From Gammaproteobacteria bacterium (GTDB lineage Bacteria; Pseudomonadota; Gammaproteobacteria; Steroidobacterales; GCA-2729495): a DNA stretch of 64,000 nucleotides. The DNA lies in the NCBI GenBank assembly GCA_021773815.1, contig JAJFJS010000065.1, forward strand, positions 1-64,000, read 5' to 3'. The notes beneath the pieces were generated by a model. That model was not told the origin of the DNA, ran no database searches, and worked only from the letters and a program-made list of their open reading frames with translations. Shown here piece after piece: positions 1-64,000 of this stretch; position 1 is the first letter of the stretch; every line of letters begins with the position of its first letter. A program made the translations under genes and the position numbers.

Positions 1-2359
1 CGCCGCCGAAATTGTAGCGGGCGCCCACGCCCCACCAGCGCGGCAGGCCGGCGGCCTGCTGGTTGAAGCCGAACAGGCCGGTGAAGTCGAACGTGTAGGT
101 CTTGTACTCTTCCTCGAACGCATTATTCACGAAGGCATAGACTTCCCACGCGCCGCTGCCGGCCGTATACGAACTGCGGAAGTTGACGACGGTATAGCCG
201 TTCTCCCGCGAGACCGGGTGGTTCTGGATGTCATACCAGATCTCGCTCTGGTAATTGCCCCAGCCCTGCACCGCCATCGTGCCGCCGAACGCCGGCCACT
301 CGTAGCGCACCAGCGCATTCACGCTCAGCTCCGGCGCACCGACCATGTCGCGATCGCGAACCGCGTCACCGGTGATCGTCGGGATGTTCTCCGCGGTCGC
401 GTCGAGCATGCCGAGGCCGAGTTGCAGCGTCAGCCCGTCGATCGGCCGGCTGTCGATCTCGATTTCGCCGCCGTAGACCTCCGCGTCCGTGTTGAAGATC
501 ACCTGGTTCAGGATCAGCCACTGGAACGTCTGGAAATCCTGATAATCGTAGTAGAAGACCGCGGCGTTGACCCGCGTCGTGTCGTTCAGGATCACGGACT
601 TCACGCCCAGCTCGTAGGCGTCGAGGGTTTCCTTGCCGAACGGAATCGACGACACCGGGTTGTTGCCGAACACCTGCGTCGTGTCGAGGAAGCCGTTGTT
701 GAAGCCCGCCGACTTCTTGCCGCGAGACCATGATCCGTACAGCAGCACGTCGTCCGTGACGCTCCAGTTCACCTGCAGCCTACCCGTGAAGTAATCGTCG
801 TCCTGCTCGGCCAGCGAACCGACCGTCGCCGTGTTGAACAGGATCATATAGTCAGGCGTGGGTCGCGATGGACCGAGCGGTGTCGGCGCCGGGTTGAAAC
901 AACCGTTCAGCAACGGCGTCGGATCCGTGCTGCAGAACGCGGTGATGCCGGAATCATCGATATTGACGAAATCCAGTTCCTTCTCTTCATCCGTATACCG
1001 CAGACTCGCGATAACCGTCCAGTCTTCGGCAACATCGTACTCCGCCTGACCGAACACGTCCCACGATTCGGTGTCCTGGGTGTAGTCGGCATCCATCCGG
1101 ACGAAACCGATCGCGTCGGTGTTCAGGTTATAGGCGCCCTTGACCTCGTTATCGAAGTAGTAGAAACCGGCCAGCCACCGGAACTCCTCCATTTCCCCGG
1201 CAACGCGCAGTTCCTGCGACAGCGTATCCGTTTCGGCCGCAAAGGTCGGAGCGATGAACGATAGCGTCTGACCGGGAGCGGTACCGAGGAACGGGTTCAT
1301 GTCCGAATCTTCTTCCTGCAGCCGCTCGACATTCGTGAACGCGGTAATGGACGTGAACTCCAACCCGCCGACGCGCCATTCGATGTTCGCGCTGAGCCCG
1401 GTGTTTTCGACCTTGACCCGGCCCGGGCGATCGTAATCGCCGGTCCACGGATCACCGTCGGTGTCCTGATAGCCGAACGCATCGCAGCCGGGGCAGGAAC
1501 CCCAGAAATCCTCGGTCGCCGGCAGCGGCAAACTCGTGTTGAAGTCGGCGCTGGGCTTGGTGGCCTCGTGCTGCCAGGCGCCAACCTCGGTGTCGTTCTC
1601 CGAGTAGTTGGCGTTCAGCAGGATGTCCCAGGCGTCGGAGGGCTGGACCAGCAGCTGGACCCGGCCCGCATACGAGTCGGCACCGTTATAGTCCTGCCCG
1701 CCCGGCGTCCGGTTCTTGGTCCAGCCGTCGTGTTCGTTATAGGCCAGCGACACGCGGCCCATGACGGCGTCAGTACCGAGCGGTCCGCCGACCGCGCCCT
1801 CGGCCTTGATCTGCTCGAAGTCGCCGTACCAGGCGTCCGCGTAGGCCTCGAATTGCTCACTCGGCCGCTTGGTCACGTAGTGGATCACGCCGCCCGTGGA
1901 GTTGCGGCCGAACAGGCCGCCCTGGGGACCGCGCAGCACCTCGATGCGTTCGATGTCGAACAACTGCAGCGCCAGTCCGCCCATCGCCGGCTTGTAGACG
2001 TCATCGACGTACACCGCGACGGGGTTTTCCTGGGCATCGGCAAAGTCATTGAGGCCGACACCACGCAGGAAGAAGTTGATCTGGCTCGATTCGGCCTGCG
2101 GCACCGTGTAGTTCAGGTTGGGCGTCATGTGCGTGATGTCCACGCTGTTGACGAAACCGAGGTCGCGGACCTGGGTATCGCCGAACGCGGTCACGGAGAT
2201 GCCGACGTCCTGCAGATTCTGTTCCCGTCGCTGAGCCGTAATCATGAACTCTTCCGACGGGGCATTGGTCGCGGCCACGGCAAAGTCACCGATCACAACC
2301 GCCAGCATCGTTGCTGCCGATGCCACGATCGGCATCGCTGATCTTCTACTCCACATCAT
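1..2359 (-). CDS. TonB-dependent receptor (partial, C-terminus just beyond the window edge)
   Basis: Minus strand is open from ATG at 2359 to the window edge (not in the ORF track because it runs off). Plug-domain motifs read as VLRGPQGGLFGRNSTGGVIHYVTKRP, and the C-terminus reads ...WWGVGARYNFGG. SD-like GGGGGGACGGA precedes ATGATG. Confidence 0.93.
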   Translation of the reverse strand, partial: MMWSRRSAMPIVASAATMLAVVIGDFAVAATNAPSEEFMITAQRREQNLQDVGISVTAFGDTQVRDLGFVNSVDITHMTPNLNYTVPQAESSQINFFLRGVGLNDFADAQENPVAVYVDDVYKPAMGGLALQLFDIERIEVLRGPQGGLFGRNSTGGVIHYVTKRPSEQFEAYADAWYGDFEQIKAEGAVGGPLGTDAVMGRVSLAYNEHDGWTKNRTPGGQDYNGADSYAGRVQLLVQPSDAWDILLNANYSENDTEVGAWQHEATKPSADFNTSLPLPATEDFWGSCPGCDAFGYQDTDGDPWTGDYDRPGRVKVENTGLSANIEWRVGGLEFTSITAFTNVERLQEEDSDMNPFLGTAPGQTLSFIAPTFAAETDTLSQELRVAGEMEEFRWLAGFYYFDNEVKGAYNLNTDAIGFVRMDADYTQDTESWDVFGQAEYDVAEDWTVIASLRYTDEEKELDFVNIDDSGITAFCSTDPTPLLNGCFNPAPTPLGPSRPTPDYMILFNTATVGSLAEQDDDYFTGRLQVNWSVTDDVLLYGSWSRGKKSAGFNNGFLDTTQVFGNNPVSSIPFGKETLDAYELGVKSVILNDTTRVNAAVFYYDYQDFQTFQWLILNQVIFNTDAEVYGGEIEIDSRPIDGLTLQLGLGMLDATAENIPTITGDAVRDRDMVGAPELSVNALVRYEWPAFGGTMAVQGWGNYQSEIWYDIQNHPVSRENGYTVVNFRSSYTAGSGAWEVYAFVNNAFEEEYKTYTFDFTGLFGFNQQAAGLPRWWGVGARYNFGG

Positions 2360-2531
2360 TCCGTCCCCCCTGATGGTTGTTTCCCGACCGGCAATGTCGG
2401 CTTATCGGCGATTCCCCCGGAACCGGCGACTCCCCGCATGCCCGATCAGTCCAATCGATACCCGTTCATCCCGAAAAAATAATAATACTCCGGATTCGCG
2501 CCCGTCGATTTACGGACCGACGCCGCACGGC

Positions 2532-3734
2532 TCAACCGGCCGTCTCATCCGACCACGGCCCCCACAGCTGCGCCTTGATGTCCGCCCACGACGCATCATC
2601 GCCCGCCGGCTGAAACCGGCAGCCGGGATGATCATAGGCCGGTTTCGTCCAGGTGCCGCGGTCCACGAGGCGCCGGATATTGGCCCGATACACCTCGTCC
2701 ACCTCGGCATGCGACTTCGGGTCGTCGTTGAGCCAAAGATTCTTCGGATGGATCGGCTCCTCGTACATGCGCTTGAACAATTCGACCCGCAGGTCCTTGA
2801 GCCAGTTGCTGTTGAGATTCATCGCGCGGAACTGGCGCAACGCCTCGATATCCACGGTCGCCGCGACGATCGTGTTGTGGGTCGACGCGCTGTAGGAAAT
2901 GATCTGCCCGCGGTAATCGACGATGTGTGCGCTGCCCCCGGCGATATCGACCGGGTGCTTCGATGCCGCACCCAGGTACACGGGCCCCGCGTTCGGGCAC
3001 AGCATATAAACCGAATTGAACTCCGCATGACCCTGATTCTGGATCATCCAGGTGCCGCCGCCCGGGTAGCCTGCGGTCGTCATCGGCGTGGCCTCGCTGG
3101 GTCGGTACACAACCTCGGCGCCGTTGAACGCCAGCGCGCGGACCGCTTCGGGGTATTCGCCGTCGCTGCAGCAGATCGTGCCGATGTTGCCGATGTCGTC
3201 GGTCTTGAGCACCGGGTAGAACGCCTCGATGCCGTCACCGAACAGCTCGACCCACCGGTCGTAGACATCGTGCGGCACGCACGAGCGCTCCCGGCACCAG
3301 ACATGATTCTTCGCGGCCTTGTGCACGACCTCGCCGTTCGGTGCGATCACGAACATCGTGTTGAAATAACGGTCCGCCATGACCTCGGGCCAGCGCGCCT
3401 TGCACTGGCCGATGATGTAGGTGTCGTAGAGTTTCGCGAGTCGCCCGAGGCGCTCGGTTTCCTCGCCCGGGATATCGATGAACAGATCCCTGGCCGCCAT
3501 GACATGCGGCAGGTCGAAGATTTCGTCGGTGAAGCCGGTCAACGCCCCTTCCGCCAGGCTGACGATCTTGACGGGCATGTTGATGTTAACCATCGAGACG
3601 CCGGCGTGAATGGCCTCTTCGATCGTGTCCAGATTATGGCGGATGTGTTTGCGTTCCGAAATACCGTAGATCACGGTCGAAAGCCCCACAGCCAAGTATG
3701 GGGCTACCGGTTTCGGCGCTTTCTGCTCAGGCAA
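2532..3734 (-). CDS. Carbon-nitrogen hydrolase (nitrilase/aliphatic amidase superfamily)
   Basis: 400 aa; candidate Glu-Lys-Cys triad (GEETER, HKAAKNH, GTICCSDGEYPEAVRALAFNGAEVV). Confidence 0.85.
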   Translation of the reverse strand: MPEQKAPKPVAPYLAVGLSTVIYGISERKHIRHNLDTIEEAIHAGVSMVNINMPVKIVSLAEGALTGFTDEIFDLPHVMAARDLFIDIPGEETERLGRLAKLYDTYIIGQCKARWPEVMADRYFNTMFVIAPNGEVVHKAAKNHVWCRERSCVPHDVYDRWVELFGDGIEAFYPVLKTDDIGNIGTICCSDGEYPEAVRALAFNGAEVVYRPSEATPMTTAGYPGGGTWMIQNQGHAEFNSVYMLCPNAGPVYLGAASKHPVDIAGGSAHIVDYRGQIISYSASTHNTIVAATVDIEALRQFRAMNLNSNWLKDLRVELFKRMYEEPIHPKNLWLNDDPKSHAEVDEVYRANIRRLVDRGTWTKPAYDHPGCRFQPAGDDASWADIKAQLWGPWSDETAG

Positions 3735-3842
3735 TGCAGGTCACCTTACAGTCTCGAACGATCGACCGATTGTAGGTCGGATGACAAAACAAGGCAAGGG
3801 CCGTAGAATCGGTTTACCGACCCAAAAACTCCGCAGCGATCC

Positions 3843-4511
3843 ATGACCCGCAGCAGCGATCCATCCAGCCTGCAAAAAAGCGTGCGCCGGGGCACCGCCA
3901 AGCGTCGACCCGGCAAGGCGACGGCCGCACGGCTGATCGAAGCCGCATTCGAATTACTGGAAACGGAAAACCTCGACCGGTTTTCGATGCGCAGCGTCGC
4001 CCAGCGCGCCGGCGTCAGCCTGGCCAACCTGCAATACTACTTTCCGACGCGATCAGACCTGGCCAAGGCATTGTATTTTCATATCGAGGCCCGCTATCGA
4101 ACCGCCTACGAGCAGTGCACGGCGGCCGCGCCGGCGATACCCATCGAACGCCTCAAAGCCGTGCTCCGATTCAATATGCAGGACATCACGACGCGTCCGA
4201 CGCGCCGTTTCTTCATTCAATTCTGGGCCCTGCTCGGCTCGATGGACGATTTTTCGGGCAAGTATCTCGGCGAACTCTATGCGATCGATATCGAGCAACT
4301 CAGCGAGCATATCCGACCGCTGCAACCCGATGCACCGCCCGAAGAAATTGCCCGGCGCGCCACGCTGATCGCGGCCGTGACCGAAGGGCTGACCGTGGTC
4401 ATGGGCAACGTCCGGCGGGGAGATCCGGGTTGCAAAGCGCTGCTGGACGCCGCCTTCGAACTGATGATCAACATCGCGACGGGCGATGCTATGGCGCCGC
4501 CTCGTCCATGA
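3843..4511 (+). CDS. TetR/AcrR family transcriptional regulator
   Basis: 222 aa; N-terminal HTH 'ARLIEAAFELLETENLDRFSMRSVAQRAGVSLANLQYYFPTRSDLAKAL'. Confidence 0.9.
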   Translation: MTRSSDPSSLQKSVRRGTAKRRPGKATAARLIEAAFELLETENLDRFSMRSVAQRAGVSLANLQYYFPTRSDLAKALYFHIEARYRTAYEQCTAAAPAIPIERLKAVLRFNMQDITTRPTRRFFIQFWALLGSMDDFSGKYLGELYAIDIEQLSEHIRPLQPDAPPEEIARRATLIAAVTEGLTVVMGNVRRGDPGCKALLDAAFELMINIATGDAMAPPRP

Positions 4512-5664
4512 CCGCATTGCGACTGCGGTAAATGATGAACAGGAACAGCAGCGTACTGACAACACAGAACAACGCCGCCATCTGCATGATGCCGCTGTAA
4601 TCGTCGTCGGCGCGGATCAACGCGGCGGCAATCGCCGGTCCGAACGCGGCGCCGAGTCCCTGCGCGGCGGTCATCATGACCAGGTAGCGCCCCCGGATAT
4701 CGAGATGCGCAATGGCGCCCATTTGATACGAAACTGCCACGATAAACAGCGCCTGAAACACGCCCGTGCTGACGAAAAAGGTCGCCGCGCCGAACTCGCC
4801 GATCAGCACAAATAACGCGATGGCCTGACCGACGAGCACGATCAGCAACGGCCAGTATCGGCCGTAACGGTGACTGGCCCACGCGGCCGCCAGGGCGCCG
4901 GCAATAGCCATGATTTGCGAGACACCCAGCGCGAGGCCGATGGTGCTGGCCGGCAGCCCGGCCGCCTGGCCGATGCGTTCGACGAAAGCCCAGAACCCGA
5001 AGACGTTGATAAAAAAGATCACGCTCGCGAACAGGCCAAGCCAGATTAACGGCGCGTGATTCGGTTCGCGCCCGCCACCCGCCGGCGCGGACGCACGGAT
5101 CCGCCCCTGCGTCGGGTAGCGCAGCAGCGCCGGCAGAATCACGACCGACAGCGCGGCGAGCAGGTAGTACAGCGCGCTGACGCCCCATGCCTGCACGATA
5201 TACGGCGCGATTAGAAACGCGCCCAGCATCATGACGCCCTGCACCGCCTGACCGAGGCCGAACGCACGATCCGGCTCCGGGTTATCGCCCAGCGCCGCAA
5301 CTGTCACGGCGAACAGACTGCCCCCGGCCAGGCCCGTCAGAAAACGCAGGACGAGCAGCGGCGTATAGGCGGAAAGATTGGCGCTGACGACATTCAGAAT
5401 CGCATACAGCGCAAACGCGACAACGAGCGCCCGGACCCAGGACACCCTGCGGATCCAGATTGCCGCGATGACCGATGCGACAACCAGCCCGAGCCCTTCC
5501 AGCGATGCGATATTGGCTGCCTGCTGTTCGCTGAAGCCGAAGCTATCGATCAGGCCGCCGACAATCATCGGCATCAGGATGATGGCCGCCGGGCCGAGCG
5601 GATAGACGAGACAAATCAGCAGCGTCGTCGACAGCCGGTGATCGAAATGATTCGTTGCGCCCAT
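4489..5664 (-). CDS. MFS transporter
   Basis: About 390 aa, 12 hydrophobic segments, 'LLVLRFLTGLAGGSLFAVTVAALGD'. Start set at MGATNHFD. Confidence 0.87.
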   Translation of the reverse strand: MGATNHFDHRLSTTLLICLVYPLGPAAIILMPMIVGGLIDSFGFSEQQAANIASLEGLGLVVASVIAAIWIRRVSWVRALVVAFALYAILNVVSANLSAYTPLLVLRFLTGLAGGSLFAVTVAALGDNPEPDRAFGLGQAVQGVMMLGAFLIAPYIVQAWGVSALYYLLAALSVVILPALLRYPTQGRIRASAPAGGGREPNHAPLIWLGLFASVIFFINVFGFWAFVERIGQAAGLPASTIGLALGVSQIMAIAGALAAAWASHRYGRYWPLLIVLVGQAIALFVLIGEFGAATFFVSTGVFQALFIVAVSYQMGAIAHLDIRGRYLVMMTAAQGLGAAFGPAIAAALIRADDDYSGIMQMAALFCVVSTLLFLFIIYRSRNAVMDEAAP

Positions 5665-5725
5665 ACTCAATTTCCGTGGGTTACCGAACGGCCGACGCGA
5701 GCACACCGGCCATGCATCGTAGCGA

Positions 5726-6535
5726 CTATTGGGCGGTCAGGCCGCCATCGACGACAAACTCCGCGCCGGTGATAAACCGGGCCGCATCGGACGCCAGAAA
5801 CAGCACCATCGCGGCGATATCCTGCGGCTGACCGATATCGGGCAGCACCTGCATGTCCATGTAAAACTGCATGGCCTCATCGATACTGCCGACCATCCCC
5901 TTGGCCCGCATGTCTTCCAGCTCCTGACGGAACATCGGGGTATCCGTGTTGCCCGGATGTACCGTGTTGACGCGGATGCCGTAACCGGCTCGACCGCACT
6001 CGACGGCAACGCTCTTGCTGAACAGGCGCACGGCGCCTTTGGTCGAACAATACGCGGACAGTTCTTCGGCCCCGATGATGCCGCCGACCGACGACAGGTT
6101 GATGATGGAACCGCCGCGCCCGCTCGCGCCGCCCGGGCGCATGACCTCGACCGCCTGCCGCGTGCCGAGAAACACGCTGTCGAGATTGACGGCGTGCACG
6201 CGTTGCCATTCGGCCAGCGTCGTCTCCAGTAATGATCGAACCACCGCGATACCTGCATTGTTGACCAGCACATCCAGCCCGCCGTGCCGGTCCACGACGG
6301 CGGCGACGGTATCGCGCCACTGCGCTTCGGCAGTCACATCCAGCGCCCGGAACTCGGCGACGCCGCCGGCGGCGATGATGTCGGCGACGACTGCCTTTGC
6401 TTCCGGCGCCGCAATGTCGGTGACGATGACGCGGGCCCCGTGCCGGGCCAGCGTCATTGCGCACGCCGCGCCGATCCCCTTGGCAGCCCCGGTGACCAGT
6501 GCAACCTTGTCTTTGACGTGGATATCCGACTGCAT
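5726..6535 (-). CDS. SDR family NAD(P)-dependent oxidoreductase
   Basis: TGAAKGIGAACA cofactor motif, NNAG, YCSTK active site, C-terminal 'ITGAEFVVDGGLTAQ'. Confidence 0.95.
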   Translation of the reverse strand: MQSDIHVKDKVALVTGAAKGIGAACAMTLARHGARVIVTDIAAPEAKAVVADIIAAGGVAEFRALDVTAEAQWRDTVAAVVDRHGGLDVLVNNAGIAVVRSLLETTLAEWQRVHAVNLDSVFLGTRQAVEVMRPGGASGRGGSIINLSSVGGIIGAEELSAYCSTKGAVRLFSKSVAVECGRAGYGIRVNTVHPGNTDTPMFRQELEDMRAKGMVGSIDEAMQFYMDMQVLPDIGQPQDIAAMVLFLASDAARFITGAEFVVDGGLTAQ

Positions 6536-6579
6536 GATTCGAATCCTGTTATGGCGCCGTCACGCCGCCGGAACCCCGG

Positions 6580-8406
6580 TCACGGCCCGGCGCCTGTCCC
6601 ACTTTCATTCAACAGGTAGATGACGCTGGCCGCTTCTCCGTTGCGCCCCTGCATCGCCTTGTGGTTGGTGAGCCAGTCGGGCGGCACCAGTTCCGGGAAA
6701 TTACCCAGCCCGAGGACGATATCGGTTTTCTTGTCGCCATTGACGTCGGCGGCTTCGATCGAAGTCCAGACACCGAAGAATTCTGTCGGAATCGATTGCG
6801 GCGCAAACCGGAAATCGCCCTGATTCTCCAGATACACAAAGGTTTCCGGCTCGTCGTAGCTCCACTGGGGAAACAGCGCGATCGCCGCGATGTCCGGGTC
6901 GCCATCGGCATCGAAATCCTGCACGACCGACCGGATCGCGCCATGCATTCGATAGAAATGCTCCATGGAGAAATTCAGCCCGCCGTTGTTTCTCCAAAAC
7001 CGGATGCCATGCTGCGGGCGCGGCGCGGGCACGATATTGATGATGTGATTGCCGGCCACGTTGTCGCCGTTGAGCACCACGAGATCCATGTCGCCATCGC
7101 CGTCGAAGTCGGCTGCCTTGAGGCTGTTGCCGCCGTATGACGGCGTGTTCTGGTCGAGCACGTGGCGCGTGAACGTCTCGTCGCCGTTATTGATAAACAG
7201 CAGCAGCAATTGCTTGCCCTGCGCGACCACGGCGCCGATATCCGGCCGCCCGTCGCCGTTAAAGTCCGCAATGGCGCTGTCGATCAGGCCGGCGTCCCTG
7301 GCCAGCACCGTTTCGCGCAGGCCACCCGGCATCATCCCCGCCGGAATCTCGGCGGCCGCATCGGCCCAGAGCTTCGCGTACTCGGGCGTCTGGTAGTAGA
7401 TCGACAGTTCGCTGCGGGCATCTTCCTGGACGCCGTCGCCGAACGCATTGGCCACGATATCCGCCAGTCCGTCGCCGTTCATATCGACCGAGTCGTGCTG
7501 CACGAAGCGTTGCTTGCCGTTGACCAGCATACGAGCCCGCAGTTCGCCGTTCTCCAGTGTCCAGTCGCTGATACGCGCAATACCGACATCGGTCATCGGG
7601 AACCGGCCGTGCTCGACGACCCGCACCCCGGTCCCGGTCAGCGCCATATCGATCGGATCGCTGGCCAGCTTGGTATAGGCGATACGCTTGCCCGTGTCGA
7701 TATCGAACACGACCATGTCATCCCATGCCTCAAATCCCTCGCGTCGCTCGCCGCCGCCGACCCAGTCGTCGATAACGGTACGCCCGACGTAAATACGCCC
7801 GCGCGCGCGATCTACCTGCGTAGCCAGGATCAGCCCGTTCGGTTCGAGAGCCAGGTTCGGCAGCACCGGTCGGAACGTTTTGGCTACCGGCGGCTTGGGC
7901 CCCTGCATTTCCAGGTCCGGCCATGACTTGGCGCCGGTGACCAGGTATTCCCGCATCTGCAGCCACTCCGCCTTGCTCATCAGCGGTTCAGCGGGTATGT
8001 ACTTCTTCATCGGATACAGGTCACGGAAATAACCGTTGCTGTCGTAAAGGAAATAACGCTTCGTGTAATCCTCTTCGGGTTCGAGTTCCGGCGGGAACGT
8101 TTCCGTGCGCATGTCGGCGAACTCGTCCCCTTTCATGCCCATGTAGTTGCCCATGTAGTGCAGCGCGAACGGCCAGTATTCCTTCGACAGGTCACCCGGC
8201 TCGGGGGCCAGGTGACAGCCGGTGCAATGCAGGTCGACGAGTTCTTTGCCACTCAATACGGATTCCGACTCACCGGCCGCAACCGCCGGCTTGCCCTCCT
8301 CGTCCGGCGCGCCACAGCCGCCGAGTAACATGGCGGCGGTGAGTACCACCATGACCGCGACTACGCCGCGCGTTCTGACCATGCCGTGTTGCCCGCCTGA
8401 TTTCAT
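6580..8406 (-). CDS. VCBS/FG-GAP repeat lipoprotein with N-terminal c-type heme motif
   Basis: Lipobox MLLGGC; one CXXCH (LHCTGCH); repeated DxNGDGxxD/DFDGDGDMD FG-GAP motifs. Confidence 0.85.
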   Translation of the reverse strand: MKSGGQHGMVRTRGVVAVMVVLTAAMLLGGCGAPDEEGKPAVAAGESESVLSGKELVDLHCTGCHLAPEPGDLSKEYWPFALHYMGNYMGMKGDEFADMRTETFPPELEPEEDYTKRYFLYDSNGYFRDLYPMKKYIPAEPLMSKAEWLQMREYLVTGAKSWPDLEMQGPKPPVAKTFRPVLPNLALEPNGLILATQVDRARGRIYVGRTVIDDWVGGGERREGFEAWDDMVVFDIDTGKRIAYTKLASDPIDMALTGTGVRVVEHGRFPMTDVGIARISDWTLENGELRARMLVNGKQRFVQHDSVDMNGDGLADIVANAFGDGVQEDARSELSIYYQTPEYAKLWADAAAEIPAGMMPGGLRETVLARDAGLIDSAIADFNGDGRPDIGAVVAQGKQLLLLFINNGDETFTRHVLDQNTPSYGGNSLKAADFDGDGDMDLVVLNGDNVAGNHIINIVPAPRPQHGIRFWRNNGGLNFSMEHFYRMHGAIRSVVQDFDADGDPDIAAIALFPQWSYDEPETFVYLENQGDFRFAPQSIPTEFFGVWTSIEAADVNGDKKTDIVLGLGNFPELVPPDWLTNHKAMQGRNGEAASVIYLLNESGTGAGP

Positions 8407-8472
8407 TTACTGTTCCTCCCGCAGAAGCTACTCATTCCGTATCGCCCGCTCGATACAGCGGTGCCGGACGTA

Positions 8473-8542
8473 ACTTTATAACTGATTGGCACAAATATAG
8501 TAGTCGGAAGTGTCTTCCCCGTGCGCCAATACGTTATAAAGT
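8473..8542. promoter_or_regulatory. Long imperfect inverted repeat in divergent promoter region
   Basis: Left arm 8473-8493 ACTTTATAACTGATTGGCACA; right arm 8522-8542 TGCGCCAATACGTTATAAAGT (reverse complement ACTTTATAACGTATTGGCGCA). 18 of 21 positions match, 28-nt spacer, between divergent genes starting at 8406 (-) and 8590 (+). Confidence 0.6.
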
Positions 8543-8589
8543 GACGATCGGCACCGAATTCCGATTCCGGTACCGAAAAAGAACGAACC

Positions 8590-9273
8590 ATGCCAGCACC
8601 CAAGCGCCTGCGTCAAAATCTGGCCCTGATCCTCGGCATCGGCATCGGCGGTGCGGCACTGGCCGTACTCTTGCTGCCCGACCGGGAGATGCTGCATGCT
8701 CGGGGGCCGATGAATACCGGTCACGAGAATCTGCGTTGCGAGTACTGCCATCAGCCCGCACGCGGCAACCTGCGCCAGCAATTGCAGGCTAATGCCCGCT
8801 ATCTGCTGCGCCTGCGCGCGAGTAAAGCCAATTTCGGGCTGCAACGCGCAGGCAACCCGCAGTGCCTGGCCTGTCACGATCGGCCGACGGATCGACACCC
8901 GGTGTTTCGCTTCAACGAGCCCCGTTTCCAGGAAGCCCGCAGCGCCATACACCCCGAGTCCTGCATCTCCTGCCACCTCGAGCATCGGGGCGTGCGAGCC
9001 ACGGTCGTGGACCTCGGCTATTGCCGGCACTGTCACGAAGACACGCGGCTGAAGAACGATCCCGTCGATATCTCACACGAGACCCTGATCGCCGAAGAGC
9101 AATGGAACAGCTGCCTGGGATGTCACGATTTTCACGGCAACCATGTAATGAAGACGGCGCAGCGGCTCGATGACGCGATGCCCCCGGAACGCATCCGGGC
9201 CTATCTCAGCGGCGGCGCATCACCCTACGGAACGGACAAACGCCACGAACCGCGCGAGGAACCGCCGCCGTGA
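8590..9273 (+). CDS. Membrane-anchored multiheme (5x CXXCH) c-type cytochrome
   Basis: N-terminal TM segment; CEYCH, CLACH, CISCH, CRHCH, CLGCH. Confidence 0.88.
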   Translation: MPAPKRLRQNLALILGIGIGGAALAVLLLPDREMLHARGPMNTGHENLRCEYCHQPARGNLRQQLQANARYLLRLRASKANFGLQRAGNPQCLACHDRPTDRHPVFRFNEPRFQEARSAIHPESCISCHLEHRGVRATVVDLGYCRHCHEDTRLKNDPVDISHETLIAEEQWNSCLGCHDFHGNHVMKTAQRLDDAMPPERIRAYLSGGASPYGTDKRHEPREEPPP

Positions 9274-10112
9274 CTCATCGGTTTTTCGTGCTCGCCTCGC
9301 TGGCGCTGACCGCGCTGATCGTGTTCCTGTTCGTCAGCGCGCCGCCGCCGCTTCCGGAGCAAACCGCGCCCGATGCAACCATTACGGTCGAATCCGTGCT
9401 CGCACTGGCGGAGTCGGAGAACGATGCCATACGCGCGCTGTGGACCAGGGAGATCGTCGACGCGGGCCAGCAGGCCGGCCTGCGGTTCAGCGAGGACTGG
9501 CGCGAACCGAATGCGTTCGCCGGCCCGCTCCCGGCGTTGTTTCTGCGCGAAACTGCGCGGAACCTGGAACGAGACCCGGTACGCCTCAGCCTGTTCCTCG
9601 GCTCCGATGCGCCGATCAACCCCGAAAACGGTTTCAAGGGACTCCAGCAAGAGGCCTTTCAGCGGATGCGTGCGACCGGGGCGCCACAGTTTTTCCGGAT
9701 GCCGGATACCGGCCTGCACACCGCGATGTTTCCCGATGAAGCCGTGGCCGAGGCCTGCGTGAACTGCCACAACGATCATGAAGACAGTCCCCGGACAGAC
9801 TGGCAATTAGACGATGTCATGGGTGCCACGACGTGGGCCTATCCCGATGCGCTGCTGACCGGCGATGACATGATCCGGCTGCTCGTGGCGCTGCGGTCCG
9901 CATTTCGCCGCACGTATCAGGCCTACCTCGACAAAACGGCAACCTTTCCGGATGCGCCCGAGATCGGCCTGCAATGGCCGCGGGACGGCAACTACCTGCC
10001 GACGGCCGATGCATTCATGGAGGAATTGTATCGACGAACGGCCAAGTCCAGTCTCGATGCGTTGCTTCAGGCGGGTACGACCACCCCGCCAACCGATGAT
10101 GCCGATCCATAG
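9270..10112 (+). CDS. DUF3365/Tll0287-like c-type heme protein
   Basis: N-terminal TM/signal; CVNCHND motif; 'FFRMPDTGLHTAMFPDEAVAEACVNCHNDHEDSPRTDWQLDDVMGATTWAYP'. Overlaps the upstream gene by 4 nt. Confidence 0.65.
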   Translation: MTHRFFVLASLALTALIVFLFVSAPPPLPEQTAPDATITVESVLALAESENDAIRALWTREIVDAGQQAGLRFSEDWREPNAFAGPLPALFLRETARNLERDPVRLSLFLGSDAPINPENGFKGLQQEAFQRMRATGAPQFFRMPDTGLHTAMFPDEAVAEACVNCHNDHEDSPRTDWQLDDVMGATTWAYPDALLTGDDMIRLLVALRSAFRRTYQAYLDKTATFPDAPEIGLQWPRDGNYLPTADAFMEELYRRTAKSSLDALLQAGTTTPPTDDADP

Positions 10113-10121
10113 GCCTTACCA

Positions 10122-10655
10122 ATGAATGCGTTTCCGTTCGTTCGATCACACGGCACGGGCCAGGCGGGCAGCGCCGCATTCCGACCGGCCACGCGCTGGA
10201 CGATCATCGGCATCACACTGGTGGTCGCCTACGCCGCACAGGCCCTCGGCGACTGGCAGTCGGACTGGATCAGCAGCCTGCAGGACATCGAGTTATACAA
10301 GCAGGTGACCGGCGGCGCGCTGGTCCTGCTGCTCGCCGCACAATGGCGCCTGACGGCGGCCCGCACCGGGGGGACGGTGCGACGTGCCAGCCGGCTGCTG
10401 ATACCCCATCAGTACTGGGGCGCCACGGCGCCGCTATGGCTCTACCTGCACGCGGATGAATTTGGCCATGCCTATATCCGGGCCATGAGCCTGGGTTTTC
10501 TCGGCCTCGTGCTGCTGGGTCTGCTGCACCAGCCCGTCGTGCGCCTCAACCGCAACTGGCTCACGACGGCCTGGCTCGTGACGCACGTGGGACTCGCGGC
10601 CGCGCTGATCGTCGTGATCGGCTACCACGGGTTCAATGCGTTTTACTACGAATAA
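10122..10655 (+). CDS. Polytopic integral membrane protein (possible cytochrome b-like partner)
   Basis: 177 aa with about 5 hydrophobic helices, several His residues (YLHADEFGHAYI, LLHQPV, VTHVGL); 9 nt after the upstream gene. Confidence 0.55.
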   Translation: MNAFPFVRSHGTGQAGSAAFRPATRWTIIGITLVVAYAAQALGDWQSDWISSLQDIELYKQVTGGALVLLLAAQWRLTAARTGGTVRRASRLLIPHQYWGATAPLWLYLHADEFGHAYIRAMSLGFLGLVLLGLLHQPVVRLNRNWLTTAWLVTHVGLAAALIVVIGYHGFNAFYYE

Positions 10656-10792
10656 TCACGCAATACCCATGTCGAACGCCTGTTCGGCTTGCTAGCCGCG
10701 TGACGAATCGCGACGGCGCGGGGGTGCGAAGGAAATATCAATGTCGATAGGATATAAAGTGATCTCCGGCGCCGAGACCCAAAAGACCTGGC

Positions 10793-11560
10793 ATGGAAAT
10801 ACTTTGTTATTTCGGGCATCACAAATGTGCCACGCAGTGGATTTCCCGCGTCTGTCACGCGATGACGAGCCGTCGTCACCTGCAGTTCACCTATCTCGAT
10901 TACTTTGGACCGCCCGAGTTTCACCTGAGCCGACATTTATCGTCCGAGAAGACGGAATTTTTGGCTTACGCGAATGCGGATCCGGTACAAGTGGCCACCA
11001 TCTCGTCATTCAAGGCTTTCCATGTGATCAGGGATCCGAGGGATATCGTGGTATCCGGCTATTTCTCACACAAGAACAGCCATCATGTTGAGCACTGGCC
11101 CGAACTGGTGCCTCATCGTCGGCGACTCAATGAGGTATCGATCGACGCAGGCCTGTTTCTTGAAATGGATTTTTCCCGGTCGCTCTGGATGACGAAGCTG
11201 GAAGTCGGACTGCTGGACTCCCTGGCTGACTGGGACTTCGAACAAGAAAATATCCTGGAGATGAAATACGAAAATCTGATCGAGAATCCATTGGCGGCCT
11301 TTACACGCGCTTTTTCGTTCCTGAACTTGTTGGGTTCCGATGAAGATCGGGCACACCTGCAAAAGGCCATCGATGAATATTCCTTCCGGAACCTGAGCGG
11401 CGGCAGACAGCAGGGTCAGGAAGACCAGCGCAGTCACTTTCGCAAAGGCGTTGCCGGAGACTGGAAAGAATATTTCAACGATGAACACAAGGCGCGATTC
11501 AAATCCGAATTCGGCGATCTGCTCATCAAGCTGGGTTATGAAAAGAATCTGGACTGGTGA
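10793..11560 (+). CDS. Sulfotransferase family protein
   Basis: 5'-PSB-like 'FGHHKCATQWI', 3'-PB-like 'FHVIRDPRDIVVSGYFSH', C-terminal 'FRKGVAGDWKEYF'. Confidence 0.88.
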   Translation: MEILCYFGHHKCATQWISRVCHAMTSRRHLQFTYLDYFGPPEFHLSRHLSSEKTEFLAYANADPVQVATISSFKAFHVIRDPRDIVVSGYFSHKNSHHVEHWPELVPHRRRLNEVSIDAGLFLEMDFSRSLWMTKLEVGLLDSLADWDFEQENILEMKYENLIENPLAAFTRAFSFLNLLGSDEDRAHLQKAIDEYSFRNLSGGRQQGQEDQRSHFRKGVAGDWKEYFNDEHKARFKSEFGDLLIKLGYEKNLDW

Positions 11561-11619
11561 ATACTTCGCCGCCCCGGATCGATAACGCCCGAACCGGCGC
11601 ATTGGCGTAAAATCGGGCG

Positions 11620-13179
11620 ATGAATAAACAAAACAGCCATGCCGGCACGTACGTCAAGGACGCCGAATACACGTCATCCTTCGTCCCCGATCAGGCTCCG
11701 ATTCTGCTGAGTTACATAGCCGCCGCCGCCGGCTTCGCTACTCCCGACCCTGGCGATCGCTTCGACTACCTGGAACTGGGTTGCGGCAGCGGCGTCACGC
11801 TGAACCTGCTGGCGGCCGCCTGCCCGCAGGGCCGGTTTACCGGCATCGACATCAACCCGGCGCACATCGACAAAGCCCGGCAGGCAGCGACGGCGGCCGG
11901 ATTGTCCAACGTCGACTACGTCGTCGGGGCGTTCTCCGCGCTGGATCCCTCGGCCCTGCCGAAATTCGACTACATCGCCTGTCAGGGGACGTATTCCTGG
12001 CTGGATCAAACCGAAAAAGATGCGTTGCTGCGCATCATGGATGGCAGTTTGGCGGCAGGCGGGATCCTGCTGCTCGGTTACGTCACGTTTGGCAGAATTT
12101 CGATTACCCCGATGTGGCATGTAATGCGCAAGCTCGTGCCGGATCGCAACATTGGTTCGGCACAGCGCATGACCCGCGGACTGCAGTTTCTGGCCGAACT
12201 GCGGGATGCGGGCGCCGGGTACTTCGCAGCGCATCCGCAGGCGCTGCAGACACTGAACGACAGCGCATCCGGTAACAAAACCGATGCGGAATTGAGCAAC
12301 CTGGCCCACAACGCCCTGGCCGAAAACTACACGATATCGTTCTTCGACGAGTTGGCCGATGAACTGGCGACGATCGGCCTGCGCTATTGCGGCCAGTCGA
12401 GTCCCTTTCTCAACGATCCCGATCTATGCATTCCTGAGGGCACCCGGCAACGCTTCGATCAACTCGAGACGGCCGCGCAACGGGAACTGTTCAAAGATTT
12501 CATACGCTTGTCCGTGACACGCCGGGATGTCTTCGTCAGGCAACCGCGCGAGACCACCGACACGCAGGAATCACACCGTGAAAATCGTATCGGCGCGACG
12601 CTGTTCGCCCAGCCGGAGCAGGCGTGGAACCAGTTGTCCCGACCCGATTGGACGTCATTCGACTATGCGCAGCCGGTCATCCGGTTTGTTTTCGATCTGA
12701 TCGCCAGCGGCGAGACCAACCTGGCCGATATCGTCGAAATGTCCGATTACGATCCGCCGGCACTCGAAGACGCGTGGCGCAAACTGATCGCCAGCCCGGG
12801 GGTCGGCTTGTGTCTCCGGAATGCATCGCCGGGGCCCGCCGGTATTCCGCAAGCTGTCTCCCTCACATCCGAATACAACCGGCTGGCGCTCGAATCGGCC
12901 GTGGCATCGATGCGCACGATCCTGGTCGCCGCACCCGGCATGGGTAGTGGCATGCAGATCAATTTCCTGTCGGCGGCCGTGACGCTCGATTACTGCGCCT
13001 ACGGGTTCGACTCCCGGGACGACGACGCGTTCCGGCGTGTGACCGAGCACCTGTCCGAATCGGCCCGACGGCGGGAACCAGCTTTGGCCGACCCGGCGGT
13101 TTTCACCGAATTCCGGCGCTGGTATCGTGCCAACCTGCTGCCGGCGCTGATTCGATTCGGCGTACTCGACAATGTATAA
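11620..13179 (+). CDS. Class I SAM-dependent methyltransferase with C-terminal methyltransferase regulatory-like domain
   Basis: 519 aa; 'FDYLELGCGSGVTLNLLAAACPQGRFTGIDINPAHIDKAR'. Confidence 0.85.
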   Translation: MNKQNSHAGTYVKDAEYTSSFVPDQAPILLSYIAAAAGFATPDPGDRFDYLELGCGSGVTLNLLAAACPQGRFTGIDINPAHIDKARQAATAAGLSNVDYVVGAFSALDPSALPKFDYIACQGTYSWLDQTEKDALLRIMDGSLAAGGILLLGYVTFGRISITPMWHVMRKLVPDRNIGSAQRMTRGLQFLAELRDAGAGYFAAHPQALQTLNDSASGNKTDAELSNLAHNALAENYTISFFDELADELATIGLRYCGQSSPFLNDPDLCIPEGTRQRFDQLETAAQRELFKDFIRLSVTRRDVFVRQPRETTDTQESHRENRIGATLFAQPEQAWNQLSRPDWTSFDYAQPVIRFVFDLIASGETNLADIVEMSDYDPPALEDAWRKLIASPGVGLCLRNASPGPAGIPQAVSLTSEYNRLALESAVASMRTILVAAPGMGSGMQINFLSAAVTLDYCAYGFDSRDDDAFRRVTEHLSESARRREPALADPAVFTEFRRWYRANLLPALIRFGVLDNV

Positions 13180-13234
13180 CCGCATCTTTTCGGCACGGGT
13201 ATTCGAACGGCACGACAACGATCGAGGGGTATCG

Positions 13235-14236
13235 ATGAAGTACTTTTGCGGGATTCCGGGGATGATCGTACTCGCGCTGGCCGGCTGGCTCGCGGGACCA
13301 TTTGCAATGGCCGGCGACGATCCCGGTGCGGCGGATCACCCGATGGTCAGCCGGTATCCCGGCCAGGAAATCCGCTGGTACGCGGTCGAGAATTTCATGC
13401 CGTACAAGGTGCCGGCCGGGCCCGTCACGGGCTACCGGACAATCGGCGAGTGGATCGAGACGCAGGGGCGCGTGACACGGATCTTCTACGCCTATGAAGG
13501 CAATGACCGGACGCATGAAGAGATCTGGAAAAACTATTCAGATGCCCTGAAGGCGGCGGAGTTCGAGATTATTGGCGAGGGTTCGCCGCGCACCCGGGTC
13601 GGCGCAGGCGAAGTCGGCGGGCGCACGTGGCAGGGCATCGTGCTGACGACGAATCCGTGGCAGGAGTCGGACCCGGACGTCAACACGCTGGCGGCCGGCA
13701 CCTCCTCGCAGGGCGGCAGCGCGGCCATCATCGCGCGGCGGGAACGTGCCGCCGGGACGGCCTATGTCGTCATCAATATCGAACAACACAGCGCCGAATA
13801 TGTCGGCACGCTCGTCGATATTATCGAAGTCGAGGCGGCCCAAACCGGGCTGATCGCCGTGGATGCCGAAGCCATCGGTAACGACATGGTCGAATACGGG
13901 CGGGTCGTCCTCGACGGCATTGTTTTCGATTTCGACAAGGCGACACTAAAGGCGGAATCGAAGCCGGCGCTCGAGGCAATCGCGCAATACCTGGCGGCGC
14001 ATCCGGACAAGACGTTCTTCGTTGTCGGGCATACCGACTCGAAAGGCACTTTTGCTTATAACCAGGGCCTGTCGGCGGATCGCGCACGAGCGGTAGCCGA
14101 CGCATTGAAACACGATTACGGAATCGCCGGCGACCGGCTGCAGCCGCACGGCGTCGGCCCGCTGGCGCCGGTTTTTGCCAACGATTCCGATGCCGGCCGC
14201 GACCGGAACCGGCGCGTGGAACTGGTGGAACGCTAG
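13235..14236 (+). CDS. OmpA family protein with DUF4892-like N-terminus
   Basis: Signal peptide; OmpA C-terminal motif 'FVVGHTDSKGTFAYNQGLSADRARAVADAL...DRNRRVELVE'. Start chosen at MKYFCG. Confidence 0.83.
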   Translation: MKYFCGIPGMIVLALAGWLAGPFAMAGDDPGAADHPMVSRYPGQEIRWYAVENFMPYKVPAGPVTGYRTIGEWIETQGRVTRIFYAYEGNDRTHEEIWKNYSDALKAAEFEIIGEGSPRTRVGAGEVGGRTWQGIVLTTNPWQESDPDVNTLAAGTSSQGGSAAIIARRERAAGTAYVVINIEQHSAEYVGTLVDIIEVEAAQTGLIAVDAEAIGNDMVEYGRVVLDGIVFDFDKATLKAESKPALEAIAQYLAAHPDKTFFVVGHTDSKGTFAYNQGLSADRARAVADALKHDYGIAGDRLQPHGVGPLAPVFANDSDAGRDRNRRVELVER

Positions 14237-14255
14237 GCGGGCGCCGCCGGCCCGG

Positions 14256-16343
14256 CTATTTCGATCCGCTCCAGCTGTAGCGCAATGACAGGCTGACGAC
14301 GTTGACGTCGTAACCCGACCACCGGTTGCCCAGACCCAGCACCCGCGGCAGCGTGGCAGGGTCGACGCCATCAACGGACCAGTCGTCGACACGGTAGTCC
14401 TCAAAAATCCAACCGAACCGGACGGTCAGATCGTCCCGCCACAGGTAATCGACATTACCTTCAACCCGATGCAGCCGGGTATCCAGTTCCGGGAATTCAT
14501 CTCGCAGGCCGAAGGTATCCGTGCGTATCTCCCCGGCCGAATCCGCAAAGGTATACGCCAGCCGCACATCGAAGCGCTCGAGCCACCGGGGCAATGTCAT
14601 GACCGCCCCGGCAAACACCGACCGATCATTGTTGCTCGCCCGCCAGTCCGACAGCGCGAAGGACTGGCTGCCCCGCTGCGCCGATTCTGTCTGCTCATAG
14701 CCGCCATGAGCGGACAGCGCGATACCCCCGGGCAGACTCAGACTGGCATCGGCATAGACGGATTCATATTGCGCGCTGGTCAGACCGAGCGGGCTGTCGT
14801 CATAGTCATCGTCCATGAATTCGGCCGCCAGGCTGAAATCAAGGATATCCAGCGGACGCAGCGCCAGGTGCAACTCGAGCCCCGCGCGTTCACGGTCCGC
14901 GAGATGGTACTTACGCAACCGCGCATTCTGGGGCGGTTGGGTATCGGCCACCGGCTGATAACCGGCGATATCACGATCGGCAAAAACATACTTCAGGGCC
15001 AGGTCCGCCCGATGGCCGAGCCGGAATTTCAGCCGGCCCCATAACTCATCTTCTTCACTCCGGTTCACCTCGGTGAACGCCCGCTCATTGACGCCGCGCT
15101 GCCAGCCCGCGTACGCCTTGATGCCGAACGGCAACCGGTAGTCGGCCTCCAGGTCGATGGTGTATCGCTCGTAGTCATAGGGCAGGTTCCGGCGCGACGC
15201 CGCCGGCAACGCATCACCGATAACCCCCGCCCAATCGAGGCTCGGTGTCTTGTTATCCCGCTCATCAAAAATATAGGCGCCCCGGAGCCGCAATTTGCGC
15301 ATCGGCCGCGATGCGATCCGTAACACCGCCTGGAGCGTGTCCACTTCCACGTCGAGCGATGGAACGGGCAACATCGACAGCAGCGCGGGATTCGTCGTGA
15401 ACGGCAACAGGTCTTCGTCCTGTTCCATGCGCCCGACGGCGAGGCTGCCCGTTAACTGGGTATGCCCGACCGGCCGGTACTGGCCCGACATCGTCAACTG
15501 GTGAAAAGAATTGTCGGGCTCCAGCGCCGCCTGTCCCTCGGTGGCGCCCGGCACGACCGGCGAAAAAGGATTCTCCCAGCGAAGCGCCGGCGCATCGTTG
15601 TCGAACAGGGAACCGAAATAGCCGACGCGCACACTCCAGTCGTCGGCCCGGTACGTCATACCGGCGTCGAGCGTCTGTGTCTCATGGTCAACCGGCCGCG
15701 GCAGGATGGTTGCGGTATTCAGAAAACTCCCGCCGTAGGTTCCGGTGCCCTCCTTTGTCGAATGCCGGTAATCGACGTCAATCTCGAGACGCGAGGTCGG
15801 CACGACGGACAACCCCAGGCCCACGGTTTCGCGATCGGTGCCGATCTGCACCGGCCGCAGCGACTGGTTAAGGGCAGACATGGCGCCGGTCGTGGCGCCG
15901 GGCACCCAGTCGGCGGGCAACTGCAACGAAGACGACGCGGGATTGATAAATGGCGTGGCCGCAAACTCGAACCGGTCGTGGGGCAACTGCTCGATACTCA
16001 GTCGCAACCCGTACCGGCCCTGACGCCCCCCGTCGATAACCATGGACCGGGAATCCAGGCCCAGGTCCCGGCCGCCGAACCGCCAGTGAACGCCCGACTC
16101 CCCCCAGAATTCCGCGGCCACATCGCCGATGACGATGCCGCCCGCATCATCGAGCCCCGTGTAGTCACCGAACCGGACGGCGCCGTCGGATACGTAGCCG
16201 CCGCCGATTTCCGTTTCTAAAAACCAGCCCTCGGGGTAGGTGCAACGATCACAGCTCCGATCCGCGGCCGCGGGCGCCTGTGCATGCGCTTCGCTCGATA
16301 GCCACGCGCTCAGGAACAGAAACACGATGATTGCGCGGGTCAT
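14256..16343 (-). CDS. mtrB: MtrB/PioB family outer-membrane beta-barrel (decaheme-associated porin)
   Basis: Signal peptide, N-terminal CXXC (SCDRCTYPEGW) typical of MtrB, long beta-barrel pattern, directly downstream of a decaheme cytochrome gene. Confidence 0.88.
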   Translation of the reverse strand: MTRAIIVFLFLSAWLSSEAHAQAPAAADRSCDRCTYPEGWFLETEIGGGYVSDGAVRFGDYTGLDDAGGIVIGDVAAEFWGESGVHWRFGGRDLGLDSRSMVIDGGRQGRYGLRLSIEQLPHDRFEFAATPFINPASSSLQLPADWVPGATTGAMSALNQSLRPVQIGTDRETVGLGLSVVPTSRLEIDVDYRHSTKEGTGTYGGSFLNTATILPRPVDHETQTLDAGMTYRADDWSVRVGYFGSLFDNDAPALRWENPFSPVVPGATEGQAALEPDNSFHQLTMSGQYRPVGHTQLTGSLAVGRMEQDEDLLPFTTNPALLSMLPVPSLDVEVDTLQAVLRIASRPMRKLRLRGAYIFDERDNKTPSLDWAGVIGDALPAASRRNLPYDYERYTIDLEADYRLPFGIKAYAGWQRGVNERAFTEVNRSEEDELWGRLKFRLGHRADLALKYVFADRDIAGYQPVADTQPPQNARLRKYHLADRERAGLELHLALRPLDILDFSLAAEFMDDDYDDSPLGLTSAQYESVYADASLSLPGGIALSAHGGYEQTESAQRGSQSFALSDWRASNNDRSVFAGAVMTLPRWLERFDVRLAYTFADSAGEIRTDTFGLRDEFPELDTRLHRVEGNVDYLWRDDLTVRFGWIFEDYRVDDWSVDGVDPATLPRVLGLGNRWSGYDVNVVSLSLRYSWSGSK

Positions 16344-16347
16344 CAGG

Positions 16348-17265
16348 TTACCGCATCAGCGTAATGCCCGACGGATGATTGGAACCGTGCACGCTGCCGT
16401 GACAGTTCATGCAGCTGCCGGCCAGAACGAAGGGGGACGGCGACCCGCCCGGCAGGCCGCCCGACGTGTAGCTGACGCTCGGATGCCCGCTCTGCGAGTG
16501 ACATTGCTGGCACAACAACGGCGGCCTCTTCGTCAGCATCGCCGGATGATTGGAGCCATGAACCTCATGACACAGTGAACAATCTTCGGCGGCCGGCGGG
16601 TGCTCGAAAACAAACGGTCCGCGTTTCTCCGCATGGCATGAGTAACAGGTTTCATTCAGATTGTTGCTCGTTAACTCGAATTCAGCCACAGATCCATGCG
16701 GATCATGGCAGGCGCTGCAGTTCATCTTTCCCTGGCGCACCGGATGCACATACGGTTTGAACATCTGTCCGCGCTGTTGCAGATGGCAGGCGTAGCATCG
16801 ATCGGGCTGCTCTGTCACGGTGAGCATCGAATCGCGCCCGGCGTGCAGCACGTGACAGTCGGCACAACCCAGGTCCCCGGCCTCGTGCGAACTGCTCAGC
16901 CAGTCGCCCTTCGTGGCGGCATGACAATCCAGGCACATGTCATTCTGGATACCGACGGGCGTTTTGGCATTTGGCCCGAAGCTGATGATGGCATCGCCGT
17001 GCAGGGGCAGGTGTTGCCCCTGCGGACCGTGACAACTCTCGCACTGGTACTGCCCAAACGGGCTCCGCGCATCGGCGGCGGCGCTGTGGACGGAGCGGAA
17101 TATGCCCGTCACCGCCGGCGTGTTGTGGCATGCCAGGCAAGTATTGGCGCCCTCGGGACTGAACACGGGCAATTCGGGCGCGCCTTCGGTGGCCGCGCCG
17201 ACAATGCCGGAACAGGACAATGCCAGCGCCAGTGCCACGGCACACCGATGCATCCTGGCGATCAT
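16348..17265 (-). CDS. mtrA: DmsE/MtrA family periplasmic decaheme c-type cytochrome
   Basis: 10 CXXCH motifs in 305 aa: CLACH, CESCH, CLDCH, CADCH, CYACH, CSACH, CYSCH, CSLCH, CQQCH, CMNCH. Confidence 0.93.
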   Translation of the reverse strand: MIARMHRCAVALALALSCSGIVGAATEGAPELPVFSPEGANTCLACHNTPAVTGIFRSVHSAAADARSPFGQYQCESCHGPQGQHLPLHGDAIISFGPNAKTPVGIQNDMCLDCHAATKGDWLSSSHEAGDLGCADCHVLHAGRDSMLTVTEQPDRCYACHLQQRGQMFKPYVHPVRQGKMNCSACHDPHGSVAEFELTSNNLNETCYSCHAEKRGPFVFEHPPAAEDCSLCHEVHGSNHPAMLTKRPPLLCQQCHSQSGHPSVSYTSGGLPGGSPSPFVLAGSCMNCHGSVHGSNHPSGITLMR

Positions 17266-19442
17266 TCGATGCCGTGAAGCACTTTGACGTCGGCGCTGCG
17301 CCCCGGGCCATGGCAGACATCGCAGGTTTCGATGACCGTACCCCGGGATCCGGATAACAGCGTGCCGGCAGCCGTCTGCATCACGTCGAACGCACCCCCG
17401 TTGGCCTCCATGTGCGCAACCGCCGCCGCGCGGTCATGGCATCCCCAGCACGACGCCGCATTGGGCGTGATGTTGATGTCGTCCAGGGGATCGTCCAGAT
17501 CCGTGCCGGTGTCTGTCGTCATGGCCAGCGCAAAGGCGCCGACCGGGTAGTAGGTGCCGGGCCGGTGACAGCCCTCGCAATTGGCCAGTCTTCCCGGGTA
17601 GACGACCGCTCCGTAGGCAAGCGGCTCGCCGGAAAAGCCGTAGACGGTGAAGCCGTTCTCGCGAGCGGTTCCGGCATGGATGGCATGGACCATCGTTTTA
17701 AATTCAATGGTCTCCTCGTCCTTGCCGTCGGGCGCATTCGAACTGTCGGCTCCGCCGCGAACGCGGGCAGCGATATCCGTTGCGTCCGAATTATGGCAGG
17801 TCACGCACAGCTCGATATTGTCCGTGCGATTGGCGCCGTGCAGGCTCAACGACTGATGACAATCGTTGCACCGTGACAGCGCGACGATCTGACGGCGATC
17901 GACGGCGAGGCCGTCGGTGATCGCAAAGCTCCGCGACACGCCGGTGACGGGCACCGACAATCCGGCGACGCGCGCCCGGCCTTCCATCGCCGCGGTGCCG
18001 GAACCTGTCACGTTGCCCGGGATGGCGGTTGTCGACGTCACGGTAAACGTGCCGTCGCCGTTAGCGACCCCGCCGGTCAAAACATTCAGACGCAGGGGCT
18101 GGGCCGGAGCGCCGGTCGCCGACCCGCTGCCGCTGCCCGTATTGCTGATCTCCAGGTTTGTCCAGGCCACATCCACGGCCAGCCGGGCAGCGCCGGAGAA
18201 CACGGGATCGCTTTGCACGTTATAGGCCAGATCGCCGCGGGTCGGGTCGGTCACCGATACCGTGACGGCCGGAAAGCCGCCCGGCGCCGTATTGACGATA
18301 TCCAGAATATTGAATTTGAAAGCCTGTGCAAACTCCTGCGCGGCAATCACGTGCGACTCCGCCACACCGAAAGTCATGCCCGGCGCGTGGCAGAGCGTGC
18401 ACTCGCCGTTGCCGGCGGTGATGCCGTCCGCATGGTTCATGCCGGTCTCAAAATCTACGTCATCGTGACAGGACCCGCAGGCCTCTATCGTGGGCACACG
18501 AAACCAGTTTGCCGCGTCCGGCGTTGCCGGGTCGTTCTCATCGTGGCAATTCCGGCAATTGCGAATATCCTGCGGGTACACGACGCCAGAATAGTCGTGC
18601 TTGATGTCCCGGAAACCCCAGATCGCATACTCGCCGCCATCGACAACGCTCGGCAGGCCGGCGCCGCGATGGATCCGGTGCGTCATGACCGTCATGTCGA
18701 CGGTATTGCCGCTCTGGGCGTCGGCGGACCCGGGGTTGTGACAGGTCATGCAGTAGCGATTCTGAAACCGGGCGCCGCCGTGCAGGGCCAGCTTTTCATG
18801 ACAGCGGTTGCAGGTCGCATCGCTGACAATTTCACGCGTGAACAAATTCGTCGTGGCGCCCGTCGACGGCTGCCAGTCATAGGTCGGGTTCCCGATCGCG
18901 ACGAAACCGCGTATCTCAAATCCCGCCCGGTGGGTCAGCTCCGGCTGCCACGGGATGCCGGCAACGGCGGTGACGTCCGTCGCGTAGGTATAGACGTAGG
19001 TGCCGTCGCCGTTATCGACCAGCTGTCCCGCGCTGCCGCTTTCCGTCACCGCGTGCACCCGGTCCCCGGTGCCTGGTCCGATGCCGTTGGCCGCTTCTAT
19101 AGCGTTGATATAGCTCTGCCAATAGCTGGCGTTGCCGTCGGTTCCCGGCACCAGTCTGGCGATCGCAAAGCTGATGGAACCGGCCGGCAGCCCGATGACC
19201 GGACGACCCCCACCGTCGGTAAGCGTGAAGCGCATGACCGGCGGACTGGCGATCGTCACGCCGTCGATTGTTGCCGTCACCGCGGTCGCGGTGCCGATCG
19301 TCACCGGGGTCATGCCACCCGGCGGTCCCGGGGGGCCCGCCGGACCCGGAGCGCCGTCGTTCCCGTCGCAGCCCGTCAGCAACAGCAGTGCGAGCAGCAG
19401 AACGCCCAGCCGCGAACGAAGCATCGTCTGCAGAATCGGCAT
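17262..19442 (-). CDS. mtrC: OmcA/MtrC family outer-membrane decaheme lipoprotein cytochrome
   Basis: Lipobox LLLTGC then GxxGxx linker; 10 CXXCH motifs: CNRCH, CMTCH, CRNCH, CGSCH, CTLCH, CNDCH, CVTCH, CEGCH, CWGCH, CDVCH. Start approximate. Confidence 0.92.
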   Translation of the reverse strand: MPILQTMLRSRLGVLLLALLLLTGCDGNDGAPGPAGPPGPPGGMTPVTIGTATAVTATIDGVTIASPPVMRFTLTDGGGRPVIGLPAGSISFAIARLVPGTDGNASYWQSYINAIEAANGIGPGTGDRVHAVTESGSAGQLVDNGDGTYVYTYATDVTAVAGIPWQPELTHRAGFEIRGFVAIGNPTYDWQPSTGATTNLFTREIVSDATCNRCHEKLALHGGARFQNRYCMTCHNPGSADAQSGNTVDMTVMTHRIHRGAGLPSVVDGGEYAIWGFRDIKHDYSGVVYPQDIRNCRNCHDENDPATPDAANWFRVPTIEACGSCHDDVDFETGMNHADGITAGNGECTLCHAPGMTFGVAESHVIAAQEFAQAFKFNILDIVNTAPGGFPAVTVSVTDPTRGDLAYNVQSDPVFSGAARLAVDVAWTNLEISNTGSGSGSATGAPAQPLRLNVLTGGVANGDGTFTVTSTTAIPGNVTGSGTAAMEGRARVAGLSVPVTGVSRSFAITDGLAVDRRQIVALSRCNDCHQSLSLHGANRTDNIELCVTCHNSDATDIAARVRGGADSSNAPDGKDEETIEFKTMVHAIHAGTARENGFTVYGFSGEPLAYGAVVYPGRLANCEGCHRPGTYYPVGAFALAMTTDTGTDLDDPLDDINITPNAASCWGCHDRAAAVAHMEANGGAFDVMQTAAGTLLSGSRGTVIETCDVCHGPGRSADVKVLHGIE

Positions 19443-19470
19443 CACAACAACATCCGCCACGACGCAGTCA

Positions 19471-19734
19471 TCAGGCGCCGTCGAGCCAGGCGGCGATCGC
19501 GGCGATATCGTCATCCGTCAGACCGGCAAGTCCGGGCGGATGCGGCGCTTCGCCGGCCCGGATCGCTTGCATCTGCGCGGCAATGACGCTCACGCCCCGA
19601 CCCTTCAGACTGATAACCGCGTTGTGGCAACCGAGGCAGGCAGCGGCCTTGTCGGCGCCCGCAGGCGCATCAGTGGCCGTCGCCGTCCCGATGCCCAGGA
19701 AATTAATAATCGTCAGGATGATCAGCACCCGCAT
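19471..19734 (-). CDS. Small monoheme c-type cytochrome (c553-like)
   Basis: Signal peptide MRVLIILTIINFLGIGTATAT, one CXXCH (CLGCHN), C-terminal 'GLTDDDIAAIAAWLDGA'. Confidence 0.8.
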   Translation of the reverse strand: MRVLIILTIINFLGIGTATATDAPAGADKAAACLGCHNAVISLKGRGVSVIAAQMQAIRAGEAPHPPGLAGLTDDDIAAIAAWLDGA

Positions 19735-19771
19735 GATGGATTCCTTATCGTTATCTATGGTGAATTTTTTA

Positions 19772-20167
19772 CTAGCGAAGCTTTTCCAGCGCCCGCAGCA
19801 CGTCCCGCCGACTGAGCTGGCCGACCAGCCGGCCATTCTCCATGACCGGGTAGCGATGAAACTGGTGACCGAAAAACAACCGCGCGGCATCGACGATGCT
19901 GTTGTCGGCGTCGATTGTTTGCACATCCGTGCTCATGTATTCAGACACCTGCCCGCCGTATTCCGAATGGTACCCGGCGCTCAAAACGACTTTGATACAA
20001 TCGCGTTCGGTCAGAATGCCGACGAGGTTGCCAACTTCATCCACGACCGGCGCCGCGGCGATGTCGTGTTTAAGCAGTGTATTCACGGCCCGCAGGATCT
20101 CCATGTCCGGGCGCAGCGTCACGAGCTGCGTCGCCATGTAATCACGGACTCTGACCGGCTTCGGCAT
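19772..20167 (-). CDS. CBS-domain pair protein
   Basis: 'VRDYMATQLVTLRPDMEILRAVNTLLKHDIAAAPVVDEVGNLVGILTERD' and 'QFHRYPVMENGRLVGQLSRRDVLRAL'. ATG at 20167 with GGAG upstream (GTG at 20185 is an alternative). Confidence 0.87.
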   Translation of the reverse strand: MPKPVRVRDYMATQLVTLRPDMEILRAVNTLLKHDIAAAPVVDEVGNLVGILTERDCIKVVLSAGYHSEYGGQVSEYMSTDVQTIDADNSIVDAARLFFGHQFHRYPVMENGRLVGQLSRRDVLRALEKLR

Positions 20168-20334
20168 CAACGTCTCCGCGGGCACGGGCTTGCGGTGCAG
20201 CGGGCTGCACAGGCCGATGGATCCGCCGCTCCGCGGCAGCCCGCATGCATGGACCGGCCCCTGAATATGATTCCAATACTCAGGGCCAGCGCCGTCAATA
20301 AGAACATGACGAAACTACCGACAAACAACGCCAT
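20167..20334 (-). CDS. nqrM: NqrM-like Na+-NQR maturation protein (55 aa, absent from the ORF track)
   Basis: Hand translation: MALFVGSFVMFLLTALALSIGIIFRGRSMHAGCRGAADPSACAARCTASPCPRRR*. One TM helix and four Cys in the C-terminal tail, immediately after nqrF; stop overlaps the start of the CBS gene. Confidence 0.78.
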   Translation of the reverse strand: MALFVGSFVMFLLTALALSIGIIFRGRSMHAGCRGAADPSACAARCTASPCPRRR

Positions 20335-20354
20335 TGGCCCCTCCACCGGTTCTG

Positions 20355-21581
20355 CTAACTGCCGAAATCATCGAAGAAAATCGCATCCTGCTCCACGCCC
20401 AATCCATCGAACATGTTCATTAGCGCCGCGATCATCATCGGCGGCCCGCACAGATAGAATTCGCAATCCTCCGGGGCCGCGTGGTCCTTTAGATAACGCT
20501 CGAACAAGACCTCGTGGATGAAGCCGGACAACCCCTGCCAGTGATCTTCCGGCAACGGATTGGACAACACGAGATGCCATTCGAAGTTCTCATGTTCTGC
20601 GGCGAGTTGCTCGAATTGCTGGACATAGAATGCCTCCCGCAGACTGCGGGCACCATACCAGAAACTGATTTTTCGCCGGCTGCCCAGACGCTTCAATTGA
20701 TCATAGATATGGGACCGCATGGGGGCCATCCCGGCGCCCCCACCGACAAAGATCATCTCGGCCGCGCCCTCCCGGGCGAAAAAAGCGCCGAAAGGGCCCG
20801 CCACCGGCACCTGGTCGCCGGGGCGCAGACCAAACAGATAAGAAGACACGATGCCGGTCGGTGTGCCCTCCGGCGCCTCGGGCGGCGGCGTGGCTATCCG
20901 GACATTCAGCATAACGATGTCGTTTTCTGCCGGATAATTGGCCATCGAATAGGCCCGCATGACGGGCGTCTCGGTGGCCGATTCCAGCCCGAAAAACCCG
21001 AAGCGCGACCAGTCGTCCCGATACTCGGCGGGAATATCGAAATCGGCATAGCGCAACCGGTATGGCGTGCACTCGATCTGGACATACCCGCCGGCACGAA
21101 AATCCATGACTTCTCCGGCCGGCAATTCCAGCACCAGCTCCTTGATAAACGTCGCGACGCTGCGATTGGAACGGACCGTGCATGCCCAGCGACGAACGCC
21201 GAAGATCGCTTCGGGCAGGCTAATGCGCAGGTTTTCGCTGACCGCCACCTGGCAGGCCAGGCGCTGGCCCTGGGCCGCTTCCCGCCGGGTGACGTGCGAG
21301 GCCTCGATGGGCAGCAGCGCGCCGCCGCCCTCCAATACCGTCACCCGACACTGGCCGCAGCTGCCGCCGCCGCCGCAGGCCGACGGGACGAACAATTGAT
21401 TGGCCGCAAGCGCGCCGAGGAGTTTGCCGCCGACCGGTACGATCAGATCCCGCTCATCATTGACGGTGATGGTCACGTTACCGCTGGGCACGAGGCGGGC
21501 CCGGAACGCGAGAATCAGCAACGCCAGCGCCAGTACGATGCCGGTAAACAGTCCCACGCCGAGGACGATTTCCTGCATCAC
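20355..21581 (-). CDS. nqrF: Na+-translocating NADH:quinone reductase subunit F
   Basis: 2Fe-2S ferredoxin motif [10 protein letters not shown]...LACQV; flavin motif [12 protein letters not shown]-binding [12 protein letters not shown]-terminal CGPPMMIAA. Confidence 0.96.
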
Positions 21582-22189
21582 TAAAACTCGATCCCGGCCA
21601 TGGCCATGAACGCCATGGACATGATGCCGGCGGTAATAAAGGTAATGCCAAGCCCCTGCAGACCGGCGGGAATGTCGCTGAACTTCATTTTTTCGCGCAG
21701 GCCGGCAAGCACGATGAGCGCCAGCGCCCAGCCCACGCCAACGCCGACGCCATAGGCGGCACTCTCGACGAAATCATAGTCTCGCTGCACCATGAACAAT
21801 GAGGCGCCGAGAATCGCGCAGTTCACCGTCAGCAACGGCAGGAAAATACCCAGCGACTGATGCAGCGCCGGAAAAAACCGGCTCAGCGCCATCTCCAGGA
21901 TCTGCACGATGGCGGCGATGACGCCGATATAGCTGATCAATCCCAGGTAACTGAAATCCAGATGCCCGAGGCCCGCCCACCCGAGCGCGCCCTCGCGCAG
22001 CAGGTACGTATAGATCAGATTATTGACGGGTACGGTAATTCCCTCGACCAGGATAACCGCCGCCCCGAGGCCGATGGCGGTCTTGACCTGCCGGGAAATC
22101 GCCAGGAACGTGCACATGCCCAGAAAGAAGGCCAGCGCGAGGTTCTCGACAAAGATGGCGCGAACGAATATGGCCAGCAGCTGATCCAT
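21581..22189 (-). CDS. nqrE: Na+-translocating NADH:quinone reductase subunit E
   Basis: [32 protein letters not shown]..., 202 aa polytopic. Start trimmed from the longer ORF-track call. Confidence 0.95.
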
Positions 22190-22848
22190 CAGTCGCCCCG
22201 CAACTCGTCCGCGGCCAGCGGCGCGAAGTCCGGCTGTTCCCGCTGCTCGGGTTTCCAGCTCCGAATGCCCCAGATGATGAAACCGATAATAAAGAACGCG
22301 CTGGGCGGCAGCAGCAGCATCGCGTTGGGCTCGAACCATCCGCCGTTGCTGACAGTCGGGAGGATTTCCGCACCCATCAAAGTCCCGGCGCCGAACAGTT
22401 CGCGGATGACGGCGACGGCGATCAGGACCAGGCTGTAACCCATGCCGTTGCCGATCCCGTCGAGAAAACTGATGCCGACCCTGTTGTGCGCCGCGAAGGC
22501 CTCTGCCCGGCCAAGCACGATGCAATTGGTAATGATCAGCCCCACGAAGACACTGAGCGTTTTCGCGGTTTCGGGCGCAAACGCCTGCAGCAGTTCGTCG
22601 ATGATGATGACGCCCGAGGCAATCACCGTCATCTGGACGATGATGCGCACCGATGCGGGCAGGTGCCGGCGCATCATGCTGATGACAACATTGGAATACG
22701 CCAGCACCGACGTGAGTGCGAGGCTCATGACCAGCGCCGAATACAGGGAATTGGTAATGGCCAGCGCCGAACAGATCCCGAGCACCTGCAGCGTCACGGG
22801 ATTCTCGTCAATCAGCGGGTTCAACAATGCATCGCGAGCCCGGATCAT
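22189..22848 (-). CDS. nqrD: Na+-translocating NADH:quinone reductase subunit D
   Basis: '[31 protein letters not shown]...[17 protein letters not shown]'. Confidence 0.95.
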
Positions 22849-23636
22849 CGTGTGTCACCTGCGGCAGAATAGTTGTCGAGGAACTTCGCAAAACCATGCG
22901 GACCGAACCAGTAACGCACGAGGTTCGTCACCGCATCCGCGGTCACCGTGGCGCCGGTCAGCCCGTCGACCTCGAAAGCCGCGTCCGGCGCAGCGGGATC
23001 GACGGCCGCTTTGGCGATCCGGAACCGCAATGTGTCCTGCGCGTCGTACAGCTTGCGACCGCGCCAGCGCGCCTGCCAGTTCGGGGCGAGGATCCGGTCG
23101 CCGATGCCGGCTGTTTCGCCTTGCTCGTGGAAAGTGATACCCGCAATCGTATTCAGGTCGCTTTCGAGGGCAAGAAAACCGGACAGCATCGACCACATGC
23201 CTTTGCCGTAGACCGGAAAGATGATTCTCTGCAGGCCGTCCGCATCCTCGACGACATACACCGTCACGAGCCGCGACCGCCGACCCAGTGCGGCGATATC
23301 CTGTGCGGCCGGAATCGGCACGCCAAATTCCGGGTCGGACGCGGCCTTGCGGGCATCGAAAGTATCCGGATTCACGTCATCATCGAAAACGCCGCGATCC
23401 AGGTCGACGAGCCGCGCATCCAGTCCCTGAAAAGCCATGACGATTTGCCGGTCCGGAACATCATCCGTCACCTCCAGCAGGCCGCTGACCCCGACGATAT
23501 GGCGGTTTCGTTCGAGGTCCCGGTAAGCGCGCTGAATCGGCTGCAGGGACACGGCCGTGACGGTAACGAGGATGGAACACACCAGCGCGGTTGCCGTCAC
23601 GACCATAATGGCTTTCAACGGGCTCTCATTATCCAT
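22845..23636 (-). CDS. nqrC: Na+-translocating NADH:quinone reductase subunit C
   Basis: Covalent FMN motif '[17 protein letters not shown]'; single N-terminal TM; 4-nt overlap with nqrD. Confidence 0.94.
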
Positions 23637-24849
23637 CGGCCGTCTCCGCCAGGCGCTTGCGCCGACGCCGAATGTTCAGTTCTACCATGACGAAGTCGAT
23701 GACCGGCGCAAACAGGCTGGCCAGCAAAATCGCGAACAAAATTCCCTCACCGTGAGAGGGATTTGCGATGCGGATTACGATGGCCAGCAGGCCCGTGAGC
23801 ACGCCAAAAATCCACCGTCCGGCATTCGTCATCGCACACGCGACCGGATCCGTCGCCAGGAACACGACACCAAAAGCCAATCCGCCGAGGACGAGGTGCC
23901 ACGTCCACGGAATACCGAAGATGGGGTTGCCGTTGCCGGCCCAGCCGTTGAACAGGAATACCGTTGCGATCATCCCTGTCAGCGCGCCGAGCATGACCCG
24001 CCACGACGCGGTATCGGTCATGACCAGCCAGGCCGCACCGATAAAACACCCCAGTACAGAGGTGGTGCCGATTGCACCGGGACGCATGCCGACGAACAGA
24101 TCACGCCACGTCAACCCGGCATCCAGCAGCGCGGCAATACCCCCGGCGCCGGCCAGTTGCAGCGGCAGCGCCGCGGTGAAACCGGGCACGGGTATCCAGG
24201 CGCCCTCACCGAATACCAGGTCGGGATAGGCAAACAACAGGAAAGTCACGCCCAGCACGGCGGGGTTGACCAGGTATCGGCCCGACCCGCCGAACACATG
24301 TTTGCCAACGACCATCCCGAACGTCATGCCGAGACCCACCTGGTACAGGGGTGCGCCGGCGGGCAGGATCAGCGCGAACAGCCAGGCGCAGGACAACAGC
24401 CCCTCGTCGACGGAGCTGCCACGCAGCTCCGCGAAGATCGCATCCCAGATTGAGCCGACTGCAAGCGCGACGAGGAACGCCGGCAAAAAATATAGCAACC
24501 CGTGCGCGACACAGGCGAACATATTCCCCGGGTCGTAGCCGATACCCAATCCGGTCAGGATGCCGCCGCGCCAGCCGGGCAACTGCGACAGATCCAGCGC
24601 GATCATGGCCAGGTTGGACTGGTGACCCAGGCTCCACATACCGATCAGCCAGCAGGGCAACGTTGCAATGACCAGGTTGTTGGCCATGCCCTGCACGCTG
24701 ACGACATCCCTGACGAACGGTGCGGACCGGTTCCGACCGGCAGACGCGTACAGAAACCGATCCAGCATCTGCAACCACGGCCGGAACCGTCGCAGCGGCC
24801 GGCCCTCGCCGGCGCGCATTTGCAGATCCTCGAGACGACGACGCAACAC
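23629..24849 (-). CDS. nqrB: Na+-translocating NADH:quinone reductase subunit B
   Basis: Polytopic; 'GMRPGAIGTTSVLGCFIGA' flavinylation-type region; between nqrA and nqrC. Confidence 0.95.
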   Translation of the reverse strand: MLRRRLEDLQMRAGEGRPLRRFRPWLQMLDRFLYASAGRNRSAPFVRDVVSVQGMANNLVIATLPCWLIGMWSLGHQSNLAMIALDLSQLPGWRGGILTGLGIGYDPGNMFACVAHGLLYFLPAFLVALAVGSIWDAIFAELRGSSVDEGLLSCAWLFALILPAGAPLYQVGLGMTFGMVVGKHVFGGSGRYLVNPAVLGVTFLLFAYPDLVFGEGAWIPVPGFTAALPLQLAGAGGIAALLDAGLTWRDLFVGMRPGAIGTTSVLGCFIGAAWLVMTDTASWRVMLGALTGMIATVFLFNGWAGNGNPIFGIPWTWHLVLGGLAFGVVFLATDPVACAMTNAGRWIFGVLTGLLAIVIRIANPSHGEGILFAILLASLFAPVIDFVMVELNIRRRRKRLAETADG

Positions 24850-24851
24850 AG

Positions 24852-26192
24852 TCAGCCGTCCTTTTCGATCTGCGCGAGGTTAATTCGCAGCGCGGCGCCG
24901 TAATCCTGTTTCGCCGGGCACACAAACGAACTGAGCGCCAGGTCCTCTTCGGCCAGTTCCAGGCAGCCCAGCGCCTCGGCGGCCACCGTGTCCTTGACCA
25001 ACAGTGCTCTCAGTAACGGCGTCGGAAGCATATCCAGCGGCATCACGCGCTCGAAGGCGCCCGCCGGAATCATCACGGCCCGCCGTCCGTGGCGCGCCGT
25101 CGTGAGCGCGCGCGGACGCGTCGCGCCCACGACCGACCGAAGTCGTGCAGCGATACCGGTCCGCCCTCCACCGGGCGCGAACCAGCCGAACAGACGTCGG
25201 CCGTTGCCTTCCGGGATCACCGAGACCTGGTGGTGATAACGGCCCAGAAATCCGAGCGGCCCGGCGGCCTCAAACCCGTCCAGAACCGAGCCCGACACGA
25301 GGCAAAAATTGCCGTCCGGCAGAATCTCACCGGTCATCAACTCAGACACACTGGCCCCCGGCCGGGTGCGAACCAGTCGCGGGTTTGCGGCGCCGGGTCC
25401 GGCGACGGACACGACACGCTCGGTCAGTAACCGGCCCGTGCGGCACAGATGTCCGATGGCGATGACGTCCTGATAACCGATGTGCCAGACCGTCCGATCT
25501 GCCGCAACCGGATCCAGGAAATGGATGTGGGTGCCGGGCAAACCGGCCGGATGCGGTCCGGAAAATTTTACGACCCGGATTCGCTCATTCACCGCCTCCG
25601 GTCCCGACCAGTCCGGACCGGTACAAAGATAGATCGGCCGGTCGCACAGATCGGCGATAGCCTCCAGTCCCCGCTCGAATTCACCGGCGCGTGCGGCGAT
25701 GACCACACCCGGATCGACCGCCAGCGGTCGCGTGTCGATGGCAGTGACAAAAATCGACCGGGGCACCGTCGCGGATTCCGGAACGCGGTTAAAGGGCCGG
25801 GTCCGAAACGCGGTCCACAACCCGGACTGCAGCAGCAGGTCCCGAATCACCGCAGGATCCGCGGACGCCGGCGGCGTAAAGACGGTTTCCGCCGCGGCGG
25901 ACTCATCGAGCTCGATCACCACCGATTGCAGCGTGCGGCGTTGCCCTCGATTGATGGCAACGACACATCCGTTGCCGGGCGCAACAAACGACACCGCCGG
26001 ATCCCGTTTTTCCACGAACAGCGGCTCGCCCAGGCCCACCGCCTGACCGATCTCGACCAGCATCCGTGGCCGCAGCCCGGCATAGTCGGCGCCGAGCAGA
26101 GCCACCTGCGTCACCGCCGGCGCCGCACCGATCACCTGCCGCGGCCGACCGGTAAGCGGGATATCCAGACCTTTTTTGATGGTTATTTGCAC
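24852..26192 (-). CDS. nqrA: Na+-translocating NADH:quinone reductase subunit A
   Basis: N-terminus 'QITIKKGLDIPLTGRPRQ' diagnostic of NqrA; likely GTG start at 26192 (ORF track extends to 26345). Confidence 0.94.
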   Translation of the reverse strand: MQITIKKGLDIPLTGRPRQVIGAAPAVTQVALLGADYAGLRPRMLVEIGQAVGLGEPLFVEKRDPAVSFVAPGNGCVVAINRGQRRTLQSVVIELDESAAAETVFTPPASADPAVIRDLLLQSGLWTAFRTRPFNRVPESATVPRSIFVTAIDTRPLAVDPGVVIAARAGEFERGLEAIADLCDRPIYLCTGPDWSGPEAVNERIRVVKFSGPHPAGLPGTHIHFLDPVAADRTVWHIGYQDVIAIGHLCRTGRLLTERVVSVAGPGAANPRLVRTRPGASVSELMTGEILPDGNFCLVSGSVLDGFEAAGPLGFLGRYHHQVSVIPEGNGRRLFGWFAPGGGRTGIAARLRSVVGATRPRALTTARHGRRAVMIPAGAFERVMPLDMLPTPLLRALLVKDTVAAEALGCLELAEEDLALSSFVCPAKQDYGAALRINLAQIEKDG

Positions 26193-26432
26193 AACCTGGG
26201 ACACAACCTGAACGTTTCTGACCAACCCACGTAACCCGTGCGGGACAACCGGGGCCAGTCCGACGGTGGACCCATCAACGCTGTTGTCGTCACCGCCGAA
26301 AACTTCAATTGAAAACGCCCGTCGGCAAACAATAATCAGGATCAATGATGGTATCAGAGTTGCGGCACGTGCCGTACCGACATGCCGGGCGCATCAGGCG
26401 CACGGACTTCGCCGGTTGCCGGCGACACCGCC

Positions 26433-26465
26433 AAAAAAAACCGGCGGGGGCAACGCCACCGCCGG
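26433..26465 (-). terminator. Rho-independent terminator
   Basis: Minus strand: CCGGCGG-loop-CCGCCGG followed by TTTTTTTT, 32 nt downstream of the stop of the OmpA-like gene. Confidence 0.8.
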
Positions 26466-26496
26466 CTCATGATCAGCTCACCTGAGCTTGTTTAGC

Positions 26497-27900
26497 CTAT
26501 TTCTTCCAGGCGCGCGCGTTCTTGATGACGACATCGATGCGCCGGTTCCTGGCACGCCCGTCCGGGGTGTCATTGCTGGCGATCGGCCGGTTCTTACCGT
26601 AACCGACGGCGTCGATACGACTGATCGGCATACCCAGGTTGGCGATCAGGTAACGACGTACCGAATCAGCACGATCCTGAGACAACAACTGATTCAGCTC
26701 GGCGCTGCCGATGCTGTCCGTATATCCCTCGATCACGATAGGTGATTCCGGATAAACCTGGATCGCATCCTGCACGCTCCGCAACAGGCCGAAGTAACGA
26801 CTCTCGATGACCGACTGCCCGGAAGGAAAACTCAACCCGGTCAGGCGAATGATCAGGTCACTGCCCTCACGCAGGATTCTGGCATCGGACGGCGCGAACA
26901 GCGCCTCGACCTTCGCCAGTTCACGGGCCAGTCGCTCGGTCTCTCGGACCGTCGCTTCCGTGCCGCCAAGGGCGCTGCGCAGTTCCACGATGGTGGCCGT
27001 CATATCTTCATTGCCGGCGCGCAATTCCGTCGCCCGGGCAACCGACGCGGCCGCCGACTTTTCAAATCCAGCACTCAGGTTCGTCGTGACGTCCAGCGCG
27101 CGCGCGACATTCAGTACCGGCTGCTCCCACTTCAGAATCAGGTCTTCCTCCGTGAAATTCTTGCCAATGCGCTTGACCTGATCGGCGAGGTAAGCTGCAT
27201 GCCGGGCCTCATACTCGGCGTCGGCCGCCAACCGCAGTGGTCCACCTGTCTCATAGCGGTTCGAATCCAGACTGGTGCTGGCTTGCGACAACAGTGCTTC
27301 CGCTTTCGCCAGCGTCGCAGGGGCATACTTGTCGACGCGATTGTCGGCAGCCTGATCGATCAGCTTGCGCGACTCACCCAGAATCAGGGTCTTGATCGCC
27401 GCCAGCTCCGCATCACGATAATAGGTCGTTGCCAGTTGGGCTCGATCTCTGGCGCTGTTCACATTGCCGGCTTCGAGCTTAAGCGCCGCGTTCTTGAACT
27501 GTGATTCCGCCTTCAGCCAGAGCTTTGGCTCCAGCTTCGACGCCTTAGCCTTCACCGCATCGGCACGTGCCGTAATCGACGGCGCAAACGTCACCTTTGC
27601 CAGCTTGCTGGCATCGATTGCGGCCGTCAGCGCTGCCTGAGACTCGCCGAGTTCCGCGCGAATCTTGTCCAGCGACTTGCCGCGTGCGAGCAGATCTTCG
27701 GCACGACGATAATTCTTCATCGCATCGGCATAGTTATCCGGAGACAACAGCGGCGCATCGGCCGACTGGGCTCGTTCGATGAGCCGATCCGTCGTCGGGA
27801 AAATAGACTGCCTGATGTCTTCAGCGAAGCCGCTGCAAGGCGCCAGCAGTGCCAGCAAGATCAAGCCATAACGCGTCAAGCGCGGGGTACCAGTAAACAT
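26497..27900 (-). CDS. OmpA family protein with helical periplasmic region
   Basis: Signal peptide; helical N-terminal half; OmpA motif 'IVIEGYTDSIGSAELNQLLSQDRADSVRRYL...RARNRRIDVVI'. Start chosen at MFTGTPRL. Confidence 0.85.
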   Translation of the reverse strand: MFTGTPRLTRYGLILLALLAPCSGFAEDIRQSIFPTTDRLIERAQSADAPLLSPDNYADAMKNYRRAEDLLARGKSLDKIRAELGESQAALTAAIDASKLAKVTFAPSITARADAVKAKASKLEPKLWLKAESQFKNAALKLEAGNVNSARDRAQLATTYYRDAELAAIKTLILGESRKLIDQAADNRVDKYAPATLAKAEALLSQASTSLDSNRYETGGPLRLAADAEYEARHAAYLADQVKRIGKNFTEEDLILKWEQPVLNVARALDVTTNLSAGFEKSAAASVARATELRAGNEDMTATIVELRSALGGTEATVRETERLARELAKVEALFAPSDARILREGSDLIIRLTGLSFPSGQSVIESRYFGLLRSVQDAIQVYPESPIVIEGYTDSIGSAELNQLLSQDRADSVRRYLIANLGMPISRIDAVGYGKNRPIASNDTPDGRARNRRIDVVIKNARAWKK

Positions 27901-28323
27901 CAAACCATCCTCCGGTTTTTCCGAGCGCACTCGGGGCCGTTTCGACACCTGTAAACTCTGATTACTTCGATCGGCGACACGCCGCGGATTCATGCCCGCA
28001 TTTGTAAACACATCCGGGCCAACCATCATCAGAGCGGCGCGATCATGTGCTTTTCTGTGCGCTTGTCAAGTGAATTCTAGCCCCATTTTTCAGGCCCCCG
28101 TTTGCCGCATCGGCCCGGCAGCCAACTGTGGCTCGGCGATGCCGTCACCCGAAAATTGAAACGGATAGCGGGACAGTTTTGGTATACAGAAAAGGCGGGC
28201 GGACTCGCCCCGGCACACAGTCAACAGGCCACAGTCTCAGCCGGCATGCTGCCGATCTTCATCTTCCGATGGCATTCCGGAGCAACCCTGGCACGTTGTG
28301 AACGGCCAGAAAAGCTTCAAAAG

Positions 28324-28734
28324 CTAGTTCGCCGGCGTAGCGAGAAGCCGTTTGCCCAGATCTGCAACCGCCGCTGACGTGAGGTCCTCGGGATTCGCGG
28401 CGCAATAGTCGACAAGATGTCCGGTCAGACTCGCAAAATCCCATGCTTGTCCGGCATTTTCTGTCGCTCCGATAATCTCATCGATGGTTTTTCCGGATTT
28501 CGCCCGATAGTAGCCTTGCGCCCAGGTCAGCAATAGCCGCCTCGTGCCCAGCGGCCCGACGACTATCATCTTGCTAAAAACATCACACGGTATCGCGCCG
28601 ATATCCGGCACACCACCCATTCCTGACGGCAGGCGCAATTTCTCCGCAATCGCAACATTGCTCAGGAACATCACCACCATCATCACTGCGAGTGACGTGA
28701 TCGCTCTGTTCATTGATATTGTTTTTCTCATCAT
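28324..28734 (-). CDS. HdeA-like small secreted protein
   Basis: Signal peptide; 'IPCDVFSKM...LLLTWAQGYYRAKSGK...LVDYCAANPEDLTSAAV' two-cysteine pattern resembling HdeA/Rap1a-type proteins. Confidence 0.5.
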   Translation of the reverse strand: MMRKTISMNRAITSLAVMMVVMFLSNVAIAEKLRLPSGMGGVPDIGAIPCDVFSKMIVVGPLGTRRLLLTWAQGYYRAKSGKTIDEIIGATENAGQAWDFASLTGHLVDYCAANPEDLTSAAVADLGKRLLATPAN

Positions 28735-28735
28735 C

Positions 28736-29680
28736 CTAATTCGTCCGGCTCTTACCGAGTTCCGATGGCTTCTTCGGTGCAAGCACCAATAACAGAGCCA
28801 GCACCAGGAACGCGCCGAATACAACTGACATCTCAATCTTATAATCCCACGGATGTACCCAGATCTCGGTAAACAGGTTCCACTTTGTGCCTACCTCTAC
28901 ACTCACCCAGAAGATGTTGCCTACGGGAATCGCATAGCGCAGCGCGGTCGACGTCCGCTTGAACTTCAACAGGCGGGAAAAACAATACCCGCTCCAGACG
29001 AATGCCACGAATACTGATGCCATGTTGACAGCAAAGAACAAATCACCGGAACCGACCAGCCCGGGATCGAAGCACAGCAGATTCCATGCGTAGCAGAACC
29101 AGGTGACGAAAATCGTCTCCATGAACGTAATGATGGCGTAATTGCGATCCTGCGCTTTCTTCGTGCTGGGACCGAGCCCCTCCTGCATGCGCAATTTTTT
29201 CTGAAACCACAGGAACATGTTGCAGCGCGTATCTTTGTCGAACGTGTAGAAGCACAACATCAGCATCAGGACGCCCACGGTCGCGCCCATGATCATGTAC
29301 TCGGGAAACGTTCCGCTGACGCTGAGGCCGTCCGGCCCGTCCATGCGCGGCACCATGCCCCAGTTGCTGCGGCCGTAGAACATGTAGAAGAACTCGACCC
29401 AGGTCATCCAGATCATGAGCCCGGCAAAAAAGCCGATCCACGTCTGCAGGCTTTCATTTTTGGATTTGACGCCCTGCCAGAGCAGCACGATGGCCGCGGC
29501 GCCGATGAATATCGAAGCGACATAGGTCGTCTCATGACCCAGCCAGTTCTCGATCAGCACCATCAGCGTATGGCCGAGTGCGATCGCGAACAGCATCAGC
29601 ACGAAGGTGACGATACCGACGATCGGCGGCTTCCAGAGTTTGGACTTGCCGACGCCGCTGTTTAAGACCGCTTCCGTCAT
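28736..29680 (-). CDS. Eight-TM integral membrane protein of unknown function
   Basis: 314 aa, about 8 hydrophobic helices, conserved-looking loops ('GTFPEYMIMGATVG', 'IWVHPWDYKIEMS'). Confidence 0.7.
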   Translation of the reverse strand: MTEAVLNSGVGKSKLWKPPIVGIVTFVLMLFAIALGHTLMVLIENWLGHETTYVASIFIGAAAIVLLWQGVKSKNESLQTWIGFFAGLMIWMTWVEFFYMFYGRSNWGMVPRMDGPDGLSVSGTFPEYMIMGATVGVLMLMLCFYTFDKDTRCNMFLWFQKKLRMQEGLGPSTKKAQDRNYAIITFMETIFVTWFCYAWNLLCFDPGLVGSGDLFFAVNMASVFVAFVWSGYCFSRLLKFKRTSTALRYAIPVGNIFWVSVEVGTKWNLFTEIWVHPWDYKIEMSVVFGAFLVLALLLVLAPKKPSELGKSRTN

Positions 29681-29909
29681 TTCTATTCTCCGAAGGGATA
29701 GTCCTGCGCTTCGGGATCTGTCATGTAAACCTGCCGGGCGGTTAAACTCCCTGACGGGAGCATCGACACACTCCGATTATCGTAATAACCGGAAATCCGG
29801 ACATATCCAGAAGCAATAGATTAAGACTGTACGCGTCGCCGATCGGAGTTACTGTCAACGGTCTGTTAACACGTGACAACAGTTGGCAATTGTTCTTGGG
29901 GGGATGTAA

Positions 29910-29957
29910 AGCGCCGCCCGGAAGGCAGCGCTAGGGACAGCCGGAACCGGCTGACCC
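29910..29957 (-). other. Tandem hairpin element in 3' region of the aldolase gene
   Basis: Minus strand: GGGtCAGCCGG-TT-CCGGCTGtCCC followed by AGCGCtGCC-TTCCG-GGCgGCGCT. The + strand A/C mismatch becomes a G-U wobble in minus-strand RNA. Confidence 0.45.
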
Positions 29958-29996
29958 GCTACTGGCTATACGGCCATGGCAACAAACGCCGCGAGA

Positions 29997-31019
29997 CTAA
30001 GCGGAGGTCTCCATTTCCGGTCCGTACCTGCCATCGCGCGCCGCACCATTGAGTTTGGCGCGCTTCAGCAACGCCGCCTGCATACGGTCTGCATTTGCCG
30101 CATCGCCGTTCCATGCTTTTAGCGCAGGCTCCTGCAGCGCACGGCCGTAGGAGAAACTCAGCTCCCAGGGCTGGGGGCCCAAACAGTTTAAAGCATTGAG
30201 ATTTGCCGTCGCCTCTTCCGGCGTCTGTCCGCCGGAGAGAAAATTGATACTCGGGACTGCCGCCGGCACCGTGCGGCGAAATATTCTGATGGTCGATTCA
30301 GCCACCTGGGCCGGTTCTGCTTTCCTCGCATGATCCTTGCCCGGTATGACCATGCTGGGCTTCAGCAGCATATGCTCGAGAACGACGCGATGCCGATGGA
30401 GAGCATGGAATACTTCGTGCAATACGACTTCGGTGATCTGCGCACAACGCTCGATACTGTGATCGCCGTCGATGAGCACCTCCGGTTCGACGATGGGCAC
30501 GAGTCCCTGCATCTGACAGATCGCCGCATAGCGCGCCAGTACTTCGGCATTCGTCTCGATAGCCAGACGCCCTGGCGTCGACGCAGAGATATGATAAACG
30601 TCCCGCCACTTGGCGAATCGGGCACCCTGATCCCGATATTTTTCCAGCCGCTCCTCCAGACCGTCCAGGCCGTGGGTAATCTCATCACCGGGCGCATTGG
30701 CCAACGGTCCCTTGCCCTTGTCGACCTTGATACCGGGCACGATACCCTGACGTGCCGCCGACTCCGGCAGCGGAGTACCGTCATCAGCCAACTGCTCCAG
30801 TGTCTCTTCGAAAAGGATGACACCGCTGACATGCTCGCCGAGACCCGCTGTCGTCAGAATGAGACTACGATAGCTGCGCCGTGTCTCCTCCGTCGATGGA
30901 ACACCAATCGCTTTAAAGCGCTTGGCCATGGTCGGGTTACTCTCGTCGGCCGCAAGTATGCCCTTGCCTTTCTGAACCAGCTCGTCAATGGTTGCCTGGA
31001 GTGTTTGCTGCACGTTCAT
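29997..31019 (-). CDS. Class I fructose-bisphosphate aldolase
   Basis: 'GKGILAADESNPTMAKRF', 'GIVPGIKVDKG', 'PAAVPSINFLSGGQTPEEATANLNALN'. Confidence 0.96.
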   Translation of the reverse strand: MNVQQTLQATIDELVQKGKGILAADESNPTMAKRFKAIGVPSTEETRRSYRSLILTTAGLGEHVSGVILFEETLEQLADDGTPLPESAARQGIVPGIKVDKGKGPLANAPGDEITHGLDGLEERLEKYRDQGARFAKWRDVYHISASTPGRLAIETNAEVLARYAAICQMQGLVPIVEPEVLIDGDHSIERCAQITEVVLHEVFHALHRHRVVLEHMLLKPSMVIPGKDHARKAEPAQVAESTIRIFRRTVPAAVPSINFLSGGQTPEEATANLNALNCLGPQPWELSFSYGRALQEPALKAWNGDAANADRMQAALLKRAKLNGAARDGRYGPEMETSA

Positions 31020-31033
31020 GGCTGCTCATGAGT

Positions 31034-31885
31034 CTACATGAAAACTGCCTTGTGATCCGTGATGAACTGCTTGAGTGGTATCGGGTCGCGACCGATCAGC
31101 TCTTTGAACGTATCGGTCGTATGATCGAGGCCGATCTCGGCAATCTCGCGGAACAGTTCACAGACGGCATTCAGGTGCCACGGCACGAGGATACCGGTCA
31201 TCTTCTCGCGAAACGTATCCATCGGCAGCGGGACGTACTCGACCTTTTCGCCGAGCACCGCGGAGAATCGGTCGGCGACGTCGTAAAACGTCAGCACCTC
31301 CGGGCCCGTGATCTCATAGCTCTGCCCGGCGTGCCCGTCGCCCGTCAACACCTCGGCGCAGACGGCGCCGATATCGCGCGCGTCGGCCATGCCGGTCGTG
31401 CCGTCGCCCATCGGCAGAAACAATTTACGCTGCGCCTTGATCGTCGCAGCGCTGGCGAGCAGGTTCTGCATGAAGAAATTCGGCTTGACCATCGTCCAGC
31501 CCAGACCCGATGCGCGGATATGCTCTTCGGCAGCCCAGTGCGCCTGCGGAATCGGCGTCTTTGCATCGGCAACCGCCTCCATCGACGACAGCTTGACGAG
31601 ATGTTTGACGCCGGCCGCGACGGCCAGATCCGTAAACTGCTTCTCGTGCGCCTGCTGCTGTTCGCCGTTTGGCAGCAACAGGAACGCCTTTTCGGCACCG
31701 GCGAGGCCCTTGCGGACCGTGTCGGCATTAGCAATATCGCCGACCACGAGTTCCACGCCGGCGGCCTTCAGATCCGCCGCTTTGGCCTCGTCGCGAACCA
31801 GCGCCCGCAGACTGGCGCCCTTGTTCAGCAGTTGTCTCACGGTTTCGCCGCCGATCTTGCCGGTTACGCCTGTCAGAAAAATCAT
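31034..31885 (-). CDS. NmrA-like NAD(P)-binding SDR protein
   Basis: 'MIFLTGVTGKIGGETVRQLLNKGASLRALVRDEAKA'; GGAGAG SD before ATG at 31885. Confidence 0.9.
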   Translation of the reverse strand: MIFLTGVTGKIGGETVRQLLNKGASLRALVRDEAKAADLKAAGVELVVGDIANADTVRKGLAGAEKAFLLLPNGEQQQAHEKQFTDLAVAAGVKHLVKLSSMEAVADAKTPIPQAHWAAEEHIRASGLGWTMVKPNFFMQNLLASAATIKAQRKLFLPMGDGTTGMADARDIGAVCAEVLTGDGHAGQSYEITGPEVLTFYDVADRFSAVLGEKVEYVPLPMDTFREKMTGILVPWHLNAVCELFREIAEIGLDHTTDTFKELIGRDPIPLKQFITDHKAVFM

Positions 31886-32020
31886 GTTGCTCTCCATCGT
31901 TGGTCTTTTTTTAGCCGTTCGCACCGGCGCGAATCGTCCGCCGCGGGAACGGCATTATAGGTGCCGGTCCGGCCCAACACGAACCAATCCCGCTGCTGCG
32001 AGACAGCGGGTGGCGCCGGC

Positions 32021-32869
32021 TCAGTCCCCCAGCGTCAGCGTGCCCAGGTAAACGCTTTGCTCGGCGACCTCGCAGGTCATCGCGAGCCGCCCGCCCGGAC
32101 CGGCTGCTTCCAGCTCGTAAGCGCCGCTGTTCGGCTCGAGTTTGTCGATCTTGAATTCGCCGAACGTGTCCGTCATCGCTCGCCCGACTTCGCTACCGTC
32201 TTTCTTCAGCACGACTTCGACATCCGCGGCGCACTCCTCGACGCCGTCGATCATCACAGCGACTGAGCCGGCGACAAAGCATTGCGTCATCAGGTACAGA
32301 TTCTTGTAATAGACACGAGGTTTCGTGCCGAGTTCGGGCTGGCGGACTTCCAGACCCTCCCGTTCGGCAATCCGCTGCATCTCCGCGTCCTCGACGTTGA
32401 CCGAACGGAAGACATTCGTCGGGCAGCACTGTTCGGCACGCGTCTTCGTCCAGCCGTCATCGAGCAGGTGCGCATCGAAAATCCACGCCTGCGGGATCTG
32501 CTTCTCCTCGTTCCAGGAGATCGCGCCGTACGGGCACGCGTCGACGATTTCTTTCTGCCCTTTCGACTTCACCGGATCGATGATGACGATACCGTCATCG
32601 CGCTTGCGCACGGCACCGTTTTTCGCCGCCTTGACGCACGGCGCGTCATCGCAGTGGTTGCACATGACCGGCATGAAGTGCGCATCGACGATCGGATAGC
32701 TACCGCGTTCGTTGCGCTCGATATCGAGCCAGTTATGGCCCATCGCCGGCTGCTCGGCCGCATAACCCGGAAAGTCATTGCCGGTATGTTCGTCCTTGAC
32801 GGCCAGAAAGCAGGCGCGGCAGTTATTGCAGCGCTCGATATCGACGATCATGTTCCATTTTGCACTCAT
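32021..32869 (-). CDS. 4Fe-4S ferredoxin-type subunit with C-terminal Cna-B/carboxypeptidase-regulatory-like domain (transhydroxylase small-subunit-like)
   Basis: CNNCRAC, CNHCDDAPC, ACPYG, QCCP motifs; C-terminal 'VAVMIDGVEECAADVEVVLKKDGSEVGRAMTDTFGEFKIDKLEPNSGAYELEA'. ATGA overlap with the upstream Mo-enzyme gene. Confidence 0.82.
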   Translation of the reverse strand: MSAKWNMIVDIERCNNCRACFLAVKDEHTGNDFPGYAAEQPAMGHNWLDIERNERGSYPIVDAHFMPVMCNHCDDAPCVKAAKNGAVRKRDDGIVIIDPVKSKGQKEIVDACPYGAISWNEEKQIPQAWIFDAHLLDDGWTKTRAEQCCPTNVFRSVNVEDAEMQRIAEREGLEVRQPELGTKPRVYYKNLYLMTQCFVAGSVAVMIDGVEECAADVEVVLKKDGSEVGRAMTDTFGEFKIDKLEPNSGAYELEAAGPGGRLAMTCEVAEQSVYLGTLTLGD

Positions 32870-35832
32870 TGCACTGCCTCCGCTTCTGCGGGCTGCCAGG
32901 TATCGGTGCCGGTCCACTTCTCGAGCTGGATCAGCGTCGAATTTGGCCGGATGCCGTGGCTTTTCGGGGTAATGGATTTACTCGGGTTCAGCATGTTGAT
33001 GCAGCCGCCCAGGTCGGTCGATTTGCCCGGCTCACCCGTCGGCCGGTACTCGGCCGACGCAGTGGACGCGCTGACGGTGCCCGGCCGCAACCGGTCTGTC
33101 ACCTGCGCCGCGCAGACCACCGAACCGCGTTTGTTCCAGAGCCGAACCAGGTCATCGTCCGCGATGCCGCGTTCCTCGGCGTCCTGCCGATTGATCCGGG
33201 CGACGAGGTAGTAATGGTCGCCGACCTTGATGCGGTGCTCGCGGATGTCGCGCAGGAAGCAGCCCTCGTCGTCGCCCATCACGTGGAACGGATAACGCGA
33301 ATGCGGCGACAGCAGCTTCAGCGGGTAGGCCGCCAATTCCGGGTCGTCCTCGGGTTTCTCGTAGGTCCGCATGTACTTGTTGACCGGCGGCCGCTCCGGG
33401 TCGTCGAAGCGCTTGAGCGTCGTGGGCACGAACTCGTATTTGCCCGACGGCGTCTGCAGACCCTCGCCGTAATTGGACACAAAGTCAGACGGCAGCGGAT
33501 ACGGTTCCGGCACGTCCTTCTTGCGGCCCTCGTAGAACCAGCGCATGCCCGTGGGCGCCCGCGAGCCTTCCGGTTCCGGCGGCACGACGAAATAGCCTTT
33601 CTTCAGGAATTTACGCCACGAGATGTGTTTGGCCATGTCCGATGATTCGAACGCGCGCTTGCACCAGTCGAGTTCCGTGTTGCCGCCTTCCGAAAAGACC
33701 GCCCCGAGGTCGAGCTTCTCGGCAATGGCCAGAAATATGTCGTAGTCGGATTTGGACTCGCCCCGCGGCTCGATGCACTTGTGCTGCAGCGATATTACGC
33801 GATGGTTGTTCATCGAATACATATGGTGCACGTAGCCGGGGCCGACGTTGTACCACTCGCCGATGTCCCATCTCTCAAACACCGTACAGGCCGGCAGGAT
33901 GACGTCGGCATAAGGCGTCTCGCCTTCCCACCAGACCGACTGGTTGACGACGAACTTCAGGCTCTCGTGCTGGTACATATTGACCCAGCGATTCGAATTC
34001 ACCATCGTGCCGAACGACGCGCTGCCGTATTTGTAGATCATCTCGACCGGCACGTGCCCGGGCGACGGATAGCCGAACGGGAAAAACTGCCCCTGCACGG
34101 AGTCGACGGCGGTCAGGTATCCCATCGCCTTGCCCTGCGTAATCGCCTCGGGCAGCCACACCCGCGGGATCGCCTGCTTGACCGTGCTCATCGTCACGAT
34201 GTGCGGCATGCGCTGATAGTTGTTGGTCGCGTTGGCGCTATAGGCCAGGTCACCGGACATGCTGCCCTCGGCATAACCGGGAAAATAGAAATTCATGTCA
34301 ACCGGCGCACCGAACTGCAGGTTACCGAAATTGGAACCCGGCCGGCCCATGCCCTGCATCGCGCCGAGAATCGTCATCATGCGCGCCCACTGCGAACCCG
34401 TTGGCCCGCGGCAGGCCCCGCCGACACCGCAACCCCAGCCGCCGGTGCCGAGGTAGGTCTTCTTGCGGCCCCATTCGCGGGCCAGCGCCCGGACTTCACG
34501 TGCCGGTACGCCGGTTTCGGCTTCCTGCCACTCGGGGGTCTTCGGCGTACCGTCATCCTCGCCGAGCACGTGTGCTTTCCACTCGTCAAAACCGGTCGTG
34601 CGTTTCTCGACAAATTCCTTGTCGTAGGTGTCCTCGGTAATCCAGACATGACAGATCGCCTGGGCCAGCGCCGCATCGGTACTCGGTCGCGGCGCAATCC
34701 ACTTGCCGCCGAGGTGTGCCGCCGTGTGGTTCATGTACGGGTCGATGTGCACCATCTTGATGCCCAGCTCCTTGGCCCAGCGGCGACGCTCGGTGCCCTC
34801 GAAACCGTAGCTCGCATCCGGGTCGCTCGACCAGAACACCATCATCTCGGCTTCCTTGAGACAGTCCTCGACCGTGCCGTACGGCTCGGATGCGCCCAGG
34901 CGCATACTGTTGCCCCAGTGGTGCATCGCGCCCCAGAACCAGCCTTCCCAGCTGTCCGGATTGTGCACCAGCTTGGTCACGCCGATCAGGTTCCAGAACC
35001 GGTTGAATGCGGACAGATAGTGACCCAGGTTGCCCCACTGATGGTGCGAGCCGTTGGCAACCGCGATCGCGCCGGGACCGACGGCCTTGCAACGCTTGAT
35101 CTCCTTCGAGACGATGTCGGCCGCTTCCTCCCAGCTGATCTCGACGAATTCGGATTTGCCGCGGTTCTGAATATTGCGATCACCGTCGGGATCGAAGTCG
35201 ACCCGTTTCATCGGCTTCAGGATCCGGTTCTTTGAATACACCATGGACTTCTGGCAGGCGCCGTGCGAGGCCAGCGTCGTGCGGCGCGGCGGCGTGAACT
35301 TTTTGCCGCGAGCCTCGATCGTGTAAGACCCGGCATCATCGTCGGCCAGGTCCATCGACGTCGTGCGCAGAATCTTGCCATCCTTGACGTAGACGAAGAT
35401 CGGCCCGCCATTCGTGCCGTTCGTATAGCGCGTCACGCCGTTGCCCATGTCGGTGCCGGCTGTCCACGTATACGATTCCATGCTCGCAACGATCTGCATG
35501 AACCAGACGACCAGGTCGTCCGGGCCCGACATCGTCAGCTTGAAGTTTTTCGCCGCGTCGATGCGTTCGAGCTGGTCGAACGGCGGCGTCAGGAAGCTCG
35601 CAGCGATCTTCGCATTCTTGAAGAAGATCGTGAAATCCGGGTTCTCATGTATACCGGCGCCGGAACTGATCTTGCCGTTTTTTACCTGTATCCAGCGGCC
35701 CTGGGGTTTATCCTTGAGCTGGAACTGGGCAATCGCATCGCGCTCTTTGAGGCGTTCGGCAAACTTCGGGTACACGGCCGCGCAGGTACGCATCGCCTGC
35801 GGGATACCCCAAAGAATCGTCGCTAAATACAT
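32866..35832 (-). CDS. Molybdopterin (DMSO reductase family) oxidoreductase, transhydroxylase large-subunit-like, with N-terminal SCP2-like domain
   Basis: About 988 aa. N-terminal 'KFAERLKERDAIAQFQLKDKPQGRWIQVKNGKISSGAGIHENPDFTIFFKNAKIAASFL' SCP2-like, then Mo-bis-MGD motifs ('VNQSVWWEGETPYADVILPACTVFERWDIGEW', 'GRPGSNFGNLQFG'). SD AGGAG before ATG at 35832. Confidence 0.85.
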   Translation of the reverse strand: MYLATILWGIPQAMRTCAAVYPKFAERLKERDAIAQFQLKDKPQGRWIQVKNGKISSGAGIHENPDFTIFFKNAKIAASFLTPPFDQLERIDAAKNFKLTMSGPDDLVVWFMQIVASMESYTWTAGTDMGNGVTRYTNGTNGGPIFVYVKDGKILRTTSMDLADDDAGSYTIEARGKKFTPPRRTTLASHGACQKSMVYSKNRILKPMKRVDFDPDGDRNIQNRGKSEFVEISWEEAADIVSKEIKRCKAVGPGAIAVANGSHHQWGNLGHYLSAFNRFWNLIGVTKLVHNPDSWEGWFWGAMHHWGNSMRLGASEPYGTVEDCLKEAEMMVFWSSDPDASYGFEGTERRRWAKELGIKMVHIDPYMNHTAAHLGGKWIAPRPSTDAALAQAICHVWITEDTYDKEFVEKRTTGFDEWKAHVLGEDDGTPKTPEWQEAETGVPAREVRALAREWGRKKTYLGTGGWGCGVGGACRGPTGSQWARMMTILGAMQGMGRPGSNFGNLQFGAPVDMNFYFPGYAEGSMSGDLAYSANATNNYQRMPHIVTMSTVKQAIPRVWLPEAITQGKAMGYLTAVDSVQGQFFPFGYPSPGHVPVEMIYKYGSASFGTMVNSNRWVNMYQHESLKFVVNQSVWWEGETPYADVILPACTVFERWDIGEWYNVGPGYVHHMYSMNNHRVISLQHKCIEPRGESKSDYDIFLAIAEKLDLGAVFSEGGNTELDWCKRAFESSDMAKHISWRKFLKKGYFVVPPEPEGSRAPTGMRWFYEGRKKDVPEPYPLPSDFVSNYGEGLQTPSGKYEFVPTTLKRFDDPERPPVNKYMRTYEKPEDDPELAAYPLKLLSPHSRYPFHVMGDDEGCFLRDIREHRIKVGDHYYLVARINRQDAEERGIADDDLVRLWNKRGSVVCAAQVTDRLRPGTVSASTASAEYRPTGEPGKSTDLGGCINMLNPSKSITPKSHGIRPNSTLIQLEKWTGTDTWQPAEAEAVQ

Positions 35833-36045
35833 ATCAATCTCCTGATGGGGGCGCGGCAGCAACCGCCGCCCGACCGTCGTCGATACCGTCTGTGATCAGG
35901 CCCGCGAATTCCGGGCGCCGGAGCGGATATCCGGACGATTCAATTCTATGTTCTTACGGCTCCGGTGTTCCTGATAAATGTCAGGGCGCGGCCGGTCCGG
36001 ACGGCCCGAAACTGCCGAAAATTGACCGCTCCGGGGCCGGCGACG

Positions 36046-37041
36046 CTAGACGACCTCGAACAACTCCTGCAGCGCGCCGCTGCCCGGGTTGCGGACGATC
36101 ATCGACAGGCACCGGCCGCGGCCCGGCAGGTCGATCTCTGTCGGCGCCGTGAATGTTTCCGCGCCGAGGTCGGCACAGGCCCCGGCAGTCTCATCGATGT
36201 CGTTGACCTCGAAGGATTGCGCCAGGTAACCGATATTGGGCGGCACGGCATCGGGCACCAGGTTCGGCACCTCATAATTCAGCGGCGTTGCCAGCGCGAT
36301 CTTGCCGTACTCGTGATCCCCCTGAACGATCACGCTCCGGGTCCGCGCGTCTGCGGACAGGCACAGCGCGCGATTCGTCTCCGCGCCCTCGAGTATGGAT
36401 TCGATGAACAAAGACATGTGTAGCGGGCCGTAATAGAAAGCCAGCGCCTTCTCCATATCGAGCACGCTGTGCGCCGTCGTGACGACCGACGTAAAGCCGG
36501 TCGGCGTCCGGCCATATTCATTGATGAACTGCACGATGTGCCCGATAATCGTTTTCGGATCTTCGGTCAGCAACTGGATCATGTTGATGACGACGCCGTC
36601 CGGCGCATCGAACGCCACTTCCAGCGTTTCACCAACCACCGGACCAAAATTATTACGGGCCGGCTCACTCCAGAAATGAAAGCCCTGCGACTTGAGCTGC
36701 TCGTAGTCCCTGGCGATGTCGCTGCTGTACAGGTTCAGATTGAACAACCCGGTCGCGCGGCGTACTTCCGGCGACCGGACGAGCTTGCGGTCGGGCGCAT
36801 CGAATTCCATCAGCTGAATACGGCCTACGGGGTCGGCGCCGTGCCCGAGGAATGCACACCGCGCTTCGGCGCCCGCGGGCAGTTGCCAGTAGCGTTCGAA
36901 GTCCGGCCCGCTCCACGTCCGTGTCTCGGCCACCTCGAGTCCCACGGTGCCGGCATAAAATTTGCGCGAGGCGTCGAGATTCTCGACGCCGATCACCGCC
37001 ACGCTTACCGGCGCGCCAGCTTCGTTTTCACTGCTGCTCAT
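36046..37041 (-). CDS. VOC (glyoxalase/extradiol dioxygenase fold) family protein, two-domain
   Basis: Repeated VOC pattern: 'VAVIGVENLDASRKFYAGTVGLEV' and 'VLDMEKALAFYYGPL'. Confidence 0.78.
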   Translation of the reverse strand: MSSSENEAGAPVSVAVIGVENLDASRKFYAGTVGLEVAETRTWSGPDFERYWQLPAGAEARCAFLGHGADPVGRIQLMEFDAPDRKLVRSPEVRRATGLFNLNLYSSDIARDYEQLKSQGFHFWSEPARNNFGPVVGETLEVAFDAPDGVVINMIQLLTEDPKTIIGHIVQFINEYGRTPTGFTSVVTTAHSVLDMEKALAFYYGPLHMSLFIESILEGAETNRALCLSADARTRSVIVQGDHEYGKIALATPLNYEVPNLVPDAVPPNIGYLAQSFEVNDIDETAGACADLGAETFTAPTEIDLPGRGRCLSMIVRNPGSGALQELFEVV

Positions 37042-37207
37042 AGGAGAGGTTCCTGAATCGGTGGCTATCGTTCTTTATTTTGGCCCGATTCTACAGAAAA
37101 AACGGCGTATTGAACGATTCCCATGACCTCCTCCGTTAGAGCCGGACCGATCTTCAGTAGAAAATACTGCCATTTCTCTTGCCCTGAAGGTAAGGCGGAA
37201 TGGCTGC

Positions 37208-37432
37208 ATGAAGAAGCCAAAATACAACCCAATACAGATCGCTATTGCGCTGAAAGAGGCCGAGACGGGCACGGGGGTTGAAAAGGTTTACATAAACGGT
37301 GGCATTTCTCAGGCAACCTTTTACGAACCGGAGAAGAAGCAAAACAGGCCGGAAATGTTTGCGCCACGCCGCATCAGACAGCCGGAAACTGTATATGCAC
37401 GACCGAAAGAGAGTAAAAACGAGGAGAATTGA
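37208..37432 (+). pseudogene. Degenerate IS3-family transposase OrfA remnant
   Basis: 'MKKPKYNPIQIAIALKEAETGTGVEKVYINGGISQATFYEPEKKQ...' follows the OrfA HTH scaffold (MKK-K-T--QI--ALK-AE-GT-V-EV----GIS-ATFY-WKKK) with substitutions at conserved positions and no recognisable OrfB. Confidence 0.7.
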
Positions 37433-37790
37433 GCCGGAAAAAGAACATGTTGTATAGCGTCAGCCGAAAGAATACTGCGGACGCAGATCGACGCCGAAAA
37501 GAAAAATATCGCACGGAGATTTGCGGCGGTCTTCAGGCCAGGTATTAAGAAGCGGTCTCAAAAATACTTAATCGGCGTCGGCGAAGCTTGTCCGGTTGTG
37601 CCTGAATTCGGGGTGCGGTGGTCTTGGTACCTGATTGTGCCTATCTGCACTGTGTTTCAAAAATTTATCCTGCTGCCGAGAATGGACGGAGCCCATAGAC
37701 GGTAAGGCGGATCGTCTGTACGGCAGCGCACAGAACTTACCTGCAGCCGCAGATAAGCTACGCGGAGTTAGATGGCAAAAGGGCGGACTC

Positions 37791-38054
37791 ATGAATATCA
37801 TCATTTGGCTGGCAGTCGGCGGCCTGATCGGTTGGGTTGCAAGCATGGTCATGGGCACGGATGGCCAGCAAGGAATTATTCTCAACGTAGTCGTAGGCAT
37901 CATCGGCGCTTCTCTCGGCGGATGGCTCTTTGGTGCTGCTTTTGGCACATCTACAATTAACCAGGGGAACCTGAGCGTCAGTGGGCTACTGGTGTCGCTG
38001 GTGGGAGCGGTCATCCTGATAGCGATCGTGAAGCTCTTTCGTGGCGCTACTTAA
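37791..38054 (+). CDS. GlsB/YeaQ/YmgE family (transglycosylase-associated) membrane protein
   Basis: 'MNIIIWLAVGGLIGWVASMVMGTDGQQGIILNVVVGIIGASLGGWLFG'; start trimmed from the longer ORF. Confidence 0.9.
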   Translation: MNIIIWLAVGGLIGWVASMVMGTDGQQGIILNVVVGIIGASLGGWLFGAAFGTSTINQGNLSVSGLLVSLVGAVILIAIVKLFRGAT

Positions 38055-38122
38055 ACGTGATTGGACGTACCGGCAATTTGCCCACGAATGTGTTGAAGAT
38101 CGCTCAATAAAGGACAGGCAAC

Positions 38123-38314
38123 ATGAAATGGCTAATGCTGATACCAATGGCGTTCCTTCTCCTGGCCTGCGAAAAGCCGGGCCCGCTGGAACAAGCCGGC
38201 GAAGAAATTGATGAGGCAGCTGAGGACATCAGGGCAGGCGGTGAAACGACTGGCAACAAGATTGATGACGCTATCGACGCAGCGCGAAAGGACGTCGCGG
38301 AAGCGGTCGAGTAA
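38123..38314 (+). CDS. Small lipoprotein
   Basis: 63 aa; lipobox FLLLAC followed by an Asp/Glu/Ala-rich helix. Confidence 0.65.
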   Translation: MKWLMLIPMAFLLLACEKPGPLEQAGEEIDEAAEDIRAGGETTGNKIDDAIDAARKDVAEAVE

Positions 38315-38628
38315 GCCGATACGAACAGACAGTCGATCAGCCTTTGATCACTTTTTGGCGGCCTGCGCTGGACGTAGCGCCATCCGATGCAATACCAAGT
38401 GTTCAAAAGAAGATAAATCTGATGGATAGAACAGTGACGTGCTTGATGAATTGCCGCAACTCTTCGATTAGATCACCCGCACACCAGCAATCTTTCTGAA
38501 TACCGGCGCATGGATTGTGCGGCTGAAGGGATCCCTTCACGGAAAGATATTCTAATGAAATCGTCGTCGATCCCTCAAAGCCGGGGGCCAATATCCCGCT
38601 TCGCAAACCAATTTGGAGCTGACGCTGT

Positions 38629-41600
38629 ATGGCGTCGGCAATGGCAATTCCGATGATTCAATCCATCAACAAAGTACTCGTTTTGGCCATGCTGTACGCG
38701 ATTCCCGCACAGTCTGTTTCATTGACTGAAATCCAGGTCGATTCCGCGGGGCCGGTCTCACCATGGGGCAAGAGCACGGGTGACATAGACTCTGACGGTG
38801 ATCCGGATCTTCTTGTCGGAGGCAATGATTCAGGTGGACTCGTCTGGTACGAGAATCCTTCCTGGACAAAACATAGTGTGAGCCCTGACACCGGGTTTTC
38901 CACCGATCACGAGATCGCCGACATGGATGGTGATGGTGATCAAGACATCATAGCCCTGAATTCCAGCGATGGAATGAAGATATATTTTCAGGACGGGCCA
39001 ACCTGGACACCTTTCAGCGTGACCTCCTTAATACTTCATGATGTTGAAGTTAGCGATTTGGATCAGGATGGTGACTTTGATCTTGTCACCAGAAACCAAA
39101 ACAATGATACGGCTGTCTACATCTTTGAGCAGGTTAATCCTGGCTCATACAATCTTTACACCATTCAGGCTCAAGTCGGCGAAGGCCTGATAGTTTATGA
39201 CATAGATGAAGACGGTAGAGATGACATCATCATCAATAATCAATGGCTGGAAAATACCGGCACGATCAGCAGCTGGAACAGCCACACCTACACAACCACC
39301 TGGTCTGTCAGCAATACGTTTATTGGCATCGGGGACATCAACGGCGACGGCCGCACCGATATCGTGCTGACCCCGTCGGAAGCCGCAGGGGAATTTGCTC
39401 ACAATGCCTGGTTCGAGGCGCCGATAGACAGAACCGGCCTTTGGAGCGAGCATATTATCGAAACGAGTGTCGAAAGAGTCTTGCATAGCCTGCGCGTGGC
39501 TGATTTCGATCTCGACGGAGACATGGACATCGCCACCGGTGAAATGGCGCAGGGCTCAGATCCCGATGAAGGTTACTTGCTGATAAACGAGGATGGCGCC
39601 GGCACCACCTGGTCAAAAGAAGTATTTACGACATTGGGCACACACAGCTTCCGTGCATTTGACATGGACAACGACGGCGATGAAGAGATTTTTGGTGCCA
39701 ATTTCAACGGCAATGCACCTGTAAAACTCTTTGTCAACAACACGGCTCCTGCGGTTCCCTACGCAACAGATCAATGGCAACGATACATCATTGATTCCAC
39801 CGCTCAAATTAACGCTGCTTTTGTTTACCCTGCCGACATAGACGGCGATGGCATGAAAGATATCGTGTCAGGGCCGTATTGGTACAAGAATCCGGGCCCT
39901 CCGATCAGCCAGAACTGGTCACGTTTTGCTATCGGTACCGGCCTGAACGATGCGTCTGCAGTTTATGATTTCGACAAGGATGGCGATATAGACGTCCTGG
40001 GCACGACTGCCGTCGAAAATAGCGCGGATTTTGTCTGGGGGGAAAATGATGGTGCTGGAAATTTCTCCATTCACGCCAATATCCAGTCCGGACAGGGGGA
40101 CTTCCTGCAGGGCGTAAAGGTCGCGCACATCGTTCCTGGCGGGAACGGTCAGGTAGTTCTCTCGTGGCACAATCTAACCACTACCCAAATGCTTACTGTC
40201 CCCGCCGATCCCACGACAGATATCTGGGCCTGGTCGGTTCTTTCCAGTACGACTAATGGCGAACAAGTGGCTGTCGCTGATCTCGATCGGGACGGCGATC
40301 TGGATATTCATCTGGGTGAAAACTGGCTACGAAATGACGGCGCCAATTGGAGCTCACATCCGGCCGTTTCCGTGGGAGCCGGAAATACCGATCGGCTCGA
40401 ATTGACTGACGTTGACGGAGATGGTGATTTAGACGCGGTTATCGGCGTCGAGAATGGCACCCGATTACTGTGGGGCGAAAACCCCGGTCAATTGGCATCA
40501 AATCCCGATCAGCCGTGGGCGGAACATCTCATTTCTACCGCAACAAGGTTTTACAGCGTCGACACAGCCGACGTGGACCGCGACGGGGATCCGGATATTG
40601 TGGCCGGCGAGCACCTGGGAGACGGCAAGGTGTTTCTGTTCCTGAACGACGGCACAGGATCAAGTTGGGCCCTGCAGATGATTGACGACGGGCTGAGTGG
40701 ACTGGACCATCATATCGGCACGCGCTTTGTGGACCTGGATCTTGATCAGGACCTGGACATCATCTCTATCGGCTACACCAGTCAAAAATTGGTCATTTAT
40801 GAGAATCAGGCCGTTTCCCCAACTTCTATACGGGCCGCAGTTCCGCAATTAAATCCTCCCGGTGGATATTTCGCGAATTCCGTCACCGTCGCGATGAATA
40901 CCTCGACGCCGAATGCGCAGATTTTCTACACCCTGGACGGATCCGATCCGACGCAAGGCTCCCTGCTGTATTCCGCACCGATAAATCTTGCGCAGACGGC
41001 AACCATCAAAGCCAGAACATTTGACCCAAGCCAATCTCTGCAGCCCAGCAATATAGCTGTCGGAATTTACACCCATGTCGGCATGGGCGATGCCGACTTG
41101 ACGGCATACTGGTCATTTGACGACGGCAATACCACGGTCGCTGCCGATATCACCGGGAATGGATTCAATGGAACGTTAGTGGGCGCCGGCCCGTCGACCG
41201 ATATTCCTCAAAATGTGTTACCGGGTGGAAAATCACTGTCGTTCAGCAATAGTCGAATTGAATTGCCGGCCGAATTGGACATTTCCGGTTCGGAGATGAC
41301 CATCGTGGCCTGGGTTAAAGCCAGGAGTTTTACCGGACAGGACTGGGACGGCCGCATTCTTGCGAAAACCACCGGCACAGACTCTCAGGATCATTACTGG
41401 ATGCTAAGCACCATCGATTCCGGTGGAGCCAAACTGCGCTTTCGCCTGAAAACAGCCGGTGAAACCAGCACTCTTATCGGCAACAGTCCACTGCTCACAG
41501 ACATCTGGACCCATGTCGCTGCTGTCTACGACGGCGCTGAGATGAAAGTGTATGTCGATGGGGTACTCGATGGATCACAAGGAAAATCTGGTGCGCTATC

Positions 41601-42339
41601 GACTAACCCCCAGGTTCCGGTTGCAATCGGCGACAATTCCACCGGCGGCGTGCCGTGGGATGGAAATATCGATGAAGTCGCGATTTATTCGACCGCCCTT
41701 TCAGACGCCGAGATTCAGGATATTTACCAAAATGGTATTTCTCTAGATCGATTACCTGTGGTCAGTATCACGTCGCCTCTTGAAGGCGACATTTTCACTG
41801 ATACGGATTCAGTCTTGATTGCAGCCAGTGCAACTGGAACCAATGCTTCTATCGCCGAGGTCCGGTTTTACGAGGATGGAAATCTCATCCAATCGGATAC
41901 CGATTTCCCCTATGAAATAAATACTACGTTTGTTGCAGGGAGTCATACCCTGACAGCAGAATCCGTCGATAATCTTGGCGCAAAAACGCTCAGTTCCGCG
42001 GTGAATATTTCAGTTGAGGCCCCTTCAACCCTGTCGCTGACTCTTGGCTTGGCACCCCACATTTCGATTCTGAATCAACCATATTGGTGGCAGGGTCTCA
42101 CTGCCTCGGGTGGCGCCCCCCCATATTCATGGGAGATCGTCAGTGGCTCGATTCCATTGCCGATGACCCTGGATCCGGTCGGTGTCATCTCGGGCATACC
42201 AACGAATGCGGGCACGACGTTGTTTCAGATCCGGGTTACGGATTCAAATTCAGATTCAGTGACAACTGATTGGATGTGGATCACCGTGCGGACACCCGTC
42301 TATGTTTGTGGGAGCTGCCACAGCGACGATCGCCTCTAG
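38629..42339 (+). CDS. Large secreted VCBS/FG-GAP repeat protein with chitobiase-C-like, LamG-like and Ig-like domains
   Basis: 1236 aa; more than ten DxDxDGDxD repeats; 'IFYTLDGSDPTQGSLLYSAPINLAQTATIKARTF'; LamG 'AYWSFDDGNTTVAADITGNGFNGTLVG'; C-terminus ...VYVCGSCHSDDRL. Confidence 0.85.
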   Translation: MASAMAIPMIQSINKVLVLAMLYAIPAQSVSLTEIQVDSAGPVSPWGKSTGDIDSDGDPDLLVGGNDSGGLVWYENPSWTKHSVSPDTGFSTDHEIADMDGDGDQDIIALNSSDGMKIYFQDGPTWTPFSVTSLILHDVEVSDLDQDGDFDLVTRNQNNDTAVYIFEQVNPGSYNLYTIQAQVGEGLIVYDIDEDGRDDIIINNQWLENTGTISSWNSHTYTTTWSVSNTFIGIGDINGDGRTDIVLTPSEAAGEFAHNAWFEAPIDRTGLWSEHIIETSVERVLHSLRVADFDLDGDMDIATGEMAQGSDPDEGYLLINEDGAGTTWSKEVFTTLGTHSFRAFDMDNDGDEEIFGANFNGNAPVKLFVNNTAPAVPYATDQWQRYIIDSTAQINAAFVYPADIDGDGMKDIVSGPYWYKNPGPPISQNWSRFAIGTGLNDASAVYDFDKDGDIDVLGTTAVENSADFVWGENDGAGNFSIHANIQSGQGDFLQGVKVAHIVPGGNGQVVLSWHNLTTTQMLTVPADPTTDIWAWSVLSSTTNGEQVAVADLDRDGDLDIHLGENWLRNDGANWSSHPAVSVGAGNTDRLELTDVDGDGDLDAVIGVENGTRLLWGENPGQLASNPDQPWAEHLISTATRFYSVDTADVDRDGDPDIVAGEHLGDGKVFLFLNDGTGSSWALQMIDDGLSGLDHHIGTRFVDLDLDQDLDIISIGYTSQKLVIYENQAVSPTSIRAAVPQLNPPGGYFANSVTVAMNTSTPNAQIFYTLDGSDPTQGSLLYSAPINLAQTATIKARTFDPSQSLQPSNIAVGIYTHVGMGDADLTAYWSFDDGNTTVAADITGNGFNGTLVGAGPSTDIPQNVLPGGKSLSFSNSRIELPAELDISGSEMTIVAWVKARSFTGQDWDGRILAKTTGTDSQDHYWMLSTIDSGGAKLRFRLKTAGETSTLIGNSPLLTDIWTHVAAVYDGAEMKVYVDGVLDGSQGKSGALSTNPQVPVAIGDNSTGGVPWDGNIDEVAIYSTALSDAEIQDIYQNGISLDRLPVVSITSPLEGDIFTDTDSVLIAASATGTNASIAEVRFYEDGNLIQSDTDFPYEINTTFVAGSHTLTAESVDNLGAKTLSSAVNISVEAPSTLSLTLGLAPHISILNQPYWWQGLTASGGAPPYSWEIVSGSIPLPMTLDPVGVISGIPTNAGTTLFQIRVTDSNSDSVTTDWMWITVRTPVYVCGSCHSDDRL

Positions 42340-43012
42340 TCACTATGAAGTGTGACCGACTCGTCCTAAAGGCGAGCCTCCCACGGCCCAAAGAACAGCG
42401 CCGGGCGGCATCTGCGAGCCACAGTGGGCTTATGTTATCTCCCTCGTCACCAGGGGCGCCCGAAAGAACGCTCGGGATTGGCAGAAACGCCCCACTGTCG
42501 ATGAAGATCCAGCATCACGCATAGCAATTGGCTTGCGGAGCAAAAATCAACCGATACCACATTTCAATAAATATCTAAGCATATGAATTTACTTGCTTAT
42601 CCTTGCTAGACCAAGTATAAAAAGAACTTGAACAACAACATTCTTGCGCAGCAAAAAAATATTGGCGCACGATGATAAGCGCCGGCCTGCTGGCCACGCG
42701 TCAGTAGTTTTCGGAAGTTCAGTGCTCCGATGTCATTTGGGCTTTTCGTGTGCCAGTTGATGGTTACTCGAGCGCCGCGCTAAAAGAAAGATTGCCCTGC
42801 CGGCAACGATAACAGTAGCTATAGCGCGGGAAAGTCAGGCTGACGATTTGCTGGAACGCGAACCCTGAAATACGTGTTGACTCGCTCCATTGCAGGATTC
42901 GCCAGCCACCGCTGACGGTAGCCAGGCTTGTCGGATATCGAAGAAGAATTAAGAGAACAATTTGTATCCCCTCGTGAATCGAGGGCGAGGTTAAAAACCA
43001 AGGGGGGCCCGT

Positions 43013-43786
43013 GTGAAAGTCGGCATTCTTGCTGGTGGTTTCGGCAGCAGGTTGGCAGAGGAAACCGAAATTCGCCCAAAACCCATGGTCGAAATCGGTG
43101 GCAGACCTGTGCTCTGGCACATCATGATGCACTATCACACGTACGGTTATCGCGACTTCGTGATTGCCCTCGGCTACAAGGGCGACTTTATCAAGCGCTG
43201 GGCACGGGACATGGTTCGGCTCAACGGCCATTTGCGCGTACACACCCGCACCGGGGAAGTTGATCTCGACCCGATTGAGAATCCTGACTGGACAATCGAC
43301 CTGATCGACACAGGATTAACCACCCTGACCGGAGGGAGAATTAAGCGCCTCGGTCCATGGCTGGGCCATGAAACATTCATGCTGACCTGGGGCGACGGTG
43401 TCAGCGACGTCGACCTCGACAGGCTGGTCGCCTTTCACCGTTCCCATGGAAAGCTGGCCACGATGACAATCGTGCGTCCGGCCGCACGTTACGGGCATCT
43501 GCAACTGGATGGCGATCAGATCGTCAGCTTTGAAGAAAAGCCACAGACCACTGAGGGCTGGATCAACGGTGCGTTTTTCGTACTCGAACCGGGCGTGCTC
43601 GAATACATCGACGGCGATGACGTCATGTTTGAGCACGCGCCGCTGGAACGGTTGGCGGCAGATGGTCAACTGATGGCCTACCGCCATGAAGCCTTCTGGC
43701 AATGCATGGATACTCTGCGAGAAAAAGAGGTTCTTCAGAAACTCTGGGACAGCGGCAACGCCCCCTGGAAGTCTTGGAGAGAATGA
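43013..43786 (+). CDS. rfbF: Glucose-1-phosphate cytidylyltransferase
   Basis: 'MKVGILAGGFGSRLAEETEIRPKPMVEIGGRPVLWHIMMHYHTYGYRDFVIALGYKGDFIKRW'. Confidence 0.93.
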   Translation: MKVGILAGGFGSRLAEETEIRPKPMVEIGGRPVLWHIMMHYHTYGYRDFVIALGYKGDFIKRWARDMVRLNGHLRVHTRTGEVDLDPIENPDWTIDLIDTGLTTLTGGRIKRLGPWLGHETFMLTWGDGVSDVDLDRLVAFHRSHGKLATMTIVRPAARYGHLQLDGDQIVSFEEKPQTTEGWINGAFFVLEPGVLEYIDGDDVMFEHAPLERLAADGQLMAYRHEAFWQCMDTLREKEVLQKLWDSGNAPWKSWRE

Positions 43787-44859
43787 TGGGGCGAATGAAA
43801 ATTTTGCTGACCGGCCATCTCGGTTATATCGGCACGGTACTCACTCCGGCGCTGCTTGCCAGAGGTCACGAGGTCACGGGCCTCGATTCAGATCTCTACC
43901 GGGATTGTACCTTTGCCGGCGAGATCATCGACGTGCCGCTGCTCAATCTCGACATTCGGGATGTCGAGCCCGATCACTTGGCGAATTTCGATGCCATCAT
44001 CCATCTGGCAGGACTCTCCAATGATCCACTTGGTGACTATCGTCCACACCTCACAGAACAGATCAACTACGAAGGATCTGTCCGGCTGGCCCGGCTCGCA
44101 AAGGAATCCGGCGTCTCACGATTTCTGTTCGCATCTTCGTGCAGCAATTACGGCCAGGCGGGAGACAGCTTCCTGGATGAATCCGCCGTTTTCAATCCGG
44201 TAACCCCTTACGGTGAGTCGAAAGCGAGTGTTGAAAAAGCCGTTTCGACAATGGCAGACGAGACATTTTCCCCGACTTTTCTGCGGGCCTCGACGGCCTA
44301 TGGGGTCTCTCCCCGGTTACGATTTGACCTGGTCGTCAATAATCTTACGGCCTGGGCGGTGACGACCGGTGAGGTTCACCTGAAAAGCGACGGCTCTCCC
44401 TGGCGTCCGATTGTGCACGTCCAGGATATTGCGCAAGCCTACACAGTGATTCTTGAATCCGACCGTCAACTCATTCACAACGCCGCGTTCAATATCGGCA
44501 CGACGACGGAAAACTACCGGATTCGGGAAATTGCCGACCTGGTGCGGCAAATCGTGCCAAATTGCGAGGTGGGGTTTGCTGCCGATGCGGGCCCCGACGC
44601 CCGCAACTACCGGGTTGACTGCAATCATATAGCCAGAACCCTGCACAACTTTAAGCCCCAATGGACTGCCCGCCGCGGCATCGAAGAGCTCTTCGAGGCC
44701 TATACGCGAGTGGGGCTGTCGCTGGAGGAACTTGAAGGCGAGCGATTCAAGCGAATTGCTCATGTCAAAAAACTGATCAGGGACGGCAAACTGGACGACG
44801 ATTTGCGGTGGGTCAGCAAAACAGAGACCGGGAAGGTTGCTCGTGCCGTCAACATTTGA
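43783..44859 (+). CDS. NAD-dependent epimerase/dehydratase (sugar nucleotide)
   Basis: 'MKILLTGHLGYIGTVLTPALLARGHEVTGLD', SSCSNYG, YGESK active site. Start 43783 or 43795. Confidence 0.92.
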   Translation: MMGRMKILLTGHLGYIGTVLTPALLARGHEVTGLDSDLYRDCTFAGEIIDVPLLNLDIRDVEPDHLANFDAIIHLAGLSNDPLGDYRPHLTEQINYEGSVRLARLAKESGVSRFLFASSCSNYGQAGDSFLDESAVFNPVTPYGESKASVEKAVSTMADETFSPTFLRASTAYGVSPRLRFDLVVNNLTAWAVTTGEVHLKSDGSPWRPIVHVQDIAQAYTVILESDRQLIHNAAFNIGTTTENYRIREIADLVRQIVPNCEVGFAADAGPDARNYRVDCNHIARTLHNFKPQWTARRGIEELFEAYTRVGLSLEELEGERFKRIAHVKKLIRDGKLDDDLRWVSKTETGKVARAVNI

Positions 44860-46075
44860 AAGCCGTTGCCGGTCCTGTGACTCTGACAATCTGGAGGTAT
44901 TCCTGGATCTGGGCAACACGCCGTTGGCAGACCGCCTGGTCAGCGCCGATGCGCTTGATGCGCCGGAGCCGCGCTATCCCCTCAAGGTGGCCTTCTGTCA
45001 CGACTGTAGCCTGGTCCAGATTCTCGAGACGGTCGATCCAGAAGTATTGTTTACCGACAACTATCCATATTTTTCGTCGATTTCTCCGTTCCTTCTGCAG
45101 CACTCGCGCGATAACGCGCTCGACCTGATCGAACGACGCAGGCTCGACCAGGATAGCCTCGTGGTTGAACTCGCCAGCAACGACGGTTACCTGCTCAAGA
45201 ACTACGTCGAGTCAGGCATCACTGTGCTGGGCATCGACCCGGCGGACGGACCGGCCGAAGCTGCCGAACGGATAAACGTACCCACCCTGTGCGATTTTTT
45301 TACCATCGATCTGGCCCGGCGCCTGGCGGATCAGGGCAAACTCGCCGATGTCGTTCACGGCAACAACGTTCTCGCGCACGTGGCAGATACCAACGGCTTT
45401 GTCGAGGGAATAAAGATACTGCTGAAACCCACGGGTATCGCCGTTATCGAAGTTCCCTATCTCAAATCACTGATTGACCACTGTGAGTTTGACACCATCT
45501 ATCACGAGCACCTCTGCTATTTCTCGGTGACGGCACTGGACAAGCTGTTTCGACGCCATGGTCTATATCTGAACGAAATCAAACATCTTGGCATTCACGG
45601 CGGCTCGCTTCGCCTTTACGTCGAACCGATCGAAGACGTGCAAGCATCCGTATCGGAAGCACTGGCAGATGAGTACGCACTGGGTATCGACACAATCCGA
45701 TACTTCGAAGACTTTTCCTTACGGGTTCAGCACGTTAAACAATCTCTGCTCGCATTGCTCAGGAACCTTAAAGCTGAAGGCAAGCGTATTGGTGCGTACG
45801 GCGCGGCCGCAAAGGGAGCGACGCTGATCAATTTTATTGGCATCGATACCGGCCTGATCGACTTCGTAGTGGATCGAAATGTTCACAAGCACGGCAAGCG
45901 AATGCCGGGTCAGAGAATCCCGATTCTTCCCGCCGAGCAACTGATCGAACTGATGCCGGACTATGTACTGTTGCTTGCATGGAATTTCGCAGACGAGATT
46001 CGGTCCGAGCAAAACGCCTACGAGGCCAGCGGGGGACAATTTATTGTGCCGATACCGGAGCCCGGAATCCTGTGA
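44837..46075 (+). CDS. Class I SAM methyltransferase, sugar C-methyltransferase type (N-terminal Zn-binding, C-terminal Methyltransf_14-like)
   Basis: CRSCDSDNLEVFLDLGNTPLADRLV; CHDCSLVQ; 'VELASNDGYLLKNYVESGITVLGIDPADG'; C-terminal 'YGAAAKGATLINFIGI'. Confidence 0.9.
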   Translation: MLVPSTFESRCRSCDSDNLEVFLDLGNTPLADRLVSADALDAPEPRYPLKVAFCHDCSLVQILETVDPEVLFTDNYPYFSSISPFLLQHSRDNALDLIERRRLDQDSLVVELASNDGYLLKNYVESGITVLGIDPADGPAEAAERINVPTLCDFFTIDLARRLADQGKLADVVHGNNVLAHVADTNGFVEGIKILLKPTGIAVIEVPYLKSLIDHCEFDTIYHEHLCYFSVTALDKLFRRHGLYLNEIKHLGIHGGSLRLYVEPIEDVQASVSEALADEYALGIDTIRYFEDFSLRVQHVKQSLLALLRNLKAEGKRIGAYGAAAKGATLINFIGIDTGLIDFVVDRNVHKHGKRMPGQRIPILPAEQLIELMPDYVLLLAWNFADEIRSEQNAYEASGGQFIVPIPEPGIL

Positions 46076-46135
46076 CCCCACAGAATCGAATGATCACAAT
46101 CAACGGATACCTCTAAATGGAGCCAGGAAATAGTC

Positions 46136-47317
46136 GTGGGTGAGTTTCAGTGCCCATCTTGCCGGAACGGCGTAATGACCTCGTTCTACCGGGTTCCTTC
46201 GGTGCCCACCAATAGCTGCCTGCAATTTGATACGGTGGAAGAAGCGATGTCGTACCCCTGTGGGGACATTGATCTCGGTTTCTGCGACGGATGCGGGTTC
46301 ATTTCCAATATGGCGTTCGATGCAGCATTAACTGAGTATTCGTCACGCTACGAAGAAACGCAGGGATACTCTCCGGTATTCCAAAAGTTTCACCACGATC
46401 TTGCAGACCGTTTGTTACAGCGACATCGTCTTACCAACCGCCGAATTCTCGAGATAGGTTGCGGCAAGGGTGAATTTCTGGCCCTGCTGAGTGAAATGGG
46501 AAACAACGAGGGCATCGGCTTCGACCCGGGTTATCGTGACGAACGTTTTGAATCGGACGCGAAAGGCCGTTTGACGTTTATCAAGGATTTCTATTCCGAA
46601 AAGTATGCGAAGTATTCGGCCGATTTCATCTGCTGCAAAATGACGCTCGAACATATCCACGCCACAGCCGATTTCATCGGCACTCTGCGAGCCAGCATCG
46701 GAGACGATCTCGATACCATCGTGTTCTTCCAGGTCCCGGAGGCGATGCGAATCATCCGGGACTGTGCTTTCGAGGATATCTATTACGAACATTGTTCATA
46801 CTTTTCCCCGGGCTCGCTGGCGTCGCTGTTTCGACGTGCCGGCTTCCGGATATTGGATCTGTCCACCGAGTACGATGATCAGTATCTGACGATTGAAGCA
46901 CAACCTGTCGACGGCACGGACACTGGCGTTCGCTTAGCGAACGAGGAGAGCCTGGATGATCTCCGATCATTAGTGGCGACTTTTCCGGCTCGGTCCAGCA
47001 AGAAGATCAATGAGTGGCGTCATACCCTGGCTACACTGCAGCAGGACGATGCCAGGGTCGTCCTGTGGGGCTCCGGATCCAAGGCGGTGTCATTTCTGAC
47101 GACCGTGGACAGCGATCGCTACATAGAATATGCGGCGGACATAAACCCGCACCGCCACGACCATTACATCCCAAAAACGGGGCAAAGAATTGTTGCGCCG
47201 GAATTCCTCAAAGAGTACCGACCGGACGCTGTAATCGTCATGAATCGGATCTACACGAATGAAATTACGGCGGACCTCAATGCAATGGGACTTTCGCCGA
47301 CCATTCTCGCGCTGTAG
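46136..47317 (+). CDS. Class I SAM methyltransferase of the same superfamily (second copy)
   Basis: CPSC...CDGCGFISNMAFD; 'ILEIGCGKGEFLALLSEMGNNEGIGFDPGY'; C-terminal 'LWGSGSKAVSFLTT...PDAVIVMNRIYTNEI'. GTG start. Confidence 0.87.
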   Translation: MGEFQCPSCRNGVMTSFYRVPSVPTNSCLQFDTVEEAMSYPCGDIDLGFCDGCGFISNMAFDAALTEYSSRYEETQGYSPVFQKFHHDLADRLLQRHRLTNRRILEIGCGKGEFLALLSEMGNNEGIGFDPGYRDERFESDAKGRLTFIKDFYSEKYAKYSADFICCKMTLEHIHATADFIGTLRASIGDDLDTIVFFQVPEAMRIIRDCAFEDIYYEHCSYFSPGSLASLFRRAGFRILDLSTEYDDQYLTIEAQPVDGTDTGVRLANEESLDDLRSLVATFPARSSKKINEWRHTLATLQQDDARVVLWGSGSKAVSFLTTVDSDRYIEYAADINPHRHDHYIPKTGQRIVAPEFLKEYRPDAVIVMNRIYTNEITADLNAMGLSPTILAL

Positions 47318-47324
47318 GCCACCG

Positions 47325-47628
47325 TGTCCCTTCCGATTGATACTTGTCCAGTTGGCATCGGCCGGAAACTCGCGCAATTGCGATCGTTCGACGCGCCCGC
47401 ATTTTGCAACGTATGGTTGGCATCCGCCGCAGAATCACGCGCGGCGCTACAGGGGAAAGTTTTCCAGCGCCGACTGCAGGCGCTGCGGACATCTATTCAA
47501 CGCGTCATTCGACGAATCGTTGCCAGAATACGAATCGCACCTATTGTGATCATGAATCCCGTCTATACCAGAGAAATCGGGGTCCAGAATACTCAATCAG
47601 TCCCGGCCGCGGTCTCCCCGGCCTGAAC
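47325..47628 (+). pseudogene. Decayed third methyltransferase (N- and C-terminal fragments fused by an internal deletion, plus frameshift)
   Basis: One frame: 'DTCPVGIGRKLAQLRSFDAPAFCNVWLASAAESRAALQGK'; shifted frame: 'FSSADCRRCGHLFNASFDESLPEYESHL'; then 'PIVIMNPVYTREIGVQN'. These align in order with N-terminal (CPSC...CDGCGFISNMAFDAALTEYSSRYE) and C-terminal (AVIVMNRIYTNEI) segments of the upstream gene. Confidence 0.6.
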
Positions 47629-47658
47629 AGCAGTGCCGGGATCCAGGGAGCGCATGCA

Positions 47659-48546
47659 ATGAAGGAACGGTTGCCGAAGTTGACGATCGGCATGCCCGTC
47701 TTCAATGCGGAGAAATACCTCGAAAAAACCCTGGACGGGTTACTGATCCAGACCTTTGACGACTTTGAAATCATCCTTTCCGATAATGGGTCGACCGACA
47801 ACACGCAGGCAATTTGCGAGCGATATGTCGAACTGGATAAACGTATTCGCTATCACCGCAGCGCCCGAAATCGTGGTGCCGCATGGAACTTCAACCACAC
47901 CTTCCGATTGGCACGCGGAAAGTACTTCAAATGGACAGCGCACGACGATCTGCACAAGCCGGAATTCCTGCAACGCTGTGTCGCCGTTCTTGACCAGGAT
48001 CCGGAGGTCGTGCTCTGTTTCGCCAGGACCATATTCATCGATGCTGAAGATCGGGAGCTGAGAGAATATATCTACCCGTTTGACCTGACTGATGCCCCGA
48101 GGCATGTGCGGTTTCGGTATTTTGCCGTCGGCGGACACATTGTCCATGAAATCTTCGGCATCATTCGTTCGGAAGCGCTGAAAAAGTCAGCGCTGATTGG
48201 CGGCTACCTGGGTTCAGACCTCGTCCTTCTCGGCCAGCTGGCGTTGCAGGGCAAGTTTTGCCAGGTCCCGGAAATATTGTTCCTGCACCGTGAACATGAG
48301 CAAAGATCAATGATCAACCCGCAGGGCGCAGAAACGGTGACCCAGTGGTACGACGCATCAAAGTCGGGCCGATTCGTCATGCCCTATTGGCGACGGGTAT
48401 TTGAAAATGCCAGGTCTGTTGTGAAGATTCCGATGCCAATGACCGATCGCGCGAGGTGTGCAGTCGAAGTACTCCGGTCATGCCGGTGGAACCAGGCCTA
48501 TCTCGTCTCGGAATTGAAGTCTGTTATCACATCTCTGCGGAAATAG
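47659..48546 (+). CDS. Glycosyltransferase family 2
   Basis: 'LTIGMPVFNAEKYLEKTLDGLLIQTFDDFEIILSDNGSTDNTQAICERY'. Confidence 0.92.
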   Translation: MKERLPKLTIGMPVFNAEKYLEKTLDGLLIQTFDDFEIILSDNGSTDNTQAICERYVELDKRIRYHRSARNRGAAWNFNHTFRLARGKYFKWTAHDDLHKPEFLQRCVAVLDQDPEVVLCFARTIFIDAEDRELREYIYPFDLTDAPRHVRFRYFAVGGHIVHEIFGIIRSEALKKSALIGGYLGSDLVLLGQLALQGKFCQVPEILFLHREHEQRSMINPQGAETVTQWYDASKSGRFVMPYWRRVFENARSVVKIPMPMTDRARCAVEVLRSCRWNQAYLVSELKSVITSLRK

Positions 48547-49108
48547 AGCCGCATACGCCGGCTTCGATCGATTGATAACAGACTTTCACCTGGTATGGAC
48601 ACCCATCTGGAAGTGACCGCGTTGGTTTGATGCCAACTCCGATCGAGCGACGGGCTGAACACTTAAAGACAGTGGAAAGCCGAATTCAATCCGAAGTTTT
48701 TCAACGAAACCAAACCACTGTCGAGGGTGAGCAGTCGATATTTAGGCTGGTTCGTTTGAAGGCTCAACTGAGCGACGGGCCGATTCCGACCCGTCGCAGC
48801 GTATCCGTGCTGACACCGCGCCCGGCACAGCCGTCTGCCAACTGGCGGTAGCACGATACCGTGCGCAATCGTTCCGGGATTAGCGCCTTTCTCTTGTAAA
48901 TCCGGATCGATTTGACCGTCCCACCGCCCTGATCGGCATCTTGACCAATCCTGAATACAGACATCCTCGATCGCTTTGGCCACAAGGACTAACCCTGAAG
49001 CGAACTTCAGTGTCAACAATAATTAATTGAATATTTCACGCAGGCGGCGCGAAACACTTTGGAGCAATAGGCATTAATCGGTACCTGATCCGATCGGTCA
49101 GTCGATTC

Positions 49109-49804
49109 TTAACAATCCGGTTCGCTATCCGCTGCATCCGGTTGACCGGGTTTTACGGCACTATACAATGCCATCGTTCCGTACACGGTGCCAAATGATT
49201 GCCGCTGCGAGACCTGAATAAATCCAGCTTGCTCAAAAAGCTCAATCAGCTTTCCAGAAACGTTGTCCTGTGTATTCTCGAAACCATCCAAAGCCTGAAC
49301 CAGAAGAAAAAGCCCCCGCATCAACATGTTGGCAGCCAGACCCCAGTCAGCGATATGCAGCTCCGCACCAGGCCTGAGGACCCGGAATAATTCTTGCGCT
49401 GTACGCTGCTTGTTTTCCCATGACAAATGGTGAAAAAACAAGCTTGAAACCACCCGGTCAAATTGCGCTTCCGGATACGGAAGGTCATACGACAGTGCCT
49501 GGTCAAATTGCACGACGACATCGGCCTTCTGCGCTTTGCTGGATGCAATGGCCAAAATTGCCGGATCGCCGTCGATACCGGTAACATCGCAATGCGGCTG
49601 ACTTTGTTTGATCCAGATCGCCAGAGTTCCGGTACCGGAGGCAACATCGAGAATCCGTTGACCTGTTACAAAACGCGCCTGCTCGATCAACGCTCGCTTG
49701 AACACACTTTCACGTGTTGTCGCACCCACTACCGCGTCGTACCAAGGCGTAAGCCAGTGGTAGCCCAATGCGGGCACATAGTCGGACTCGGAAGAATGCT
49801 TCAT
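49109..49804 (-). CDS. Class I SAM-dependent methyltransferase (UbiE-like)
   Basis: 'RILDVASGTGTLAIWIKQSQPHCDVTGIDGDPAILAIA'; 'FDRVVSSLFFHHLSWENKQRTAQELFRVLRPGAELHIADWG'. Confidence 0.88.
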   Translation of the reverse strand: MKHSSESDYVPALGYHWLTPWYDAVVGATTRESVFKRALIEQARFVTGQRILDVASGTGTLAIWIKQSQPHCDVTGIDGDPAILAIASSKAQKADVVVQFDQALSYDLPYPEAQFDRVVSSLFFHHLSWENKQRTAQELFRVLRPGAELHIADWGLAANMLMRGLFLLVQALDGFENTQDNVSGKLIELFEQAGFIQVSQRQSFGTVYGTMALYSAVKPGQPDAADSEPDC

Positions 49805-50036
49805 GACCACTCCATTTTCGGCAGTCGTTGTCAAAACGTTCCTAAAGGCGCAGCTAAATTGTCCCTGAGGGCCTGCCTAGCGAGAATCGTTATGCTACCG
49901 ATTCCATCTTCATAATCTGTTCTCTTCCGCCGAATCAAGCGCTTTGCAGCGACGGGACTCGATCCGTGCCATGAGTCGATCGAATGGCGCAAAATTTTTC
50001 GCCACGCCGTCACGTTCAAGTGTGTCCGCAACTCTC

Positions 50037-51038
50037 TCAAGGTCGATCCCTGTTGAAGCGAACCGCTTCCGCCGCATCCAGTGCCTCATCAAGCTGTGGC
50101 CGGGGGGCTCCGTGATCACGATAGGCATTCAGCGTCGCCATCGGCACAGTCGTTACCGTATCGCGACCAATCAATGCCTCTATGTATTTGACATCACTGA
50201 ACGCCGGATTCTTTGTGCCCGTACTCGCCCATAGCAGTCGTTGCTTCATCGCTCGATGCCCGACCAGGGAATGCCAACACGATTGCTCAAGGCTCGCATT
50301 GAAGGCCCGCCGGGCGAGTTTGGCGCTCGCGACGGCCGCCTTTCTATGCAACCCGATACCCGCGGGTGTGGGAGTCTCATCAAGCTTTTCATCTACAAGA
50401 GAATCGATCCGACTGACAAAAAAACTGGCGACCGAGGCAATCTGTTCTATTTCAAGATCCAGAACCAATCGATCTTCCAAGCCCTGCCAATAGGCTTCGA
50501 TTACGGCCCTGTATCGTGCGACGCCGAAGAGTAGCGTTACATTCACATTGAGGCCGGCAAAAATGAGCTGCCGGATGGCCGGCGGTCCCGCCTTGGTCGC
50601 GGGTATCTTGATCATCGCATTCGTCCGATCGATGGCGCGCCAAAGGCGCCGCGCCTCAATTACCGTCTCCGCAGTGTTATGGGCAAGGTGAGGTGACACC
50701 TCCAAACTTACGAAACCGTCCACCCCGTTTGAAAGCTCATATGTTTCGCGTAACACATCAGCAGCATGCTGAATGTCTTCGATGACCAGTCGCTCGTAGA
50801 TATCAGCCACGCCATCGCCGGAACGTGCACGTTCGTCGATAATCGCATCATAGTATCGAGACTCTGCGATCGCTCGCTCGAAAATTGCCGGATTGGACGT
50901 CACGCCACTCACTTCATCATCGATAATCAGACGCGCCAGGGTTCCATCCTCGAGGTATTCGCGACAAATATCGTCCAGCCAAATGCTTTGGCCGAGCCTT
51001 GCTAACGACTGCAAGTGGCTATTTGGCATCGCGTTCAT
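50037..51038 (-). CDS. tal: Transaldolase
   Basis: '[42 protein letters not shown]', '[13 protein letters not shown]', '[24 protein letters not shown]' (ORF reads NVNVTLLFG). N-terminus overlaps the phosphoketolase stop. Confidence 0.92.
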
Positions 51039-53439
51039 CCCAGCCGTACCCATCATTGGTTGCCGGCCAGCGCCAGTTACGTACTTCAGGCATGTCTTCG
51101 CCATGTTCGACGATGTACTGCCGATGCTCGGTGAGTTTGTCACGAATCAGCAGCTTCACATAGGCGGCTCTATAGCCAAGCTTGGGTACCCGGTCGATGA
51201 CGTCCGCGACGAGATGGAATCGATCAATGTCGTTGCGGACCGCCATGTCGAAGGGTGTAGTGGTCGCACCTTCTTCCTTGTAGCCACGAACGTGCAGATT
51301 ATTGTGATTGGTACGTCGATAGGTCAGCCGATGAATGAGCCATGGATAGCCATGGTAGGCAAAAATAATCGGCTTATTGCTGGTGAACAGCGTATCAAAG
51401 TCCCGATCGGACATACCATCGGGGTGCTCCTCCATGGGTTGGAGCGTCATCAGATCCACGACGTTGATAACGCGTACTTTGAGTCCTGGCAAATTCTCTC
51501 GCAGCAGGTCGACCGCGGCGAGTGTCTCGATGGTCGGCACATCGCCGGCACAAGCCATCACTACGTCGGGCTCAGCGCCCTGGTCGTTGCTGGCCCATTT
51601 CCAGATACCCGCGCCCGCGCTGCAATGCTTTATCGCGGCATCCATGTCCAACCACTGTGGTTGCGACTGCTTGCCGGCGACGATGACATTCACCAGATTG
51701 CGAGACCGCAGACACTGGTCAGTGACATAGAGCAACGAGTTCGTGTCCGGCGGCAGATAAACACGAATCACATCCGCCTTTTTATTAACGACATGATCAA
51801 TAAATCCTGGATCCTGATGCGAGAAACCATTGTGGTCTTGCCGCCAAACATGCGAGGTCAGCAGGTAGTTGAGTGAAGCGATGGGGCGACGCCAGGCAAT
51901 GTCCTGACTGCTGACCTTTAGCCACTTTGCGTGCTGGTTGAACATTGAATCAATGATGTGGATAAACGCTTCATAGCACGAAAACAGGCCGTGGCGACCG
52001 GTCAGCAAATAGCCTTCGAGCCAGCCCTGGCACGTATGCTCGCTCAAAATTTCCATCACGCGGCCGTCCGGAGCGAGGTGATCGTCATCGGGGCTCGACT
52101 CACCAAGCCACGCGCGATTCGTGACTTCAAAGAGTGCGTTCAACCGGTTCGATGCGGTTTCATCGGGTCCGAATACGCGAAAGTTGCGCGCGCTCTTGTT
52201 CAGTTGCATGACGTCGCGCAGCAGCATCCCCATCGTGCGGGTGGCCTCACCCAGCACGCGGCCGGGCGCCGACACGTCGACGGCATAGTCCCGATAGTCG
52301 GGTAGCCGTAAGCTTTTGAGCAGCAAGCCGCCGTTGGCATAGGGATTCGCGCCCATGCGGCGGTCACCCGTGGGGGCCAGCGCGGTCAAATGCGGACGCG
52401 GCACGCCATCATCATCAAAGAGTTCGTCGGGCCGGTAACTCTTCAGCCACGTTTCGAGCTGCGCGACATGCTCCGGCGATTTGGCCAATCCCGCCAAGGG
52501 CACCTGATGCGAGCGCCATGAACCCTCGGTGCGCAGACCGTCGACCTCCCGCGGACCGGTCCAGCCTTTCGGGCTGCGCAATACAATCATTGGCCACTGC
52601 GGCCGGCTGAGCTTACCGCCGCTACGGGCATGTTTTTGGATCGTCTTGATGCCGTCTACGACCCTGTCGAGCGTGGCAGCCATCGTATTGTGCATTGCTG
52701 CCGGATCCTCTCCCTCTACGAAGTAAGGCTCATAGCCGTATCCGTGGAGCAGGCCTGCCAGTTCATCCTTCGGGATGCGTGCCAGCACCGTCGGGTTGGC
52801 AATCTTGTAGCCGTTGAGATGCAGGATTGGCAGAACCACGCCGTCGCTCGCGGGATTCAGAAACTTGTTCGAATGCCAGGCCGCTGCCAACGGTCCCGTT
52901 TCCGCTTCCCCATCACCGACGACGCAAGCAGCAATCAAGGACGGATTGTCAAATACAGCACCAAAAGCATGGGCAAGAGAATAGCCGAGCTCACCGCCTT
53001 CGTGAATTGAGCCAGGGGTTTCAGGAGCGACGTGGCTCGGAACACCACCAGGAAATGAAAACTGTCTGAAGAGCCGGCGCATCCCATCGGCATCTCGACT
53101 CACACCAGGATAAAACTCGCTATACGTGCCTTCAAGCCAGATGTTAGCCAGCAATGCCGGTCCACCGTGACCCGGGCCCGCCACGTAAATCATATTCAGG
53201 TCGTGAAGCTTGATGACACGATTTAGGTGCGCATAAATGAAATTCAGCCCGGGACTCGTTCCCCAGTGTCCCAACAACCGGGGTTTGATGTGTTCTAACG
53301 TCAGAGGCTGTTTTAGCATGGCATTGTCAAGCAAATAGATCTGCCCGACCGAGAGATAATTTGCTGCGCGCCAATAGTCATGAAGTGACTTCAATACACC
53401 CGGTGTCAATAGACCGATGGAATTGCCTGTTGTTTTCAT
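51019..53439 (-). CDS. Phosphoketolase
   Basis: 806 aa; '[51 protein letters not shown]'; ThDP region '[23 protein letters not shown]'. Confidence 0.97.
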
Positions 53440-53477
53440 TGCTGTATCTCTTATTCAGTTCCGGTGCACACCTGAAT

Positions 53478-54620
53478 CTATATAAGCCCTGTCTCTCCTT
53501 CCCCAGTCACAGTCTCGACCACCCTTACAGCGGCCTCCGACAGCAATTGCTCTTCATCCGCCGGCAGTATCCAGATTTCGACTCCGCTATCTGACATGTG
53601 TACGGCCGTACCTGAAACCGCGTTCATATTTCGCAACCTATCCAACCGAATACCCGCCCACTCAAAGCCTGTGAGAATTCGCTCCCTGATGAATGCGGCA
53701 TGCTCGCCGATCCCACCGCCGATCAAAATTGCATCCGTGCCGCCGAGGACCGCCAGATACGCGCCGAGATACTTGCGGACGCGATAGCAAAATAGCTCGA
53801 CCGCTATCTTCGCCTCTCGCCTCTCGCTTGCGAGTAGGTCTTGCATGTTCGCGGATAAACCAGACACACCCAAGAGACCCGAATCATGGCTGAGCATATG
53901 GTCAATCTCGCCGGCAGTGAGCCCGGCTTCGCGTTGCAGATAAGCGGGTATGCCGGGATCGATATCACCGCTGCGGGTCGACATCATCAGCCCTTCCAGC
54001 GGCGAAAAGCCCATCGAACTGTCCACGGGTTGCCCACCGGAAATCGCGGCCATGGAGCAGCCAGCGCCGAGCTGCATCGAGATCACACGAGCATCCATCG
54101 CCGCTATGCGAGTTTGTGCCCGCCACTCGACCAGCATGGCTTCATGCGCCAGACCGTGGAAACCGTAACGGCGTATGCCGTAACGTTCGCAGAGGCCCCG
54201 GGGCAGGGCATAGTCAGTGGCGACTTTCGGCATATTCGCGAAGAAGGCCGTATCGAAAACGGCGACCTGTGGAATTCCCGGACCCAAGTATTTCCGACAG
54301 ATGTGCACCCACTCCATCGCCACCGGGTTATGCAGGGGAGCGAGCGATTTCAGGCGGGCGATTTCAGCTTCGGTCGCGGCGTCTATGAAGCGTGGCGCAC
54401 AAAACTTCGAACCGCCGTGCACAATTCGGTGAGCCACGATCGTAACGGCACCGATTGCATGTCTATCAAGAAATTCAGCCAGCGATAACTCCGTGGATTG
54501 CATTCTCTCCAAGCGAATCGCGGCGATTCTGTGCAGCTGACGACCTCGCCTGAACAGCGCCAAACGCAAGGATGAGCTGCCGACGTTTACAGTGAGGAGC
54601 AACCTGTCCAAACCGGCCAT
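53478..54620 (-). CDS. ackA: Acetate/propionate family kinase
   Basis: 'LLTVNVGSSSLRLALF', 'VAHRIVHGG', 'VFDTAFFANMP', 'GFSPLEGLMMSTRSGDIDPGI'. Confidence 0.95.
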   Translation of the reverse strand: MAGLDRLLLTVNVGSSSLRLALFRRGRQLHRIAAIRLERMQSTELSLAEFLDRHAIGAVTIVAHRIVHGGSKFCAPRFIDAATEAEIARLKSLAPLHNPVAMEWVHICRKYLGPGIPQVAVFDTAFFANMPKVATDYALPRGLCERYGIRRYGFHGLAHEAMLVEWRAQTRIAAMDARVISMQLGAGCSMAAISGGQPVDSSMGFSPLEGLMMSTRSGDIDPGIPAYLQREAGLTAGEIDHMLSHDSGLLGVSGLSANMQDLLASERREAKIAVELFCYRVRKYLGAYLAVLGGTDAILIGGGIGEHAAFIRERILTGFEWAGIRLDRLRNMNAVSGTAVHMSDSGVEIWILPADEEQLLSEAAVRVVETVTGEGETGLI

Positions 54621-54644
54621 AATCTCGGTCCCGCTCAGCAGTGA

Positions 54645-56705
54645 TTAAATGCTCGACATGCCGGTCTGCGCCCCCACCAATCGGCTCGCGCGGCTGAGCA
54701 ACTTCGCGTTAATCGCAACAATAACCGTACTCAGGGACATGAACGCAGCACCTATGGCCGGCGTCAGAATCACACCCCATGAATAAGCAACGCCCGCAGC
54801 CAAAGGGATCGCAACGGCGTTGTATGCCGTTGCCCAAATCAGATTCTGCAGCATCTTGTTATACGTTGCCCGAGACAGCGCAAGGATCGCAAAAACGTCG
54901 CGCGGATCGCTGCGCACCAAAACTACGTCGGCGGACTCTATGGCAACGTCCGTACCAGCACCGATCGCGATCCCCAGATCTGACGCGATCAGCGCCGGCG
55001 CATCATTCACCCCGTCGCCGATCATCGCAACCGTCAGACCGCGGCTTTGCACCTCCCGCACCTTCTCCGCTTTATCACCCGGGAGAACTTCGGCAAAGAA
55101 ATCGTCGAGACCGAGCTCCCCGGCAACCGTGCGTGCCACTGCAGTCGCATCCCCGGTGAGCATCATGCAGCGGATTCCCAATTGTTTGAGTCTCTCCACG
55201 GCGGCGAATGACTCCGGACGCACGATGTCGGCTAACGCAATGGCTCCCACCGGTCGGTCATCCAACAAAAGGTATACGACAGTTTTGCCCTGCGCGTCGA
55301 GTGCCTCAACGACTTCACTGGCGATTTCGAAACCTTGTTGACGAACGTAGCCCGGGCTGACGACGCGAACGCGGCGACCGTCGACACTCGCTTCCGCGCC
55401 CTGCCCCGTCAGGTTGCGAAATTCAGCTACCGGAAACAGATTGAGCCCACGTTTCTTGGCCTCGGAAACGAGGCCACGGGCAATAGGATGCTCGGACTGA
55501 GTCTCCAGACTGGCCCCCCACATCAATACGTCATCGACACCGATTTCGGCGAGAGGGACCACATCGGACACACCGAATCGGCCCTCCGTTAAGGTACCGG
55601 TCTTATCGAAGAGTACAGCCTGCAGGTTACGCGCCCGTTCAAAGGCCGCCCGGTCACGAATCAGAAGACCGTTTTGGGCAGTGAGTTGCGTGCTGACCGC
55701 CACCACCAACGGCACCGCCAGCCCTAGCGCGTGCGGACAGGAAATAACCATAACAGTCACCATCCGCTCCAGCGCGAACGAAAAACCCTGGCCGATTCCC
55801 AGCCAGACCACCAGTGTCAATCCACCCGATCCGAGCGCGATATAGGTGAGCCAAAGGGCAGCCCGATTCGCCAGATCCTGGGTACGGGAACGCGTTTCCT
55901 GAGCCTGCCTGACCATGTCGATCACCTGGCTCAGATAGGTCTGATCACCAGTCTTGCGCACTTCGATTACCACGGCTCCTTCGCCGTTTATAGCACCGCC
56001 TATTGCTTCCTGACCCTCCCCCTTACGTACCGGCCGCGACTCACCCGTCAGCATGGCCTCGTTAAAGCTCGACTGGCCGCTCAGGATGATCCCGTCGATC
56101 GGAACCTTTTCACCGGGTCGTACCAGCAACTCGTCGCCCGGGCCAATTTGTGTGACCGGCACTTCTTCCGTGTCTCCGGAGTCCATGACTCGGTGCGCCG
56201 TAGCCGGCAGCAATCGCACCAAAGCATCAAGGGCGCCGGATGCCCCCATCACCGAACGCATTTCGATCCAATGGCCGAGCAGCATGATGTCGATCAGGGT
56301 GACCAATTCCCAAAAGAAAACCTTGCCCGAAAGCCCCAGAACCACTGCGGCGGAATAGACGAAGGCCACGGTGATGGCCAAGGCAATTAGCGTCATCATG
56401 CCGGGCTGACGTTTTGCCAGTTCGCCGACCATGCCTTTCAGGAACGGCCACCCACCATATAAAAATACGAAGGTCGCCAGCAACAGCAACACGTATATTG
56501 AACCTTGGAATGCGAAGACCTCACGAAGGCCCAGCAAACCCTGAATCATCGGCGACAGAATCAGTACCGGAACTGTCAACGCTACCGAAACCCAGAACCG
56601 GCGACGAAAGTCGGCGATCATCGTTCCGTGATCATGACCACCGGCGTGATCCGATCCGCCATGGTCGACACTCTGATGATCGTGATGAACGTGCTCTGAC
56701 ATCAT
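54645..56705 (-). CDS. CopB-type heavy-metal P-type ATPase
   Basis: His-rich N-terminus ([26 protein letters not shown]), TM motif [10 protein letters not shown], phosphorylation [19 protein letters not shown]. Confidence 0.95.
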
Positions 56706-56748
56706 AATTGCGGCATGTCCTGGTTTTTTCTATACGATTGATCGCCAA

Positions 56749-57636
56749 TCACGCCAGAACCTCCAATACCGAATCTGCGAGTAAATTGCTGATATCAATC
56801 ATGTTTGTCGGGTGGGTGATCGTATTCGTCGTGACCACCGAGCGAACTCCCGCCGCCTGCAGTTCTGCCAGCGCATGATTCGCAAAAATTGCATGCACCC
56901 CAACGCAGACCGGCCCCTGCAGGCCAGCCGCGACTAAATGCTGCGTCGTCTCGATCATCGTACGCGCAGTGGAAATGATGTCGTCAAGCAGGACCGGTTG
57001 AAGTTCTGCCCATCGGTGGACATCGGGAACGGACACCGTGACATCCCGGTCACCGTGACGGGTTTTCTCGAGCACGATATACGGCGCGCCCGCCTCCCGG
57101 GCAACCATGGCAACCCACTGGGCACTCTCCTCATCCGGACCCACCAAAAGTGGCTGCGCCACGTTCTTCGCGATCCATTCGGCCAACAGCGGCGCAGCAT
57201 GCACAACTCGGGTGCAGGCCGCATAGAGTTCTTTCAATTGATGGTATCGGTGCAGATGAGGATCTACGGTGACGAGTACATCGATTCGATCCGACAGCAG
57301 TCGGGCAAAACTTCGGGAGGTTACCGCCTCACCCGGCTGGAAGCGCTTGTCCTGTCGCATGTACGCGAGATAAGGTGCAACCAGAACCACCCGTCTAGCG
57401 CCAAGTTCCCGCACGAGATCCGCAAGAAACAGCAGCTGCAAGATCATTGCGCCCGGTCGCTCAAGTGTCGCGAAGAGGATAACGTCCCGATCCGCACACT
57501 CCGAATCCAGGCGAATGTAGCTCTCACCATCTGGAAATCTCCGCATTGTAAGCGCCGCGGTTTCCGCGCCCACCCTCTCTGCCAGGAGCCTGCCCTTCGC
57601 CTCATTGCCCGGCATGGCCGCCAACAGCAAACTCAT
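56749..57636 (-). CDS. prs: Ribose-phosphate pyrophosphokinase
   Basis: 'AETAALTMRRFPDGESYIRL', 'YLAYMRQDKRFQPGEAVTSRSFARLLS', 'VLLDDIISTARTMIETTQHL'. Confidence 0.92.
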   Translation of the reverse strand: MSLLLAAMPGNEAKGRLLAERVGAETAALTMRRFPDGESYIRLDSECADRDVILFATLERPGAMILQLLFLADLVRELGARRVVLVAPYLAYMRQDKRFQPGEAVTSRSFARLLSDRIDVLVTVDPHLHRYHQLKELYAACTRVVHAAPLLAEWIAKNVAQPLLVGPDEESAQWVAMVAREAGAPYIVLEKTRHGDRDVTVSVPDVHRWAELQPVLLDDIISTARTMIETTQHLVAAGLQGPVCVGVHAIFANHALAELQAAGVRSVVTTNTITHPTNMIDISNLLADSVLEVLA

Positions 57637-57697
57637 CGTTTCTTCCTCTTGACGAGAGGCCTCAGGGCGATCGGCAATGAGATAAGGTCATCGATCA

Positions 57698-59227
57698 CTA
57701 CTCAGACTCCACGACTTCGAAGATGCTTTCCTGGTGATTCAGGTACGTCAGCGCATAGGCCAATTCACCTTTCGAATCCGAATGAATGCTGAATAACGGC
57801 TGGCCCTCGGAAACCCGGGCGCCCAAGCGAGCATGAAGTTCAATACCGGCCGCCGCCACACCCGGCGCGCCAGCGAGTTTTGCGACGCGGGCGAGTCGCC
57901 GGTTATCGATCACCTCGATACAACCCTCTCGATCTGCCGGGACGATATGCAAATGCCGGGCCGTCGGAGGTTCCCGCAGACCGCCTTGCGCCGTACAAAT
58001 CGCCTGAAATTTCTGCCAGGCCTTGCCGCTGGCAAGAATCTGTGCGGCCGCATCACTACCGCACCCTTCTTGTGCTGCGCCACCAATTTCCAATATCCGG
58101 CCCGCCAGTTCTATCGCCCGATTCGCAAGATCATCCGGCGCTTGTTGATCGTCCTGTAACACCGACAGCACGTCACGCGCCTCCAGTGCGGGGCCGATAC
58201 CGCGACCGACCGGCTGCTTGCCGTCGCTAACAATCACCGATACATGCAGACCGAGATGTTCTCCAACGTCAGTGAGCAACCGTGCAAGAGAATCCGCGGC
58301 ACCGTCATCCCGAATCTTGGCCGTGGGGCCGACCGGCATGTCGATGATCGCGTGGGTCGCGCCTGCGGCAATTTTCTTCGACAACACCGAGGCCACCAGT
58401 TGCGCATCGCTGTCAATGTCCAGCGCCCGCTCGACACGGATCAGCACATCGTCGGCTGGACTCAGATCGACCGCGCCGCCCCAGACCAGGCAACCATTTT
58501 CCTGTTCCACGACGTCTCGCATATCTGCCATGTCCAGATCCACACGGGTCAAGGTCGCCATCGTATCGGCGGTACCGGCAGGTGAAGTAATTGCGCGGGA
58601 AGACGTTTTTGGAATCGGCAAACCGGAGGCCGCAACTATGGCGACAATCAGCGGCGTCGTGCGGTTACCCGGTAGCCCACCGACACAATGCTTGTCCATT
58701 ACCATCGAATACGGCCACCGTAGCCGCTGCCCGGCCTCGACCATGGCACGAGTAAGCGCGACGGTCTCGTCGAGATCCAACCGGTTTCCCGTACAGGCGG
58801 TCAGGAACGCACTGAGTTGAATGTCGGTGTAACGATTTCCGGCAATATCGGCAACAACGTCCTCCAGTTGACGTTCCTGCAGCTCATGCCCGTAGAGCTT
58901 CGCACGAACGTGACCGAAGGAGGCTCGCGGCGCCGCATGGCTCAGGTGAACGGCGACTCCTTCGGCAGCGCCGAGTCGTCGCCAGGCTACTTCCGATAGC
59001 CCGGCCTCCCCGGTTTGCAGCCACTCACCGTGTACGACATTCAGCGTCGCATCGATACTGCGCCCGTCTAAAGAAACGTTCACGCGAGACTGAGCGGTGA
59101 ATCCCTCTGATCGACATACACTGCAATCGGCGTGCATATAAATCACCGGCTCCTGGTAGGTGTCGACACCGACTCGGCGTGCACGCAGATCATTGGCGCC
59201 AACTGATGTCGTCATCGGTAAAGGCAT
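57698..59227 (-). CDS. Thymidine phosphorylase family / AMP phosphorylase-like protein
   Basis: 'MVMDKHCVGGLPGNRTTPLIVAIVAASGLPIPKTSSRAITSPAGTADTMATLTRVDL'; about 80-aa N-terminal domain as in archaeal-type AMP phosphorylases. Confidence 0.88.
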   Translation of the reverse strand: MPLPMTTSVGANDLRARRVGVDTYQEPVIYMHADCSVCRSEGFTAQSRVNVSLDGRSIDATLNVVHGEWLQTGEAGLSEVAWRRLGAAEGVAVHLSHAAPRASFGHVRAKLYGHELQERQLEDVVADIAGNRYTDIQLSAFLTACTGNRLDLDETVALTRAMVEAGQRLRWPYSMVMDKHCVGGLPGNRTTPLIVAIVAASGLPIPKTSSRAITSPAGTADTMATLTRVDLDMADMRDVVEQENGCLVWGGAVDLSPADDVLIRVERALDIDSDAQLVASVLSKKIAAGATHAIIDMPVGPTAKIRDDGAADSLARLLTDVGEHLGLHVSVIVSDGKQPVGRGIGPALEARDVLSVLQDDQQAPDDLANRAIELAGRILEIGGAAQEGCGSDAAAQILASGKAWQKFQAICTAQGGLREPPTARHLHIVPADREGCIEVIDNRRLARVAKLAGAPGVAAAGIELHARLGARVSEGQPLFSIHSDSKGELAYALTYLNHQESIFEVVESE

Positions 59228-59240
59228 GTCACGGCAGCTG

Positions 59241-60605
59241 TCAAAAGATCACTTCTTCGCCTAGCTCGGGCGCATCGCTCGACCAGCCAAACCGTTCCAG
59301 CATGTGCGCCTGCAATCCCGCACGGGCCGCGGGCTCGCCGTGAGTCACGATTAGTCGCTCAGGCGGCCTCGGTAACTCGGCCATCCAGTCCAGTAGCTCG
59401 TGGTAATCGGCATGAGCCGAAAAACCCGAGATTTCGGCAACCTGAGCGAGCACAGGAAACTCTTCACCATGGATCTTGACTCGCTTCGCACCGCTCAGAA
59501 TCGCCGCGCCGCGTGTACCGGCCGCCTGAAACCCGACAAAGAGCAGAGTGTTAATCGGATCGCCAACAAACGCCTTTAAGTGATGCACAATGCGTCCGCC
59601 GGTGGCCATGCCGCTGGCAGAAACGATGACCATGGGACCCTGCCGCTTATTCAATGCGATAGAATCTTCCACCAAATTCACGTAGGTCGCCGCGCCACAC
59701 ATATCCGCGCATTGCTGATCCGAAAGCCTTTGTTCGTCATGGTGCCTGCAGAAAATCTCCGTGGCGTTGATGGCCATGGGACTGTTGAGAAAGACCGGCA
59801 GATCGGCCGGAATTTTTCCCAATGCCTTCTGACCAGCGATCAGGTGCAGAATCGTTTGCGCTCGGCCGACCGCAAAGGCGGGTATCAACACAACCCCATC
59901 GCGTTCGGCGGTGCGGGAAACCAATTCAACCAGGTCTTTCGTCGGATCCGAGTCGGCATGTCGGCGGTTTCCGTATGTGGATTCGACCACCAGCAGATCA
60001 GTCTCGGGTAACGCCGCCGGCGGAAGCATGACCGGGTCACAGGTCCTTCCCACATCACCGCTGAAGGTCACATGTCGCCCCCCTGCCGACAGACGAATCG
60101 CGGCGGCACCGAGGATGTGACCGGCGCGATGGAATTCCGCCGTAACACCCGGACCAATCGCAACTGATTCCGTAACCGGCTTTATTAATTGCAGAGAAGC
60201 CTCCGCGTCGGCACGAGTGTACAAAGGCAATGCAGGCTGATGCTTGGAGAACCTCTTGCGGTTCGCGTAGCGCGCATCCTCCTCCTGGAGATGGCCGGAG
60301 TCCGGAAGCAGAATACCTAAAAGGTCAGCAGTACCCGTCGTACAAAAAACCGGTCCTTTGTATCCGGCTTTCATTAACGCGGGCAGAAAACCACTGTGAT
60401 CGAGATGGGCATGGGTCAAAAGAACTGCATCCAGAGTTGACGGATCGAAAGGCAACGGGCTGCGATTTTTCTCACGCAGACGTTTCGGACCCTGAAACAA
60501 CCCGCAGTCCACGAGCACGCACGTTTCTCCCACCCGCACCAGGTAACGGGACCCGGTCACCGTCCCGGCCGCACCGTAAAAGCCGATACGAAAATTACTA
60601 TTCAT
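59241..60605 (-). CDS. MBL-fold / beta-CASP RNA-processing-type hydrolase
   Basis: 'TVTGSRYLVRVGETCVLVDCGLFQG', 'LTHAHLDHSG', 'VESTYGNRRH', 'SGFSAHADYHELLDWM'. Start at MNSNFRIG. Confidence 0.93.
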   Translation of the reverse strand: MNSNFRIGFYGAAGTVTGSRYLVRVGETCVLVDCGLFQGPKRLREKNRSPLPFDPSTLDAVLLTHAHLDHSGFLPALMKAGYKGPVFCTTGTADLLGILLPDSGHLQEEDARYANRKRFSKHQPALPLYTRADAEASLQLIKPVTESVAIGPGVTAEFHRAGHILGAAAIRLSAGGRHVTFSGDVGRTCDPVMLPPAALPETDLLVVESTYGNRRHADSDPTKDLVELVSRTAERDGVVLIPAFAVGRAQTILHLIAGQKALGKIPADLPVFLNSPMAINATEIFCRHHDEQRLSDQQCADMCGAATYVNLVEDSIALNKRQGPMVIVSASGMATGGRIVHHLKAFVGDPINTLLFVGFQAAGTRGAAILSGAKRVKIHGEEFPVLAQVAEISGFSAHADYHELLDWMAELPRPPERLIVTHGEPAARAGLQAHMLERFGWSSDAPELGEEVIF

Positions 60606-60633
60606 CAACCACTCCTGAAGAACCATGCCTTCA

Positions 60634-61284
60634 TCATGAAGTCGCCACGCTGCCGGAAATGTGCGGCATGAACGCCGGTGTCCGCCGCATGTAAGCTTCA
60701 TACTCGGCACCGAATTCAGCCGCGGCACGTTCCTCCTCGTTGCGGGCCAGCCTCACATAGACGAATACAAGCACTGGAAACATCACCAGCGTTGGCAGCG
60801 TTGGCCACTGCAACAGGAATCCAAACATAATCAACACGAATGCGACGTATTGCGGATGGCGTATTCGTGCATAAAGACCTTGTACCGCCAGTTTTCCGTG
60901 AACCTGAGCCGCGTGCAGGACATTCCAGGCAGATGCCAGCATCAGGAACCCACTGAAAATCACGAGATTGCTCAGGATATGCAATGGGTCGAGGTGCGAA
61001 TCCATGTCCCAGCCGAGGAGCCTGTGCCACAGGTGACCGGATTCATGACTGAACCAGTTGGTTTCGGGGAACCGTGACTGCAGCCACCCGGAGAAAAGGT
61101 AGATGGTCAATGGAAAACCATACATCTCCGCAAACAAGGCAACGACGAAAGCCGAAAATGCACCGAGGCTACGCCAATCGGTCTTTGTCCGGGGCTTCGT
61201 AAAGCTGAAGGCGAAAAAAATAAAGATCACCGAGTTCAGGATGACCAGCGACCACAAACCATAGCCATTGTCCCCGTGCATCAA
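60634..61284 (-). CDS. Isoprenylcysteine carboxylmethyltransferase (ICMT)-like membrane methyltransferase
   Basis: C-terminal 'LYARIRHPQYVAFVLIMFGFLLQWPTLPTLVMFPVLVFVYVRLARNEEERAAAEFGAEYEAYMRRTPAFMP'. Confidence 0.87.
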   Translation of the reverse strand: MMHGDNGYGLWSLVILNSVIFIFFAFSFTKPRTKTDWRSLGAFSAFVVALFAEMYGFPLTIYLFSGWLQSRFPETNWFSHESGHLWHRLLGWDMDSHLDPLHILSNLVIFSGFLMLASAWNVLHAAQVHGKLAVQGLYARIRHPQYVAFVLIMFGFLLQWPTLPTLVMFPVLVFVYVRLARNEEERAAAEFGAEYEAYMRRTPAFMPHISGSVATS

Positions 61285-61518
61285 TCAATCCTCGCCCGAT
61301 TCTCTGTCGTCCCCTCGATGACCTTTACCGTGCCCGTGACCATGTCCGCGGTGCATGAATATATGCATGACCGGACACAGCAGAAAAATCAGAAAGGGCA
61401 ATGCAGTAATAAAGTGAGCGCGATGTTCTGTCAATAAAAAATAGGTTACGGCGGCGATCAGCGCCGCCGCGGCAATCCCGTTGGGCGTCAACCAGAAATT
61501 TCGATCCGATCCGGACAT
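61285..61518 (-). CDS. DUF2933-like small membrane protein
   Basis: 77 aa; 'HRAHFITALPFLIFLLCPVMHIFMHRGHGHGHGKGHRGDD'. Confidence 0.75.
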   Translation of the reverse strand: MSGSDRNFWLTPNGIAAAALIAAVTYFLLTEHRAHFITALPFLIFLLCPVMHIFMHRGHGHGHGKGHRGDDRESGED

Positions 61519-61553
61519 GGCGACAAACCTTTCCCGCCCTCAGGCATCGACCG

Positions 61554-62111
61554 TCAGGGGCCAGCGCACTGCTCGACCATCGACTCCATCATGACCTGCA
61601 GCATATCGAGGCGCAGTTCGAGATCCGTCATGCGCGACGGCGTGCCGCTCGCGCGACCTCCGCCGGTGACCGGCGACTGCTTGTGGCGGTGCAGGCGTTT
61701 CTTATCAGGTGGCGACATGTCGTCCTGCACACCCATGTGTTCAGCCATCATCGATTGCATGGCCTCGCCGCCCATCTCGCGCATCTGGATCAGTGCCTCG
61801 CGCATATTCTCGCGATGCTCGTCCATCATGCGCCGGCGCTCCTTCGGATCTTTCGTGCGCCGAATGGCCGCCATTTCATCGGCGAGTGCAGCCATTGTCA
61901 CTTCGAGCGCATCGTCTGCATTTTCCATCGTGTCAACATTCTCAGTCGATTCGGCGAAAGAATGCGAGGATTCGTCTGCCATCGCAATCCCATTCGACCC
62001 AATCGCGAATGAGAGTATCAGAGCAGAAACCGTCGCCAAAAATTTAATGCAAATCATTCTGCTGTTGAACGTCGCTCGAAGATCAGGCCCGCTCGCCACA
62101 AACATGTTCAT
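61554..62111 (-). CDS. Secreted helical protein of unknown function
   Basis: 185 aa, hydrophobic N-terminal segment, Met/Glu/Arg-rich helices; SD AAGGAG upstream of ATG. Confidence 0.6.
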   Translation of the reverse strand: MNMFVASGPDLRATFNSRMICIKFLATVSALILSFAIGSNGIAMADESSHSFAESTENVDTMENADDALEVTMAALADEMAAIRRTKDPKERRRMMDEHRENMREALIQMREMGGEAMQSMMAEHMGVQDDMSPPDKKRLHRHKQSPVTGGGRASGTPSRMTDLELRLDMLQVMMESMVEQCAGP

Positions 62112-62335
62112 GATTTACTCCTTATCAGATATCCGCATCCAAATGGCTAAGGACCAAGTCAACAGATTTCTTCGCAATACGCGAATTGATCGCAGTTCGA
62201 AATCTGCAGAGTCCTTTCCTGCACTGATTTAATAGCACGCAAAGTTCTCGAATCTATCTTCCGAAGACACGACTGAACTACGATGCGACGATTCATGCGG
62301 CTCGCGCCTACTGCAATAAAATTGTTTTCTGGGCA

Positions 62336-64000
62336 TCATGTCATTCCGTGTGCCGGCGCGCGAACCACGGAGCGCTCGCGCCAAACGAGGAACATGGCGG
62401 GAATCACGATGAGCGTCAGCACCGTCGCACTGATCATGCCGCCCACCATCGGGGCGGCGATCCGCCGCATGACCTCGGAGCCCGTGCCGGAGCCCAACAT
62501 GATCGGCAGCAGCCCGGCGATAATGGCCGCCACTGTCATCATGATGGGACGGACACGAAGTACCGCGCCATCGATGACGGCCTGGCGCACGTCGTCCATA
62601 TTCACGGAACGCCCTTCATCCTTCGCCGTGGCCATGCGCTGGCGAATGGCCTGATTCAGATAGACCAGCATAACCACGCCGATCTCGACGGCGACCCCGG
62701 CGAGCGCGATAAAACCCACACCGACCGCAACGGAGATATGGTAATCAAGCAGATAGAGCAGCCACACACCACCAACCAGGGCCATCGGCAGCGTACCCAC
62801 AATGATGATCACCTCGGCAAACCGTCGAAAATTCAGATACAGCAGCAAGAGGATGATGGCGAGGGTCACCGGCCCGACCACCAACAAGCGCTCTTTCGCG
62901 CGCACCATGTACTCGTATTGACCGGACCACGCGAGCGAATAGCCGGGGGGTAAATCCACCAGGTCGGCAACGGTCTTCTGGGCTTCGGCAACATAGGAAC
63001 CGAGATCGCGGCCGCTGATGTCGACGTACGACCAGCCGTTCAGGCGAGCATTTTCACTCTTGATGATGGGCGGACCATCGACGACTTCCACGTCGGCCAC
63101 ATCCGCCAGCGCGATCCGTGCGCCCTGCGGCGTGACGATCGGCAGCAGCCTGAGCTGCTCGACAGAATCCCGCACACGCTGTGGGTAACGCAGGTTCACG
63201 GGAAATCGCTCGCGCCCTTCGACGGTCGTCGTGACGTTCAGACCGCCGATCGCGGTACGCACGATGTCCTGCACGTCGTTGATGTTGAGGCCGAAACGCG
63301 ACGCGCGCTTGCGATCGATGTCGACATCGACATACCGACCACCGGCAACACGTTCTGAGTAAACCGAGGCGGTACCCGGCACATTCTTGAGGACACGTTC
63401 CAGGTCTTTGCCGATCCGTTGAATGACGTCGAGATCGGGTCCGGCAACCTTGATCCCGACCGGTGTCTTGATACCGGTCGCCAGCATATCGATGCGGGTC
63501 TTGATCGGCATGACCCACGCGTTGGTCAGCCCCGGATATTTGACGATGCGATCGAGTTCCGCACGCAAGCCCTCCGGGGTCAGGCCCTCACGCCATTCTT
63601 CGCGGGGTTTCAACTGAATTACCGTTTCGACCATCGTCAGAGGCGCCGGATCGGTTGCGGTTTCCGCGCGACCGATTTTGCCTCTCACGCTCTTGACCTC
63701 CGGCAGGCTGCGAATCATCTTATCGGTCTGCTGGAGGATCTCACGCGCCTTGTCGGTTGACAGTCCGGGATAGGTCGTCGGCATGTACATGAGATCGCCC
63801 TCATCGAGCGGCGGCATGAACTCGGAGCCGAGTTGGGTTATCGGCCAAAGACCGATGCCGATAACGAACGGCGTGGCCAGCAAGACGGCTTTCGGGTACC
63901 GGATCACGCCTTGAATAACCGGCCGATAGGCCGCGATCAGCACCCGGTTGATCGGGTTCTTGTGCTCCGGCGTGATCTTGCCGCGGATGAAATACCCCAT
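62336..64000 (-). CDS. cusA: CusA/CzcA-family heavy-metal RND efflux transporter (partial; N-terminus beyond the window)
   Basis: 'ATPFVIGIGLWPITQLGSEFMPPLDEGDLMYMPTTYPGLS', 'GIKTPVGIKVAGPDLDVIQRIGKDLE', 'GVGFIALAGVAVEIGVVMLVYLNQAIRQR'. Confidence 0.96.
   Translation of the reverse strand: MGYFIRGKITPEHKNPINRVLIAAYRPVIQGVIRYPKAVLLATPFVIGIGLWPITQLGSEFMPPLDEGDLMYMPTTYPGLSTDKAREILQQTDKMIRSLPEVKSVRGKIGRAETATDPAPLTMVETVIQLKPREEWREGLTPEGLRAELDRIVKYPGLTNAWVMPIKTRIDMLATGIKTPVGIKVAGPDLDVIQRIGKDLERVLKNVPGTASVYSERVAGGRYVDVDIDRKRASRFGLNINDVQDIVRTAIGGLNVTTTVEGRERFPVNLRYPQRVRDSVEQLRLLPIVTPQGARIALADVADVEVVDGPPIIKSENARLNGWSYVDISGRDLGSYVAEAQKTVADLVDLPPGYSLAWSGQYEYMVRAKERLLVVGPVTLAIILLLLYLNFRRFAEVIIIVGTLPMALVGGVWLLYLLDYHISVAVGVGFIALAGVAVEIGVVMLVYLNQAIRQRMATAKDEGRSVNMDDVRQAVIDGAVLRVRPIMMTVAAIIAGLLPIMLGSGTGSEVMRRIAAPMVGGMISATVLTLIVIPAMFLVWRERSVVRAPAHGMT

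Follow-up and report, generated by a model that had tools for sequence, protein, structure and literature searches.

The locus described here raises the question of what an SCP2 (sterol carrier)-like domain is doing at the N terminus of a Mo-bis-MGD catalytic subunit, and what kind of substrate such an enzyme might act on. The window is the whole stretch of DNA that was analysed, i.e. the first 64,000 nucleotides of contig JAJFJS010000065.1 from a gammaproteobacterial assembly (GCA_021773815.1). In the papers searched we found no description of a Mo-bis-MGD enzyme whose catalytic subunit carries SCP2 or another lipid-carrier domain. The gene for the large, catalytic subunit (32866..35832, reverse strand) has an AGGAG ribosome-binding site, starts with an ATG at 35832, stops at 32866-32868 and encodes 988 amino acids, in accordance with the limits given in a sequence-only reading of the window. 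That reading had left room for an assembly error at the junction of the two parts (about 35.43-35.46 kb), but the junction is unbroken in about 70 other assemblies that carry the full-length fusion, completed plasmids among them, and the fusion is thus genuine.

The SCP2 domain covers residues 1 to about 125 (35458..35832, reverse strand). Its sequence signal is faint: with the whole large subunit the Pfam SCP2 match is sub-threshold (E 0.086), with residues 1-136 alone it reaches E 0.004, and the window protein misses the curated cut-off of PF02036 (17.9 vs 21.3 bits). The best PF02036 score among the relatives has an E value of 0.0019, and among 39 relatives Pfam matched SCP2 in 12 and the SCP2-like Alkyl_sulf_C in 6. 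A profile of the N-terminal sequence matched nothing among the PDB sequences, even at E 10, so the SCP2 assignment is carried by fold comparison. The AlphaFold model of residues 1-136 has a pLDDT of 83 and a pTM of 0.74 (five plasmid-derived rows were left out of the structure-prediction alignment). All PDB matches of this model found with Foldseek at E <= 0.001 are SCP2-fold proteins (33 out of 33), as are the first 37 matches overall, and UbiJ-SCP2 and SdsA1-type alkylsulfatases are among the top ones. The fold that had been read from the letters alone is therefore borne out. That the open reading frame is an assembly-made fusion, or that the SCP2 likeness arose by chance, is practically out of the question in view of the independent assemblies, the completed plasmids and a Foldseek search returning SCP2 folds only, even though the Pfam score lies under its cut-off.

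The rest of the protein (residues 133-988; 32866..35436, reverse strand) is a transhydroxylase (AthL/PgtL-type) Mo-bis-MGD part according to Pfam, phmmer and alignment. Pfam detects PF21423 (AhtL-like domain 1, E 1.3e-24) together with Molybdopterin and Molydop_binding, and no Molybdop_Fe4S4 match was found in the large subunit. Residues 133-200 contain one Cys only, so the FS0 4Fe-4S motif is absent, as had been noticed earlier. The closest solved relative is the large subunit of the Pelobacter pyrogallol-phloroglucinol transhydroxylase, a type of Mo enzyme that transfers hydroxyls from one plant-type phenol to another (4v4c_A; phmmer 907 bits over residues 133-976, about 48% identity), while acetylene hydratase (2e7z) is far more distant with 54 bits. 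Foldseek gave the same order (4v4c E 5.8e-70, 2e7z E 7.7e-24); the full-length AlphaFold model, built with 27 sequences, has a pLDDT of only 61 and was used only to check the overall match to 4v4c. In other words, both domain assignments of the earlier proposal hold, and the window protein is confirmed to join an SCP2 fold to a Mo-bis-MGD catalytic subunit of the transhydroxylase type. Within the DMSO reductase family, its sequence places the large subunit in the transhydroxylase/resorcinol hydroxylase subfamily.

The residues H144, D174, S175, W176 and Y404 of the Pelobacter enzyme correspond to H263, D293, S294, W295 and Y520 in the window protein. H144, S175, W176 and Y404 are invariant in the alignment (98 out of 98 rows) and D174 is found in 92 of the 98; we take S175 to be the Mo ligand and the His, Asp and Tyr equivalents to be catalytic. 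The positions that presumably line the substrate pocket are different: Y152, R153, W354, F468 and C557 of Pelobacter are replaced by H, Y, V, T and V, respectively, R153 corresponding to Y272. Since all five positions differ from Pelobacter, the substrate may differ as well.

Upstream of the large-subunit gene, in the same direction, lies a gene for a two-module VOC-superfamily protein (36046..37041, reverse strand), whose orthologue adjoins the large-subunit gene in 16 other loci. It was considered as an extradiol dioxygenase and rejected: no PDB relative was found at E 0.1, and in neither module do the invariant residues include the His that normally stands at its start. Downstream there is a gene for an NmrA-like NAD(P)-binding protein (31034..31924, reverse strand); about 11 related loci also have an NmrA-like neighbour, and a functional tie to the Mo enzyme is uncertain. 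The relatives located on plasmids of Salipiger, Burkholderia, Paraburkholderia and Ensifer have genes for FadL/TodX- or OmpW-type outer-membrane channels nearby. Both channel types are carriers of hydrophobic compounds.

In anaerobic Deltaproteobacteria, SCP2-fused and unfused enzymes are both found inside gene sets for phloroglucinol degradation. The operons L093, L096, L147, L149 and L152 contain cyclase, SDR (closest solved relative 5g4k/5g4l), 3HCDH and BKACE genes and match the characterised phloroglucinol cluster that served as our reference (PMC10470551), a match that extends to the Glu-to-Trp change in triacetate lyase. The presence of SCP2-free paralogues in the same type of cluster means that SCP2 is not needed for the phloroglucinol pathway. 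The steroid or terpenoid substrate suggested by the sequence-only reading is not supported, the firm context of the fused relatives being phloroglucinol catabolism in these anaerobes only. A hydrophobic or alkylated phenol is possible because of the channels near the plasmid-borne relatives. Searches of the genome to which the window belongs found neither BKACE nor an intradiol dioxygenase, and its single cyclase shares just 25% identity with that of L093, so no downstream phenol pathway is recognised there; a phloroglucinol route in this genome was rejected on account of the absent BKACE and the distant cyclase.

The gene is close to universal in the window's own family (35 out of 36 sampled genomes, a few copies being fragmentary). 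This distribution, together with the altered pocket, would suit an enzyme of the window clade that modifies a lipid-linked aromatic such as a quinone precursor or an alkylresorcinol, with SCP2 holding the tail in the manner of UbiJ and UbiT. These two are SCP2 proteins that work for ring hydroxylases, Zymomonas has a ubiT-ubiU fusion (PMC6747719), and the N-terminal model has UbiJ-SCP2 among its closest structural matches. We nevertheless consider this reading distinctly improbable: no adjoining quinone gene was seen, and genomes that all have the enzyme contain 1, 3, 1, 2 and 2 Ubi-OHases above the cut-off. With such varying numbers there is no regular replacement of a missing Ubi hydroxylase by the Mo enzyme, and the idea of a stand-in was dropped.

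A tree of the catalytic part places all SCP2-containing rows on one side of a branch with 100% support. In the single exception (L053) the DNA coding for SCP2 is still present but is interrupted by a stop at codon 51. Fused and SCP2-free enzymes are thus the two sides of one supported branch, i.e. the domain was gained once. Active-site position 153 (Pelobacter numbering) changes together with the domain: it is R or K in all true SCP2-free rows (13 out of 13) and Y, W or H in all rows with SCP2 (80 out of 80). The domain is under purifying selection (dN/dS 0.05-0.11) and is the less conserved of the two parts, with a mean major-residue frequency of 0.65 vs 0.79 in the catalytic one. The lower conservation and the SCP2-free paralogues in the same type of gene cluster could mean that SCP2 is purely structural, capping or stabilising the large subunit or aiding contact with the small one, and has no ligand of its own. 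The single gain, the long retention, the selection and the matching change at position 153 speak against it, and we regard it as unlikely. We note that these four arguments all rest on one evolutionary event.

The cognate Fe-S subunit is encoded by the next gene (32021..32869, reverse strand), which overlaps the large-subunit gene at an ATGA. It is a small, AthS-like [4Fe-4S] protein with a C-terminal barrel domain that keeps 8 out of 12 cluster Cys, the ligands of one whole cluster being gone: C23, C126, C129 and C145 of the Pelobacter small subunit are replaced by V, W, D and A. Counted per cluster, 71 small subunits have 4/0/4 ligands, 22 have 4/4/4 and 4 have 4/1/4. Alignment thus shows that the small subunits of the window clade are missing all four Cys of a single [4Fe-4S] cluster and have kept the other eight; by analogy, the lost cluster would be the middle one of the three. 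A basal relative with C-W-D-A at these positions seems to represent an intermediate step. Lacking one cluster, this subunit can hardly pass electrons to an outside partner, and the reaction is therefore probably a redox-neutral hydroxyl transfer or isomerisation. The loss, which has taken place in oxygen-breathing bacteria, suggests that the enzyme works without an electron wire, and it may act on greasier phenols than its known relative. These points bear on another reading, namely that the SCP2-fused branch consists of RhL-type resorcinol/alpha-resorcylate hydroxylases in which the hydroxyl derives from water and the electrons leave via the Fe-S subunit. The Ser-ligated family of the window enzyme also includes RhL (PMC10100899), and the small subunits of the fused Deltaproteobacterial enzymes have all 12 cluster Cys; however, window-clade small subunits lack a complete cluster, and the Deltaproteobacterial fused enzyme sits in a phloroglucinol set without a recognised hydroxyhydroquinone route. 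An RhL-type activity thus seems improbable to us.

The explanation we favour, and consider reasonably probable, is a polyphenol (trans)hydroxylase of the pyrogallol-phloroglucinol transhydroxylase type in which SCP2 binds or presents the substrate and the chemistry is redox-neutral, with one cluster gone. The two genes, 35832->32866 and 32869->32021, encode the catalytic and the Fe-S subunit, respectively. At the Ser294-bound Mo, a phenol would have a ring hydroxyl added or moved with the help of the conserved His263, Asp293 and Tyr520. The likeliest ligand of the SCP2 domain is the phenolic substrate, a greasy substituent on it or the co-substrate that donates the hydroxyl, and the domain would pass this ligand to the Mo site, in a role that may be likened to that of UbiJ and UbiT serving aromatic hydroxylases. 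With one of the three small-subunit clusters gone in the window clade, the wire to an outside partner would be broken and hydroxyl transfer or isomerisation would probably proceed without net redox change. More tentatively, the window enzyme could represent a separate aerobic branch of the transhydroxylase family in which SCP2 feeds a hydrophobic phenol or a lipid-linked aromatic to the Mo site, the middle cluster being lost and the near-core gene encoding an O2-independent, redox-neutral (trans)hydroxylase.

The Pelobacter transhydroxylase has three Fe-S clusters, yet its reaction involves no net electron transfer. Here the ligands of exactly one cluster have been removed naturally in dozens of lineages and the other two clusters retained, so the role of the clusters can be tested by comparing natural enzymes. 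The family has so far been discussed for anaerobes, whereas among oxygen-respiring Gammaproteobacteria, Alphaproteobacteria and Acidobacteriota the SCP2-fused branch is common; since nearly all members of one gammaproteobacterial family have it too, freshwater, soils and the sea may be widely host to an aromatic transformation that has gone unrecognised. New here are the single origin of the SCP2 fusion, the linked change at position 153, the one-cluster loss and the occurrence of fused and unfused enzymes in phloroglucinol gene sets.

As regards known systems, acetylene hydratase shares the Mo/W-bis-MGD superfamily only distantly with the window enzyme. SdsA1-type alkylsulfatases also join an SCP2-fold domain to a catalytic metalloenzyme domain; their SCP2-like domain is C-terminal and the enzyme is a zinc hydrolase of alkyl sulfates. 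UbiJ and UbiT of ubiquinone biosynthesis are alike in that an SCP2 fold serves aromatic ring hydroxylases, and in Zymomonas mobilis ubiT is fused to ubiU (PMC6747719). Unlike the window enzyme, the hydroxylases so served are not Mo enzymes but either flavin enzymes or U32 Fe-S proteins. RhL/RhS of Azoarcus anaerobius is described as a member of the same Ser-ligated transhydroxylase/resorcinol hydroxylase subfamily (PMC10100899). The closest system is AthL/AthS of Pelobacter acidigallici (4v4c), with which the window enzyme shares both subunits including the C-terminal barrel of the small one, the domain order, the lack of FS0, the Ser ligand and the catalytic His, Asp and Tyr. AthL/AthS lacks SCP2, carries Arg at 153 and binds three [4Fe-4S] clusters, whereas the window enzyme has SCP2, a Tyr at 153, a changed pocket and ligands for two clusters only; judged by the 12 Cys of a three-cluster small subunit and by the Pelobacter pocket residues, it would stand outside AthLS proper, as a fused relative of it.

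The large subunit (988 residues) is encoded on the minus strand; its start codon, ATG at 35832, has the ribosome-binding site AGGAG, and the stop lies at 32866. Pfam places an AhtL-like first domain at residues 143-197, and Molybdopterin and the dinucleotide-binding domain are matched as well. In a sequence search of the PDB, the large chain of the Pelobacter acidigallici pyrogallol-phloroglucinol transhydroxylase (4v4c_A) scored 907 bits over residues 133-976, versus 218 bits for DMSO reductase and 54 bits for acetylene hydratase. The Foldseek search with the full-length model agrees with this ranking (48% identity, E 5.8e-70 to the Pelobacter enzyme). In other words, judging from sequence and model, the protein beyond its SCP2 part is Pelobacter transhydroxylase-like, as the sequence-only reading had proposed. 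The equivalents of Pelobacter H144, S175, W176 and Y404 are invariant across 98 aligned large subunits, and that of D174 is present in 92 of them; we take these five residues to line the Pelobacter active site and S175 to be the Mo ligand. At positions 152, 153, 354, 468 and 557, presumably pocket residues in Pelobacter, the window enzyme has H, Y, V, T and V.

The SCP2 domain stays under the Pfam cut-off in the whole large subunit and appears at E 0.004 when the N-terminal 136 residues are searched alone; among 39 relatives there were 18 SCP2 or SCP2-like (Alkyl_sulf_C) matches (E up to 1). An AlphaFold model of the same 136 residues (34 sequences, pLDDT 83, pTM 0.74) was compared with the whole PDB using Foldseek. 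The top 37 matches (E 2e-6 to 3e-3) are SCP2-fold proteins without exception, including Archaeoglobus AF1534, UbiJ, the SCP2 domain of the SdsA1/Pisa1 alkylsulfatases, and rabbit and human SCP2; the first other fold follows at E 5e-3. The full-length model repeats the helix-strand order. The N-terminal SCP2 fold suggested earlier is upheld.

An assembly-induced fusion, which the sequence-only reading had left as a possible objection, can be dismissed. For the great majority of 78 GTDB loci, drawn from Gammaproteobacteria, Alphaproteobacteria, Acidobacteriota, Deltaproteobacteria and other groups, the relative is full-length (residues 1 to about 984); full-length relatives with 54-57% identity are also carried on plasmids of Paraburkholderia, Burkholderia, Cupriavidus, Ensifer, Sinorhizobium, Rhizobium and Salipiger. 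Within the window's own genus and family, 35 of the 36 genomes sampled hold a close match (3 as contig fragments), as do 3 of the 23 other genomes of its order. Measured against close relatives, the SCP2 part has a dN/dS of 0.05-0.11 and the catalytic part one of 0.055-0.073, which places both under purifying selection; the ratios are rough because synonymous sites are near saturation.

In a tree built from the catalytic part only (56 rows), a branch with an SH-aLRT support of 100% divides the SCP2-fused from the SCP2-free enzymes. L053 is the sole exception, and it retains the coding DNA of SCP2, interrupted by an in-frame TAG at codon 51. Position 153 is R or K in 13/13 true SCP2-free rows and Y, W or H in 80/80 fused rows; five further rows were scored as lacking SCP2, namely L053 and four fragments from contig edges. 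Since the SCP2 state and position 153 shift on the same branch, this is one historical coincidence and not 93 independent ones. In L053 (147-3104) the frame is open after the TAG, which is either a sequencing error or a natural loss of the domain. One Rhodospirillaceae genome has four SCP2-fused large subunits (L164, L165, L166, L175), and the L165 copy (12063-13436, minus strand) has an apparent UbiD-type decarboxylase beside it.

The gene for the small subunit begins at 32869, in an ATGA overlap with the large-subunit stop; among solved structures its product is closest to the Pelobacter small subunit, C-terminal barrel domain included. The 12 Pelobacter cluster cysteines were grouped as {13,16,19,149}, {23,126,129,145} and {68,71,76,109}, following the usual CxxCxxCxxxC rule of ferredoxins. 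Among 97 small subunits the counts were 4/0/4 (n=71), 4/4/4 (n=22) and 4/1/4 (n=4). The 4/4/4 set consists of Pelobacter, Deltaproteobacterial loci and a Bathyarchaeal locus; the second cluster is gone in every small subunit outside it. It is difficult to account for the all-or-none loss of four scattered cysteines except by loss of one cluster, and the C-W-D-A found at the four places in a basal Rhodospirillaceae relative is as would be expected for stepwise loss. The analogy of NarH-like subunits would make the lost cluster the middle one. In 15 genomes checked, haem-copper oxidase genes were over the cut-off in 7/7 with the cluster lost, a state read from their own or near-relatives' small subunit, and in 1/8 with it intact.

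In Deltaproteobacteria (L093, L096, L152) the fused enzyme closes a same-strand set of cyclase (PF04199), cupin, SDR, 3HCDH, BKACE, SCP2-large subunit and small subunit; the same pathway genes are also present at L147 and L149. The nearest solved relative of the SDR is 5g4k/5g4l, which we take to be the Clostridium phloroglucinol reductase. Where the lysine-pathway enzyme has Glu, the BKACE of L093 carries Trp, a replacement also reported for triacetate lyase (PMC10470551). SCP2-free paralogues are found in clusters of this kind (L150) or immediately beside a fused enzyme (L153), so the sole firm context is polyphenol catabolism, with or without SCP2. L153 (5193-11669, minus strand) has both forms in tandem next to a 3HCDH gene, each with its own small subunit, and offers a natural comparison of the two. 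Genes near the enzyme in the window's own family encode a VOC-superfamily protein (17 loci), NmrA-like proteins, a chaperone of the TorD/NarJ type, and MoeA, MoaE, MoaA, MobA and MobB; the chaperone and Mo-cofactor genes support a working Mo enzyme, not any particular substrate. The VOC, fumarylacetoacetase-family, acyl-CoA synthetase and OmpW or FadL/TodX genes around the plasmid relatives hint at a hydrophobic substrate there. A search of the window organism's genome found no BKACE and no intradiol dioxygenases.

Several other genes of the window were noted. A 314-aa membrane protein with no Pfam match above cut-off (28736-29680, minus strand) has a homologue near an SCP2-transhydroxylase in L038 (18916-19851). 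At 14256-19514 (minus strand) lie an MtrB/PioB-type outer-membrane porin (E 1.4e-150) and, adjoining it, two ORFs that each have 10 CxxCH motifs; together they resemble a porin-cytochrome conduit of the MtrCAB type, used for extracellular electron transfer. Next to these genes, at 8590-10112 (plus strand), a cytochrome with five CxxCH motifs precedes a Tll0287-like protein. Genes with NqrF-like (Fer2, FAD, NAD) and NQR2/RnfD domains at 20355-24849 (minus strand) are part of a Na+-NQR set. Phosphoketolase and then acetate kinase lie at 51019-54620 (minus strand), and a 1236-aa protein with FG-GAP repeats, LamG and Ig-like domains and the C-terminus VCGSCHSDDRL at 38629-42339 (plus strand).

Most likely, the enzyme moves a hydroxyl group on a phenol, or adds one, at its Mo site, and SCP2 serves for binding or delivery. 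Should the middle cluster be absent, electrons could not readily exit via the small subunit, which would fit redox-neutral transhydroxylation. We found no earlier description of the cluster-loss variant in the literature searched. The family is known and the enzyme is not categorically new; what appears to be new is the SCP2 domain architecture, although the RhL-type resorcinol hydroxylases may already carry the domain. The SCP2 domain of UbiJ binds hydrophobic ubiquinone intermediates, and in Zymomonas ubiT (SCP2) is fused to ubiU, an O2-independent hydroxylase gene (PMC6747719); there is thus a precedent for SCP2 joined to an O2-independent aromatic hydroxylase, although the Zymomonas enzyme is of another type.
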